Assembly (NCBI GenBank): GCA_905221615.1
Contig: CAJNDT010001324.1
Span: 310,001 to 374,000, forward strand
Length of the DNA: 64,000 bases
From: Symbiodinium sp. CCMP2592
Lineage: Eukaryota; Sar; Dinophyceae; Suessiales; Symbiodiniaceae
Direction of reading: 5' to 3'
The stretch's first letter is position 1. Each line of letters starts with the position of its first letter. The notes under the pieces were generated by a model. It had not been told where the DNA came from. It did not search any database and saw only the letters and a program-made list of their open reading frames with translations. A program made the position numbers and the translations under genes. Of the stretch, positions 1-64,000 are shown one piece after another.

Positions 1-2110
1 ATATGATTTCTTGCGCCCTTATGTGGGGAACCGCATGTCAAAATACTGCGTATTCTGCATTCAGAACATCTGTGTTCAAAAATTGCCTTGACGCAGCTTC
101 TGGCCATCGCTGGGAGGCGAAGCGCGACTTGCTTGCAGCGTGCCTTCGATGTTTTCTTGGACTGCAGAACGGCAAAAGCTCTATCTTGCCTTGATAATCA
201 ATAACGACCTGCCATTGCTGTTGAGTGAAACCTTGCAAGGTAGTTGGTCGGAAGGGGGAAGTCTGCGGTCCGTAATTCCAAGCCAAACCCAACCTTCGGA
301 CGGAAATCTCCCTGTTTGTCCTGGAACAACGTCTCCTGCAAGTGTGCGACAACGGCTGGTCTACAGATATCGACAGAGACAAATACAGCTACTGCCAAAG
401 TCTCTGCAGCCGCTAGCCTGGTTTCGGCTCCGAATTGGGCCATTGGTGTAGTAGGAGAAGCAGGATCAGTAGGAGAGCCTATCTTCCACACGAGTCTTGC
501 GCCCGGTTGCCGCTGGCCCGGCTGCCAGTGCCACTTCTCGTGCTCAGCCGCGACAGGCCTGCTGGGGCGTGCAACGGCCATAGATTGCTGCTTTCGGCTT
601 CGTGTCGGACTCAGTTTGGCCCAAAGGTCGCGTCTATGGCAGTGTAGTTACTATGCTGCATCTGATTATCCTCCAAGGCGTTTTAGGCAGAAAAGCCAGC
701 GCCCAACAGAGCCTGAAGCCCGCTGGGAGCTGTGCTTGTGGGAAACACAGCTCATCCCGCTTGCCGACCCAGCACTGCTCGAGGCATCGGCTCGCAAACA
801 GCTGCTGTACAGCTGCTGAGCCAGTTGCACGTTCACTGGTGTTGCATGCTTATACACTGCATACTCCAGTCGTCGTGGAATTCATGGAGAAGAAAAAGAT
901 CTCAAAACACAGCGCTAGGGCTTCTTTGCTGCTTCATCGAGCTACGTTGTCAATGCCTGAAGCCAGTCGGAAGAGAGCAAAAGAGCCGAGCAGCTACAAG
1001 TAAGGCTCTACTTCGCCATGATCGAAGAATCCAGGCCGAAACTGCCTTCTGAGTTCCGACCCTCGCACAATCACAAAGCAGAACTTCACGACATTAGGTG
1101 TCACTGCTCCAGCAACAGAATGTGCAAAAAGCCTAAGACCGCATCAAGAGCAGCACTGGAGAAATCGCAACCAAGCGCCGTGCCCTCGAGATTCTCGAAG
1201 TGGGAGGGCATGGCACCAGCCCTACCTTTCCAGCTATGCTGGAAGTCAGTTCTCGATGGCTGCATTCTGCAGAGCCGTGGCGGTCATCTCACACTGTCGA
1301 AGACAAGGCACCTAGGCTCGTCTCCAGCATCAGGTTCCCATTGCCTCCGGGCCTGACCAGGTTGTGCCGCGAGCTCTCTACTGAAGCTCTGTGATCTGCA
1401 GTCCTGAACCACCTGTGGCCCGGGCCCCGTCCCGTACCAAACCACCTGACGACCTTGAGGCCGCTGGACCAGCTTGAGCTCTACCTGGGCACGTGAACAA
1501 CTTGCGCTGGCCCTTCATGGAGTTAGAGTTGGGGCGCTCACACCATGGCATACGCTACATATGGGCATGCTGCATGCTGTGGCAACTATGGCAACTAACA
1601 GCACACCAGCTCTGAACCCATCTGTTTCTCTGTTTGGTCACTTGCAAGAAACTGAACCGTTCAAGGCAAAAGGACCGTGCGGGGCTCGACGATCGATGAG
1701 CTGATCACTGCAAAACTCTGTACATACCTACATAGCCTGAACCACTGAAGGAATGCATGCAGGCATGAATGGATGAATGAATTTGAAGAGAATCAACCGA
1801 TGCAGGTGGTGCACAAAATGAACAGACTGAATAGAGGAAGGGACGAGGAATGGACGAATGACTGAGTCAGCGAACGAAGGAATGAGTGACTGAGTGACTG
1901 AGTCAGCGAGTGAGTTATCCAAAACTGCAAATTAGGGCTTAGGCTTAATTAGGCCGCAGGGAACGGGAACCTGAGACGTTACACAAAGTCTTCTGCTGGA
2001 CAGGGTCCTCTGTTAGCCAGGGTCTTTTGCTCGCAAAAAATGGATCGGCTTGGCTTGGTTTCAGCACCTGCCAAGCTCACTGAAAGCTTTGATCATCTAC
2101 TGCAGCAATA
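1..2110. other. Stretch without a supported gene
   Basis: No open frame here has a recognisable domain or convincing protein-like composition on either strand. A degenerate GAGT-type tandem repeat lies at about 1858-1918. Unrecognised short exons cannot be excluded. Confidence 0.5.
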
Positions 2111-2117
2111 TTGATAT

Positions 2118-2237
2118 CGAGAGAGAGAGAGAGAGAGAAAAACAATGTATATATGCGTGTATAAATTATATACAATATATATAGATATAGTTGATATAGT
2201 TACATATACATATAAGCATACACGTTAATATAACATG

Positions 2238-2281
<44 letters not shown>

Positions 2282-2355
2282 ATATATACATATACAGAGA
2301 CATAATTATGTATGTATGTATGTATGTATGTTACATACATGCATATGTATATATA

Positions 2356-2387
<32 letters not shown>

Positions 2388-2437
2388 ATGTATGTAATAT
2401 GTATACATACGTACACACATACGCATTTTTAGCAAAT
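2118..2437. repeat. Microsatellite cluster (GA, TA, TG, TATG)
   Basis: A (GA)n run near 2120-2138 is followed by an A+T-rich mosaic with (TA)n at about 2245-2268 and 2350-2376, (TG)n tails and (TATG)n at about 2307-2330. Tyr/Ile/Cys-rich open frames across it on both strands are by-products of the repeats. Confidence 0.9.
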
Positions 2438-2921
2438 ACACGTACATATACAACTCTACCAGTATGACATACTACGTATTTGTGCCAGCAGATGCTACAA
2501 ACCCTCAAACCCGCCTACCGCGCCTGTCTATGGCTATGCATCCCGTCCACAAACCCCCGGAACAGACAGCAGCCATTAACTCTATCGCACCGCAGACTGC
2601 TGCACAGCACACATGTATGGCTTGTTCTGCTTCCCAGCTCGCTGGCCTGTCCTTCTTGCAGGCGAGGAGTCTAGAGGATGTGGACCCTCTTGGGGTTGCC
2701 ATATTTCGCTCACATCGGACTAGATGATTCACAGGAGGCTGCCAGTATGGCCTCTCAGAGAGTCTTCGGAACGCGAGCACGCGGCGCGGCAGTCGTAGTA
2801 TGCACAGAGCACCAGCACCACCAGAATCCTGGCCCGGGTGGTAGGAACTTCAAGCAACACAAATCAGTTCCACGTACTTAAGCCAGGCTCTTTACCCTGC
2901 TACTACAGAACAGAAAGAATC

Positions 2922-3635
2922 CTACAGAAGCTGCCCTTGACCATCACGACCAAGGAACATGGCACAGCCAACTGCCGTCGACAGCACGGTGGTCAGTCGC
3001 TCCCTTGAGCTGTCAATCTGGAAGTAGAGATTGAGGATGCCTCCCAAACCCATTAAGCCGTAGAAGGTGTAGCTGATACTGCCGGAGCCCTTCACGGAGA
3101 GGGACGTCCGAATCTGCGGAATCTGGCGCACGCCATTCAGAAAAGCAGAGATGTATCCCAAGCCGCTTGCAACAAGCCGAATGGTCCAGGAGCAATCTGA
3201 AAGCAAGGACCAGAGAAGCAGACCCCCGGTGCCGAACAGCAACATTCCTACCTGAGCAAGCCAGGCCTTCCGAAACCAGCGCTTTTGGCTGTCTTCTCCA
3301 AAGTGCGTGCACCAGGCATAGAGAGGAAAGAATAAGAGCCACTGAACCAGAACCTGGTAGAAGGCTAAGAGATTGGCCTGGCAAAGCCACCAATTCGATC
3401 TACAAGACTCTAGTTGGGGAAACTTCAGCATCATCATATTCCAGGCAAGGCAAGTATACGCTGCATTTGTCAGCAAGATGGTGGCTTGAGAAACGCCCTC
3501 GCAGCTGCTCTTTGACCAAATTTTCACATGTGCTGGAATTATGCTAACGGCCGTGCCGGTGACCAGGACGAAGCCGATGGCCACATTAATCGGGCGAGCC
3601 GCTTCCTCCTCAAAGTCATACTTGCACTGGTCCAT
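2922..3635 (-). CDS. PQ-loop repeat membrane protein
   Basis: A 237-residue multi-spanning protein of the PQ-loop type (family that includes cystinosin, MPDU1 and SWEET-like proteins), expected to be an endomembrane transporter or sensor. Two PQ-loop units are visible. The first, at about residues 18-68, carries PA (33-34) in place of the classical PQ and then the typical KSSCEGVS turn. The second, at about 155-206, has an intact PQ (172-173) followed by a KGSGSIS turn. Hydrophobic segments near 16-34, 50-70, 86-106, 126-146, 152-168 and 186-206 suggest six or seven membrane spans. The start is an ATG. The last ~15 residues, rich in Gly and Gln, are unlike the family, so the reading may run into an intron after about residue 225. 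The substrate cannot be told from sequence. Confidence 0.75.
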   Translation of the reverse strand: MDQCKYDFEEEAARPINVAIGFVLVTGTAVSIIPAHVKIWSKSSCEGVSQATILLTNAAYTCLAWNMMMLKFPQLESCRSNWWLCQANLLAFYQVLVQWLLFFPLYAWCTHFGEDSQKRWFRKAWLAQVGMLLFGTGGLLLWSLLSDCSWTIRLVASGLGYISAFLNGVRQIPQIRTSLSVKGSGSISYTFYGLMGLGGILNLYFQIDSSRERLTTVLSTAVGCAMFLGRDGQGQLL

Positions 3636-3914
3636 GCTGTTTCTGATTCCCCGGCACGACGCTCCCGGGACCTAGAGGCATACACGCTTGCCAGCTGCTG
3701 TCATGCACAGCTGTTATTTTCAATCCGTTGAGTTGTCAAAGTCGGAAGCATTTCTACCAGTTGGTGCCATGCTTCTTTGTTTTCAGTGGCGAAACACCTT
3801 TGGGCCAGAGAAGGGCGCGTCTGGGTCTAGGTTCACAGAGAGACGTCACCTCACTTCTACAGCTTTCGACAGACATCAAAGATCGAGGACTCCAAAGGTC
3901 GGCCAAGGGCTGCA

Positions 3915-4388
3915 CACGCACACCGCATGGCAGCTCCGTGGTCAAGGTCCACAAGTCACCCTGAAAGGCCAGACTTCCGGATCTGGGGTCTGGAGCGGTG
4001 CAGAGCTTTGGGTCTCACGGTCTTCCAGGCTTGAGCGCGATTGCCAAGCTAAACAAGAAAACCCCTTTCAGCTGCTGCAACCCAAGTCTGGCTTGCCCTT
4101 CTCGAGGTCACGAGCCTCACCTCCCTTGAGACGGTCTTGTGTCTGGTGCCTTGCACTGCATCAGGGCTGCATCTGCGAGGTTCCAACTGCCCAAGGCAGG
4201 TGCAGAACCGCACACCTTACAGCAGCCGATTGCTAGAGGACTTCGTCCGATTTGCGAGGTCCCGTCGGACGTTTGAAGGTTTGGGGCTTTGACTGCAGTG
4301 TCAATACTGGGCAGACGGCCAACAGGTCTTCCCCGTAGCCAATCTTGGTGTGCGCCTCGAATGCCAGAGTCAGGCTGATTTGCTCCAG
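3915..4388 (-). CDS. CBM20 starch-binding domain gene (three exons, partial model)
   Basis: Three short exons spell a carbohydrate-binding module family 20. Exon A (4388-4317) follows the acceptor TTTGCCCAG and encodes a strand ending FEAHTKIGYGEDLLA. Exon B (4215 to about 4146) begins VCGSAPALGSWNLADAALM, the CBM20 core with its binding Trp in the LGSW motif. Exon C starts at 3960 after the acceptor TTTCAG and encodes GDLWTLTTELPCGVRV, the later CBM20 strand before the usual EYK segment. The A-B intron (4316-4216) is GT-AG and phase 0. CBM20 modules bind alpha-glucans such as starch and occur in amylases, glucan dikinases and laforin-type phosphatases. The catalytic partner was not found. 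Sequence upstream to about 4690 is open and could hold more exons. Confidence 0.6.
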
Positions 4389-5904
4389 CTGGGCAAAGCT
4401 GGGCAAGGGCGAAGACAAACCCTGCACTCACATCTTTGCCCTGGAGCCCGACCCGGAGAGGAGCGCCGAAGAGTCTATTGCAGCTAGTCTCGCGACTGGC
4501 CTTGATTCGCACTGCGATGTGCGCAGCTTCGGCCATGCCTGGCGAATGCATGGGGATTCGTCTGGAGACGAAACCCTTGAACCTTATCACCCCGGACCGC
4601 ACCACAAAATGTTGGCGGCCCCCGAGCAAGTCTGCAGGCATGGCCTGTGACGATGAAGTGGTGGATCGGCCCGAAGGGCAACACAATCTAGCGTTGAACT
4701 ATGCCTGACTATGTGAGCGGTGGCTGGACTCTTTCCTGCTGGAGCCGTCGTCGGGACTTTATGGCCCCAGTTCAATGTGCTGGTCCCTCAAGTTGCCTGT
4801 AGTTACTTTCCTTCTTGTCCAAGTCTGCATTCTCGCATTGCGCGTGAATGCTGCCTGCTTGCTGTACAGCTTGAGCCGTGGGGCCGTGGGCATCGCGGCA
4901 TAGCTCTTGCATGCGCAGCGACATCCCAGCAGTCCGCGCTCACACGTTCAGAATCATCAGTCACGAAGAGCACAAGAAGCCGTGCAACAGCAACTGCAAG
5001 CCCTTCTGGCTTGGTCCGCATGATCACGAGCCGAGTGCCTGGAACGCAGGACTCCGATAAAACCTCATCTCAAGCCCCCTCGATGACTTTGTACAAATCG
5101 GGCCGGCGATGGGGATTGAAAGCATTTTACGTTTGGCACTACTCGTCCTGAGCGCACCTGGTTGCACCCCAGCATCTCTAAGCAATGCTACAAAGCGTGT
5201 TTGTGATTTGATGACAGGATCCTGGAGCACACCGCTAAGCACAATGCTCATGGTCTTCGGACTCACTGGTCCTCCAGCGTCGACTTAGTCCTGCACGATG
5301 TAGCACGACTCAGACGGCCAGTGCCAACAACTTTCATCCACCACCGCCAGCTTAACACCCACCATCGCTTGCAATGTCCCACCAGCCCAGCTATCCGAAC
5401 TCCTCCTGCATGCAGGACGCCCGGACCTCAGGAGTGACTCGCGAGTTGGCTCGGCAAGCACGCAAAGGTAGCTCAGCTGGAAAGACGTAAAGCTAAGTGT
5501 GGCACTCGAGTGTGCCGCGAGAGCCTCGACACTCGCTGGCCTTCACTCACTGCATTCACATGCATTCACACTACATGTGTCTGCATTCACGGTCTTCATA
5601 TGATATATTGCAAGCTGTGGTTCGGTCCTGCCTGATTGTTCGTCGGAGTCGGAGCCTTTCCGCTTACGCTTTGGCCTTGTCACAGCAGCCACGGTCAGCC
5701 ATCCACGTGTCCACGCCAACAATGTGTCTGCACCAAGTTGGCACGACCCATGCATGAAGGAGCTCAGCGTCCGACGGGGGCTTCTTGTCGTCTTTAGCCA
5801 TATCCTGAAAACGGAGCAAACTACGTTCGATGCTTCTCCGAAGGCATGTATGCAGCACTCTCGGACACGCAGCACGCAAGGCATCTTTTAATCTTTTGCC
5901 CGGG
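4389..5904. other. Stretch with unassigned open frames
   Basis: Minus-strand frames at about 4390-4690 and 5030-5266 look partly protein-like but match nothing I recognise. They may be exons of the CBM20 gene or of another gene. Short repeats of a TGCATTCACA type occur at 5547-5590. Confidence 0.35.
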
Positions 5905-6513
5905 CTATCCACCTTTCTCTTCAGCCATGTGGGCTCTCTTATCCCTCAGTTCCTTTCTCTCCTTCTGCCTAGAAGCAAGCTTCGCGCGCCGCTGCTTCCG
6001 GAAGTCTTGCTGCAGCTGGTCTGCGATCTGTGGTGGCGGGACAACCTTCACGAGGTTGCCCTCGTGATACAGCACTGAGACGTTGTGCCCGCACTGGAGC
6101 ACATCGCCTGCCTCGCCAAGCTGCTCCATCGCCACCTCAACCTCGTTGTAGTCGGAATCTGCCAAGACAAGCCTCGTGTCATCTTTGTACATTACTGGCA
6201 TTGACACCCGCTCGCATTCCACCACCTGCAAAGTTTCTGTCTCTTTCATCTTCATCTCCCGTGCTTTCCGCGTTCTGAGCTCCCGGTAGCGGATCTCGTA
6301 GGCTCCGTCAGCTGAGCGTCCATGGCCAGCAGGCTTCGAACTGCGAACCTCGCAGTAGATACCCTTTCGGAGGAAGACAGAGCCACGCTGGAGGTCGCAG
6401 GACGCGACGGGCAAGCTTGAGAAATGGCGGGGCCACAGTGCCATGACGCTGGCTGGCACGGGGGACCCACGTGCCCGCAGCAGACGGAAGTTCATGGCGA
6501 GCGTGGACATCAT
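5905..6513 (-). CDS. Organellar elongation factor P-like protein
   Basis: This 202-residue protein starts at an ATG at 6513. It opens with about 40 residues rich in Arg, Ser and Ala that look like a mitochondrial or plastid targeting peptide. Residues 48-105 match the KOW-like domain I of EF-P (motif LRKGIYCEV). Residues 104-160 match the central OB domain (motif MPVMYKDDTRLVLADSDYNE, then LGEAGDVL and a VVPP end). EF-P binds the ribosome between the P and E sites and relieves stalling on polyproline. The domain-I loop that normally carries a modified Lys or Arg within a PGKG context reads AGHG here. The third domain of bacterial EF-P is absent and is replaced by a basic, charged tail of about 35 residues. 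The reading may instead enter an intron near its end. Confidence 0.75.
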   Translation of the reverse strand: MMSTLAMNFRLLRARGSPVPASVMALWPRHFSSLPVASCDLQRGSVFLRKGIYCEVRSSKPAGHGRSADGAYEIRYRELRTRKAREMKMKETETLQVVECERVSMPVMYKDDTRLVLADSDYNEVEVAMEQLGEAGDVLQCGHNVSVLYHEGNLVKVVPPPQIADQLQQDFRKQRRAKLASRQKERKELRDKRAHMAEEKGG

Positions 6514-7580
6514 TGCTACGGTAATGCGCGGCACTATGCCGGCCGATCGCAGTTGCAAACTCTCGAGGCTGACAACGCTAGTCTTGCGTATATATACATA
6601 TCAAGACCCAGGCCACATGCTTTAATGTGAGACGAACACATGCAGCGACAGAATACAGCGTCCAGCGCTAGTTCTAAGTTTCTGAGCAAGGTTGACATTG
6701 AGCCACAAGAGCTGAGGGCCGGCTATCCGGCTTGAGATGCCGCGGGAGTGCTTCTGCATTCACCCCCATCGCCACTTGCCTTTGGGAACTGTTCTATTCT
6801 GAGAGCGAAGGAAGACGACCACTAGAGCCGAATCCGAAAGTTCAACATCACGACATGTTGCCGTCCTCGCTGGCAGAGTCGGAGCTGAGCTTGAGAATCG
6901 GACGACGGGGTACACCTGTCAACGGCCACTTCGGGATCTTGACGGGCTAGAACAACGTGCGGGTCACAAACGTGGCGTCGACATCGGCCAGAACACAAGT
7001 GCTGGTCGGCTTGCAGGCTCGCAGGCGTTGGACGGGTAGGATTCATACTCCGCAACTCAAGGACCAGTGAACTTCTTGTGCCTGATCCTTACAAGACATC
7101 GGACCGACTGACATGGAATGTCTCTGCAAAACACCGTGCAATTTGGATTTGAACCCATTGCACGGCATGATTAGAGGGGTGATGATGCCTGCAGTGGAGG
7201 TTCGCGCAGCCGGCTTGGCGAAGGTCAACGCCGAGCCATCTTGCCTAGTGGTCACTTAGAGCTTGGCGGAGCAGTGAAAGTATTGCTCCATCGTGCAGAC
7301 ACTGTTCGTTGTGCACTCGTTCCCTGGCAGTCGCCCTCTTCAGCTCCTAATAACCATCGCAGCACAAAAGCGGAACCTCAATGTCACAAGTGCAGTCCCT
7401 CTTGGCACGGCCTTCCCGGCCCCACAGCAGGAGCCTTGCTGGCGAATGCTGAGCTGCGGCGCAAGGTGACCATAATCCGGGGGCGGAATGGTGTATCATG
7501 CTATAATACAATTCACTGGACAGCTTGCCATTCATCGTTGTAAACTATGAACGCACACAACTACAACTAAGTAAAAATAG
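6514..7580. other. Stretch without an assigned gene
   Basis: A minus-strand segment at about 6848-6940 (open, ending SSDSASEDGNMS then TGA) and another at 7043-7255 look like possible exons, without recognisable domains. The part next to 6514 is the likely upstream region of the EF-P-like gene. No promoter element stands out. Confidence 0.35.
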
Positions 7581-7583
7581 TAA

Positions 7584-7680
7584 AATATGTACATACATAC
7601 GTATATATATATATATATACATGTATATGTATACATATACATATATATATATATATATATCTGTGTGTGTTCGTGCCTCT
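7584..7680. repeat. TA microsatellite
   Basis: Runs of (TA)n broken by ACATAC and TGTA units, similar in kind to the cluster at 2.1-2.4 kb. No gene. Confidence 0.9.
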
Positions 7681-7939
7681 ACATAAGTTTGTTCATTTAC
7701 TTGCGTTTATATATTTATCCTACATCTTTGCTGATCTAACTTATTTACAGTTGCTTATTCGTATTTCTGCCTATCTATGTATCTATCTACCTATCTAGAC
7801 AGATATATGTATATATATATATATATATGAAAGTATGTATCTGCGGCAGTCATTTCTTTGCTTGCTTGTTTTTATGTGCAGGAAGTGTATAGACGTGTAT
7901 ATATATATAAACTGATTTACCTCTTTGTTCATTTGCTAG

Positions 7940-8272
7940 AATATCAACCAATCAATCCATCCATCAATCAACCAATCAACCAATCAACCGGCCAATCAAT
8001 CCATCAATCAATGAATCAACCTACCAACCAATCAATCAACCAACCAACCAATCAACCAATCAATCAGCCAATGAACCAATCAACCAATCAACCACTCAAC
8101 CAATCAGCCAATCAAGCAACCAATCAACCAACCAACGAATCAACCAATCAATTAAGCAACCAATCAATCAATCAATCAATCCATCGATCCATCAATCCAG
8201 CAAGCAAGCAAGCAAGCAAAGCAATGCAAGCAATCAATCCATCATCTATCTATCTATCTATCATCTATCTCT
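7940..8272 (+). repeat. Tetranucleotide AATC/AACC array plus (TCTA)n
   Basis: About 300 bp of AATC and AACC units in irregular order, ending in AAGC units and a short (TCTA)n run at 8244-8272. A long Asn/Gln/Pro/Ser open frame over it is a translation of the repeat, not a gene. Confidence 0.92.
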
Positions 8273-8275
8273 GAG

Positions 8276-9780
8276 TGTGTACATCTGGCAGACTCACATA
8301 TCGTGTAGCATGGAGCTACACGAGTCACCTGACCACCTGCTCCGCCTATACTTCGCTACGGTTCGTCGCACTGGGGCCGCAGCCGGCGAGGAGCTCGGAA
8401 GCCGCTCCGGGTCGTACTGCCCCCCTTTGTGCTCCGAGAATGCCGAGGAACAAAGCTGAAAAGAAAACGCTTACAGGAGCTTCTTGGTTCGACGACTTGG
8501 TCTATGTATGATCTTGGGTATTCTTGCTTCCTACCGTAGGGTCCTGCTCGCCCGGGTGCTGCAGTATCGGAGGGAAAGAGCTTCGACGACACAAGCGAAT
8601 CTCAAGAAATCCACACATTACGAGACCTTCAGGCTAGTATGGCTTGAACTGGACAGCATCATTAAGTCATCAGGCCACAGCTGCACTCACCGGAGTGAAT
8701 GCCCTACAACCCCACCTGCAAGGTGCAATTTGTCGCAGAAACTGCTGAGGGTTAGCCCCTGGAAAAGGAGTGAATATCATCGTGAGCAGCAGGAAGAATA
8801 AAAACCGTCGCCCCCTTTGCAAGATCATGGAGCCACACGGTCAACCCGGCCGCACCTTTGCGATCTGAAGTGGGCAGTGGCGGCGGAAACGCCGCACCTC
8901 AAACTGAAAAGACCGGAGAACCTGCAGGCCCCCACTGTTGAAATTCACATGCTTGCCGCGCCTGCCAAGAATGACGACGGAATCATGGCTGTCCCTGCTG
9001 GGGCCAATGCCATCAGCATCCGAAGCAGGCGGCGGCTGAGTCCTCGAAGGCCGATTGTAGATTCTTGACATCGCATCGGCACCGCTGCCGAACACTATCT
9101 GAAAGCGCTTCCACTGCTCTTGAGCCCGCCGCCTCCCGGGGAGCGGGGTCACAGAGCGCGCCTGGCCGCTGGCCGTCGAAGCAAAGCGAAGCTGGATCCC
9201 AAAGGAACTGGAAGTTGACAACTGTTCCGGTACGTCGGCCCTGTTGCTCGCTTTTGGCACTGTTCCTTGGTCCTAGAACCCATTGCAAAGTGAGTGTCCT
9301 TGCCACTCTCGGACGGCGTTCTGCCTCGAGGAACATAAACCAAACCTCTGCCCTCACAAAGCCGACCAGTTGTCTCAAGAAACCCGTAAGCCGCAAAAGT
9401 TGTTTACCGTCCCTCCAAAAATCCAAACCAATGCTGTTACACGGTCTGGAAACGTTGTTTCAGGCCTCTGGCTGGATTTTGCTTGTGAGACTGTTCCGCC
9501 AGCACTTCTCGAAACGTCATCTGGCCAGCACTCTGCCCGATACAGTTCCAGCTTTCTGCAAACAAGACGTTTCGGACAAGTACAGCCGGTTCGAAGGCTT
9601 GCCCCCGTCAGAATCCAACGTGCATACAACGAATTGGCCTTCTTGCTGCCGTTCTCGTGTCGCTGGCCGTCCTTTTTTCTGCGATCATCTGCATCCTGGG
9701 CAGCCGAACTGACCAGAGTCTGCCGAATGCATCACAAAAGCAGCAACTCAAACGTGCCCCAAGCAAATCATATGTCACTG
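8276..9780. other. Stretch without an assigned gene
   Basis: Open frames exist on both strands but none shows a domain. Minus-strand sequence at 8840-9430 may hold exons downstream of the charged protein gene that follows. Confidence 0.35.
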
Positions 9781-9782
9781 AG

Positions 9783-11383
9783 GACGTGGCCCTGTCGCGA
9801 TCTCTTTCTCTCTCCCTTTCCCTGGCCCGATCTTTGTCTCTTTCACGTTCTCGTTCCCTTTCTTTTGCTCTGTCTTTGTTTCTCGTGTCTCTTTCATTGT
9901 CCTGAGCAACGGGCTAGCAAGTTCAGCTTCCAATCAAGCCCACCGCGACTCAGTCCCAGGCATGTCGAGTTCTGTCGCGATCATCCCTGTCTCTTTCCCT
10001 GTCTCTTGGCCTCGATCGATCTCGCTGCTTGGAGCGTTCCCTTTCTCTTGGCTTGGAGCGGTCCCTGTCGCGGCCAGTGTCCTTTTCGCGGTCACGGTCC
10101 CGTTCTCGCTCTCTGTCGTCACGGTCGCGTGATCGCTCCCTTTCGCGGCCTCTGTCCTTTTCGCGATACTTGTCCTTGTCACGATCTTTGTCGCGATCCT
10201 TTTCATGCCTATCTCTTTCTTCGTGACGATCTCTGTCCCGGCGATGCTCGTTGTCTCGGTCCTTGTCTCGTCGGCGATCATCCTCCCTGTCCTTGTCTCG
10301 GCGTCTGTCATCACGACCCGCGTCACGTCTCCGTTCGTCCTCGCGGTCTCGACGCCTGTCGTCATCGCGGTCCTTCTCTCGTCTTCGCTCCTCCTCGCGA
10401 TCCTTTTCACGTCTCCTCTCCTCCTCTCGGTCCTTCTCACGTCTCCTCTCCTCCTCCCTCTCCTTTTCTCGTCTCTTCTGTTCGCGCTCCTTCTCTCGCC
10501 GCTCCTCGTCCCGGCGCTTGTCCTCCCGCTCCTGCCTCTCCTTTTCTCGTCTCCTTTCCTCTTCCCTTTCTTGTTCTCTCCTTCTTTCCCTCTCCTCTCG
10601 TTCTTCACGCTCGGCCCGTTCCTTTTCCCGTCGTTTCTCTTCCTCCCGCTCTCGTCGCTCGCGCTCCCGGCGCAGCTCTTCCTCCAATCGCTGCTTCTCG
10701 CGCTGCTTCTCTTCCTCACGTTCCTTCTCGCGTCTCCTCTCTTCTTCACGTTCCTTTTCCCGCCTTCTTTCCTCCTCCTTTTCCTGTTCTCTTCTTCGCT
10801 CCTCCTCTTCCTTGCGAGCTCTTTCGCGGCGTTCTTCCTCCTCGCGCTTTTTCGCCTCACGCTCTTTCTCCTTCTGCTTCGCAGCCCTTGCCTCCTCTTG
10901 CTTCCTGCTCTCCTCGCGATCTGCTGCCTCCTTCTCCTCCTTTCGTCGACTCTTATCATCTCTGCTTGCCTTCTCTTTTCGCCTACTCTCCTTCTGAGCT
11001 TCATCCTTTGCGGTGGAAGGCGCCTTTTCGCGCGATCGCTCCATTCCCGCTGAAGCATCTCTCCGGGAGCCCTCATTATTGGCCGCCGGTTCTCTGCCCT
11101 TCTTTTTCTTTTTCTGTTGAGCCTTCTCATGCTCCTTCTCCTGCATCTTCTCCTTGTCCCTGGCCTCCCTCTGCTTCTCCTTCATCCTCTCCTCCGCATG
11201 GGAGGCCTGGCTTCGCCTGGCCCTTTCACGGCCATCGCGATCCCGCGACTTCTCCTGAAGCTGAAACACGAAAGGCCATACCCCACCCTGGACATCGTAC
11301 AGCTCCGTGGCAAGCCCTTTGGTTTCGAACTGGCCTCTGGCTTTCGAAGCGACTCGCTCTTCTCTGACCTCGGAACGGTGCTT
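9783..11383 (-). CDS. Arg/Glu/Asp/Lys-rich low-complexity protein
   Basis: The minus-strand frame is open from 11383 to a TGA at 9950. The first ~45 codons have ordinary composition (including ATELYDVQGGVWPFVFQLQ). About 430 residues then follow, made almost wholly of EEERRREKE-type and, later, RDRDRDKD-type units. A further exon at 9905-9783, after the acceptor GTTGCTCAG, continues the same RE/RD style (KERERERERDKD). Such alternating-charge tails are typical of splicing-associated proteins such as PRP38 and U1-70K relatives and usually act in the nucleus as flexible interaction regions or long charged helices. No folded domain identifies the family. The true start is unknown, since the open frame may begin at an acceptor. 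The long complementary frame on the plus strand is its shadow. Confidence 0.55.
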
Positions 11384-11718
11384 TTACTTGATTGCTGCGG
11401 CAGCTGCAAAGCGATTGCACGGCTTGGCACTGCGGATGTTGCGCCTGCCGCATTGCAAGGTGCATGCCGAGAGGCTGTGCAGTGGCAGGCTTTGACAACT
11501 TCTCCTGGCGGGAACAGGAGAGCCTGGTGGGCCTGCTTCTCTCGAGAAAGGGTAGATCTGCTTGGCTTGCCAGAACCGTCGTGGTTTCACGAGGCTTGTT
11601 TGCAAGGATCCTTTCCTGGACCAGAAACATCAGCGAAAGGGTCCAGACCGATTCGGCTGCTTTGAACCAAACGATTCAATTGGAGTGCAGGCCGTGACCT
11701 CTGAACCGCAAGAGACCG

Positions 11719-12789
11719 TCAGAGGCGAATGCCTTGACGTTTCAAGGCCGATTCCGTAACTTCGCAAAAAGCAGACCACTCACCCTTTGAAGTTTTGAAA
11801 GTGGATAGCGCGCTGGCCGCTTCCTGCAAGTGCTGTTTGGATAACCCGCTCATCAAGTCCACAAGTTCCGCGACTGAGGATTGCTTGTGTTTTTGTGCCA
11901 CCGAGAGCAAAGCCTTCAAGTAAGCATCAGCGAAAACCCAGTTGTGCTGCACGCCGAACTGATCCATTTGACTGCGTAGCGTCTGGAACTTGGTCACCGG
12001 TCGCCCGGCAAAAGTCGACACAAGTGCAGTGAAGACCTGCACATCGGGGGTTAATGACATGTTGCACATGGTGTCGAAAAGGAAAACTGCAACATTATAG
12101 CCACTGCTCTCAGCAGTCGTGCAGGCACGAAGCGCGGATGTAAAGTGCCCGACATCCACCACGAGATCCATCCTCACCATTTCGTCCAAGATGTCGGCTG
12201 CCGTGCGGATGTCCCCTTCATCCGCTGCTGCGACGAGACGAGCAGCTGCCATCGTCTCATCCATGCGATAAGACTGCCTGGCTTCCTTCCAGACTTGCTG
12301 CACAGATGGCCACAAACCCGCCTTTCCGTAAAGCTTCATGGCCAGGTTGAATGTGAGAACTTCTTTTGGCAGCTCAAGCTTGCAGAGCTGCTCATACAGT
12401 GCTATGCCAGCTTTATACTGCCCACAAGCAAGGGCTGCATTCATCTCCACATCGAAGAAAGGTGTCTTCAAGACCTTGCTGGTTGCGCGAAGTTGCCGGA
12501 TCCTTTGCCAGTCACTGCGATTTGCTGCCTGTACCACCTTGGCCAAGAGCTTGGATTCTCCCTTCGTTAAGCCATAGTCCGTCGACGATTGTCCTGCCGC
12601 TGATGTATAAAACCTGCTGCCCATACGCGGGCGTCCTGCGCTGGCACCGTTTGATTCGTTGCGCGCGTCCTGTGGCAGAGCAGCACCGAACCCAATTGAG
12701 TGTGTTCCCAAGAATTTGCGAAGCAGGGCGAAAGCTCCTGCTAGGCAAAGGGTCCGCAGACTGGCCCCTCCCATGGCGTGATAACGCAT
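11719..12789 (-). CDS. Pentatricopeptide-repeat (PPR) protein
   Basis: A 356-residue frame starts at the ATG at 12789. Its N-terminus (about residues 1-55) is rich in Arg, Ala, Ser and Leu with few acids, like an organelle targeting peptide. From about residue 60 the protein is all-helical in look, with degenerate PPR units of 35 residues. Clear ones begin near LTFNLAMKLYGKAG, VGHFTSALRACTTAESSGYN and DVQVFTALVSTFAGRP. PPR proteins bind organellar RNA in processing, editing or translation. A canonical donor (GTGAGT) lies just after the codons for FKTSKG at about 11786, so the last ~20 residues are probably intronic and the gene continues downstream. Confidence 0.78.
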   Translation of the reverse strand: MRYHAMGGASLRTLCLAGAFALLRKFLGTHSIGFGAALPQDARNESNGASAGRPRMGSRFYTSAAGQSSTDYGLTKGESKLLAKVVQAANRSDWQRIRQLRATSKVLKTPFFDVEMNAALACGQYKAGIALYEQLCKLELPKEVLTFNLAMKLYGKAGLWPSVQQVWKEARQSYRMDETMAAARLVAAADEGDIRTAADILDEMVRMDLVVDVGHFTSALRACTTAESSGYNVAVFLFDTMCNMSLTPDVQVFTALVSTFAGRPVTKFQTLRSQMDQFGVQHNWVFADAYLKALLSVAQKHKQSSVAELVDLMSGLSKQHLQEAASALSTFKTSKGEWSAFCEVTESALKRQGIRL

Positions 12790-13189
12790 CGCGCGCGACA
12801 AAACACTGCCGTGCGGCCAGCCGCTTGAGCAGCCAGCCCGACACCCTGACCCGGCCCTTTGGATGCCTTTGCCGCAGCGAAGCTATCTACGAGAACTGCA
12901 AAACACACCCGGCAGCTCAAGAAAGCCGAGCAACCGTTCAAGCCCAAGGCAATGGTCCGCTACTGTAAGCCCAAGAAAGGGTGTCTGCCCACTCACAGCA
13001 CAGGCCTTCTGAGCCTTCTTGGATTCTGCAGCTTTGGCGGCCTGCACTTCATGCAAGCACATGACATGTGCAGGCAGTGCGTGCTAATGATCATTGACAA
13101 GTCAGACCCCGAAAAACATGCACGAGAATGTCACAATATGCCAGTAATTGCCAGTATAGACCCCAAACGGTGACAGGGCAGCACAAACG

Positions 13190-13375
13190 ACCAAGACTGC
13201 CACGACCACCAGGAGAAGCACGACGACCACTTCGACCCAGGACGATCCACCAGGAGACCACCACGAAGGTTCAGGAAAACCACCCAGAGACCACCAGAGA
13301 CCACCGGGAAACCACCTTGAGACCCACCACGGGATCACTGCGAGGAAGCCAGCAGGAGACCGCAGAACACCAGGA
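13190..13375. repeat. Degenerate CCACCAGGAGACC-type minisatellite
   Basis: Irregular repeats of CCACCAGGAGA and GACCACC units cover about 185 bp. The Trp/Gly/Val-rich minus-strand frame across it is probably a by-product. Flanking sequence (12.8-13.19 and 13.4-14.1 kb) has no assigned gene. Confidence 0.75.
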
Positions 13376-14117
13376 CACTGCTGCCAAAGTGCTTCCCCCA
13401 AGTACTCGGGGAGTGGTTCAGGAACGCTCACCGTGCTTTCCACCATTTACTGTCGGGATTGGCGAGTTGGCGAGCACGGCACCTGTGCTTGCCTTATGGC
13501 TGCACCGGCGGGATTCAGAAGGGTGGCCAACATGCATTCCTCCAAGTACTGGCGGGATGTAGACTTTTCAGAACAAAAGGTGGGCCATGCTTCGAATATA
13601 CAATGAAACTGGCTCTTCGGGACACGGTACCCAGCGGACCCCATAGTGTGTCCCACACCGTTTGTGTAATTGTCTTAATGTTAGATGATATGCAAAACTC
13701 TGCTGTGCAGCAAGAGCGCAGCTGCGGCAGCTGCGTCCTGTCGACGGCGACGCTCCTCCTCCTGTTTGCTGGCAGCGTCTGCAGATCGCGGGCTGACATC
13801 GGCTTTTCAAAACTGCGAAACTTCCTTTCAGGATTCCAAGGCAGTTAAAGGACATTCTTGTGACCAGGCCGTGGCACTTTGCATTAGCTACGACGGCTTT
13901 GCGGCCTTTGGTTTTGCTGACAAGCTGGATCCACCTGCCTTACAGCCTCACGTGGAAGTGAATCAAAAACTCAAATCGACATCACGGTCCTCCTTTTTGT
14001 CCTTTCTTCTGGAGCGCGGAGAGGGTACTTGTTCAGGGGAACTGGACGATTCCTCTCGGAGAGGATTATCGGAAACAGCATGCAGTGAGACCTCCGGCCG
14101 ACAGACGTGACACGTCA

Positions 14118-14245
14118 CTATCGTGGAAAACTCTGTGTGTCCTCGTCATCGTCATCCTCCTGCTCATCTTCGTCATCCATGCCATCAGCATCGCCTTCCG
14201 CAGCTTCGGCTTCGACGTCGTCCTTTTGCCAAAGGTGATGCTCCG
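14118..14245 (-). CDS. Acidic C-terminal exon of an unknown gene
   Basis: One minus-strand frame ends at TAG (14118-14120) after a strongly acidic tail (MDDEDEQEDDDDEDTQSFPR). The composition is unlikely by chance and resembles C-termini of nuclear or ribosome-associated proteins. The upstream exons were not identified. The plus-strand Ser-rich frame opposite is its shadow. Confidence 0.35.
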
Positions 14246-14249
14246 GACT

Positions 14250-15480
14250 CGAGGCTTTCATCCCTATCCCGCAGGCCAAGCAAGCAGACAAAAGCGCCTT
14301 CTATTGTTTTCTGAAGTGCACACCCAAAGAAATCCAGCGAAGCGTCCTCCTCACTGTAGCTCTCCACGGCTGCATACCTGTCGACTGGGGTCATTAACGG
14401 TCTCAAGTCCCTCTTTTGTCGGACACAAGACTGGATTGCATTAGGTCAAAGGGTGAGAATCTCCGCATCTTCCCACACTATCAGCAACCGCTGCCTAGCC
14501 GGTGCCGCAGGACTTTCTCGCGCCTGGCATGCAAAGAAACTCTCCCTCAAACGTATGCAAGGTGGTTACAACGCATGCACCTTCCCTCCATCTCTAGGAC
14601 CACCAAAAGTTGATGTGGACACTATTGGAACATCGTGGGAGGCATGATTCAGGACACTGGGCGAACATTTCACGAGCAGCTCATTTGTACACAACGGACA
14701 TCCACGCGAGAGCACCTTATCCCACCCGTCCTTGAGGAATCGAACCCCTAAACACAGTCTCGTCTTGGAAGCGCGTGAAAGCATTGCGACGTATTTGGTT
14801 GTTCTCGCCAGCTGCATGCATTCACGAATCATGGTGAAGAATCGTACTCCCCTGACTCCATCAATATATGTGGTGCCTCTTCTTTCAATGAAGGGGGCTA
14901 GGGTTGACGGTTAGGATTTCTCGGATTCTGGTTGCAACGTTTTACTCGGAAAGATGCTTCAAAATTTGATCAGAATCTTCGTGTTGAAAATTTTTGTTTT
15001 TCATTTTAACACTATTTGCTACTGAAAATTTTTATTTTTCAACAATTGAGTCACACGAAAAATGTTGCCCCAAACGTTTGCGGAGGAATCAGGAAACCAT
15101 AACTACGGTAGGGAGCTTTGGAAAGGTGGCTGCGTTATACGATGCACTCGCAAATGATGCTGCACATGAAACCGCGCATGCTTTCCGAAAGGCATTAATA
15201 CTGAAAAAACTCAGTGATGCTTTGCTGCAGCGATTCCTTACGGAAAAGTTGGTTGCTGCGTCTCATTATAGGGGCACATCTATCACAGCAGCTTTTGGCT
15301 TCCTCATTGAAGGATTTAGCAGCTGCTGGTTTCCACAGCAAGAATCTGTGGCGAATCGCACCGCCGTACTTTTGCGACGTTCGTCCTTCTTGTTTTCACC
15401 AACTGTTCAGGTGTCTAGCACCTTCAAGTATCAACTTATCTAACTTCAAGAGTAATGCTCTATTGCATATGCCAGGACCC
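14250..15480. other. Stretch without an assigned gene
   Basis: No frame has a recognisable domain. Sequence at 14940-15060 is A+T-rich with repeated AAAATTTTT-type motifs. Confidence 0.4.
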
Positions 15481-15499
15481 AGGACGATGGTACGGTACA

Positions 15500-15600
15500 T
15501 GAGGCACGCATGGTACGGTACAAGGGGTACGCATGGTACGGTATAAGGGGTACGCATGGTACGGTACAACAGGTACGGTACGCATGACATGTGTACCACT
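15500..15600. repeat. 23-bp tandem array built on GGTACGGTAC
   Basis: Three consecutive 23-bp units beginning CGCATGGTACGGTA are visible, with degenerate units on both sides. The unit contains the self-complementary GTAC core several times. Confidence 0.8.
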
Positions 15601-15622
15601 GTACCGTACCATGTACCGTACC

Positions 15623-15740
15623 CTATGTACCATCGTACCGTACCCCATTTAGCATGACATGGACCCCAATTAGCATAACATATGTCATGCTAAATGGGGT
15701 CCATGTCATGCTAAATGTGGTACGGTACGATGGTACATAG
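15623..15740. repeat. Near-perfect inverted repeat (54-bp arms, 10-bp loop)
   Basis: The arm at 15623-15676 is complementary to the arm at 15687-15740 with two mismatches. The loop is AACATATGTC. Each arm contains a CATGCTAAATGG-like element and a GTACGGTACGATGGTACAT-like end that links it to the flanking tandem array. Single-stranded DNA or RNA of it would fold into a stable hairpin. Confidence 0.92.
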
Positions 15741-15758
15741 AGCACGGTCCGATGGTAC

Positions 15759-15870
15759 AGGTACCCGCGAAGCGCCCCCTATATGTACCCTCGAAGCGTC
15801 CCCTATGTACCCTCGAGCCGTCCCCTATGTACCCTCGAAGCGTCCCCGATGTACCCCGGAAGCGTCCCCT
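15759..15870. repeat. 22-bp tandem array
   Basis: Four 22-bp units at 15783-15870, consensus ATGTACCCTCGAAGCGTCCC plus CT, each with one to three changes, preceded by a partial unit. It begins within 20 bp of the hairpin. Confidence 0.85.
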
Positions 15871-15899
15871 AAACCGTTCCCTATGTACGATTACGAAGC

Positions 15900-18540
15900 G
15901 TACCATGACGCATGTGGTCAATAGAAACCATCTGTTTCATTACTCTTGAGGGCTGACAAGTATCAACCTCGAAAATACTCCTTGTGTTTCACCTTTGTTG
16001 GTCTCCGGTTGTTGCCTCTTCCCTTCGAAGGCAGTTCTCCCATGCGAGCGGCGTCTCAGGACTGATTTGGGCGTGTTCTCTCGACTTGGGGCTAGGTTTG
16101 ATCACCAGTGCTTTCATCACCGGCGGTGTTGTCGAAGAGATGTTACCAAAAAGCTTCGGGCCTCAACTGCTTTGTTTGTGGGTGCATCAGCCATGCGCGG
16201 CTTTTATGAAAGGTTGACGAGCCTCGTCTGGAAACATCTTCAAGAGCCCGCCCCCCCCAAGAAGCTAAAATGGTCTTCGTTTACAAAGAACTCTTCACCA
16301 TGATTCGTGAACGCGTGCGACGAGCACAACCAGCTTTCGACCCGGGGCTCCCTTGCCCGGCGTTTCATCGAACCTGCTTGGGCCACGACCTTCGGAATTG
16401 GAGACGGTGGCCTCCCGACTCCGGCGAGCCTGCAGCTCACCCAGAGCAACGAGAACCCGTCCGCAGTGGGCACTCGGGCATTTTTCGGCGGAAGCAGGAA
16501 ACTCCCAGGATCCGGGAGGCCGAAATACCTGCCACTATGGACAAGATGGCCTGGCCTAGGCCGGCTAGGCACCCTTTTGGCGCCAGCCATGCAGACTCTG
16601 GCAATCACTAGGCTTGGGGCCTTTGCACTCCAAACCCGCAACAGAATGGATGCCGGAGGGCGTTGCTTTTGGAACTCCTCCACCTCTGGGCTGTTTCATT
16701 AGTCCACGCTGTCTTTGATGCCGCGCAGCCGGTGCAAGCGCTGCCGCCACCAGGCACACGCCCGGGCGATGAAGCGGCGTAGAACCAGTGGAGGAAGGCA
16801 CCGGCAAGGACAACCCTCGGAATGAGATGCGATCTACCAGATTCACTAGCCATGTCTCCCCTTCTTGCTCACTGTTACCCCACCGGCTCACCGCATGCTC
16901 AGTGCATCAAAGCATGAGAATCGGATGAGCATTCGGCGCCGCACCCCAAATGGCAAAGCCCCGTGTCGAATGCACCCCACTTTCTAGCAGCACCGGCAAA
17001 CGTACCAGACTCATATCGTCAGCATCCCCGCCCTTGCTAGCATCATCATCCTGAGTAGCATGATAACCGTAAAAGGCATTTCGAGTGATTCTTCCAAGGG
17101 TCAGGGAAGCCAGAGCTGAGCAAAGGCTGCCCGGCTGCATCGATGAGATGATGCTCGTGATGCAAGCTGAGAACATCCTCAGATGCAGTGGCTGCGACTA
17201 GCTTCTATCGCTCGGACTTCCAAGCTTTTTGTATTTGTGGTCTGTGGGGTCTGGCAAAGATATGACTTTGCTCTGTGTGCCGCTGTGGACAGGGCACAAG
17301 AACCCGTTAGAAAGTTGCGCGCAAAAAGGCGTATCCAGGAAAGGTCGTCCTCTCACAACTTTACCGAGCTATCCGCTCCAGTCTGAACTTGTCACGTCTC
17401 GAGCATCACCGTGTCGGCGCCCGTTTCCTCAGCACCGGTCGCGAGCAAACCGTCCGGGACTCGAGCTCGGGAATTGTCATTTGACAGATGCGAGCCGTCG
17501 TGCAGTTGCAAACAAGTGTCAGAGTAGCGGATGCCTTGGTGCACATCGTGAGCGCGGCACATGTTCCTAGCTGTCGTAGGCAGCCATTATGCACGAAGTT
17601 CCAAAATTGGAGGTCGGCTCTCAAGGTCTGTCGCAAAGTCTCTTGTTTGAAGCAAGGCTCTACAGCGCTCTGCAGCTCTGACTGCACCAAGTCCCCAGAA
17701 TTCTATCAGATTCCGATCAGCAGAGGCACGGCAAGATTTGGTGAAGAAGGAGGATGGGCTGCAAGTGCGAGGGCTGGACTCCTGCGGCACCGCGTTGCTT
17801 CGTCAGAGGCACAGACTTAGAATGGCACCCCTGAAAAGCTTCGGCAGCAGAAGGATCAAACCAAAGCACTAGAAACAGGAATGCAAGGACGTAATCCAGT
17901 TGGCTTTCGAGCACGGGGATGGGAGTCTATGGCAAGCGGGTCCGCGGCTTCGGCTGCTTCGGGCATAGAGCCGGACGGGGACTCGTAAACGATGCACTGG
18001 TGGAAGTTTGCCTTCCGCAGGGCTTTGTCCAGAGACTGGCGCCAATGCCACTAGAACATCCCAAGAAGGCCCTGCCCCCCTGCGCCCCTTACATTGAATG
18101 GTGTGCTCCTTGCGCCATGCCCCCAGCTGGGGACGAGGCTAGCTCTTTAGAGGTGGGTACAGCAGTAGTACAGTACAATACAGCAACGGTAAAGTGGCAG
18201 TGTAGTGGTACAGTACAGTAGTAGTCGTAAGCAAGAACAATAGGAGGGTTTAGTTGCTGTTTTGCGGAACGCTTCATTTTGACGACGTTCCCCATCATCC
18301 GAAACTCCCCCAACAACCAAACCTGGGGCCTGCTTCCGTACCATAAGTTTTCTCCTGCCCCTTGTTATCCTGTACCCAATTAAACTACGAAATCAAGTGA
18401 CCTCGGGTCTGTAGAAAGGCGTCTACACACCAGTAGCTGTTGAAGACAAAGACACCTCTAAAATTATGCATTCAATCACCCAAGGCTCACCCACCTACCC
18501 TCGAAACGCCGTGAAACGCTGTCCCTTGCAGCGGGGAGGC
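15900..18540. other. Long stretch without an assigned gene
   Basis: Minus-strand frames near 16240-16690 and 17400-17690 are open but match no family I know. A short repeat of CAGTAGTACAGTACAATA type occurs at about 18165-18222. Confidence 0.35.
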
Positions 18541-18550
18541 AAACACACGC

Positions 18551-18599
18551 ACACTTACTTACTTATTTACTTACTTACTTGGACTTACTTACTTACTTT
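18551..18599 (+). repeat. (ACTT)n microsatellite
   Basis: About twelve ACTT units with two interruptions. Confidence 0.92.
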
Positions 18600-18609
18600 C
18601 GCTGGCCGC

Positions 18610-20880
18610 AGGACTTTCAGGCGAGGCTTGGGCTGGCGGCTCCGTTCCTGATTAACGATCTCAAAGTCTCAAAGACAGCAGACAGTACGATGAACAACGA
18701 CGCGCCACCGCATGCCGGCCTTTCTGACATAAAGTTCCACCTCCCAGGGCCCATCCGCTGAAAGGCTACCTCGAAAGGTACTGGAAGCTAAGGCATGGTC
18801 TGGGCAGCCGATTTGGGCTCAGGTGGGCTTTGCAGGATCTTCCAAATCTTCAGGAAATATTCTCTCCGCCTGATGCACCTGTGAGTTTGGCCATGGCTTC
18901 CTCATGCGTTCCTGACAACCCTGAAACCCGAAACTTTTCACTGGCAAGGCACGGAGCTCGAACCTTGCATGGGCGGGAGTCAAGAACGCACATGAAACAA
19001 GCCTCCGACAGCATGTGCAGGAAGTCACCAGGTGTCCACTGCAATTACCGCAACAAAGAGCCTGTCTCGAATTTCGGGGATTGCGGCAAGTCAATGCAGC
19101 ACAGCTGCCGCACGTCCTGCTCTCCACCACTTACCTTAGCTTTCTCTCAAAGACTTACTGTTCCCATGTATGGCCAGGGAGCGTGCCACAGGCCATAGGA
19201 CTGGACTGGAATTGGGTGCACAGACAACCTCTGTATCAACAGCCCAGGGAGTTGCAGCGGAGCTGCTGCCACTTGAAGAGCGGCCGAGGCAGCCTCCCGG
19301 CAAGTGCGAGTGGTGGCAGAGATCCACACTTCTCTGCGCTTCTCCACGAGTTTTGTTCATGCACCAATTGTTCAAGATTTGGGGCACGAAGCCCCATGCA
19401 GCATACAGAAGCTGCAGGGGCACAACTTCAATCGAGGCTATTGAGCCTTCCGGAATGTCCTCTGACCTCAACCCTTGGCCTTTCCCTGTCCTGGCCTCCA
19501 AATGGGCCAGCCCCGACTGTGAAAGTGCGGAAGTCACCTGCAAGCTTGAACTCCACTTTCTGAAGACAGGGCAGTGCAGTGAGAGCTTCTGGCTGACACG
19601 CACTGCGACAGCATCCCTGCTGAATTGCTTGAAGCCCCGGCACCGCTCGCATTAGCTGCTTCCGTTGCGCGCCCAAGCAGCGCGAAATGGCTGAGACGAC
19701 TCGATCCTAAGCGCAGCAGGATTTGGACGCCCGCAACTCGGAATTCCAGCAAGATTTAGGATGATGCAGGGCTGGAGATTCACCACGCACAGGAGGTCCC
19801 TACCGCCAAACCCCCCGCTTAACGGCAAACCATCCACCAGTCTCGACCAACCTGGCGTAACCTGGCACCTACGGGTTTGAGCTTGCAGCGCTCACTTTCG
19901 CTTCGCCTGTGCTATGCACAGACATAACTGGGATGACCCTGCAGTGAAGTTCTGGGCAGATCATTTTATGAACCACGTAGACGTCGATTGAACACACGGA
20001 CTTGGGACTAGCTCGTTGATCGCCGGGGCAAGAAACCCAGGAATCGAGCGAGCTAACGCACAGCGAACGAATTGAGCTCCAATGCTTTCTCGCCATGTCC
20101 GGTCCAACCGAACCAAATCACTCTTCGGGGTTGCTTGTGCGGCTTAGTCTCACAGAAGTCTGACTTCATCAGCTCCAAATCGTTTCCTGACCGCAGGGGT
20201 CGCTGTGAGCTGATCGGTGAAGAAGTAAGGTAGCACACAGGTTGGCAGCGGGCGCATTGCAGATCAGTGGCCGTTGACGTCCGACTGGCCCCGAACGGTG
20301 GAGGCAAAGTCGTACTCCACCCCGTCCTGAGCTGTCGTGAGCTGGTGTTGTGAGCAGTCAACTAGCTGCTTAGCTCTGCTCAAGCAAACCAATGCAGCAG
20401 ATGCTGAGCAGACTGGAGCCAAGCAACAATGACAAAAAGCTCGCGCGGGGCATCGAGCAGCAGCTGCTCGCAGACTGAGTTTTCAGGGCCTGCCGAAGCT
20501 CAGAAAGGGGTGCCTTGTTGCCACTGCAAAGGAGCCTGAGATTCAGTCTGCCTGCAATAGAGTGAGAGTGTGAGTGGAGTGAGTGAGGTGAGCCAGGTGA
20601 ACGAGTGAGCGGTGAGCGGGTGATTGAATGAACCGTGTGAGAGTGGAGGGTGGAGTGGCGTGGAGTGAGTGAGTCGGCTTGGGTGCACTCAGCCAAGCAA
20701 CGTGGGCTGCCTTTCCGCAATCGTCATTAAGGCATGAACCGCACGAACCAATGAGCACATGAGCAAATGAGTGCGTCATAAGTGAATCGATGAACGAATG
20801 AATGACTCAATCGAACGGGAACTGAGCATGTGCAGACATATCTGCGTGCATCTGTGACGATCCTGCAACTCTGCCCGTCT
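18610..20880. other. Long stretch without an assigned gene
   Basis: Minus-strand frames at 19136-19680 are partly protein-like (for example PLQLLYAAWGFVPQILNN) but unidentified. A GTGAGTGAG-type degenerate repeat lies at about 20563-20675. Confidence 0.35.
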
Positions 20881-20887
20881 CATAAGC

Positions 20888-21042
20888 TAGTGCCTGTTTT
20901 GAGCTTTTTTACAAAGGCAACGTGCGCTGCATCAGAAATCGGGTAAATTCGAGCTGGTGTCCTGTGAACTCAGGCTGGTGCCTGTGTTGGGCTTATTTAC
21001 ACGGGGACTGTGCGCTGCACCAGAAACCGTGTGAATTCGAGC
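20888..21042. repeat. Tandem duplication, ~83-bp unit
   Basis: The copy at about 20888-20956 and the copy at about 20971-21042 share the order CTGGTGCCTGT, GGGCTTATTTACA, GTGCGCTGCACCAGAAA and GTGTGAATTCGAGC, with about 15% difference. No coding sense was seen. Confidence 0.75.
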
Positions 21043-22074
21043 AGGTTTTTGAGCATGCGTCCTGTGGGAGAGTAGCCTGCCCGGTTAACAAGCATAAAGA
21101 CGGGGCTGCCTCGTGACATGCACGGTGCTCGACACTGTCAAATCCATCAGCAGGCCCGTATGTCCGCAGCCCAGTCCTGTGAACCGATCCTCGCTACAGC
21201 GTGCTGCTGGATCTGCATCCAGGTCTGCAAGGTCGATCCAGAGGAAATGCCTCAAAATTCGTCAGCACGCAATGTCTGCTTCACTGCACAGGGGCTCAGA
21301 GGTCCTGAGATCCTGGGGTCCGTTTTCACTTAACATCAAGCTGGTGCTTGAAAAAACGTCGCAGGCTAGCGAGGCCTTCGTTGAAGATCCCGTCCTGCCT
21401 TGACTCTGCCTTGCCCCGTGGTCTAAAGTTCCACCCTTAGCCGAGGCACTGCATCGCCAGGAGCTCCAGCCTCGGAATAGGAATTTCGCAGGCGCTGGGA
21501 GGCTGAGGCATGCTGAGGCTAGGCTTTCGAAGATTTGGACACCGCCCATGCATTCACAACTTCGGCGTGACATGCCAAAAGGAACTTTAGCACACTGACA
21601 ATTCTTGACGCCTCTCACTGCTAAGGCTGCGACAGCTCTGCCTGCTGCAGGCGCTGGTGGCCTGAAAAGAGCTGCGGGTGCCGCAGCAAGTGCTGCCGAC
21701 CTGGGATGTGCATGATACGCAAAATCAAAATGTCAGCGGGAGAGAGTTGTTGGACCTTGCCACCGGCAGCACAAGCTAGTTGATGTCTTGCGATGTGTCT
21801 TTCCGGTGTTATGACATAATGATCATAACATGCAGACTCTTGACATGCAGCATCATGTTCCAGCATTCCGCCAGTGGTTAATGAGGCAGAACTAGACTCG
21901 AGAGCCCTTTATAAAGACGTTGTCCTGGGACGTTTCTACTCGATGCCGAACACACCTCGCTGCGTGGACCAACTCTGTATCAAGCCAGCGCTCTCATAAG
22001 GAAGGCGGGCCGCTGGCATCTTTCGCAGTGCCCAGACGCTCCGAGTTCAAATACAACTCCTCGCCAGGTAGAAT

Positions 22075-22905
22075 TTAACGAGGGCCCCGCTTTCCCTTCC
22101 TTGACGGCTTGGGCAGGGCATCCTCTACAAAGTGGCGCGTGGTTCTGACGCTGAACATCACAGACTCAGCTGAGACAAGCCTGGCATGGCCGACCCCATG
22201 CTGCGACGCGTGCAAGCACGTGTGCCAGGCCGCGAGAGGCGGGTTGCGACTGCGTCGGCTCTCTTTGTTTCCATGTAGCTTAGAGGCCGGCCCTCGCAAG
22301 TGCACACCCTCGGACTCAGAGAGACTGGATGAGACAGCAAGTCTATGGCATCCCACTGGATCGTTGCAAGCAATCATGACAGACTCCAACCAGCTACTGG
22401 GTCTACGTCTCATCACCAAGATTGCTTGCCCAAGCCCCTCGAAACCTAACCTATAGAATCCGAGAACCCGCGGGTCCTGCTTGTTCCACCTTGCCGACGG
22501 CTTTTTCAGGCAGCCAACACGCTGCAACCGTTCCCGCTCGCGCAGGTACTTCGTACTCTGGGCCTCCGAGCAAAAAAAACATGGGACGCAGACTGTCCCC
22601 CAGCTTAAGTCTGTCACATAATTGGTTGGGTAGGCGAAATGCACAACGTCCGGTCTGCAACTGACCGGGGCAGCTAGTCCCAAGCCTGAAACATCCTGAA
22701 ACTCGCATCTCAGGGCCTCGTAGAATCGGTTGATGGTGCGTTCCGCCTGCTGGGGGAGCTCCTCAGCTGCGCTGAGCTCCGTACATGCCTTTGGCGTTGA
22801 GCGCGGACACAAAGCAGAAAGCAGACGCCTGCGGCGTGCGGCCGTAGACAGTCGTCAGCTCCAGCTCTTGCGGAGCGGTCCCAACACCCATAGCGGCTTC
22901 AAAGT
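22075..22905 (-). CDS. Unrecognised protein gene (two overlapping frames)
   Basis: A minus-strand frame from about 22800 to TGA at 22075 encodes about 240 residues of protein-like composition (for example AEELPQQAERTINRFYEAL, DVVHFAYPTNYVTDLSW). Immediately upstream, in another frame at 22905-22763, lies an equally protein-like segment (LLKNFEAAMGVGTAPQELEL, then FCFVSALNAKGMYG) ending in TGA. The two read as one protein if joined near 22770, so either a tiny intron or a frameshift separates them. No domain is recognised. The C-terminal part (SVRTTRHFVEDALPKPSRKG) is basic. Confidence 0.45.
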
Positions 22906-23580
22906 TCTTCAAAAGGGGTAACCGCAGGGGCTCACAACCTCCATGCGCAGGGGGCGCCCTTCTATCGCGCCTAGTTGGGTCTCGTTGGTCAGCGCTGAAT
23001 TGCATGGGCCCACGTCGTCACGATCTGCGAGCATGCTGTCGATGTGCCTAGTAACTCTACTGTGCATTGGAGACCTCCGACTGGAGCCAGAACGTCCGAA
23101 CATGCAGCGGGTCTCGGATCCGGCGACACACACACTCGCCACATCACGGGGAGATCGCCAGTGAAATTAGGAAGACCCTGCAAGGACAGCCAGCCGCCTT
23201 GCAAGCTCCGCAACGCCTGGCTGATGCCTGGCAAGAGACAAGACCTGTCTGGACCTGTAACAACAGCCATCTACGAAGAAGAACATTCGTGTCATCAATC
23301 ATTGGCATAGTTATGCTGGCATCTGTCGTCACGGTAGCACAAGGTGCCATGCAAAGGATTTGGCCAGTCTCTGTCGCATAACCAACTTTTCATGGTGGTG
23401 GCCTTCGTCTCTCCTGGTCGCGGTCATGGGCCCTATCCATCTCGAGGTCCTCTTCCGAGTCCTGGCAGGTCTGGCCGTGCTTGTGGACTGGCTTCATCAA
23501 AAACGTCAGCCCTGTGCTGTGCCGGAAGGCGGCAAGCTATCTTCTGCTACACCAGTCCCCCAAACGAGCAGACAAGAGTC

Positions 23581-24607
23581 TTACGAAGCCTCCTCGTCAT
23601 CATCCTTGTCGACGTCCACGGGTCCGTCAACATCGATCTCTTCCTCTCGCGAGAACGGTACTTCAAGGCTCGAGTTACGAAGTCCTATACAAGACTTGGA
23701 ACCGTCTGCATAGGGTCAGGGCGAGTCTTCATTCGGGAGCCCTCAACTTAACCCATGAAAACGTCCTGCTCTGACTCCTCTGACTCTGACTCGACGTCGA
23801 TGTCCCGATCCCGCTCTTCCTGGCCCAAAAGTGTTCTCCCACTCCAGTCCTAACACCTGACAGGAAAGCCTATCCAGGAACAAGGGTAACATACAGAACG
23901 GGCCGCAACAAGGGAGGGAGGGAGGGAGGGAGAGAGAACAACCAACCCAGACAAACATAAAAAGCGAGAGAGAGAGACAGAGAGAGAGAGAGAAAGAGAG
24001 AAAGAGAGACAGAGAGAGAGAGAGAGAGAGTGAGAGAGAGAGCGGGGGAGGGGGGGTACGAGCTCGAGCTTGGGAGAGAAAGACAGAGAGAGACACAGAG
24101 ACACAGAGAGACAGGGAGACAGAGAGACAGAACAGACAGACAGCCAGACAGAGAGATACACACATAGGCAGAGAGACAGACAGATAGACAGCTAGACAGA
24201 CAGAGAGAGCGAGAAAGCTAGGGAGGGAGAGAGAACGAGAGATGTGTGTGTGTGTGTGTGTGTGCGCACATGCACAAACATCCTCATATCTGTGCATGTA
24301 CACTCCCTGGGGTGTTGATCGCTGCATGCACCGGCAACATGCAACTCGTGAAACTAATTATCATATTTCAGATGACACTCCTACACGGTTGAGTTCGGCT
24401 GAATCTAGACTCAGCAACCTACCATACTGGCACGAGATTAGCGCGGCTAAGCGGTCATGATTCTTGCAGCCGTGCCTGCCGAACTCTTAGCCCCAAACAC
24501 CAATCCTACCCATGGCCCTCCCACGAATCCAAACTCCGAACCAAGAGACCGGGAGCCTCTGCTTCCTCCGACTCGGACTCTGAGTCACTGCGCTCCTCCG
24601 CGGTCAG
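23581..24607 (-). CDS. Acidic Ser/Glu-rich exons of an unknown gene
   Basis: Three minus-strand segments share the same acidic style. They are 24607-24506 (LTAEERSDSESESEEAEAPG, TAG end), about 23826-23748 (GQEERDRDIDVESESEESEQ, TAA end) and about 23700-23581 (PFSREEEIDVDGPVDVDKDD, TAA end). Each ends in a stop only after its acidic run, as expected if an exon is read into its intron. They probably belong to one gene for an acidic, possibly nuclear protein, with the AG microsatellite at 23.9-24.2 kb in an intron. Exon junctions are not resolved. Confidence 0.35.
23915..24264. repeat. AG-rich microsatellite with (TG)n end
   Basis: A purine tract of GAGA, GACA and GGGA units covers about 320 bp and ends in (TG)n at 24243-24263. 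Leu/Ser/Cys-rich frames opposite are by-products. Confidence 0.92.
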
Positions 24608-24649
24608 CACTCATGGGAAAGTCTTTGATGGCGAGGGTTGCAAGGTACG

Positions 24650-27499
24650 AAGCTAAGGCAAGCGGCGGTCTTCTGATACACTGTGTACAGGTTTAAAACG
24701 ACAAGAAAAACAGCTCCAGGAAGGAGGAGCGGCACAGACAACATATAGCTAGCGTTCATGCAATCGCTGCCTGGATCACTCTCCGATGCCCCCTGTCGTC
24801 CCATGCTTGCAGTCGCCTGGAGCAGAAAAGCAGGTACGTTGTCTCTCGCAAACGGCTGTGCACTGCAAAGATGGCTTTGGAGTCCGAATGTGGCTCATGT
24901 CTCCCTGATGCGACCTTGACTCAGCCAATCAAGGAAGGCCGAAAGCTGCCCCCAGTTGCTACAATAGCCGAAAAGCCAAAAGCCCAACGTTCCCTTCTCA
25001 GAACTCCGCGCAACGGGCCGCTCTCGCCGAGACAGCCGAGCTCGTGCCGGAGCCTGTTCACCCGAGGCAAGGCCAGGCAAAAAAGACCGCCTGCCACAAC
25101 TCTTGGGAATGTAGAGAATGCAGATACGTATATATTCGTACCGGACGGCATCCTTGCTCAAGCTGCACTGTTGCGAATTCGGTGTGATGGAAGAATCGAC
25201 TGCTCTACTGCTGCTGTGCTGTACGAAAACAATGAGCATGCTTTCATGTGCGTTGTATGTATATTCCTTTGCGCCTGAGGTACGCACGCTACATCTCAGC
25301 ACTTTACTCAAGGAGAGAGTGGAATATTCAGTCACGTGTCGAAGTATTGACCACATATGTTTGGATCCACATTGAACCGTTCCTATGCATGCTGCGCGCA
25401 AGTATCGACTTGCAGGTTGATGCGTGGTTGCTCATTGCTGCCATTGCTGCCACTGTACACTATCTATTTGCACTGTTCCAGCTTCAAAGCAATCTCCTGT
25501 GGTCAGCAGCCTTGAGGCTCGTAGCAGACGACTGTGGCGCATCCTCCCTGCATAAAGAAAGGGCATATCGGAAAGCGCTTGCAAATGCCTTCTTCTGCCA
25601 CGGGTCTGTTTCGACTGCCGTACAGACACGCTGCCATGTGACATCCGATTCCTTGAGTCGCGGCGCCGCAGCATAATGGCCGATGAGGCCTGCGCCTAAG
25701 CCACCACGATCGGTGAAGTTAAGGGCTTCACCGGTCACAGTAAAGAGAAACTCACGAAGTGTAGCTGCAGTGTAGCTGCAGTTTTGGCGGGGCTGATCAA
25801 GTTGGTGGAAACTGTGACGAACTTAACCACAAAGGCCGACAAGCTGGCTGCCCAGCAGAATGCCCCGTGTCATGCTCAGCACGAGATCAGAATGCTGTCG
25901 AATCATTCTTCTGGAAATTCAGCTGTTTGCTGCAACCCTCTCTAACGCCTGCAGCTGTCCCTGTAATACATCTAAATCCGAAAGGAGATTGCCTGAGCAC
26001 GATCAAGCTTAAGGAAACCCTACCACTAACGCCTCCACAGGGATGCTCCGAGGCTAACACATTGGCGCGGGGCGCTAGCGTTACCTGCTTCTTTTGCACA
26101 CTGATTCGCGGTGTCAGCAAAAACGTACCACGCGCACACACAAACACGCCCGCATACAGTGCTAGGGAACCAAATAGTCCCAAAGAAATACTCACGCAGG
26201 CTTCCGCTGGCAAGCTAATGTCCAGCATGGAAGGCTGTGATATGCTGTGATGCTTGCTTGCAGGAGCTACGGTGGCAATCAGCTGAAACACATGTTGTAT
26301 CGATACATGATACATGCAGACCGCATCTGTGAGCTCACAGCAACTGCATGGCAGCACTGGGTAATCCCATCCCAAACCCTGTGTGCGCCTTGACGCCCTC
26401 CCGGCTTTCGGACGAGCGGTCTGCAGCCAGGGCGGCCAAGCAAAGCAGTTCTCGATGCATGTTCAGCAACAGCAACTAGCACTATCCCCGGGCCACCACC
26501 CCCTGAAACCACGACTGACACCAATCGGAAGAGGAATCTATTTCATAGCAGCCCCCTCTTCTCTCACGAAATCCACTCAAAAAACCAGAAGAAGACCCGG
26601 CGGGCCGGGCCCCTGGGCTCGGCTCAGGCCTTCGGCTCCGGGGCCCGGCCGTAGGATGAGGCCACCATTCGCTCCGTCCGGCGGCGGGGACGGCGAGGCA
26701 TGGCCTCAGGAGATTTAAGCAACGCGGCCCGGCCCGGCCCCGGGCCCCCCCCCCGGGCCCCCTTCCTTCAGCCAAGTTCTGACAATCGAGTCGATTCACG
26801 CAGCGATCAGCACGCACCGTTTTGACAAGAGCTTCCCCCCCCCCCCCCCCGCGATAACCAGCTGAGGCCGCCCGCGTCGCCTCTCCTGTGCAACGAGCTC
26901 ACACAGCCACAAGCTTCGAGGACGCGGAGTTGAGTCAAGTTCGCGGCCCCTTCGCCCTCCTTTCTCTCGGATTTTTTAGTCCAGTGGTAGAAAATAGCTA
27001 GCAAGGTAGACATCCAGGAGCGCTCCAATTCGACTCTCACAACTTGCGCAGTCCAGGCGAAGTGCCTGAGTTCGATGTGCGATGGCTGCTCCTTAATTGC
27101 GGCTTATAGACATTTCCGACAGTGCAGTGGTCCTCGCCATCCCTGCGAAGGGCCCCGGGGAGGGCCTCTCCAGCTCGAGTACTTCAGCTCACAGATGACT
27201 GAACGTGTAACTTGTCAAGTTTCGTGTCGAGATCCTTTTGCAGTATATTCGTCGTGCAAATGTTGAGGGACAGCCTTCCTTCGAAATATGGCCAACGCAC
27301 ATAGGTCCCGGGTTCTTGCATCATGCAACGTCTTGCTGGCACTTCGTAACAATACGGCGACTACAATATCTGGCATGCTCTAGAGTGGTAAACTGCTGGA
27401 TGAGCAAGTCGAGGCAATCACAGGCAAGCGCAGCTTCCCGCGGTCCCTGCCTGCGCAAGCCTCGAGCGAAACTATTGGGAGTTGTCTCAAGCTTGCCTA
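24650..27499. other. Long stretch without an assigned gene
   Basis: A minus-strand frame at 25484-25738 (containing LNFTDRGGLGAGLIGHYAAA) may be an exon, family unknown. A strongly G+C-rich segment at 26590-26770 includes C and G homopolymer runs, and a poly-C run lies at about 26836-26850. These are not ribosomal RNA as far as I can tell. Confidence 0.35.
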
Positions 27500-27922
27500 T
27501 CAATCAACTCCTCCACATCCAGGAGCTTGTATGCTGCATGAGCGTGTGTCTAGCTGTCCCTGAAACCTCTTGAATACGAACAGTGAGGAAAACCAGCAAG
27601 CGCACTCCCTGGCTCTTTGGATTCTGATTCTGGGAGCAGCCACTATCTCCTTCTGTCCGATAGTAACTACTGGATCGCCGGCATCACTGCTCCTGTACGT
27701 ATTGCCTGAATCTGTCTCTATCTGGTGTTCAGAGCTAGCTTTTCGCTGACACTGCTGCTGCTGCTGCGGCTGCTCATGCTGCAGCTGCCTACGAGATTCT
27801 CTGATTTTGTCGGGAGCCTTCAGAAGACCTGCTTGAGCCCCAGGGAGGTCCGATAATGAGTCCGATTTATCTTCGGAAGGCGTGTAGAAGTCCGAGCGCC
27901 CGCGCAAACGCCGAGCCGCCAT
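27500..27922 (-). CDS. First exon of an unknown protein, Gln-rich
   Basis: An ATG at 27922 opens a frame with protein-like composition (MAARRLRGRSDFYTPSEDKS) and a Gln-rich patch (EQPQQQQQCQ) near residue 55. It stays plausible to about residue 90 and then probably enters an intron. It could be the 5' end of the acidic gene downstream at 23.6-24.6 kb, but nothing proves the link. Confidence 0.35.
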   Translation of the reverse strand: MAARRLRGRSDFYTPSEDKSDSLSDLPGAQAGLLKAPDKIRESRRQLQHEQPQQQQQCQRKASSEHQIETDSGNTYRSSDAGDPVVTIGQKEIVAAPRIRIQRARECACWFSSLFVFKRFQGQLDTRSCSIQAPGCGGVD

Positions 27923-28301
27923 GCACCGGCGCCCTACGTCCAGCTCCTAATCTGAGTCAAGGACTTGAAGTTGTCGTGCTGGATGACTTCAGTGCTTGCA
28001 GCGGGCGCTTTCTTATTGACATGTACTGACCAACTCTTCAAACAAAGCAATTATCCCTGGAATGCCGCCGATATTAACAGCACTTAGCGCGGGCACATGC
28101 TCTCAGACTAGGGCTAAGGGGCTAGGCTGAGGTTCTTCCATGTCATACGGTGGAGTAACTTTTTAGTCGTCTTGTATACTGTAGTCAAGGCGGATCACAT
28201 GGCTTCAGCTTCGGCTTGAAGTCCAAGGTGAGGCTTTCGTGATTGCTACAAGCTTTCGAAACTTGAAAAACGCCAGGTGTGCAAAGAGGCAGAACTGTGA
28301 T

Positions 28302-30470
28302 TCAAATCTTACGGCTTTGTCGAAACAGCGGTGTTGCAGAGAATGCCACCAACAAGAAATAAATCTCGACACTGCTCAGAGCAAGTTCCACTGCCGTTTC
28401 GACATCGCCTTGCAACGGCAGCGATCCGTTTTTGACCCTGACGAAACAACGCTTAGCGACGTCCCAGACAAACTTCAAATTGGTAGCCTCTTGGGCGGCA
28501 CTTCCAGAAGGGGTGCAACTTGAGCTCTCCAAATGCTCGGACCTAATAAAAGTCCAGACGACGGCGCTTGCTCATGCAACGGACTTCAGTGCAGCTAGGT
28601 CGCCCCAGCTGCGTTTTCATCATCCTTTTTCCAGCGTCTCTCGAAGTCTGCCATCGCCAGGGTGCGCCTTGAAGCGCTTGCGGCCGGACCGACACACGGT
28701 CCTGAACCTCCGCATCTTTCGATTTCATCTCCTTCGGAAAGGACCAGTTCGCTGCTAAGCTGAGACATCCTCAGATATTTGCCTCATACACATTACAAAA
28801 CGCACTGCAGAACAAACCATCCAATCAATATCCTGCTCCTTCTCCGGCAAGAACTCTTCCTTGACCTGCAGCTGCCTGCACACTGTCGGTATTTAAACTT
28901 CAATGGTGACATCCCTGACAATAACACATTGCGTTAGTTGCCGCCTGGTGGCTGAAGCCGAAGCTGCCGTCTGATCGTCCGACGGCGCCAAGGTGGTGGA
29001 AGCTCTTGGTGGTCTTGCGGTCGGACCGACATATGGTGCTGCCCGGCAGGGGCAGCAGCAGCCGAAACATTCGAGCCCGCATTCGTCATCTTGACCTCCT
29101 TCAAACAATGCCATTGGACCTGTAAACTAAGACATGACATGTACCTTAAACACGCAACGAAACGCACTGCAGAACACCTCATCTAGTCACAACCCTCCTC
29201 TTTCTCCGGCACGACCTCTTCTTTGACCCGCCGTTGCCTGTGCACTGGTGTCTGAGACTTCAACGGTGATATCCCTGACGAGGAAGCATCGAACCACTTG
29301 CAGCCCAGTTGCGGAAGCTGCAGTCCGTTTGTCCTTCGCCTTTTGGGTTTCGGAAGCTGACGGCGCCAAGGTGCACGTGCAAGCTCGTCGCGATCTTCTG
29401 GTCGGTGCCCTTCGAAGGGGCTTGTCGCGGAAGGTGTGGGAACAGCAGAACTGGCCACTTTCGAGCCCGCTTCTGCCATCCTGACCTCCTCCAAACAGCG
29501 CCAATCAGCTGAGTTATAGCATACCATGCATGCAACAAACGACAAACACTCGCAAAGCTTGCATTTGCCACGTCCTCGCCGTCCTCCTTGGGGGCGACCT
29601 CTTCCTTGACCCCTCCGGGTTGCCAATCTCCGCTCTCTGCGGCAGTGGCAAGTTTCGAGTCTGCATCTGTCGTCTTGACCTGCTTCGAAGGGCCAGTCAA
29701 CTGGGCCTGTAGCCTGAAACACATGCCACAAACACCGGCAGACCGTGCTTACTGAACAAGCATCTGCCCCGCTCCTGTGGACTGGAATCCTCTTTTTGCG
29801 GGACGACCTCTTCCTTGACCCCGCCGGGTTGCCAATCTCCGCTCTCTGCGGCAGTGGCAAGTTTCGAGTCTGCATCTGTCTTCTTGACCTCCTTCAAGCA
29901 GGGCCCGTCCACCGGGCAAAAAGCCTGACAGGCGCTTGCTGAACCAGCATCCCAACGCTCCTCACCCTCTTTGTCAGGGGCGACCTCTTCCTTGACCACT
30001 GCAGGTGGCCAATCTCCACTCCACCGCTCGTGCCTCTCCGCAGCAAACCCAGGTCAACACTTCGGTGCAGAATAGCTGCTGGTGGTTTGAAGCATCGAAA
30101 TACCTGCTGCCAAGGTGCCTGTGTCGCTGTCTGGTCATCCTCTGCTCCTTCGGGTTCGGAAGGTGATGCCGCACGGGCATAGATTCCGAATCTGTCTGCC
30201 AGAACTCCAGCTGCTTCTTCGTCGGCACCTTGAAGGCCTTTAAGGCAAATGCGCCGAGTTTCGGACCTCAGGTGCACTAAACCTGAGATAGCACGTGCTG
30301 CACTGGATGGCATGTCAAAGATGCGTCCCTCAATGCTGGGCAAGCCGCCCATCACATCAGCGCTAGTAGATGCATTAGGCTGAACCGGCTCGTCCGAACT
30401 CAGCGGATAGTCTGCGTTCAGCCAAAGTCCCGCCTTTCGCTTGCCACTCTTGCTTTTGCCTGGGCGGTCA
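28302..30470 (-). CDS. Multi-exon gene with tandemly duplicated VKEEV modules
   Basis: The first clear exon runs from about 30470 to 30120. It encodes GKSKSGKRKAGLWLNADYPL and, later, SAARAISGLVHLRSETRRIC, ending in an acidic SEPEGAEDDQTATQ. Downstream, five short segments repeat a VKEE-(V/F)-x-P-x-KE motif at about 29990, 29810, 29605, 29225 and 28860. Two of them (near 29.8 and 29.6 kb) are preceded by an almost identical DADSKLATAAESGDWQPGG. Between them recur APWRR-type basic segments at about 29350, 29000 and 28650. The last exon-like segment (28530-28302) is of ordinary composition (NLKFVWDVAKRCFVRVKNGS). I recognise no family. The protein would be a modular, charged, repeat-built one, and splicing order is unverified. 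Confidence 0.4.
29578..29897 (-). repeat. Tandem ~205-bp duplication covering one exon module
   Basis: Segments 29616-29691 and 29821-29897 are nearly identical over about 76 bp, including GTTGCCAATCTCCGCTCTCT and GGCAAGTTTCGAGTCTGCAT. Each is preceded on the plus strand by the VKEEV-coding piece. A more divergent pair of about 320 bp relates 28790-29110 to 29150-29500. Confidence 0.8.
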
Positions 30471-30479
30471 AGACTTCTT

Positions 30480-31402
30480 TTTTGCGGAGATTTGGCCGAT
30501 GCAGTCTACGGCTGTTATGGCGTTTGTGGCTTTTCTTATACATGAGAACATCTGCGAAACGCACAGCAGAGGCAGCAAGCAATGCCGGCCAACACCATAC
30601 CATAACTGGAGAATCTGAAAGGCTTTCAAGCTCAGCCCCCCTCGTTCCCACATACCTGCCGCATGAGCAGCTCCTCTGGATGTTAACAGGCCATGACCCA
30701 GTTCTGAACCTCAGAGCATCCCTGCTCCTTGTCTAATCATATGCATCGGCGTTGTCTCTGACAGAACCCTTTCTGCCAACGAAAACGTCCTCCAGGACCC
30801 ACCATAGACCGTTCCGAGCAATCCTTGGAGGTCCCCGCACTGCCTGACACCTCGTACCCCATAACCCCTCACCTTACCCTACAATGCGCTAAATACCCTT
30901 GCAATGAAAGAAGGGTTAAGAGGTTATGTGTCTAGGGGAGATCCGTGTTTCAGCACAAAGCGATCTCGATGGCCAAAGTTGCAAGCGAGCCACGCTTGCT
31001 GACCGGAAGCGGGTCTTCAGGCGGGTCCGGTCGAGCTCTGCGCATGAACGTATCAGCTGAGAGCTTCTCGCCTTCAGCAAAAATCGAGGATGAGTGGCAT
31101 GCGATTCCACAAGGGGACAGTCAAACTTTAGACAAGCCGCAACGAGGGCCATGATCGGCAACTTCCCACCCGCTTCCCCAAGACAAGTGGCATCCTGACA
31201 GACATGCGACGAGCTCGTCCAACAAGTGCAATCGAAAAACGAAATTCATGGCGAAATCTGCAACTTCGATGACAAGGATCTCTTGCAGCAGAAGCCGCCA
31301 AAGGGTTGTGTCTGGCTAACCTGCACTGCAGATCTTTACCCGTTGGGGCAGCTCTGTCCTTCAGCACGCGCTAACAGACCTAAGATTCGGGCGGTTGGCC
31401 GC
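30480..31402. other. Stretch without an assigned gene
   Basis: Nothing recognisable on either strand. A short plus-strand frame at 30966-31154 has acceptable composition but no domain. Confidence 0.35.
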
Positions 31403-31442
31403 TCACTTGTGACTTCTATTCTGTCTCGCTTGTGGCTTCTCA
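31403..31442 (+). repeat. Left copy of a 40-bp inverted pair
   Basis: Complementary to 33182-33221 with two mismatches in 40. Shorter direct relatives containing CACTTGTGACTTCTATT or CTGTGACTTCTC follow at about 31463-31505 and 31545. With the right copy it brackets about 1.8 kb of minisatellite and A+T-rich DNA. Confidence 0.85.
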
Positions 31443-31644
31443 AGCCTTGCCCGAGAGGCGGATCACTTGTGACTTCTATTTTGGTCATCTGTGACTTCTC
31501 TGACACACGAGTTTGCAGCACGTCTCGGCAAAAGTGCTTCGAATCACCTGTGACTTCTCCGAGCTGACAGAAGAATTCGCAACCCTGGTGGCGAAAATCA
31601 GTTGTGATGCCGGTTCTTCATAGACCTTACATTTAAAGTTCAAA

Positions 31645-32215
31645 ATGTATCTTAAACACGCCCCCTCATTTGGCGATGCTACCGCATCATCTATCTGAAA
31701 CACGCGTTTGGCGAGTCCGGCTTATTATCGTATAACTTAAACACGCCCCCTCATGTGGCGGTTGTGGTTAATCATATATCCTAAACACGCCCGTGCCCCG
31801 CAGTTGACGACGCCGGTTCCCAATATATCTCAAACGGACCCCTCATTTGGCGACTTCGGTTCAAGATTTAAAACACGTCCCCTCGTTTCGCGATGTCGGT
31901 TCAAGATATATTTTAAACACGGCCCCTCATGTAGCGATTCCGCTTCAAGATATATCAAAAACACACCCCTCATTTGGCGATGCGATTCCGGTTCAAATAT
32001 ATAGAAACACGACCCCTTGTTTGGCGATTCCGGTTCAACATATATCTTTATCATGCCCCCTCATTTGGCAATGCTACTTCAGCATCTATCTGAAACGCGC
32101 CCCCTCGTTTGGCGATGCTGCTTCATCAGCTGTCTTAAACACGGACCCTCATTTGGCGATTCCGGTTGCCCATTATTCTTTAACACGTCCTCTCATTACG
32201 CGAAATCAACGCGTG
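31645..32215. repeat. ~45-bp minisatellite, about 13 copies
   Basis: Units start with TTAAACACGCCCCCTCATTT, continue GGCGATTCCGGTTCAA and end in an ATATAT-like spacer. Successive starts lie about 40-48 bp apart. Copies differ by 10-25%. Two further copies lie beyond the A+T island. Confidence 0.88.
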
Positions 32216-32250
32216 AATTAAAATGAAGCAAAATACAAACGAGAAGTGAA

Positions 32251-32420
32251 CGAAATTTGGTTGTTTACTGGTGATGTGGTTTTATTAATGGTTCGTGGTT
32301 GGTGTGGTGTGGGTGGTTGGGTTATTTGTAATGGTAAGAAACTGAAGCACGAAATAACCCAACCTAAACACGAACCAACGAACCAATTAATAAAAACACA
32401 CCCCAGAAAACCCAATTTCG
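32251..32420. repeat. Foldback segment within the minisatellite
   Basis: Arms at 32251-32327 and 32352-32420 are imperfect complements (matching blocks include CGAAATT, TTTATTAAT-GGTTCGT and GGTTGGGTTATT). They surround a ~24-bp loop and interrupt the minisatellite. It resembles a small non-autonomous foldback or MITE remnant. No target duplication was established. Confidence 0.65.
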
Positions 32421-32469
32421 TTCGTGTTGTGTGTCATTTAAATTAAAAGAAGCATGCTTACGTTACACT

Positions 32470-32990
32470 ACATTATCTTCTTTCAATTTAAATAAAACAC
32501 AACACTCTCATAGAACAGAATATCATATCATATAATATGATATACTATAATATCATATCATATAATATAATATAAAATAATATATGTATAATATAGTATA
32601 GGAGAATATTTTATAATATAATATTATATTACATCATGTAAAATAATATAACATAATAAAACCTAATATAATATAATATATTATATTATACGAAAATATT
32701 ATATTGTATCATATTACGTTGTATTATATAATATGATGTAAAATGATGTGATATCATATAACATGATGTAACATACTACAGTATAAAATGATATAATGAT
32801 ATAGTACAATATAGGTGAATATAACATAATATAAGAAACGAGAAAAAGTGATATAGCAATATATAACGTAGCATTATATAATGTAAGATAGTATAATATA
32901 GTATAACATATAGCAGTATATAGCGTAACATGTTATAAACATAAAAACTGTAAAAGAAAATCTTTATAATGTAATATAACCGAATATTTA
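32470..32990. repeat. Almost pure A+T island
   Basis: About 500 bp made mainly of ATATCATATAATATGATATA-like palindromic words, unlike the balanced composition around it. No coding frame of interest. It adjoins the foldback segment and ends where the minisatellite resumes. Confidence 0.85.
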
Positions 32991-32991
32991 T

Positions 32992-33086
32992 TCTGAAACA
33001 CGCCCCCTCCTTTGGCATTTGGCGATGCTACTTCATCATCTATCTTAAACACGCCCCCTCATTTGGCGATTCTGGTTCAACATCCT
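32992..33086. repeat. Resumed minisatellite, two copies
   Basis: Two more units of the 31.6-32.2 kb array (both with AAACACGCCCCCTC) directly follow the A+T island. This shows that the island and foldback segment split one array. Confidence 0.85.
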
Positions 33087-33181
33087 GTTTCGGCTTGCTT
33101 GGTATCAGGATGTGGACGGAGGGAGGGAGGGAGGGAGGGAGTCCAAACCTATGGAAATGCAGGATTGTTCAAGGTGAGAAA

Positions 33182-33221
33182 TGAGAAGTCACAAGCGAGA
33201 CAAAATAGAAGTCACAAGTGA
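33182..33221 (-). repeat. Right copy of the 40-bp inverted pair
   Basis: Inverted partner of 31403-31442 (38 of 40 match). A (GGGA)n run lies just before it at 33118-33141. Confidence 0.85.
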
Positions 33222-33229
33222 CCCCTCTA

Positions 33230-35040
33230 CCATTCGGGCCGGTTCCAAGCACCGCCACGCCTGCAAGCGGCTATTTGACGCATTAAAAGCCCGCGAAATC
33301 CACAAACCCCACCTATCACCACAAGCCTGCAGAACGGCCTCACAACACATCCCTCGACTGTCGCCTGGTACGGGCAGGTGGTATTGGCGCAAGCGAGCGG
33401 CTGCATGCCTCTTCTGCACGCACTGAGGAGCATACCCCAGACTTAGTCGTTCTGTCAGGGTGTAGTGGTGTTGAAGTGCTGCTCACATGATGCTTCTTGC
33501 GCTGTTGCTAGAAATGAGCAGGACCAGCAAGGAGAGGCCTCAGCACAGGCCCTGCAAGACCTAGGGACTACCATAGTCCATAGTTCTACCAGGAGATGCT
33601 CAACAGTCTACAGCAAGTGGATCGCCATGAACCTCGCAAATTCATGCCCTTCGACCGGCGACAAAAGCGGCTCGCCTTTAGCAGTGGCCGCAGGAGCCCA
33701 TGTTTGTGATCGTGCGGCTGACAGTGACAGGGAACTGCTAGCCACGGTATGTTGAGAAACTCGGCTTGTCAGGCCATCGGCGCAAGTCGAGACTTCGAGG
33801 GCTCGGGTTCTTTCGAGGCTCTGGCTACAGATGCTTACTCAGCTTCCTCCTCGTTTCACGATCGGAGACACCAGACCGTCACACAAAGCCCAGACTTCTC
33901 CTGGATTTTGGTTAGACATTGGGCGCGCATGGCTGGTGCAGATTTGGAATCTCTGGATCTCCAGGAGAAGTGCGGATTCTGCGTGCGATCACAAGGCAGC
34001 CCCCGGGCGTGTTGGGAACAGGCTCGAGCCGAACTTGCGCAGCACTGGCGATTCTGAAGCACACCTCCTGCAGCTCCATTACGCGGCTCTCTCTCTCTCT
34101 CTCTCTCTTGCGGGTGGGGCATCCCTTAAGGCTCCCTCTCTACCGTTTCAGGACGGTCGCCGGAGGCTGGGGAAGTCCATCCACTGCACGCTTCTTTCCT
34201 TGACTGGACAGATCACTCGGCACGAGGCGCTCAGCAGCAACGACGTTTGGATATACTTCGTGGGAAACATGAGGCGTCTACCATGCACTACCATGCAGTC
34301 TGTGAACTCAGAACACCTGTCCACGATCTCTGCTCATGCAGTTCACGAGTGCACATCTCCTGCGTGCGATGCTTACCTGGATGCGTTAGGATATGAGTAG
34401 CTCGAAGGGGTGAGAGCAGACGACGGATTGACATCAGAAGGTGTCGGCCACGTCTCGCCAAGGCTCAAATCTTAGGCTTTCTTGTTAGCTATGCAGTCTC
34501 GGAACACATCACTGGTCAAAAGCGACGACTGGCCGCCCTTAGACGCTGGCAGTGAACTCGCATGCAAGCGAACCACAACTTGCCGGGGCAGAGAGGGCGA
34601 TCCTTGCTTGCTACAAGTTGAAAATGCGAAGGGCACTTGTCTCGGGAGTCTTCACCATCACAAAGGCAAGCTGAGAGAAGTTTCTTGAATACAACTTCAA
34701 CATGTACTGCACCGCCAAAGTTGAGACGACGGCCCGGCTACATGGCTCTCGCGGTGGAACCACTTTAAGAAAGCTGGCGGTCAATGTTCTCGAAAGATTG
34801 TCCAAAGGCTGCCCTGCCCTGCTTCCCTGGTACGCCAGCAGAAGATCTAGTTTGCCACCCAAGCCCGTGCAAGATCCACACCCCCATCAAGAACCCTGCA
34901 AGTGTCACCTCACAGCTTCCACCGCGAGATACATGGAACGTCGAGGAGGGCCCCAAGCATCCAGCAGGAACCTGACCCTCTTCTAAGGGGCCACCGAGCC
35001 GTGTTTCGGAAGCTAGAGACGCAGAAGCTTGAGGGGACCT
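33230..35040. other. Stretch without an assigned gene
   Basis: Plus-strand frames at 33749-34057 and 33831-34400 are open, the second through a (CT)n run at 34088-34112, but no domain is seen. A minus-strand frame at 34765-35139 is likewise unassigned. Confidence 0.35.
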
Positions 35041-35054
35041 CCCGTAAGGGCTCA

Positions 35055-35640
35055 CTACACGTTGATAATGGTCTTGCCCTTCTGGAGGAACTGAAACACC
35101 TCCTTCGCCACCTGCGTGTCGTCTTCGAACAGGAGACAACCAGACACGGCAGGCTGAAAGTTGCTGGACCTGCTACTTCTATCAGCCTGCCGGCCTCGAT
35201 GTTGTCCGGATTCTTGTCCGGATGCCAATCTCTCAGCCTCAGGCGACGGGATCTGCGATGCCATGGTCTGGAGGGCTGCCTTCAACTTGGACTCAACGGT
35301 GTAAAGGTCCCCGAACTGTGCCGAAGGCTATGATCTTCCCCGCCGCACCAGTACCGGTCTTGATCCCTGAAGCCAAGCAGAGCCCCTGAACCTCTGGGCT
35401 GCAGTTGCGGAGCAGCGCTCTCCACTCCTTCGCTCTCGCTTCTTTGGGCTCGACGGACTGCGCACAGGGCAGCTTTGCTTCAATCGGTGTCTCGGCCTTG
35501 CCTTGAAGCCGAAGAGTGACACTCTCGAGACTCAAAGTTCGGTGCCTGGAGCTTTCTGAGCTTTTCCAAAGCCTCGAGCTTGGCCTGTGGCGGCACTCTT
35601 ATCCGAATGCAGAGAAGCTCGAGCAATGGAGAGCAGGAAA
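35055..35640 (-). CDS. Unrecognised multi-exon protein, coiled-coil-like
   Basis: Three consecutive minus-strand pieces look coding. They are about 35640-35540 (VPPQAKLEALEKLRKLQAPN), 35535-35345 (SLESVTLRLQGKAETPIEAK, then EARAKEWRALLRNCSPEVQG) and about 35320-35055. The last begins after the acceptor GGCACAG with FGDLYTVESKLKAALQTMAS and ends CLLFEDDTQVAKEVFQFLQK. Heptad-like Leu/Ala spacing in the first and third pieces suggests coiled coil. I recognise no family, and junctions are approximate. Confidence 0.4.
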
Positions 35641-35649
35641 GCCTGGAGG

Positions 35650-36470
35650 CAACAGAAACCTCTGGAACAATCATGCCCCTGGCGAATAATCTGTGAGTTG
35701 TACGTCCCGACCTACGAGTGCCACATACTACTTGAGCGGAAGCCCTCTCACAGTCCGCCTGCTCGATGGCTGGCGATGTTGTCTTGCCCTTAGCGCCGGC
35801 GTGTTCGCCCACTTTCTTCGGGCTTCGGCTCCTGGCAGAACCCAGAGAACTCGTGACCCTACAGCAGCACAACTATTGGGTCGGCGGCGGGTGGCATGAA
35901 CGAACCAACCGAATGCACACAACTTGACATCTAACAACCGAGCAGGGCTCCAGTTCCACGAGGAAGTTTGAAGCTCCACAGGTGCTGGTGCCTTGAACTG
36001 CTGCGCACCTCCTCGGCTTCGAGGACGCTGCTGCTGGAGCCTCAGTCACGCCCGCCCTCTGAAAAGCATTGACAGAACCTCGACCCAGCTTGGATACGGC
36101 TATCAACATCGTACAGGCAAAAGACGATGGACAAGAACACCAGCCCCGTCGTGCAAGTGCATAAGCGCTCGCTTTTCCGCTGCCTGTACTTTGCAGCAAC
36201 AGCAATTGGTGAAACTCTGCTCTGTCTCAAGGAGTTGTATTTTGACCCGGACCAGGCAACTAAATTCGACATGGAGCTTTATGGTTTTGCTTGCTGAGAC
36301 TGTCTGTGATGCAGACTCCTCAGAAGTAAGGTGGCCCAACAAGCCCATACAATTGTTGCACCACCGCAAAGTCGTAAAGTGCCCGAAGTAAAAGGAGGGT
36401 CGTTCATCTCTCTTCCGGCACCATGAGCAAGGCAGACTGGCGAACTCGAGGATCGCGGGGCAGACCGGAG
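35650..36470. other. Stretch without an assigned gene
   Basis: Minus-strand frames at 36042-36369 are Cys-rich and unconvincing. Nothing recognisable on the plus strand. Confidence 0.35.
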
Positions 36471-36473
36471 CGT

Positions 36474-36838
36474 TTAGCTTCGTAAGGGTTCTTTCAGTTC
36501 CTGTTTGGGAAGCTTCCGTGCATCTTTCGTGGGCGCTTGCAGGCTGAGAGTACCATCAATTGTGATCCACTCTTCGCACAACATGCCGATTCTGCCACCT
36601 GCCACGGGCCCGCTGCAGATACTCCAACAGTTGAAGCCAAAAATCTCACAGCTCCGACTGCACTCAAAGGAAAACTGTCCTCTCAGAGCAAAGCACCCGC
36701 AGCTCAGCTCCGAGAACTTCGCGAGCCTCCCAAGCAGCGTGGGATCGTCGTAGGTGCGCCATGGATTTGCTACTAGTATCACGCTGGTTGCAATCCTCAG
36801 AAACTCCAGAACCTTATCGCCGCCACAGAAAGTCGCTC
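36474..36838 (-). CDS. Possible PEX11-like exon
   Basis: After the acceptor TGTACAG at 36839-36840 the minus strand is open to TAA at 36474. Its start (ATFCGGDKVLEFLRIATSVI) and the following segment ending FSELSCGCFALRGQF resemble the N-terminal signature of PEX11 peroxisomal membrane proteins: a GRDK-like motif, an amphipathic helix, then an S-R/K-F stretch. PEX11 proteins elongate peroxisomes before division. The resemblance is by eye only and limited to about 60 residues. The C-terminal part (TIDGTLSLQAPTKDARKLPK) is basic and not diagnostic. Other exons were not found. Confidence 0.3.
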
Positions 36839-36839
36839 C

Positions 36840-38298
36840 TGTACACCCTTCGGACTCCGATACCTGGACTCTCTCTGCCAGCTATCGCGTTCGGCGATGT
36901 ATCTTGATTCAATTATAACAACCTCTTGTCCAAGCAATCCGTGGCCACCACCTTGTCGGGGAAGCTTGGAAGCTTGGCCTTAGGCTCCAAGACTTCGGCT
37001 TTGGGCGCGTGTCTTCAATGCTTATCGGCTTGGGCATGCGGGCGTGGTTTATACAAGATGTATCAAGATGTCTGACACCGGTTTAGGTGCCCGCGCTTGC
37101 GTTGAGGAAAGTCGGCTTCGGATGTTAAGCACGTACTCAGGACACCAGTGCGAGCACCGAGCTTGTGCCGACCATGGGGCTCGTGAGGCTAAAAGGCCAG
37201 CTGTCTTCCTTGCCCTAGTCCCTCTATGCAACTTCCTTCTTCTTGTTGGCATTGTTCCTTTTGGTCCATACTGTCCATACTGCCTGTTCATTGTTGCCTG
37301 CGAAAATACAATGAGATTGTGTGGAAACAGGAGCTCCAGTGTCTGACACCGGAAGACCCCCGAGCCCCAAGTCTTGCTTGCTGTCCTGGTCGCGTTGGCT
37401 GCAGGCTCGCGCTCCCCTTGCATCAGCCGGCGCAGCGCGGCAAGGGTGGGAAGGTGGCCTTGGCGGCTCCCTACGTTTCCGAGCTAAGTCTGTGATTCCA
37501 TGTTCAAAGAACCAAGACACTACAGTACGTCTTTTTCGAGGGGGTGGGCGAAAAGCTCTGCCGCTTCGCTCGTGAGCTGGGCTGTCAGTTTCCGAAGTCC
37601 CCAGATTCTCCCGTGCCCAGAAACTACAACGAGTTGGGCCCAGTGGTAACATCTATACATCCCTCCACTGTTGGAAAGGAAATTAAGCAAAAGCCTTAGC
37701 AGCAATCCGTTGATCGCCGCGGCTTCTCACTGAATTCGCCACTGCTGGCATCCAGGCTCCGACTTGTATCGGAGCCAGTGGTTTGCAACTCTGCCAGCCG
37801 CGCAGTAGTGAGACAAGCAGAGTCAAAATCGAATTGGAAAACAGTCAGGAATTCGGGCGGCAAACGCATGTGGTTGTCCAGAAGGCCGCAGACTTAGCAT
37901 TCGAAGGGTCCCTCATGACCCCTGCAGAAGAGGTCGTGCGTGCTGTCCACCAAAATACCTCCAAGATGCTGGACTGATTGCATTGGCGAAAAACGGACAT
38001 GCAGTAACTTTGCCTTGCATTTGCAGCAATAGCTGCTCCCTGTCTATGAGCTATGCATGCTATGCTTCTGCCTGTATGAGAAAGTGCAAGCGTGCAGGCG
38101 GGTGACCCTATGCATGCATGCCTTCAGATATACACACAGAACACCTTCAACATAGAAATACACGATGTATTACTACATGTACGATGCCCGTACGCTAATG
38201 CGCCCTAGGAGCCGCAGTTCGAGCGGAGAGTGACAGAACATCGAGCTCAAAACAGACCCGCAGCAGCGCTTACTACTTTGTATTCTGATGCCAGCATG
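36840..38298. other. Stretch without an assigned gene
   Basis: A plus-strand frame at 37783-37977 (ending in TGA) has acceptable composition but no domain. The segment just below 38299 is the downstream region of the transporter gene. Confidence 0.35.
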
Positions 38299-39600
38299 TC
38301 ACGGCGCCACATGCTGCGAATGGCTGGGGCCCAGGCCTCCAAGAACTGCACCGAGATCCCCAACAAAGCACCAGAAAGAGTAAGATGCAAGATTGTGCTC
38401 GCTCGGCACGTGCTTATCAACGTGGTGTGCCGTCAAGCCGTAGATCGTGCCGTTCCCCCAGAAGACCAGGAAGATGGCAATCGGGATGATGATGGCAATC
38501 GCAAGGGATTCCAGATAGAGCCCGAGAGCAATGCAGGCCATTGCCATGCCGAGAAAGACCAATCGTCGGAACAAGCTGGGCGTTGAAAGGTAGATCGCAA
38601 TTCGGCGGCTGATGGAGTCCCCGAGGAAGATGAAGACATAGGTAACAGCAAAGAATTGGCCCCACTTCATGAGGTGCTGATCACTCTTGGGATTGAAGAG
38701 GGGCACGTAGGGAGGATGGAACATGTAGAAGATGGCCGGCCAGTTCTCCATTGCGAAATGACTCAAGAACTGTGCCACAAAGAAGGGGGCCATTCCCGGC
38801 ATCCAGTGCCGAGCCTGGAGTAACGAGGCTGCGAAGTTCGCCGTCTTCAACTCCGTGTTGCCTTTGGGGGCCAAGCGCGTGAATAAGAAGAGCCCGATAG
38901 GCAGGCAGAAGAGGATGTACCAGTAGATGTAGACCATCTCCAAACCGAAGGAGGAAGCTGTGAGGCCGAGGATGTTGATGGTTGCGAAGCCTGCAGGAGC
39001 TCCCACAATGGCCCAGGCCTTCGTGGCCCTCCCCATGGGCGTGATGACGCTCAGGAAGGTGACTTCGAAAATCCCCAGGCCCAGGCCCGAAAGCATGTAG
39101 GCGATGAAAACCGACCCCACCCAGCTCCAGCCCAAGGTGAAAACGAGCAAGGTGGGGATTGTGATCCCCACAAACATGAAGCACATCGCGATGACAACTC
39201 GGGTCCAGGTTGTGAGGCGTGCGAAGACGACGTTATGCCCCAAGCGGGCGATCAGCTTGCCATAGTGGACTGCAACGGCCGCTTGTGTGAAGGCATGTGC
39301 CGCTGCAGTGCCGTCCGTGCTGATGCCCAGCCGGTGCTTGTAGGCCGATTGGAGAGGCCCCACCATCGAAGCGTAGCCCTGAAACATGCTGAGCATGACA
39401 AGCAGCATGAGCCGCACTGGTGGCTGCTCCTCCGAAGGCTTCTCCAAGTCCTCTGTGACATCGCTTTGCGACATTTCCAGGTCTACCTCAGCCTTCCCTG
39501 CCCCCGCCTGGCCGCCCTGGGCGAGCTGGCCGTCCAAATCATTCTGAACCTGCACTTCCTTCGCATCCACCACATCCATCTTTGCTGCGACTTCCGCCAT
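38299..39600 (-). CDS. Polytopic transporter, MFS/CLN3-like
   Basis: An uninterrupted 433-residue frame starts at the ATG at 39600. A hydrophilic N-terminus of about 65 residues (acidic, cytosolic in look) is followed by about ten hydrophobic segments. These include LMLLVMLSMFQGYASMVGPL, a second pair around 120-180 and a C-terminal group from about 340. The segment SGLGLGIFEVTFLSVITPMG resembles the CLN3/battenin signature after TM4. The C-terminal SEHNLASYSFWCFVGDLGAV matches the place where CLN3 and equilibrative nucleoside transporters have a final conserved helix. It is therefore probably a member of the major-facilitator fold in an endomembrane or the plasma membrane. Substrate unknown. 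The last ~12 residues may be intronic read-through. Confidence 0.6.
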   Translation of the reverse strand: MAEVAAKMDVVDAKEVQVQNDLDGQLAQGGQAGAGKAEVDLEMSQSDVTEDLEKPSEEQPPVRLMLLVMLSMFQGYASMVGPLQSAYKHRLGISTDGTAAAHAFTQAAVAVHYGKLIARLGHNVVFARLTTWTRVVIAMCFMFVGITIPTLLVFTLGWSWVGSVFIAYMLSGLGLGIFEVTFLSVITPMGRATKAWAIVGAPAGFATINILGLTASSFGLEMVYIYWYILFCLPIGLFLFTRLAPKGNTELKTANFAASLLQARHWMPGMAPFFVAQFLSHFAMENWPAIFYMFHPPYVPLFNPKSDQHLMKWGQFFAVTYVFIFLGDSISRRIAIYLSTPSLFRRLVFLGMAMACIALGLYLESLAIAIIIPIAIFLVFWGNGTIYGLTAHHVDKHVPSEHNLASYSFWCFVGDLGAVLGGLGPSHSQHVAP

Positions 39601-40291
39601 CCGATCTGTCTGTCAAAAGTCGAGAGGCAGGCGTGACTGGTGACTAGTCCTGCACTTGAGCCTTGCGGCTTTTGGAGGCAAACAACACTGGCAAGTGGCC
39701 GCAACAACTTCCACAGTAGCACCTTCCCCTCATCCATGCCAGGCCGCGCCATTTGGTGCTGCCCTCGCTGCGTAGAGATCGCGCGAGGCCCACGGCCAAA
39801 CCTGTCCAACTGGGCGAAAAGAACTGGCCGAAAGTAGTCAGTTTTTGCTGTTATGAGAACCAGGCACCTTCCACGTAGGCCAACGGGATATGAGCGGCGA
39901 CGTCGGGCCAAGCAGGCATCGAGTGGCGATAATCCGTTGAAGATGCTTTCAACAAGGACTGGTCCTGCAAAGTGCGTAGTGGCGTAGTGCAGATCAAATG
40001 CCAGAAGTGCGAGCTTGTGGCACCGCTCGTCCCTCCTGGCCCGGCACGATTTGCAGCATCACGCCAGGTGGAAGCTGCTCGAGCTGCTCAGGCTCGGGGC
40101 GCCGAAGCTCTTGGCCGGCACCTGTGGCCATGCCTCGCCAGGCCGTCTCAGGTTGAGCTCCGGAGCACTGTAACATCACATCCCGAGCAAGCCTAGTAAT
40201 AGTAAATGCTGCCCTGCAGATTTTGCAAGCCAACGAACGGAAAGGGACGGTACCATCAACAGCTGCGCCATCACCTGAAGCCCGGCCACAC
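39601..40291. other. Intergenic stretch between transporter and lipase genes
   Basis: Upstream of the transporter ATG and downstream of the last recognisable lipase exon. No further exon or regulatory element could be identified. Confidence 0.4.
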
Positions 40292-40381
40292 CCAGCACCC
40301 CCGCCAAGTCGCGCATCATTGTGCGCGCGAGGCTGAGCTCCACCAAGTCGTCAAGGAGCTCGGAAACGCTCCTCAATGACA
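40292..40381 (-). CDS. Lipase gene, 3' exon
   Basis: After the acceptor TTAAG (40382-40386) a short exon encodes SLRSVSELLDDLVELSLART and a further RDLAG. In diacylglycerol lipases this type of helix (serine, leucine, repeated acidic pairs) follows the catalytic-Asp region. It continues the class-3 lipase gene from 40.7-41.5 kb. The exon with the expected DDVVPR-like segment was not located between 40390 and 40700. Confidence 0.5.
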
Positions 40382-40699
40382 CTTAAGATGCAGTCGCCGG
40401 TCAAGATTCCAAGATTCGACCCGTGCGTCACCAGCCTATTTTTCCTGGTGACAGACCTTACACCTCATAGGACGACGCGGCCGGTGGCTTTTGAGAGTCC
40501 TATCTGGGTTTTGTTTCCCAGCTATGGGCTCGGTTGAACTTCTGCCTAAAGCAGACCTCTCATCTTTGAGCTTGTCTGAGCTTGTCAGGAACTCCCTTGA
40601 AAGGCAGCCGCGCAGCGACACGGACGCCCGTGGAGACCAATCCTGCATGCTTTCAGGCAGACTCCGTCTCTCCGCGGCAAGCACAGCATAAGAAACCCC

Positions 40700-41526
40700 T
40701 CATCGCAGCTCCTGCGCATTCACAACCACGAAAGCCGCGCGGCTTTGGGCCAGACGTTCGCAGATGTTTCGAGACAGCACCGCAGGGGTGCCAATGCCGT
40801 AAGCACAGCCTGCGTATTGGACAACACTCCAAGCACGTGAAGAGTCCAAGTCATGAAGAAGCTGAGGGGCACTGTGATGCCCACTGCCCATAGCGCGCCA
40901 CATCTTTGGCTGCCTTCGTCTGCACTTCAGGGACATCGCATGCAGCCTCCGAAATCGTACGTTAAGCGAAGCCGCCTTATCCCGCAGCATGGCCACGCAC
41001 ATGGCTGAAACGGCTCCACCCATGCTGTGCCCACAGAACACCAGCCGGTAGCCCTCGCAGTAGACTGGTAGGCTGCATGTTCATCCGTAGGTCCACAAGG
41101 TATTGCACAGACTCGCCCGGTCCTGGTGGGCTTGCATCTCCTTCCGCAGCAGCTCCTCGATCTCCTGAGCAAAGGCGAAGCGGCGAAGCGGCGAAGAAGC
41201 GGCGGTGGCGGGCGGCTGTTGAGGGGGCCTATGGGGGCGCCGGCCTCGAGCAGCTTCTGCGAGGTCTTGACGAAGCCTTCGTGAGCAGTGCCTGCGAAGC
41301 AGGCGCTGCGCCACCGACCACGACCGACCAGACGGACCGCAGCCACCGCAGCCTTCAAGAAATGGCACCGAGTTAACGGCGCAGTCCGTGAGGATGTCCT
41401 TCAGCGACAGAGTCCCGCGGACCGCGACCACGATCCACTTAAGGACATGATCCCGCGCAACCGCGAAGGCTGGCCTGGACGACAGCACGGACGTGTCACA
41501 AACTTGCGAATTCAGGGGTAGGGGTA
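40700..41526 (-). CDS. Class-3 (diacylglycerol-type) lipase, catalytic exons, separated from its 5' part by an LTR element
   Basis: Minus-strand exons spell an sn-1 diacylglycerol lipase-type alpha/beta hydrolase, which cleaves diacylglycerol to monoacylglycerol at membranes. Exon 1 (to 41347) gives SRPAFAVARDHVLKWIVVAV followed by RGTLSLKDILTD, the lid-side signature. Intron 41346-41292 is 55 nt, GT-AG. Exon 2 (from 41291) gives GTAHEGFVKTSQKLLEAG. Exon 3 (from 41164, after CTTTGCTCAG) gives EIEELLRKEMQAHQDR. The next frame (41041-40700) gives YRLVFCGHSMGGAVSAM with the nucleophile Ser in GHSMG, then GCAYGIGTPAVLSRNICERL. The catalytic Asp was not located. The LTR of a retrotransposon begins 14 bp upstream of this segment, and the N-terminal exon lies beyond the element at 53.85-54.3 kb. 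The gene may be disrupted unless the element is spliced out as part of an intron. Confidence 0.7.
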
Positions 41527-41535
41527 CTACGGAGT

Positions 41536-41540
41536 ACTTT
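41536..41540. repeat. Target-site duplication, left copy (ACTTT)
   Basis: ACTTT directly outside the LTR, repeated at 53849-53853. A 5-bp duplication is what copia-type integrases produce. Confidence 0.8.
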
Positions 41541-41705
41541 TTTGAAGCAGGAACTGGATTAGTGAGTGTCCAACCACACAACGAGCGCACTTTTTGGTCT
41601 GAGCCCAAGACGTCTGTCGTACAGGGTGCATTCAGATCTAACTCAAAAGACTACACTCGCATGAGGGCAGGTCAACACGGCGCTTCAAGACAGGGAAATT
41701 TCACA
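41541..41705 (-). repeat. 3' LTR (165 bp)
   Basis: On the element strand it begins TGTGAAATTTC and ends CTGCTTCAAA. It matches 53684-53848 at 164 of 165 positions. No clear TATA box is seen, in keeping with dinoflagellate promoters. Confidence 0.92.
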
Positions 41706-41713
41706 CCCGTCTT
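41706..41713 (-). promoter_or_regulatory. Candidate polypurine tract
   Basis: On the element strand AAGACGGG directly abuts the 3' LTR, the place where plus-strand priming occurs. It is short and holds one pyrimidine, so it is a weak candidate defined mainly by position. Confidence 0.4.
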
Positions 41714-41846
41714 ATCTGTAGTGTGACGTCCGAATCATGCTCGAATTATGACCGCTTTGGGCCAAGCCTACTCCACCGGGTTATACCGGGAGCTTGCGCA
41801 GTCAACCGAGCCGAGTGCGGCGACTCAAGGCTCCAGGCTGAGTTCT

Positions 41847-44800
41847 TCAATTGCGAAGCGGAGTGCTTTCGGTACTCTCGGTATTCTGTGCGGCTTGCGC
41901 GGGCACATCGAGCACCTGAACGAGATTGCGATCAATGCTGTGATTGATCAAAAGCGGTTTCATACTCTTAGTCAAACAATCCGCAAGTTGTAAATGCGTC
42001 GGTATCCATCTCAACTCGTCGCCGTAAGGATGGTACAAGGCGTGCGTTAGCTCGTCCTCTTCCCAAAGTCCTTGGCGGAGTCCAGACATCTCTATGGCAA
42101 GGCGTTTATCCTCGCATGATTTTGGAATCGACGCAGTCAAGTGATCCGAGAGGGACCTGCAGTCCGTATACTGCAGGTGGAACATCGATCTCTTGGCGAC
42201 TTCTTCCCAGTTCTGTGACCGGGGCAGTTTGCCGAGCAGTTCGAGCACTGCTGCTCGAATGCGGTCTCCATGCTCTATCGCATGTTGCAACGAGTAAGCC
42301 TCACACTGGAGTGTGGCGCGACAAACCCGTTTCATGGTGGACGAGGAAAACGAAATGAGGTGCATCTCATGCGTTGACGCGTTCTTGTCCACCGCCGACT
42401 GTGCGGAAGTGAGATAGTGGAAACGACCTCTCTGCGACTTATGGTTTGCCTCTCCTGCAAAGGAGGCGTCGCAAAACGTGACAATCGCCAGCTCCCCTGT
42501 ATTCCAGGGTAACTTAGCGCTGTACGTGATCGGCCTATCCGCATCTCCTAACGCCAGTGCTACTACGCGGTTTGCTTCACGGAGTGTATCCACCGTGGCT
42601 GTCGTAACACGCTGCTGCAGGGCATTCACCCTATAGGCAAGATCAGGTCTCGTGGCGCGAGCCACCCAAGCCAGCGATCCTATGACGGATCTCAACGCTG
42701 TGCGCTGGCCATTCGAGACTGGAGTCGTGCCCTTTTCAGACTTATGTATATCGATCGGGCGAATTGCACGCGTGTTGTCCCTACAGTTTATACTGATGGT
42801 CCCATCGGCGCTTTGCACATACTCGCGTCCGCAGAAACGGAACTTCTCAGTCTCTATGCGACCGATCTTAAACTTATCCAGCAGATTCTGGATAGCCGGC
42901 TCGCCTTCGGCGGTAGCAGCCCACAGGAAATCATCCACGTGGGTGCACAAGCAAGCACACAAACGACCACCTTCTCCTGTAATATAGTACAGGGCTGACA
43001 GAATTTGCGAGGCATTTAAGCCAAATTCGCGGGCACTCTCCTTTATGCGGAGATAAAGGTTCCGACCCGCGTCGGTCGTGCCATACACGGGTACTCGGGC
43101 AATCATATGCCCGGCTCGCTGAATCTCTGCATCGGGTACACCCTTAGGGTGTTTAGGAACCCGAAGAATGAGAAGGCGCTCAAGGGGTTTCCCTTGGAAG
43201 TATGCGTTCGTTATATCGGCTGCTTTGAGCCGCAGGGCCAATGAAACCGCCCATGAACACAGAAGGGCTATGCCTTCCGGCTCGGCCGTGGGGCTGTCTG
43301 CCCTGATATCCTCCTCATTCGAGATATGCTCGAAGTTTCCACATGCGACCAAGCGTGCTTTCCACTTGGGAGTGTATGCTGGCGTCCCCTTTAGGTGTTC
43401 ATTCTTATCGGTGAGGACCCATTTGGTGGGGATGCACACGTGGCCAGCCTTTGTAAGCTCCTTGAACTCCTTGTCTGTGCAAGGGACCACTGCGTTGAAT
43501 TCAGTGTACTTCTGCCATTCAGTTTTCATGGCAGCATCCAGCCCCAGCTGTACTTCGACAGGGGCTTTGTGGTAATCCAGGAGCGAGGCCATGTAGCCAG
43601 CATCGACATCAGAGCCGATGGCGTCTTCCCCATCTGGGGTGAGAGCAAAGGCCTTGGATTCCGCCGCTCGACTATCCAAGGGCTCAGCTGCTGGCACAGT
43701 CGTGCCAATCGCAGCTGTGTGCGATGCTGCTGCCAGTCCGTCGTCTTCCTCAGGAATGTAGTGACACGGATGGGCTTCTGGCAGTCCGTTAGCACGTATG
43801 TGCTCGGCAAGTTTCGAATGCTCGAGCCATATGTGCTGGGCGATATTTCGCCGATGGCATCGCCGCCAACTGGCCTCCGAACACAACAGAAGTATTCGGT
43901 GGAAGTCATCGTGGGCCTCGCTAACTATTCTAGCGATCGTACAGAGCCCTTGGTCTGTTTGCAGATTGGCTTCAATCCCGCCCCGATTCCTGTTGCCTAA
44001 CTCGGGGGCGTGACTGTACACAACCCCTTTTGCAAAGCATGTGGCGGAAAGCTCATCACAATTGTATTGTGGATGCCGAACGCTGTACGGATGGCTTCTG
44101 CAATCTACGATTTCCCTAATCCCGTACTCGTGGATGCGCTCTAGGAACGTCTCGATGGGAAGATCAGAGTGACCCATGGTGTATATCCCATCGCCTTTCC
44201 TGCCAAAGGTATTGGGCGCATCCCTATATATGGGGTAGCCTAAGTCCGACAAAAGCTGTATGTCATCTTTAGACAACTTGCCGAGATCACTCACCGTGTA
44301 TGCGGAGAGACTGTATCTTTCTCCTACAAACGGTGCGACCATGTGCACGTCCTTCGGGCGAAACTTAAGAACCTTGTTCTTAGTATCGTGGACGGTGCCA
44401 TACATTGTCGTGTTTTGAACACGCACGGGGGTTGTACCCGTGGCTTCTTCCACCCATAGACCGCCTCCACGATACTCGCCCACACCTATAGTGTAGTTAT
44501 GCGAGCCAGGAGTGTTCGCTAGGTCTCTATGGGCCTCTGCGCCTCTGTTGGTAAGCTGAACGCTACTCCACTGTGGGAGGTGATGACCGGCTTGCATACT
44601 GTGATGCAAGATGTAGTGGTTGAGGTACATGGCAAACGACGGTCTCTCGCGCGTTGGTCCAGAAACTCCAACAAGACCACCGTGCCGATATACTCCCACC
44701 GCGAGGGCTATGCACCCGGGATCTCCATCATCTAGGAGCGGGCGCGTGTAAGCCTCGCGTCGGTCGCGGTCATAGGCACGAAGGAGGGCCAGACACTCAT

Positions 44801-46865
44801 CCGGGGAAAAACCCTGAGTATCTATCAGGCCTTTTGCCATGATCTCTACTTGATCAATCTCTTCCGCAACTAGTGCATCATCACGGCCTCCTACTGGCGA
44901 TCGCGACCGGGCGGTTTCGCCCGTCTTATCTTTGGCGCGAAACCTTGCAGGCGTGGATGGCGCTGGCATCGGTGTGCCGGGCATCATCGCTGGCGTCGAT
45001 GGTGCTGGCATAGGCACATCGTGCGCGACTGCCGGTGTAAGCGGGGCAGCTGCAGCCACTGGACGTGGCGTCGCTGGTGCTGTGACCGGGTCTGCTACGC
45101 GCTCATCCTGGAACCTTTGTTCCGGTCCATGAACAATGGCTTCCGGAAGCACTGGTTCTCCTGCCAAAACGCGATGCGCTGCAACTTCAATTTCATCAGC
45201 CGGGCGCATCTTCCTAGCGTTCACAAGTACAGGGATATTCTCGTGTAATACCCAGTACGCATTCTCTGCCTCACGTCCTATGACGCGGCTAACCGTGGAC
45301 CACACGACACCTGGGCTGCCAGGGACGTTATCCCGACGGTAAATAACTAAATCACCAACCTTATAGTCAGTGTCTAGAGGGGCTGCATTACGCTGTAACG
45401 CTTTGGCCACTTTGCGGGAAGTCTCTAAGTGAACAAAGGCCTTTTTGGCTTCCTGCCGTGCTCTGTGCCGAATGTAGTATACACTCGTCTCATCATACTT
45501 GGTGAACAATGTACCAAGGCTTTCGGATTCATCTAGCACTGAACCCGGCGTTCGAGGCTGCTTTCCCAACACGTGTTGTGCCGGGCTAAACCCTTGGTGC
45601 CTACTAAGCTCGTTCTTAGTAGTAACACTTTCGGTAACGACCGCCTCCATCTCCTCGATATTCGAGGGTTGAGCCTCCTGCGCGACTTTCCTGATGATGG
45701 CCTTAGCAAGTCCACCATGGCGTTCAACTTTTCCAATAGTCTGCGGGCTCTCAAGAGGGGCGTTTTTATGGATTATACCATGCTGTGCCAAATACTCTGA
45801 AAATTCTCCCCTGAAGTGCGTCCCTCTGTCAGTGGGATGTCCAGCCCAGCTGACCCACCTGTCGATCAGGCATTTCACACACTGGCGGGCACTTGGGTTA
45901 CCACCCCCAGATTTCACGAGCACAACTTGCTGGAAGCTTGTTCCCATGTCAACTATATTGACAGCAGTATAGCGATTTCCATAGAAGTCTTTGACCTCTA
46001 GCGCATCCATACCTATCGTATGGTTGAACTCCTTAGGGAATACACTATCGCCTGCGACAGGGTGATGCCTGGGCACTGGAGCTGTGTCCAGGCAGACCTT
46101 ACACTTGTAAAGTCCGGCAGCGGCGATGAAATCCTTGCTCGCCCGGGCCTGCTTCAGGACCTGAACCAGGACTGCGTTTGGCAGATGGCCAAACGATCGG
46201 TGCAGGCGCCTTATAGCTACCCGGACTCGTTGCGGTAACGATCTCCACGCCGCTCGGCGCTCTGCCTCTGTATTCGGCGTTCCGGGGAACGGGAATTGTT
46301 CCAAAATGAGGCGTTCTCTTTCCTCGGGCGTCAGTGCGCCACCGGCATCATCCACCCCATCAGGGGCACCTCGCTGAGGCATCTCAGCATCGGGCACCAG
46401 CTCTGCTTCGCTGATGTCCTCAGGATCTGTGTCCTGGGCGTCGCCGACAAAGCAAGTTCGGCTAAACGCGTTGATATAGTACTCCTCAGAAATGGTACGA
46501 CAAAGGTTCCAAAAGTCAGTACTATCCGTATCAACATAACTACGGGGTATATACCCGTAAGACTCTGACCATGCTTGGAAGGAGTCCAAAGCCTTTCCGA
46601 TCTCTGGGCCTATGCCTGAGATATGCATGTCTCCTCTCAAGGTAACAGTGTCCTCGAGCATTGGATAGCCGTTCGGGGTAACCAATATAACCGGAATGTT
46701 GAGGGTGTCAACTACACATTCAAGCTCCAAACACAACTCCTCTGTGGAAGTCTCAAACCTGGCAACCACGAGGCCCGGTGGCCCGTTCTGCCTCTCGTTG
46801 ATCACGCTCGCGAGGACCTGTGCCGAGGGTTCATGCAATCTAATCAGGTGATCAGCTTCTCGCAT
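41847..46865 (-). CDS. Retrotransposon ORF2: integrase, 2OG-oxygenase-like, DUF488, reverse transcriptase, RNase H
   Basis: 1672 residues from the first ATG (46865); the frame is open from 46907 and overlaps ORF1 by 56 nt. In order: an HHCC zinc finger (H222, H227, C255, C258); an integrase core with D287, D346, E381 (34 residues between the last two); an SH3-like end near 500-556; and a Pro/Ala linker. Next come a 2OG-Fe(II)-oxygenase-like domain (about 710-860; H779, D781, H841, R850) and a DUF488 domain (about 893-1015). Last come a copia RT (about 1100-1365; D1217 and the HVDD motif at 1309-1312) and RNase H (about 1455-1640; D1466, E1522, D1568, D1586) with the closing LADCLTKSM motif. 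It would be made by +1 frameshifting or reinitiation after ORF1. The two inserted domains are not part of ordinary copia polyproteins. No stop or frameshift interrupts it. Confidence 0.93.
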   Translation of the reverse strand: MREADHLIRLHEPSAQVLASVINERQNGPPGLVVARFETSTEELCLELECVVDTLNIPVILVTPNGYPMLEDTVTLRGDMHISGIGPEIGKALDSFQAWSESYGYIPRSYVDTDSTDFWNLCRTISEEYYINAFSRTCFVGDAQDTDPEDISEAELVPDAEMPQRGAPDGVDDAGGALTPEERERLILEQFPFPGTPNTEAERRAAWRSLPQRVRVAIRRLHRSFGHLPNAVLVQVLKQARASKDFIAAAGLYKCKVCLDTAPVPRHHPVAGDSVFPKEFNHTIGMDALEVKDFYGNRYTAVNIVDMGTSFQQVVLVKSGGGNPSARQCVKCLIDRWVSWAGHPTDRGTHFRGEFSEYLAQHGIIHKNAPLESPQTIGKVERHGGLAKAIIRKVAQEAQPSNIEEMEAVVTESVTTKNELSRHQGFSPAQHVLGKQPRTPGSVLDESESLGTLFTKYDETSVYYIRHRARQEAKKAFVHLETSRKVAKALQRNAAPLDTDYKVGDLVIYRRDNVPGSPGVVWSTVSRVIGREAENAYWVLHENIPVLVNARKMRPADEIEVAAHRVLAGEPVLPEAIVHGPEQRFQDERVADPVTAPATPRPVAAAAPLTPAVAHDVPMPAPSTPAMMPGTPMPAPSTPARFRAKDKTGETARSRSPVGGRDDALVAEEIDQVEIMAKGLIDTQGFSPDECLALLRAYDRDRREAYTRPLLDDGDPGCIALAVGVYRHGGLVGVSGPTRERPSFAMYLNHYILHHSMQAGHHLPQWSSVQLTNRGAEAHRDLANTPGSHNYTIGVGEYRGGGLWVEEATGTTPVRVQNTTMYGTVHDTKNKVLKFRPKDVHMVAPFVGERYSLSAYTVSDLGKLSKDDIQLLSDLGYPIYRDAPNTFGRKGDGIYTMGHSDLPIETFLERIHEYGIREIVDCRSHPYSVRHPQYNCDELSATCFAKGVVYSHAPELGNRNRGGIEANLQTDQGLCTIARIVSEAHDDFHRILLLCSEASWRRCHRRNIAQHIWLEHSKLAEHIRANGLPEAHPCHYIPEEDDGLAAASHTAAIGTTVPAAEPLDSRAAESKAFALTPDGEDAIGSDVDAGYMASLLDYHKAPVEVQLGLDAAMKTEWQKYTEFNAVVPCTDKEFKELTKAGHVCIPTKWVLTDKNEHLKGTPAYTPKWKARLVACGNFEHISNEEDIRADSPTAEPEGIALLCSWAVSLALRLKAADITNAYFQGKPLERLLILRVPKHPKGVPDAEIQRAGHMIARVPVYGTTDAGRNLYLRIKESAREFGLNASQILSALYYITGEGGRLCACLCTHVDDFLWAATAEGEPAIQNLLDKFKIGRIETEKFRFCGREYVQSADGTISINCRDNTRAIRPIDIHKSEKGTTPVSNGQRTALRSVIGSLAWVARATRPDLAYRVNALQQRVTTATVDTLREANRVVALALGDADRPITYSAKLPWNTGELAIVTFCDASFAGEANHKSQRGRFHYLTSAQSAVDKNASTHEMHLISFSSSTMKRVCRATLQCEAYSLQHAIEHGDRIRAAVLELLGKLPRSQNWEEVAKRSMFHLQYTDCRSLSDHLTASIPKSCEDKRLAIEMSGLRQGLWEEDELTHALYHPYGDELRWIPTHLQLADCLTKSMKPLLINHSIDRNLVQVLDVPAQAAQNTESTESTPLRN
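43821..44192 (-). other. DUF488 domain inside ORF2
   Basis: Residues about 893-1015 of ORF2 read like a bacterial DUF488 protein. They have the opening IYTMGHSDLPIETFLERI, the DCRSHPYSVRHPQYN loop, a VVYSHAPELGNR segment and the closing LLLCSEASWRRCHR motif. The conserved pieces (GHS at 898-900, D921/R923, CxE at 995-997, CHR at 1003-1005) are intact. The biochemical role of DUF488 is not established. Confidence 0.85.
44286..44738 (-). other. 2OG-Fe(II) dioxygenase-like domain inside ORF2
   Basis: Residues about 710-860 show the double-stranded beta-helix oxygenase pattern. There is an iron-binding HxD (HRDLAN, H779/D781), a glycine-rich strand IGVGEYRGGGLWVE, a distal His within PKDVHMVAPF (H841) and an Arg nine residues on (R850 in GERYSLSAYT) placed to hold 2-oxoglutarate. 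The HxD...GGxLWV...H...GxRYS layout is closest, by eye, to TET/JBP-like and prolyl-hydroxylase-like members. Substrate unknown. Confidence 0.7.
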
Positions 46866-49800
46866 GGCAGCGTTGTACACGATTGCCTTTAAGACTTTCG
46901 TCTCCCGCTACCATTTCGGTAAGGCTTGAGGTGAGGTACTTGGACTGGGCCTTGCTAAGCTTCTTTAAGCTAGCGGCTGAGGGCCCATAGGCTGCGCTGC
47001 TACTGTGGGGCAGGTCTTCGGGAGGATCAGGGCTTGGAAAAGAAATCTGGCTGGCTTGTCCTACCCACTCCCCACTGCAGACGGCCATGTATGCTTCGCG
47101 CTCTGCTCCGTCCTCATCCATGGGTGAAACTTCACCCTCCGGGGCTGTGCCCGGGCCGGCAGAGGTGGCGATGCGCGAAGCCCGCGGGTCTGTGCCCGGG
47201 ATGTACACTGCACTCAAGGCATCTGTGTCCTCGATCTGGTGGGGCACTGTGGCCGCGTCGAACGCCAAGGGAAACACCCAAAGCGCGACGTACGCCCCAT
47301 CCTCCGACGGTTCTTGCGTCGGGCATGCTTGCTCGGCTCCACCGGTTTCGGTGGGCAGCTTCTCGGAGTCTGACCCCGGCGGAAAGCATGCGCCTTCATA
47401 CGTCCAGCTGGAGCCGTCGGCGGGATCCAGATGGGAAAACAAGTATCCTATGGGATCTATGTCCCGTAGCTTGCCCGTCGGCTTATACGAACGGCCTGTG
47501 TGGCGGGTGACCACTGTGCACTTTATGTTGTGCCGCTCGCTGAGTTCGTGGTGATTTTTATCACCAGCCCAGAAACGTCTCGGTGCATATGGACCGATCC
47601 AACACGCTGGCGCCTGCTTCTCGCGCATGACCTCATATAGGTCAGTCAGCACACCATCAGGAAAGTCCTGAAACACGATGCGCCTATTCCACCCGAAACC
47701 TGTGTCGGGGCTAAGTGCGATGGCACCAACGTCGATGGCCAGGATCTTCTCGTCGATTTCGACGAGCTTGCCTTGCCCTGGGGGCTTCGGAAACTGACGA
47801 CGGAATTCTGCCCATTCCGCGTCGTTCCACTCGTCCGACGGCCTATCGCCGTGGAAATACCACCATGACTCTCTGGCCGTCATGGGGCGGTGAGGATTCT
47901 CACGCTCTGGAAACCTATTGTAACCAGCACTGCCTCGGAAGCGCGGTGGCTCCGGCGGCTCAGGCGGGCGCCTGCTGCCGAGGTTGCTCCTGGGTCCCGG
48001 TGGATCCCAGTCTCCCGCACCTGTGCCGTCGTCGTACTCGACCTCATCATACACGCTGTGCGGTGCCGCCTTGCCTTTGCCCTTGCCTTTGTCGGGCTCG
48101 ACATCCACCTCCGGCCGTGCAGTGGGGCGAGGATTCGTGCGGTCACGCTCGGGAGCTGTGTCCCGGCCTGCAGCACGAATGCGTTCTGGCTCGGGAACTG
48201 TGTCCCGATCCGCACGGTCACCTGGGTCGCGGACGCGACCCCAACGGGAGGTGCGCTGGCGCGTCGGAGCCTCGGACCTATCCCGAGGTCTGGAGTCCAT
48301 CCGCCGTCTCTCACGGGTACGGTCACGGCGATGACCCCTGCTCGAGGAGGAACTATCCCTCCGCCTGCGACGCGATCGGGAGCGGCGAGTAAGCCTCTTG
48401 AGCTCCGCCTCGGCCCTATCGGCTCGAGTCTCCGCGTCTTCTGCCCTCTCACGCATGTCCTGCAGCCGATCATACGCATTATCGCGCTGCCGCTTCACGT
48501 TGCTGAGGGCTTCTCTCAAGTCACTTATAGTGCTTTCCTGGCAGCGATTCGCATCAGTGAGGTCGTGGACCTCAGCCTCGAGCTTGCGAATCCGAGCCGA
48601 CGACCCTGTCGGCGTCGCTGCGCGGTCCTGTGCTCCACCGGACTTTGCCGGCGGCGGTGCTGGCGTAGCCTTCGGCCTCTCTATGGGGGCCGCTCCGCCC
48701 TTGGCTGACGCACCTACGCTAGAACTAGCAGGGTTAGGACCCGAGCTAAAAGTAACCGAAGGTAGGCGTCCTCCAGGGGCTGTGCCCTGTGCGCGGTTCA
48801 TCGCCGCAGTGAGCGAGTTCGGGTCGTACTTTGCCACATACGATGTATGTGTCTTGCCGACCAGCCCCATGCGTTGTGCAGCCTGATACGCGGTTTCGCC
48901 TGCCATGGGAGGCCTATCAAGGGGGCCTACCCCTGTCACCGGTGCCGGTATGCGGCCCTCTGCAAGCATCTGCGCATGAAACCGCTCAGCATATGTAGGC
49001 TGATCATCGGGGCGTGCACACTGCGGCTCCACGACAAGGATGCACTCGTTATCCTCTGGTCCGTCTGTGCGGACAGCGTCGACGAAGCACCTCGTGAGCT
49101 CCTGGACCTCCTGGGCTATGCCAGGGGCGCGGTGCAAACACTTGGGACACTGTCCTTTGCACGCCTTGCTGCCCATGAAGGGCCAACTATTCGCTGCACT
49201 CATATGAGTGAGGCTGACGGAGCAGTCTGGCACGAGCTCCAAAAGCGTTGCATGGGCAAGGATGCCCGCCGCAACAGATCTATGTCTGTTGGCTTTGCAA
49301 ACCACATGCACGGCAATGGACCTAATCCCAGCGTCCTTAGCGTCAAGGACGTTCGCCACGATGTGCCTGACGTGGGCGATCAGGTTGGGGTGGTCCGCGT
49401 GCTCCCGAATTATATCGGGGTTCGACCCAACATGCTTTGTGCGGTCGCGCTGTTCGTCGTTGCGCTGTTGGGCTTCTGCTGGCGTCAGATCGTCTTTCCG
49501 ATCGTCCCTGAGCCACACCATGTCCAACATCACTAGCATATAGCTAGTGGCACTCGCATACGTCGTGAGCGCATGCGTTTCCATCTCTTCGTGCTGTGCG
49601 AAGAGCTCGGCCGCCGTCCACTTCCCTCTGACGCGTTGCAGCCAGGCATGGTGCTCATAGCCCCAGGTAAAAACATCAATAATGATGTCCGGGTTCGCTG
49701 TGTCCCCCGCATAGTATGGTAGCAAGGCCAAATCCGGATTATACACGGTTGCTGGAAGAGGAGTGTCGAGCTCCGGACCATGGGGTCCTCCACCTGCCAT

Positions 49801-52800
49801 TATAACCAGGGGCCTGTTGTGCGGATCCTTCTTCACAACCGCATCGAACTCGGCAAGCTCGCGGTGCCCTCGCGCGATCTCCTTCGGGTGCACTGTGGCA
49901 CGAGCTGCCGGCGGGTTCCCTGGGCTATCCCCAGGCCTAGCCTTCTCTGTGGGAGGCGCTTTCTTCGGCAAGCCACTCCCTGGCGGCGCCTTAGGTGCAG
50001 GCGCGGAAAAGGCAGGAGTGATCACCGGTGCGGCACTGTGGCCGACCGCAGGCGAAGTCGCCATGGCACTGTGGCCAGGCTCCGGCGCTGCTGAAATCTT
50101 CGGTGCAGCCTTTGCCGTCGGGGGCGCCTTCTTAGGCAGCTGCCCCTCCTCTGCGGCCATCGCGGCGGGCTCCGTGTCTCCTACGGACGTGCCTACCATA
50201 CAATGATTCGGGAACGCTACGCTTATACGTCGCTTAGTGTTGTTGCGATTCTCAGCTGTCGTTGTGAAGCTGTGACCGTGGCCTACGCCTAAAGTGCTAT
50301 GACCATGGCCTGCATCTACAGTACTGTGACTGCGACTTGTTGCCACTGCGTCATCTGCCGCTGTTGCATCTCGAGGGGTGCTCACAGACTCTGAGTGAGC
50401 TAAGGTGGCGGCGGCGGCAGACCTAAATATAGGAACTGGCGGTGAGGGAATTTGGAAGCTTCTTATGAGACGGGGTTGTTTCACCTGAACCAAACCTTCT
50501 GTTATGTTTATGCATAACAGCCCTGAGTCATGTGTCCGACACAGCTTGATCCTAATGATGCTATCCTCAGAAGGAAGTCGAACACCACACTCGCCAAACC
50601 GAAGATCCTTGGTTATACCAAGTTGGGCCTGGGCGTAAAGGGACAAAAGAAGAGGGGCTGTACCCTTAATCTCGTGAGAATCAAGGACGCCCGGAACTCT
50701 CAAGTCCTGCTCCAATCCCATTATAGAGAAAGGTATGGTCCTGCTACCCAGGGTTTCGGTAGCACCGCTAAGACCCTTGAAGGTACGATTGCCCTCAGGT
50801 TTAAACCTCGTGCTGTAACCGAAGTTCGCAAGTTTCCCCGCCGCGTTTGCTATCCAATCGCTACCGTGAACAGTCGAGTTACAGCCCTCATCCAACACGG
50901 CGTATACGTGCTTATCCTCGTAGATATTTACTACGGGCAAATCAACCAAAGCCGGATGGATATCTGTGACCCCCTCAGTGAAAGCCACGAAGGCGTGCCT
51001 CGTCGCGGAGGCCCTCGAGGAGCGCGATCTCGCCGACGCCACTTCCCAACTGTTGTTGGTCGATGGCGCAGAGTGATCATCTAAGGCCTCTTGCAGATAT
51101 GCGAGAAGGTCACCGCGAGATATCACGGGCTCGGTTACGAAGTGACCCTCTATGGTCTCTTGAAACTGGGCAATAGCCGGAACTACTACCTCTACGGGAA
51201 GGCTATCCCCCGTGCTGCCGACTATGCTGCGCAGAAGGTCGAAGTCCAGGGTATTGGACTCCCGCAGCACTGTGGCTGCGTCATCCCTAGCCTTTCGCTC
51301 GGTCTGCGGCTGCTCATCTAGAAGCATCCCACAAAGCTTGCACTTAATGCGGGAGGTCTTCCTACTGCTACCCGACCTCTCGGTGGAGGTGTGGGGGCAT
51401 GTGGCCTGGTCTATGACAGGCTTCTCTTTCTTCGTCTTGGTGACGGTGCCGCATTTCTTACAGGTCCGCATGTCTATGTATGCGTTACTCCCCGACTTGT
51501 TGAACTCCTTGCAACCTCCCCGGCATTTCCGGGGGCCTTCGCTGGACGAAGCAGCTGACGCGGCGAGGCGAACCTCGGGCTGAAAGGGTTCAGGCGGGGG
51601 CTCCTGGCTGAGAGGGACATCCCTTCTCGTGATGCTAATGGGGTTGTCATCACGCACATCAAAGTACTCCGTGACCCAATCCAAGAAATCGGCCAAATTT
51701 ATGGATGGGCACTTCTGCGTGCGTCCCCAAAGAACATATCCAGGAAACGTATACAAGACACGCTCATAAGTCAGACCCTTATGCTGACCAAAAGAGAAAA
51801 CGCGATCGGAACCCTCAGGCGGGCTGTCACGCATGATCCTAGCGGCGGCTGTGCGCCGAAGCTGCGGTGAGAAGAGGGTTTCACTGCCGCGGCCTTTGCC
51901 GGTATTGATCCTCGAGGGAGTCAGCTCAAGGTTGGCTGGGTAACCCTCGAGCCTACCAGCGCTCGCATTCGACAGGTGAACACACTCTGTGTCATCCTCC
52001 TCCACTGCGGCGAAATACGCCTGGGGCTTCGGCGCCGCCGGCTTTGCGGCTGCGTTGGCAGTTCCCCCAGACTGTGCTGGGGTTGTGGTGCCCTTGGGGC
52101 CATTGCCCTTACCGCTAAACTTGCAGGCAGCATCTCCGGCCCAATGGCCGATCACACCGCACTTCAGGCACCTACTCTTTGCCTTAAGCTCTGCCAACTT
52201 GGCCTTACGATCAGCAATAGTCAAATTGCTACGCACGACCTTCCCTCCGGATTTTCCGGAGGACTTGCCCTTGTTCTTCCCTTTTCCTTTTCCTTTCGCC
52301 TGGGCAAAGGCGGTCTGTGCCGCGTACGCAAGCTGAACTGACTCGGCATAGGAATCATCCAAATCGTCAATCTCAGCTTCATATGCCACTGCCGTATAGG
52401 CGTTGAGTTGCAATGCTAGGTCTTCATCATCAATCCATTCATCCGCATCATCTCCCCCAGACGCTGTGGCCTGGTATGCTTCCTCGCCGTAGCCGTCACC
52501 GTAGCCTTCCGCGGATTCCTGCTGTTCCTGGTGACCATACTCTGCGGCACTACCATCATACCCCATGTAACCAAACTTAGGGTATTGTGGCTTAGCGTCG
52601 AAACGTCTCCAGGTCTTACCTGGGCCACTAGGGTCCTTCTGGGTAAGAAGACGTTCCTTCATGTGCACCACTGAGTGATGCTGAACAAGGACGCGTGCGT
52701 ACTCATCCACGGTGTGTACGCGGGCGGCGGTCTTGACCATTAGCTGTTCGTTCCTTTCCAACCCTGAAAGCTCAACAAGGAGGTTAGCCCTCATTGCTTC

Positions 52801-53565
52801 AGAAAGGCGGATATCAGGATCTAGCTCACGCAAGGTCGACCACCACCGCTTTCGGCGGGCTATGTAAGACAACATAGGCTCGCCGGGTTGTTTTGCGAGT
52901 GGGCCCGTCAGGAGCTGTCCCTGACGGAAAAGTTCGGAAGCCTCTTCAGATTGAAGAGGGAAAGCTTGCCTCCTGATTTCTTCTATCAGGTAGTCGACGC
53001 CATCATGGCGAAGCAGACGTTCCAGGCCGACGTCGCGAGCAATGCAAAAGGCGTCTCCTCGGAGACCCTCCAAAATCTTGCTAACGCATTCGCTCATATC
53101 AAGCGACTCGTCCTTAATGTCTTGCAAGGTGTACACCGCCGGATCTGTGTCCGGCTCCTGCTCATCGTCGCCCGCCACTTGGCTGGGGTGCGACGGCAAC
53201 GACTCCGCATCCTCATCTTCTGCCTCGGACGCGGGCTTAGTCCGTTTTGCGCTGGACGGACTGGCGGGTATACCGCTGCTTCCATCACCATCTGTGGGCG
53301 ATGCACTGGTCCCCTGACTTGCCCTGCCACGCCACTTCCTTGGTGACTCGCTCTTGGCCCTTGCCGACTCGGCAAATCGCAGGTCCTTAAGAGCCTCACG
53401 CCGCTGCTTCTCCTTATGTTGCAGCACACGGATCTGTGTCCGGAAGCACCAATCGTGGAAGCCAGCAGCCGTACCGTCGTATATGTACGAACCGCTTTTC
53501 GTTTCTGCAGGGCTCAGGTTCTGTGACCAGAGATTGGGCTGGTAACGCAAACCTGCCACGCTCAT
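46852..53565 (-). CDS. Retrotransposon ORF1: Gag, zinc knuckle, protease and accessory domains
   Basis: 2237 residues from the ATG at 53565. In order: a Gag capsid-like helical region (about 210-303, with FRQGQLLTGPLAKQPGEPML); a Gly/Lys-rich stretch (424-442); a zinc knuckle of CX2CX4HX6C form (C466, C469, H474, C481); a DUF3820-like motif (FGQHKG 592-597, PGYVLWG 608-614); and a Cys-rich zinc module (C681, C685, C702, C705, C723, H725, C742, C745). Next are a retropepsin-like protease with active site DEGC (D892) and a later LLLSLYAQAQLG, then a His/Gly and Pro/Ala linker. A RapZ-C/phosphatase-like domain follows (about 1251-1518). The end comprises a coiled coil (1657-1726), an RS/RD-rich tract (1727-1818) and a globular region I do not recognise (1933-2048). 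It is far longer than a usual copia Gag. The protease is in ORF1, not ORF2. It ends at TGA 46852. Confidence 0.9.
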   Translation of the reverse strand: MSVAGLRYQPNLWSQNLSPAETKSGSYIYDGTAAGFHDWCFRTQIRVLQHKEKQRREALKDLRFAESARAKSESPRKWRGRASQGTSASPTDGDGSSGIPASPSSAKRTKPASEAEDEDAESLPSHPSQVAGDDEQEPDTDPAVYTLQDIKDESLDMSECVSKILEGLRGDAFCIARDVGLERLLRHDGVDYLIEEIRRQAFPLQSEEASELFRQGQLLTGPLAKQPGEPMLSYIARRKRWWSTLRELDPDIRLSEAMRANLLVELSGLERNEQLMVKTAARVHTVDEYARVLVQHHSVVHMKERLLTQKDPSGPGKTWRRFDAKPQYPKFGYMGYDGSAAEYGHQEQQESAEGYGDGYGEEAYQATASGGDDADEWIDDEDLALQLNAYTAVAYEAEIDDLDDSYAESVQLAYAAQTAFAQAKGKGKGKNKGKSSGKSGGKVVRSNLTIADRKAKLAELKAKSRCLKCGVIGHWAGDAACKFSGKGNGPKGTTTPAQSGGTANAAAKPAAPKPQAYFAAVEEDDTECVHLSNASAGRLEGYPANLELTPSRINTGKGRGSETLFSPQLRRTAAARIMRDSPPEGSDRVFSFGQHKGLTYERVLYTFPGYVLWGRTQKCPSINLADFLDWVTEYFDVRDDNPISITRRDVPLSQEPPPEPFQPEVRLAASAASSSEGPRKCRGGCKEFNKSGSNAYIDMRTCKKCGTVTKTKKEKPVIDQATCPHTSTERSGSSRKTSRIKCKLCGMLLDEQPQTERKARDDAATVLRESNTLDFDLLRSIVGSTGDSLPVEVVVPAIAQFQETIEGHFVTEPVISRGDLLAYLQEALDDHSAPSTNNSWEVASARSRSSRASATRHAFVAFTEGVTDIHPALVDLPVVNIYEDKHVYAVLDEGCNSTVHGSDWIANAAGKLANFGYSTRFKPEGNRTFKGLSGATETLGSRTIPFSIMGLEQDLRVPGVLDSHEIKGTAPLLLSLYAQAQLGITKDLRFGECGVRLPSEDSIIRIKLCRTHDSGLLCINITEGLVQVKQPRLIRSFQIPSPPVPIFRSAAAATLAHSESVSTPRDATAADDAVATSRSHSTVDAGHGHSTLGVGHGHSFTTTAENRNNTKRRISVAFPNHCMVGTSVGDTEPAAMAAEEGQLPKKAPPTAKAAPKISAAPEPGHSAMATSPAVGHSAAPVITPAFSAPAPKAPPGSGLPKKAPPTEKARPGDSPGNPPAARATVHPKEIARGHRELAEFDAVVKKDPHNRPLVIMAGGGPHGPELDTPLPATVYNPDLALLPYYAGDTANPDIIIDVFTWGYEHHAWLQRVRGKWTAAELFAQHEEMETHALTTYASATSYMLVMLDMVWLRDDRKDDLTPAEAQQRNDEQRDRTKHVGSNPDIIREHADHPNLIAHVRHIVANVLDAKDAGIRSIAVHVVCKANRHRSVAAGILAHATLLELVPDCSVSLTHMSAANSWPFMGSKACKGQCPKCLHRAPGIAQEVQELTRCFVDAVRTDGPEDNECILVVEPQCARPDDQPTYAERFHAQMLAEGRIPAPVTGVGPLDRPPMAGETAYQAAQRMGLVGKTHTSYVAKYDPNSLTAAMNRAQGTAPGGRLPSVTFSSGPNPASSSVGASAKGGAAPIERPKATPAPPPAKSGGAQDRAATPTGSSARIRKLEAEVHDLTDANRCQESTISDLREALSNVKRQRDNAYDRLQDMRERAEDAETRADRAEAELKRLTRRSRSRRRRRDSSSSSRGHRRDRTRERRRMDSRPRDRSEAPTRQRTSRWGRVRDPGDRADRDTVPEPERIRAAGRDTAPERDRTNPRPTARPEVDVEPDKGKGKGKAAPHSVYDEVEYDDGTGAGDWDPPGPRSNLGSRRPPEPPEPPRFRGSAGYNRFPERENPHRPMTARESWWYFHGDRPSDEWNDAEWAEFRRQFPKPPGQGKLVEIDEKILAIDVGAIALSPDTGFGWNRRIVFQDFPDGVLTDLYEVMREKQAPACWIGPYAPRRFWAGDKNHHELSERHNIKCTVVTRHTGRSYKPTGKLRDIDPIGYLFSHLDPADGSSWTYEGACFPPGSDSEKLPTETGGAEQACPTQEPSEDGAYVALWVFPLAFDAATVPHQIEDTDALSAVYIPGTDPRASRIATSAGPGTAPEGEVSPMDEDGAEREAYMAVCSGEWVGQASQISFPSPDPPEDLPHSSSAAYGPSAASLKKLSKAQSKYLTSSLTEMVAGDESLKGNRVQRCHARS
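46887..46893 (-). promoter_or_regulatory. Candidate +1 frameshift site CTTAAAG
   Basis: In the 56-nt overlap ORF1 reads AGT CTT AAA GGC. A one-base forward slip from CTT to TTA enters the ORF2 frame (TTA AAG GCA). Ty1 uses CTT AGG C in the same way. The position, 40 nt before the ORF1 stop, is suitable. The alternative is reinitiation at the ATG at 46865. Confidence 0.4.
49012..49815 (-). other. RapZ-C/phosphatase-like domain inside ORF1
   Basis: Residues about 1251-1518 end a predicted beta strand with VHVVCKANRHRSVAAGIL. This fits both the RapZ C-terminal signature (C-x3-x-HRSV) and the CX5R(S/T) phosphate-binding loop of tyrosine phosphatases (C1423, R1429). A Cys/His cluster follows (C1469, C1473, C1476, H1478) and may bind zinc. 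No copia protein is expected to carry this. The function is not inferable beyond binding of a phosphate or nucleotide-like ligand. Confidence 0.6.
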
Positions 53566-53670
53566 GGCTTCAGATAGAAGGGGCCTTTGCGCCGCGACTA
53601 TCACTACTCTACCCAACGGACCCCGGACCACAGGCTCTACGGGGGTGAAACACTAGTGGTTGTCCTCACA

Positions 53671-53682
53671 GCTCCGCTACCA
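53671..53682 (-). promoter_or_regulatory. Primer binding site, initiator-tRNA-like
   Basis: On the element strand, one base after the 5' LTR, the sequence reads TGGTAGCGGAGC. TGGTA is the complement of the CCA end and discriminator region of eukaryotic initiator Met tRNA (Ty1 has TGGTAGCGCC). The host tRNA sequence is not available here to confirm the pairing. Confidence 0.7.
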
Positions 53683-53683
53683 G

Positions 53684-53848
53684 TTTGAAGCAGGAACTGG
53701 ATTAGTGAGTGTCCAACCACACAACGAGCGCACTTTTTGGTCTGAGCCCAAGACGTCTGTCGTACAGGGTGCATTCAGATCTAACTCAAAAGACTACACT
53801 CGCATGAGGGCAGGTCAACACGGCGCTTCAAGACAGCGAAATTTCACA
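53684..53848 (-). repeat. 5' LTR (165 bp)
   Basis: Matches the 3' LTR at 164 of 165 positions. A ~105-nt leader separates the primer site from the ORF1 ATG. Confidence 0.92.
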
Positions 53849-53853
53849 ACTTT
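53849..53853. repeat. Target-site duplication, right copy (ACTTT)
   Basis: ACTTT adjoining the 5' LTR, equal to 41536-41540. Confidence 0.8.
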
Positions 53854-54296
53854 TAAACATGGAGAAGTGGCTGAAGCGGCCCCAAGCTGCGCCACTGTGC
53901 ACAGACCAGGTCTTCTGGTGCCAGGCACATCATGTCGAGGAAGGCCGCCTCCTTGGATCTTCCCTGACTGCGCGAATACGCGCACATGAAACAACTTGGG
54001 CCAAGCTCGTTGGATGCGTCATCGACATGCTCAGCATAATCGAAGGCCGCGCGGTGGAGCGAGAAAACCATGGCTCCTGCCCAGCGAGCATTAAGAACTA
54101 AAATGGTATAGAGTATACAAGGACTTTCCAGCTTGCGGATAGCTTCTACTGGACACAGCAAACCGTGCATGAGCATGGCTGAGACGCCGCAGGCAAGCTG
54201 CACCAAGAAAGCTCCTTGCGTCACGGAATCGAACAAACCGCGCCGCCCGGTGTAGGCGTATGCAGCCCGGCTGTAAACTGCCGCCAGCACCATGTC
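53853..54296 (-). CDS. Lipase gene, membrane-domain exon beyond the retrotransposon
   Basis: After an acceptor-like ACTAG (54297-54301) the minus strand encodes MVLAAVYSRAAYAYTGRRGL, two hydrophobic segments (about residues 27-46 and 57-77) and an amphipathic FSLHRAAFDYAEHVDDA. A region with AAFLDMMCLAPEDL follows, and the frame stops at TAA 53853-53855, 5 bp before the LTR. Membrane helices, then a helical linker like the LVPSDIxAG segment, then the catalytic domain is the layout of diacylglycerol lipases. The catalytic exons on the same strand lie just past the other end of the element. Assignment to the same gene is an inference from order, strand and layout, since this part of the family is poorly conserved. 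Confidence 0.5.
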   Translation of the reverse strand, partial: DMVLAAVYSRAAYAYTGRRGLFDSVTQGAFLVQLACGVSAMLMHGLLCPVEAIRKLESPCILYTILVLNARWAGAMVFSLHRAAFDYAEHVDDASNELGPSCFMCAYSRSQGRSKEAAFLDMMCLAPEDLVCAQWRSLGPLQPLLHV

Positions 54297-54301
54297 CTAG
54301 T

Positions 54302-56848
54302 ATGTTATATTGGGAAATGTTGGGAGACAGTCTCTGAGCACTGGACGTCAGGCCCAAGCATCGGGCACAGAAGCTAAGGACCCCTTCCCGACATGTACCA
54401 AGAATCTGTCAGTGTTGGCAAATCATCCCATGGCGATAGCCTCTGGCAGAGATTCTGGTACTTCTCCTGGGAAGACGAACATCCAGCGTTCAGGCACAAG
54501 CCCTTCATGGAGTCAGCGGCTCCCAAGGAAAGTTCAAGCACGAGAAAGCAGCGAAATCAGACCTCAGAGACCTCTGAATTGTGCCACAGTGCTACGTCGC
54601 TGTGCGAACGTCGGATGACTGCGGTAGGATCGATAGGCACTTGCGACATGCTGCGTCCTGGGTTGCCAAAAACGGATTCACCACCTACATAATGCGGGTC
54701 GCCATGCCTGGAGAATCAAGGAATGAGGGACTGGCTACCAGCAAGGTCACCGACAGCATTCCAAAGGCTCTCCATGGCGCTCGAGCTGTTGTCACACCAG
54801 AAGATACGAGCGGCACTTTCCTCGCTTCTGGAACATGAAGCAGCTGATGACATGGGGAACCGACGCATGATCACGCAAGCAATGCTGTGTCTGTTCCTTG
54901 GCGGACCTGGTATCAAATGAGAGGAGCTACCCTCCTTGCTGTTGGAATTTTGTACAGCTGCGAAGGCCACAGACTACGAACAGGATGATCCAAAACCCGC
55001 CATGCACACAACTTCGCTTACCCCACACACCTGGCAGCTTCAAAGATCAACTCGGCTCTGCCGTCCAAGTGGCCCGAAGCGGTTCACCTCGGCGCCAGCG
55101 CCGGCGTCGCACCCGATCCCCGAAGCCTGGCAAGCATGGAACTCTGACGAGACCTCGAGACCGAGGGTTGAGCATCTAGGTGCCACGCTGAGACTCTTGA
55201 AGCAGACCGCGAGTGTGGCTTTGACAGTGCAGCATTTCAAGGACAACAGGAGGGACGGCACTTGGTGGAACAAAGTCCAAGTAAGCTTCGATCACCATGT
55301 TGATATGGAACGTAAAGCTCCGCTAACCTGAACGTCTTTGTCTGACCAGGCGGCGAGGTGTGGCACGGCCGCCAAGGCGTTGGGAGTCTAGCCTATCTGC
55401 AGTGAGTGCGGCCGGACAACTGACTAAGAGCACATTCTGGCCGTGGAACCGGTTGAGAAGCAAGTTCGTTACATGGCCCTTTGCACCTGTTAGGCTTGGT
55501 TGCGTAGATCCAGCCATCGCAGTCGGTGGTCGAGTCCACCTGTCAGGCAGGGTGCAAGCGTTTGCCTCGGAAGAAAACTCACAATCTGAAGTCCTCGGAT
55601 GCCCTGCATTTAGGAAGCTCTCTTGGGCAGCATCCTTGAAGATATCCCATCACATTAGTCCAAACCTTCTTGCCGAACAGCTTAGCTGAACAGAGTCGAT
55701 TGCAGCTAATACGAAGATGAGCCTTCGGGCCATAGAGGCAGGATGTTTCCTCGCCGTCGGGCTTTGGTGGGTAGACCAGGACTTTCAGATCTGCCCTTGG
55801 TTGAGAGATCTTCTCATGGCTGTGTAGACGTCGGTTGAGGCTTGCACACAGTGTCGCTGGTTGTGGCACAGAAAGGGCTATGTCTGTGCTGAGCGGCGAA
55901 GTAAAGGGAACGTCTTTGAGCTTCGTCGCCTTGACATGGCGGTCTGGAGACGGGAACGCGGCCCAGCCCCAGGGGCTCTCGCGCTGGGATGGCGGCACTT
56001 CCCGTTTAAGCTCATTCCAACTCGTTCCCCGGTCGCACTGCACCCTTGCAGATGAGGCACGCCATCATCGGCCCTGGGAAGCACTGATAGCTTGCAAGTT
56101 CCAGTGATCTTCCTCCGTAGTGCTGCCCAAGCTGCAGAGCCTCGTAAGGTGGCGCGCGCTCCTTGAGAAGTGAAGTTCTGAAGGGAGCAGTGGAAGAAGC
56201 GGAAAATACGAACATTCTCAAACGGAAGAACCACCACTCCTCGATGAAGCTGTCGGCCCAGCTCCGCGTTTCCGACGTAGGGGTCTCTTCCCAGGCACCA
56301 GACCAACCAATCCTGGTACAGCACGGCACTTCCCCGAGGGGCTCTTCTTTCATGGCGACTTAATCTTGCAGACGCGGTGCTGCTGGTTCTCGAGGATCCA
56401 GAGCGGCAGACCTTCGAGCAGCTCGGGCTCCCGGTCCTCGGATGCTGTTTGCTCAGCTTGAAGCGAGTTTATGCTTGCATCTTGTGCTCCTGCTGAGCTC
56501 AGCAAAAATCGGCAACCCGGTCTCTGTCGCCAGAAAGGCTGCTGCCATGGCCGACTGGCATCGCCTCTGCTGCGCCTCCTTTGCCACTCTTCTATGTCCT
56601 TTAGCTACCAGAGCCCTAGCCAATCCTGGATTCTTTGGACGCTGTGGGTGGGTACATCTGGGTATGGCACGCAACATACGCTCTCCTTGAGATCTTAAAG
56701 GCAGCGTTGATCGTCTAGCACAGGTTGCGCCCAAAGGCTCGAAACGGAGAAGGCTGCATGCACATGTCGCATCACATACCCAAACAAAAACTCCCTGATT
56801 ACAACCAATCCCTGCTGACAAAGTTTGTCTGCAGATTAACGATCGGTG
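54302..56848. other. Stretch with unassigned open frames
   Basis: Minus-strand frames at 55579-56324 (for example PTSPLSTDIALSVP-like and DLKVLVYPPKPDGEETSCLY) are protein-like and may be exons of an unknown gene. Plus-strand frames at 54581-54838 and 54936-55331 are also open, but the bias is not decisive. No domain was recognised, and further 5' lipase exons were not found. Confidence 0.3.
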
Positions 56849-57256
56849 CTATGCAGCTGAGGAGACAACCGCTTTTCTTAGACCTGCGAAGAGCTGCAGC
56901 TCTCTCGTTGCCTGCTGTGAGGAAGGCCTTTGGCCAAGGGTGCGGCTTCTTTTTCTTCTTTTTCTTCTTCTTCTTATCCTCAGACAACGCAGACGAAGAG
57001 CCGCAGTGGCATAGTCGGCGGAGACTTCGCGGTGCGGCCCGGGGCCCGCGGCCTTCTTCTTCTTTTTCCGCCGCCTCTCCGAGGAGCTCTCCGAGGACTC
57101 CTGGAGAGAACAGGCACAGGCCCTCTTCAACTCCGAGGATGGCGTGCTGCAGCGAGAAAGCAAGGAGTACTGAAACATTTCAGCTCGAGGATGTTCGTTT
57201 GCGATTCCTCGCTTGTTCTTCGTGAGGACGGGCTCTTCTCCTCCTGGATGCATCAC
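56849..57256 (-). CDS. Possible exon ending in a Lys/Arg-rich tract
   Basis: A single frame reads MHPGGEEPVLTKNKRGIANE, then a Ser/Glu run and a strongly basic tract (ERRRKKKKKAAGPGPHRE, later RIRRRRKRRKRSR). The first ~80 residues have ordinary composition. The basic tract could be a nuclear or RNA-binding tail or read-through of a purine-rich intron. Not recognised. Confidence 0.3.
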   Translation of the reverse strand: MMHPGGEEPVLTKNKRGIANEHPRAEMFQYSLLSRCSTPSSELKRACACSLQESSESSSERRRKKKKKAAGPGPHREVSADYATAALRLRCLRIRRRRKRRKRSRTLGQRPSSQQATRELQLFAGLRKAVVSSAA

Positions 57257-57259
57257 ACG

Positions 57260-58340
57260 ACAAGCGATCGCGACATTACGAAGCTGCGTCTTCGTTGACG
57301 AGGAGGACTTATCCAGACGATGCTTTCAAAGCTGGGTCGTACTCCCATGCCCAATTTCCATCCCAGTGGTCCTGCCTAGGCTCACAAACCGCAAGTCGGC
57401 AGGAACGGGTCACGTGACCCCAAAGTGTTCGACAGGTGCAAAAAGTCATTGACTAGATGGTTAGATTGACTGCAAAATTGGACTTGCATGGACTTGCTCT
57501 TCACAGCTTCTGCTACTGGAGCCGCCTCGGAGGGCGGAGCCTTCTCCTCAACGACAGGTGGCGGGACGCCTGCCTGTCCATGAACCGTGCTTCAGAGTCT
57601 TGTCTCATGGGGTAAACACCAACAGGTCACGACGAGCTTCGGCTATTCTAACAGCCTTGCAGGGCGTCCGGGGAACTATTGCAAGCGATAAAAGGCTCAC
57701 GAAAACGAACATGGAGACGGAGATCGGCTTGCACCCTTTGTCTTTGTTCGTGGGATGAGAAACAAACAGGGTCTAGGGTCTCACAACCTCGAACCCTGCG
57801 CACTTTCCCGGTCCATAGATGCCAGCGCTCCGAGCTCCGGGAGATGGTGATGCTGCCATCACACCCAGCGTAACATCTGCAAACGTTGTAAAATCGCCTT
57901 GCCAGTACCACAACTCAATTCGCACCTATATGGCGAGTGCAGATGCACCCTGCAGTGTGGGAAACAGGGCACCGCCACACGCTGGCGCTGTGTAGCACGC
58001 TCATGCTATTTGCTGGAGTGGGGTGTAAAGAAAAGGTGACCTAAAAAGGTGCAACAGTGCAACACTCTCGCAACACTACACCTATGAAACAGATGAGTCT
58101 GATTGGCGAGCCGGCTTCGAAACCGCTGGTCACTAGTCCAAACGAGAGCCTACCTAACCTAACCTCCTACACATGTCATGTCCCCGAACTTGTCCCAGCA
58201 TGGCTAAATGACACCAGGGCATGCAGTCAGATCACTGGCAGCTGGACAGCCTGGCAACAGAGTGTCGAGTCAATGCCTCGGAGAATTCAGAAAATCCAGC
58301 AGGGCGCTTGTATGCACTACCGGCTTGCGCCTTCCGCACT
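57260..58340. other. Stretch without an assigned gene
   Basis: A minus-strand frame at 57648-57911 is open and protein-like (HLWTGKVRRVRGCETLDPVC) but unidentified. Nothing else stands out. Confidence 0.35.
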
Positions 58341-61245
58341 TCATTGTGGCGTGGCGGCATCTGCGGGTGGGGGCGGTGGTGGGCTGCCGACCACGGCGGC
58401 AAGTTCCGCTGCCACGCTGGCATCGCCAGGCTGCACGGCCGCTTCTGCTGGTGCGGGTGCCGGCGGGAGGGCAGGCTCTGGCTGCACAGCCTCTGGTGCA
58501 GGTGTTGGCGGGAGGGCCTCTTGCGCTGCTGGCAAGGCTTCTAACCCGAGCCCCTCAGGCGGGGGTGGCACCGGCGGAGCCTCGCCAGGCGGTGCCTCGA
58601 TCGGACCAGGCAGAGCTCCGGCGGGGGCTCCCATCTGCAAGGCTTGTGAAGGATCGGCAGCCATCACCTTCAGCTAGAGTCTAGAGCATTGCGAGTTCCT
58701 GTTAGATGCTCGATCTTCGATGTCGCTCTGAGGGCCCGTCAGGTAAGCCAGCGGCGGCAGCGTCCTGGTCGACGACAGAAACCAACATGCACGTGCAGCA
58801 CAGCGCAACTCCCCTCTGCAGCACTCAGCATAAAGGCCTGGAAGCCCGCCGGTTGCTGAAGAAGCGTCTGTTGCTGCATCAGCGGCTGCTGCATCGCCAC
58901 AGATTGCTGCATCATTGCGGGTTGCAGGTACTGCTGCATGCCAGGCTGCAGCAATTGCTGCACGCCCGGTTGCTGCAGGGCGAACTGCTGCATGCCAGGC
59001 TGCACCGCGAACTGCTGCAGACCCGGCTGGACTGCGAATTGCTGCAGCTGCTGCACTCCCGGCTGCTGAATGGCGTATTGCTGCATGCCAGCCACGCCAT
59101 ACAAGCCCTGCTGCAGTCCCTGTTGGGGCACTGCCTGTACAGGCAAAGACTGCTGCAGGACATATCCGCCACCGGGCCTGAGCTTCTCGCAGCACATGCC
59201 TATACCATCCATTACCGTCCTGTGCTTGCGCTGAATCGGATGCGCTCCAATCTGAGCCCCTGGCAAAGCGGTGAGGGCTGGTTGCTGCACTTGTACGGCA
59301 TAGCCCGCGACCCCTTGCAAGGCACCTTCAGGGACATTACAGAACTCAAAGCACTCTTCTGGTTGGCGCCATCACGCGTTCGAGCTGCGGTGATCTCGCC
59401 TGCTGTCAGGCCAGTAACACCGTACGGGCTGTACCCCGCCGCAGCAACTGTGCCAGCTCCTGCATGCCGGAAATTCGACATGGCTTGGGGGCGTTGGCTG
59501 AGACAGCAGCTCGCAGAGCTGGGCTCGGGAAGCCGGGCAACCGGGCAACCCCGGGCAACCTTGAACCCCCATTTTGAGCCAAGGCTCCATTGGACACAGG
59601 GCCGTAGCCACGTTGGCCCAAGGGCTGGCTTCCGCCAGTGACATTCTTCGCGACCTGCCAAGAGCTGGAACGTGGGAGAGCGATGCGGATCTGAAGAAGC
59701 GGATTCCCAAGCGAAGTTGCGCCCCAGCGCACCATCTGTCCCGGCTTGGTCTCACTGGGCTGCACGTCGAAGCGGACCCAATCGCCTGCACAACTTGGAG
59801 GTCCGAGTTTCAACATAGCCCTGAACACGAAAGTTGTACTAAGTCTTCAGCGGAACCTTGCTGTGGCTGGGTGTTGATACACTCCTTGACGTGCAGCCAA
59901 ACATTCCTCAGCAACTCGGACACCAGCAACCCCTCAGATGGCTCACATGAAAGTCGATCTTTGATGGTACAAAGCCACGGCTGTCCGGGCAGATCAATGA
60001 AGCCGTAGCCCTTGGTGTCGTTCCAGGTCCGCCTTGGCTCTCAGTTTCACCAGAGACACCAAACACAAAGGTAGCTGCGCCCTGAGCAAACAGAGGTTAA
60101 GTTGTGGAGGGGGAGGTGGAAATAGAAGCAGAAGCCGAAGCTTACGGGCCAAGAAGCACTTTGCCGACGTTCGCGCCCGAGCCGGGAATCTCCGGAGCAG
60201 GCTCTGCTGGGAACTGCGGCATCTCCTCCGGCTCTGTGAAAAGACGGACCCAAGAAGCACGAGCCCCGCCGAAATTGTGACTGCAAGGCTACATCAAGAC
60301 TAGCTTCCCAGCATGCGTGCCTTGACGCCGGTGCTACCTTCCACGCTCTTGGCAACCTCTGGCAGAACAACAACATGCTGGAGACCTCGAACTCAAGTCG
60401 CAGGCTGCTTGCAACGCTGCGGCCATCTGCCCCGGCTTGGATTGGCTCGGCTCCATCGAGAAGGTAAGGACATCTCCAGGAACGGGCTGCTTGTCGTCTA
60501 TGCCTGCTCGTCATAGCTGCATGGCAGCTTCAGGCAGTGGTTAGTTACATTTAAGTGCTGTCGTTGTCGTCATGGACCATGGTTGCGATAGCAGAAGCAG
60601 CAGCAAGGTACTGAACAAAATCATGGAGAATCCTTCATCATCGTCGTCCAACCAATCGCAAACCACATGGCACCGAAAGTCATTCAAGCCGTTGATGCGG
60701 GTGCTCAGGAATGCAAATCATTCAGCGGTCTCGTCTCTAGTGGCGATGCATGTTTCCGGCTTCACGTTACCGTACAGACCTCATACTACTGTCGTTGCGA
60801 CTCCTGCTGACCGCCTCGGTTACTTGCGGCGGGGAACTCTCTCGCAGCTGAGCAGTAGCAAAAGGCTCAACAGACCAGAGCCGAACAATCATCACGAAAG
60901 AACACAGCAGCTCGACACTTGCTTTGTTCGTAACTCCAGCAACTGCAATACAGGCATGAGTCAAAGCTTTCTCTTGAACTGCTGGGACCCTTTTTTGCAT
61001 GACACGCTGTGGACCTAGTTCATTCCAAGTGTCAGTCTTTGATGTGGATGAAGACATCGGTACCTGTGCCAATGTCCTGAGCGAGTGCCACAGCAGGAAT
61101 GCCGTATTGGGCCCTGATTGCCAGCACATCGTTTTGGAAAGCTGGTAGCATCAAATTTCAGACTAGAGAGGATCAGACAGGCGGCGATGAACCCGAAGCC
61201 CTTGGCCCCGTTGAAGCTTTTCACTCTTCCCTGTGTTCGAGCCAT
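58341..61245 (-). CDS. Protein with two cold-shock domains and a Gln/Pro-rich tail
   Basis: An RNA/DNA-binding protein built from several short exons. Cold-shock domain 1: exon 61245-61186 (ATG start; RVKSFNGAKGFGFI with the RNP1 motif, apparently a GC donor), exon 61076-61035 after CGCTCAG (DIGTGTDVFIHIKD, RNP2) and an exon from about 60503 (DDKQPVPGDVLTFSMEPSQS). Domain 2: an exon near 60031-59850 (TWNDTKGYGFID, then NVWLHVKECINTQPQQ) and an exon from about 59790 (GDWVRFDVQPSETKPGQM). The second is joined across a 78-nt in-frame GT-AG intron (59732-59655) to VAKNVTGGSQPLG. Later exons give a Gln-rich tail of QQGLQQ/QPGVQQ units (58780-59320) and a Pro/Ala-rich last exon ending at 58341. Such proteins act as RNA chaperones. 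Exons between the two domains and in the tail are approximate. Confidence 0.72.
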
Positions 61246-61249
61246 GGCT

Positions 61250-63798
61250 CCACCACGAAATGGTCTCAAGAGACTAGTCGTACATAAGTTTGGAAGCTTT
61301 TTCTTATGTAAGTCTGAAGTGCATCTTTATGTGCCTCCGTCGACCACGCGGCTTCGGCATCTGTACCAGTTGGATGTTTGGGTTCTGCGACTTTGCGTGG
61401 ACGGTTAGATTTTTTTGGGTAGCGTTCTAGGAATGCTGAGAGCAATCCTCACCCAAGCCGCATACCACTCAGGTCTTCTTGAAAGGGCAGAGCACGTCAT
61501 GGGTACACCGACCAGCACAAAGTCGCCGCCAGACTAATTACATGTTCAAGCCAACTGCGTCCAGACACTTTTTTCGACAGCAGCCGACATGTCAACCAAA
61601 GACCTCGCTTCACCTGTCTCCCTCTTTCGGAACCAAATACCACCAACGTTGCCACGCATGTCTGTGGAAGTGTGCTCACTTCCTGCTCCTTGCTCATGCC
61701 GGAGGCATCCGTGGCGTCGGACCAGGAAGAGCCCAACGCGGGCCAGTCGATGTTGCTCCGTCGAAGTGATATCCAAGATCTGCACGTACAAGGATGCTGT
61801 CAGGTTTGGTCATGGTCGGACAGGGACTCTTCATCCTCGCTTGAACCGCCTGGGCACAAGCCCAGATGTAAGGGCTAAAGTGAAGCGTACCGACTCCAGG
61901 CACCTCTCCAGAACTTGTTGCTGACAAGCTGGGGTTGACGCCTTTGAGCTGCGTGAAGGCAGCACTTGAAGTTCGGTCGCCGATTCTGGCAAGGATGCCC
62001 TGACTCACTAGACTTCGGCAAAGACAGCAGCGCAGTGACGGTCTCGCACCTTGACTCGCAGCTTGAGGGCTGCCTGAGAACATTGGGTGTGACATGATGT
62101 AAATGTACTCTGGGGCCGTCCGACTCACGGACCCTCTTGCAACAGCAACTTGAAGCCATCAAACATGTCCGATGTTGCAGACGCGCGGCCCCGGCTGTGT
62201 CCTCAGCACACCGGGTGCAGCTGGCCGCAAAGTAGAAGCGATTGCAGGCTTCCATGCGGAGTTTGCTTCGCTCAGGCACATGCACAAGCCCGTTTCTGCA
62301 AGCCCTCAGACCACCAAAGGAGCCAAGCAGCAAAGCCGCGTCTGTACATTGCTTTGCTGCTCAGAGGCCCAGATTCCCCTCCAAGTCACATGTAAGATCC
62401 ATCTTCGGCCCCATGGACTTTCCTGCGATGAAAGTATCCGTACAGCCAGGGCTGGAGCAGGAGCGATGATCTCGGCAACTGCTGGCGAAAGCATGGCCTG
62501 CATCTCTGCACCCGCTGCACTCAGCGCTGGCCGCAGCTCGCTTGTCGTCCAGGCCAGGGAGCAGTGCCTAGACAGAAGCAAGCAATCAAAAGTTGATTGT
62601 GCATTTATAGACACACAAGCACACACGCACCACACAAGATAAGGGTCCGATGCACCGAAACTGCCGCTCTTTCAGAGACTGTGCAATGCCTGCAACAACT
62701 TCCATCCCGTGCACGAGATGCCATCAAGCAGTACAAACTCCTTCAGTCTTGTCTGCTTGTTGAATCTTGCTGAAACTGTGCAGCCGCCGTGCAGCTGGAG
62801 CAGGTCCGCACTGTGAGATGCCACAGGGACCCCCAGCTCGCGCCTCAGTGACCCAGCTTGGGAATCCGCTATGCCTCTGCCGACGACCTTTTATTGCATC
62901 AAGCGTTCCCTGCATTCTGCCTGGCAAAGCTCAGTGTTGGATACAGTACCCTTTCCCTGAAATAAACAGGGCAGGACGGGGCCTGCCATTTTGCCAAAAA
63001 TCTGCACCGCAAAACCCCCAAAGCCATCACAATCTGAAGCATGGGACTTCCAAGCCCCTGGACTATGCCTAATCTCAGTATCGAGCGTGGCAGCTCGGGT
63101 TGGGGTTGGGGGCCGAGGACCTGAGGACAGGGCGCCGCGGAGGTCACGGCAGCTGCTAGCGGCCGCAACCAACGTTGGGAGGTGGAGACAGCAGAGACCT
63201 CGTAACATCAAAACCGTTCGTGCAAATTCGCTGCCGGATTCCCTCTATTCCCCACCTCTGAATCCCATCCACAGAACTTCTCCCGTGCTCCCGTGTGCGA
63301 ATCCCCCCCGAGCCCCTGCCCTGCCCCCCCCTCGTGCAAGGTCTTGAAGGTTGTTGCCTCGAAATTAGGCAACGCCAGTTCGGCACGTGCGGCGACGCGA
63401 AGCCCGCCCGCGCTCCTTCTGTGCCTGCCCCGCTGCGCTTTCTCCCTCGCTGCGGGTTTCGGCGCTCACTCGGACAATCCAGGCGAGGCATATGGGGCGC
63501 GAGGAACAACCCTCCCTGAAATCTCTCTCACACGGACTCGAGTCGATCATGCCGCGAAGAAGCAAGTCGTCATGTCGTTGTTCGACACAACAACACCACC
63601 ACCACAGGCGTGAAGACACCGCACACGATAGACCCAAGCAGGTGGGACTTGCTCATCAACTGGCAACTGCAGACATCTGCAGACCTGCCATCTGCATTGC
63701 AGTCCAGGACGCACCGGCAAAATATCCTTAGCTGTTGGATGCTGACAAAGTCAAACACTGGCTGGGGCGCCGTCTGCACGCATATCTGCACGCTGAAG
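61250..63798. other. Stretch with unassigned open frames
   Basis: Minus-strand frames at 61694-62128, 62306-62635 and 62891-63211 are protein-like in parts (for example ELRPALSAAGAEMQAML) but unidentified. The part next to 61245 is the upstream region of the cold-shock gene. Confidence 0.3.
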
Positions 63799-64000
63799 CT
63801 AACTGCCTGAGCACTGCAACCGCAGACGCACCCCGGCTGAGGCGAGCTGACGAGCCAGGTTTCTGTCGCCCTCAGCCGAGGAGAAAACCTCGAAGGTCTC
63901 GTTGAACCAAATGTCCTCCTCTTGGCCGTGCTCAGAAGCACAAAATGCCCACAAACATTCCGCATCAAGGCTAAATCCTGTCCAACGCTTCGAACCGACC
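63799..64000 (-). CDS. Partial unknown gene running off the right edge
   Basis: The minus strand is open from the window edge to TAG (63799-63801) with strongly protein-like composition (SLDAECLWAFCASEHGQEED, then IWFNETFEVFSSAEGDRNLA). It may be a last exon or an exon read to a stop in the next intron. Family not recognised. The rest lies outside the window. Confidence 0.45.
   Translation of the reverse strand, partial: VGSKRWTGFSLDAECLWAFCASEHGQEEDIWFNETFEVFSSAEGDRNLARQLASAGVRLRLQCSGS

Follow-up and report, generated by a model that had tools for sequence, protein, structure and literature searches.

A TET/JBP-like oxygenase domain in the Pol region of a recently active Ty1/copia retrotransposon family of a dinoflagellate

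Background

LTR retrotransposons with accessory enzymes are already known, and the nearest LTR precedent for the element described here is an orchid Ty3/Gypsy lineage with an ALKBH5-like m6A RNA demethylase, which is encoded in a separate extra ORF, belongs to the AlkBH5 clade and has demethylase activity in vitro; in the sections of that study covered here, plant Copia elements show no domain gain (PMC9289625). TET/JBP-type dioxygenases with the HxD...H triad are likewise carried by mobile elements in fungi, namely DNA transposons and Helitrons, and this 2025 survey reports no retrotransposon encoding such an enzyme (PMC12730594). In dinoflagellates, Symbiodinium LINE and DIRS retrotransposons carry a DNA-modification enzyme in their ORFs, the cargo being a cytosine methyltransferase and not an oxygenase; the terms "dioxygenase" and "TET" are absent from its main text (PMC5890265). 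The preliminary description of the present locus had cited such methyltransferase cargo as a precedent, which is real for LINE and DIRS elements but does not extend to the Copia superfamily, reported there to lack any DNMT domain (PMC5890265). Among the matches listed in a search of the open PMC literature, outside which lie most subscription papers and bioRxiv preprints, we found no report of a retrotransposon with a TET/JBP-like oxygenase.

Here we describe a recently active Ty1/copia element from Symbiodinium sp. CCMP2592 with a predicted TET/JBP-like 2-oxoglutarate/Fe(II) oxygenase domain in Pol, and we lean toward the reading that this enzyme acts on the element's own nucleic acid.

Anatomy of the element and its family

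The window (the whole stretch of DNA analyzed, 64 kb in length) contains the element on its minus strand, with its coding regions in the copia order Gag-PR-IN-RT-RH. Positions are those of the window and residues those of the respective ORF:

41536..41540, unstranded: target-site duplication, left copy (ACTTT), from the sequence
41541..41705, minus: 3' LTR, 165 bp, direct repeat
41847..46880, minus: pol part, ORF2 in the window copy (1,677 codons with GTG as start, 1,672 with ATG); an open frame that in other copies forms the 3' portion of a single long one
41946..42710, minus: RNase H region (residues 1391-1645), from motif residues and alignment to copia relatives
42711..43580, minus: reverse transcriptase (residues 1101-1390), RVT_2 match in a profile search of ORF2, E 1e-11
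43830..44162, minus: DUF488 domain (residues 907-1017), PF04343, E 2.7e-12, 47.8 bits, cut-off 22.2
44223..44873, minus: predicted 2-oxoglutarate/Fe(II) oxygenase domain, TET/JBP-like (residues 670-886; H784xD786, H846, R855), from predicted fold and motif
45201..46244, minus: integrase (residues 213-560), IS481 model match over 213-431 in a profile search, 7.9e-13; relatives align to 587
46852..53631, minus: gag-protease-accessory part, ORF1 in the window copy (2,259 codons with GTG as start, 2,237 with ATG), open frame
46912..47991, minus: conserved C-terminal region of ORF1 (residues 1881-2240), no significant Pfam match, pN/pS 0.12 (13/33)
48232..48639, minus: coiled-coil and Arg/Ser-rich stretch (residues ~1665-1800), from the sequence and low-complexity matches to coiled-coil models
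49027..49839, minus: CX5R(S) region (residues 1265-1535), motif CKANRHRS at 49276-49299, family unproven; PF22740 13.0-18.2 bits, cut-off 27; dN/dS 0.09-0.14
50578..50946, minus: aspartic-protease-like region (residues 896-1018), alignment to the relative P0007, 9e-6
51292..51525, minus: Cys-rich zinc-ribbon-like module (residues 703-780), zf-Mss51 E 0.00083, 19.9 bits, cut-off 27; pN/pS 0.21 from 3/4 variants only
51646..51810, minus: GQHKG module (residues 608-662), ExoX-C-like by motif only; PF20600 12.6-13.9 bits, cut-off 26.5; 0/12 variants
52123..52170, minus: CCHC zinc knuckle (residues 488-503), from the sequence and alignment to P0007
52582..53565, minus: Gag region (residues 23-350), alignment to P0007, 3e-4; 0/38 variants
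53671..53682, minus: candidate primer-binding site TGGTAGCGGAGC, from the sequence
53684..53848, minus: 5' LTR, 165 bp, direct repeat
53849..53853, unstranded: target-site duplication, right copy (ACTTT), from the sequence

The LTR pair with its single mismatch and the 5-bp target-site duplication ACTTT on both flanks, as claimed in the preliminary description, are both confirmed from the sequence, and the candidate primer-binding site lies 1 base inside the 5' LTR; no tRNA genes were found within the window. The LTR pair with a short duplication, together with an integrase upstream of an RVT_2-type reverse transcriptase, identifies a Ty1/copia element. The catalytic sets claimed for integrase, reverse transcriptase and RNase H could likewise be located by motif, their residues having the roles that we take to be usual for these enzymes. 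P0007, a 2,817-residue copia relative, can be aligned with the Gag, zinc-knuckle and protease stretches (E 3e-4, 0.003 and 9e-6, respectively); the name of the last presumes that its DxG-type motif is that of an aspartic protease. The original picture is thus borne out: the element has roughly double the length of an ordinary copia element, and its polyprotein includes enzyme-like domains.

The element is one of a family of many copies in a dinoflagellate genome of 1.098 Gb. Of the 28 best-scored ORF2 protein matches, we fetched 17 of the 27 other than the window copy. The LTR count excludes three of these (C2768, C946 and C2635), in which one LTR was missing or cut in the fetched sequence. 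In all of the remaining 14, with both LTRs complete, the 5-bp duplication matches; the LTR pairs are identical in 10 and differ at 1-2 positions in 4. The family has transposed recently. In keeping with a dinoflagellate host, the spliced-leader 21-mer has 429 exact occurrences in the same genome, and its reversed control has none.

The preliminary description spoke of two intact ORFs. Both frames are indeed open, but their separation is a peculiarity of this copy: among the best 28 of 7,822 first-look ORF2 candidates, which were the ones scored and are all 99-100% identical, 12 have a single open frame of 3,939-3,956 codons. The other 16 have no frame of at least 3,900 codons, and many copies are broken. 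At the 3' end of ORF1, the junction piece shows exactly one gap base relative to the window in 15 of the 17 fetched copies, the pieces of the remaining two being longer and with more gaps. A search with the CX5R region recovered 24 copies in frames of 3,920-5,199 codons out of 142 scored (304 candidates, 79-100% identity), with a stop inside the match in 5 of the 142, and in a search with DUF488 (150 of 165 candidates scored) the same 24 contigs, compared by eye, carry those long frames. The natural product is one polyprotein of ~3,940 residues in intact copies. Because of the one-frame copies and the single gap base elsewhere, the window copy is either frame-broken near the ORF1/ORF2 junction or mis-assembled there. 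The same evidence rules out two ORFs as the intact form, and programmed frameshifting in the overlap at 46852-46907 was dropped as an explanation once the one-frame copies appeared.

The oxygenase domain

The oxygenase domain is embedded between the integrase and the reverse transcriptase, with the DUF488 domain adjoining it. The best of its predicted models has a pLDDT of 83 (the other four range from 78 to 43), and the best fold matches of this model, among the Foldseek matches listed, are CcTet, AlkB, NgTET1, a phage JBP1/TET protein and TET2. All 50 matches listed belong to the AlkB/TET/FTO group, with moderate TM-scores of 0.31-0.52. The metal triad and the downstream arginine (HxD...H...R) are unchanged in all 17 copies. 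Hence the 2-oxoglutarate oxygenase claimed in the preliminary description holds as a well-supported assignment on the predicted model, which suggests a TET-type double-stranded beta-helix.

Against a specific TET/JBP placement, the Pfam Tet_JBP model (PF12851) has no match to the window's own domain and gives its homologues 16.0-29.6 bits, all below the curated cut-off of 34.9, and TET-type chains are tied with AlkB-group chains in the comparison with the predicted model, ALKBH5 and NgTET1 being equal by Z. With all scores below this cut-off, we call the domain TET/JBP-like and not a member of that family. A PDB sequence search with the oxygenase profile gave 0 matches. The foremost alternative is that the enzyme is AlkB/ALKBH5-like and strips methyl groups (e.g. 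m6A) from the RNA of the element, thereby stabilizing or hiding the transcript, an activity that the AlkB domain of the orchid Ty3/Gypsy elements has in vitro. However, in one and the same structural alignment list, the domain is 15-16% identical to NgTET1 versus 5-7% to ALKBH5; both Foldseek searches are topped by TET/JBP proteins; and of the Pfam models only Tet_JBP, and none of AlkB type, scored for the homologues. We therefore treat demethylation of element RNA as rather unlikely.

DUF488, the CX5R region and other accessory modules

The DUF488 domain of the preliminary description is borne out by a profile score well clear of its cut-off (see list), and this assignment is certain at the level of sequence. 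Six tested DUF488 residues are unchanged in all 17 copies. The profile also matches in 6 of 14 control genomes, and the domain is therefore a widespread one; in the part of the open literature on DUF488 that was covered, we found no function for it. In PDB sequence searches, a 150-residue slice covering DUF488 had 0 matches and the domain alone had one at E 2.8.

The other family names considered fell short. RapZ-C/phosphatase (PF22740) for the CX5R region reaches at best 18.2 bits against a cut-off of 27; DUF3820-like (PF12843) and ExoX-C (PF20600) for the GQHKG module reach 12.6-14.6 bits, with cut-offs of 22 and 26.5, respectively; and the zinc finger zf-Mss51 likewise stays under its cut-off. 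These names were rejected, as was DUF1579, also below its cut-off, and matches to SMC, tropomyosin and similar models over the coiled stretch were set aside as low-complexity. Within the CX5R region, CKANRHRS is unchanged in every copy covering the motif (15-16 of 17). A single-sequence model of the region (pLDDT 41) was unusable, one protein search returned 990 candidates with none at E 0.001, and a PDB sequence search gave one match only, at E 1.6. PHROGs and NCBIfam searches on pieces of the ORFs yielded nothing convincing, the CX5R region matching AcylCoAsynMbcS at 0.0064 with 15.1 bits of a cut-off of 850. Large parts of ORF1 had no family match in the profile searches, and no methyltransferase family was among the matches for either ORF. 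A GKHKG motif resembling GQHKG occurs near the N-terminus of the relative P0003.

No nucleic-acid role is known for DUF488 or the CX5R motif from the material examined, and fold likeness does not establish function; both points leave room for accessory enzymes that act on free nucleotides or particle proteins (pool control, or modification of capsid or nucleoprotein) in place of nucleic acid. We think this improbable, given that every Foldseek match listed for the oxygenase falls in the AlkB/TET/FTO group, the known substrates of which are nucleic acids.

Selection on the domains

We counted distinct variants in the 17 copies with the window as reference, leaving out codons that touch gaps. 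Since the copies are among the best ORF2 protein matches, nonsynonymous counts within ORF2 are biased down for core and accessory parts alike, and the following values are to be read with this in mind. Among the core regions, nonsynonymous/synonymous counts are 7/62 for integrase (pN/pS 0.03), 2/49 for reverse transcriptase (0.01), 4/44 for RNase H (0.03), 3/21 for protease (0.04) and 0/38 for Gag (0.00). The accessory parts gave 7/36 for the oxygenase (0.06), 4/29 for DUF488 (0.04), 0/12 for GQHKG (0.00), 25/63 for the CX5R region (0.12), 13/33 for the C-terminal region of ORF1 (0.12) and 3/4 for the zinc module (0.21), with the linkers ranging from 0.00 to 0.23. Out-of-frame reading of the same variants gave 1.6 to 11.7 wherever the counts allowed a ratio, and no stops were seen in the counted regions of the 17 copies. 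Compared with three older subfamily copies (L043-L045, picked for absence of stops), the CX5R region has a dN/dS of 0.09-0.14 at a dS of 0.74-1.01.

For most of the accessory parts, pN/pS is thus low. By these comparisons, an intact-looking oxygenase in Pol is preserved along with the core enzymes, and it and at least one further enzyme-like domain are, as judged from substitution patterns, kept intact by natural selection. The unmatched parts of ORF1 and the higher ratios of the linkers and the zinc module might suggest that the extra sequence has no function, being neutral filler or drifting DNA captured from the host, but this is very unlikely indeed in view of the in-frame against out-of-frame ratios, the CX5R comparison at high dS and the 24 long frames.

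Relatives and spread in the genome

At E up to 1, Tet_JBP matches 93 places in the window's genome (150 of 155 candidates scored), 30 of them at E up to 0.01 and the best being the 29.6-bit match; open frames of 2,500 codons or more contain 13 of the 93. Because one control genome out of 14, that of E. coli, also gave a below-cut-off match, the weakest of the 93 may be chance. At C282, RVT_2 (5e-19) comes after the oxygenase in one reading frame, and hence a second copia clade carries the oxygenase; no integrase was seen there. In reverse transcriptase trees the window element groups with P0007, P0003 and P0004 (support 0.979-1.0), and P0005 and C282 fall outside this group. Related elements of the kind that the preliminary description suggested seeking do exist (e.g. 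P0003, from Symbiodinium microadriaticum), but the same domain order was not recovered: no DUF488 or CX5R match was found in the five relatives compared, and in the window copy the oxygenase follows the integrase, which it precedes in P0003, P0004 and P0007. In P0005 it lies between an integrase-like stretch, recognized by eye, and the reverse transcriptase. The oxygenases of P0003/P0004, P0005 and P0007 are 26-32% identical to that of the window.

We infer that the oxygenase has changed place or been captured on more than one occasion; the oxygenase tree, with support of 0.5-0.83 at most inner nodes, is too weak to tell one capture from several. The distal histidine is replaced by arginine in P0007 and the downstream arginine by lysine in C282, and because of these catalytic substitutions some copies elsewhere may be dead. 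Tentative methyltransferase calls in P0006 and L046 come from motifs and sub-threshold matches (PF00145 E 0.23 and TIGR00675 E 0.029 in P0006; phrog_363 E 0.26 in L046).

A possible role on the element's own nucleic acid

Under the reading to which we lean, the oxygenase would be made together with Pol and packaged, and would then hydroxylate bases in the nucleic acid of the element itself, the likeliest target being 5-methylcytosine or thymine in its cDNA or newly integrated DNA. Such hydroxylation might change the marking or silencing of the element by the base-modification system of the host. Our guess is that DUF488 and the CX5R module could take part in this step, with nucleotides or modified bases as their substrates. 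The host context fits this mechanism, as 5-hydroxymethyluracil in Breviolum minutum is enriched over repeats, for which the authors, in the sections covered, propose that its primary role may be repeat modulation (PMC11071213). Against it, the elements most enriched in that base are Mavericks, not Copia (PMC11071213), and there are also the catalytic substitutions in P0007 and C282, the sampling bias of the copies and the broken frame of the window copy. A review holds 5-hydroxymethyluracil to be probably a product of TET-family enzymes and, in the part covered, names no dinoflagellate gene (PMC6723414). In dinoflagellate DNA this base takes the place of part of the thymine and lies preferentially on repeats. 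That retrotransposon TET/JBP-like oxygenases (well over 100 copies in this one genome, in copia and other retroelements) might be a main source of it is improbable; if true, 5-hydroxymethyluracil would, at least in origin, be a mobile-element trait. More generally, a recurrent domain of this type, kept under selection, offers concrete, expressible candidates for writing or erasing base modifications on repeats.

Comparison with known systems

Like the orchid Gypsy lineage, the window element is an LTR retrotransposon with an extra 2-oxoglutarate/Fe(II) oxygenase of the nucleic-acid group (PMC9289625); it differs in being a copia element, with a TET/JBP-like domain inside Pol and DUF488 alongside. 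From the fungal carriers of TET/JBP-type enzymes it differs in the class of mobile element (PMC12730594), and from the Symbiodinium LINE and DIRS elements in its cargo (PMC5890265). Oxygenase and methyltransferase cargo within one lineage lend themselves to comparison. Close counterparts are the copia proteins P0003/P0004, P0005 and P0007, which have a homologous oxygenase in pol, at another position except in P0005, and no DUF488 or CX5R match.

Oxygenase and methyltransferase-like domains in a single frame

A further multi-copy frame in the source genome of the window, L046 (G000:C485:46600-49600), contains an oxygenase domain, which a profile search matched to Tet_JBP (E = 3.7e-6). The domain is preceded by a cysteine-rich stretch and directly adjoined downstream by a stretch that, judging from its motifs, resembles a cytosine methyltransferase; as the two are immediate neighbors, this single ORF may hold both an oxidizer and a methylator.

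In P0006, a protein of 1,609 residues, the oxygenase domain lies close to the N-terminus, and no RVT_2 match was recovered. Its methyltransferase stretch is weak and degenerate-looking (PF00145, E = 0.23; TIGR00675, E = 0.029). P0006 is possibly a non-copia retroelement with both domains.

Other features of the window

Pfam profile searches of two frames gave matches below the cut-off:
38299-39600 (-), MFS transporter-like, 433 uninterrupted codons (MFS_1, E = 1.5e-5)
11719-12801 (-), PPR repeats (PPR_2, E = 3.2e-6)

The region 10001-11000, with extreme strand asymmetry (AT skew -0.79, GC skew -0.415) and overlapping open frames on both strands, is probably a low-complexity repeat. One spliced-leader-like 21-mer with three mismatches occurs at 59602-59622 (+), compared to none in 100 shuffles; the frame enclosing it has no Pfam match, and the 21-mer is possibly the relic of a retroposed transcript.
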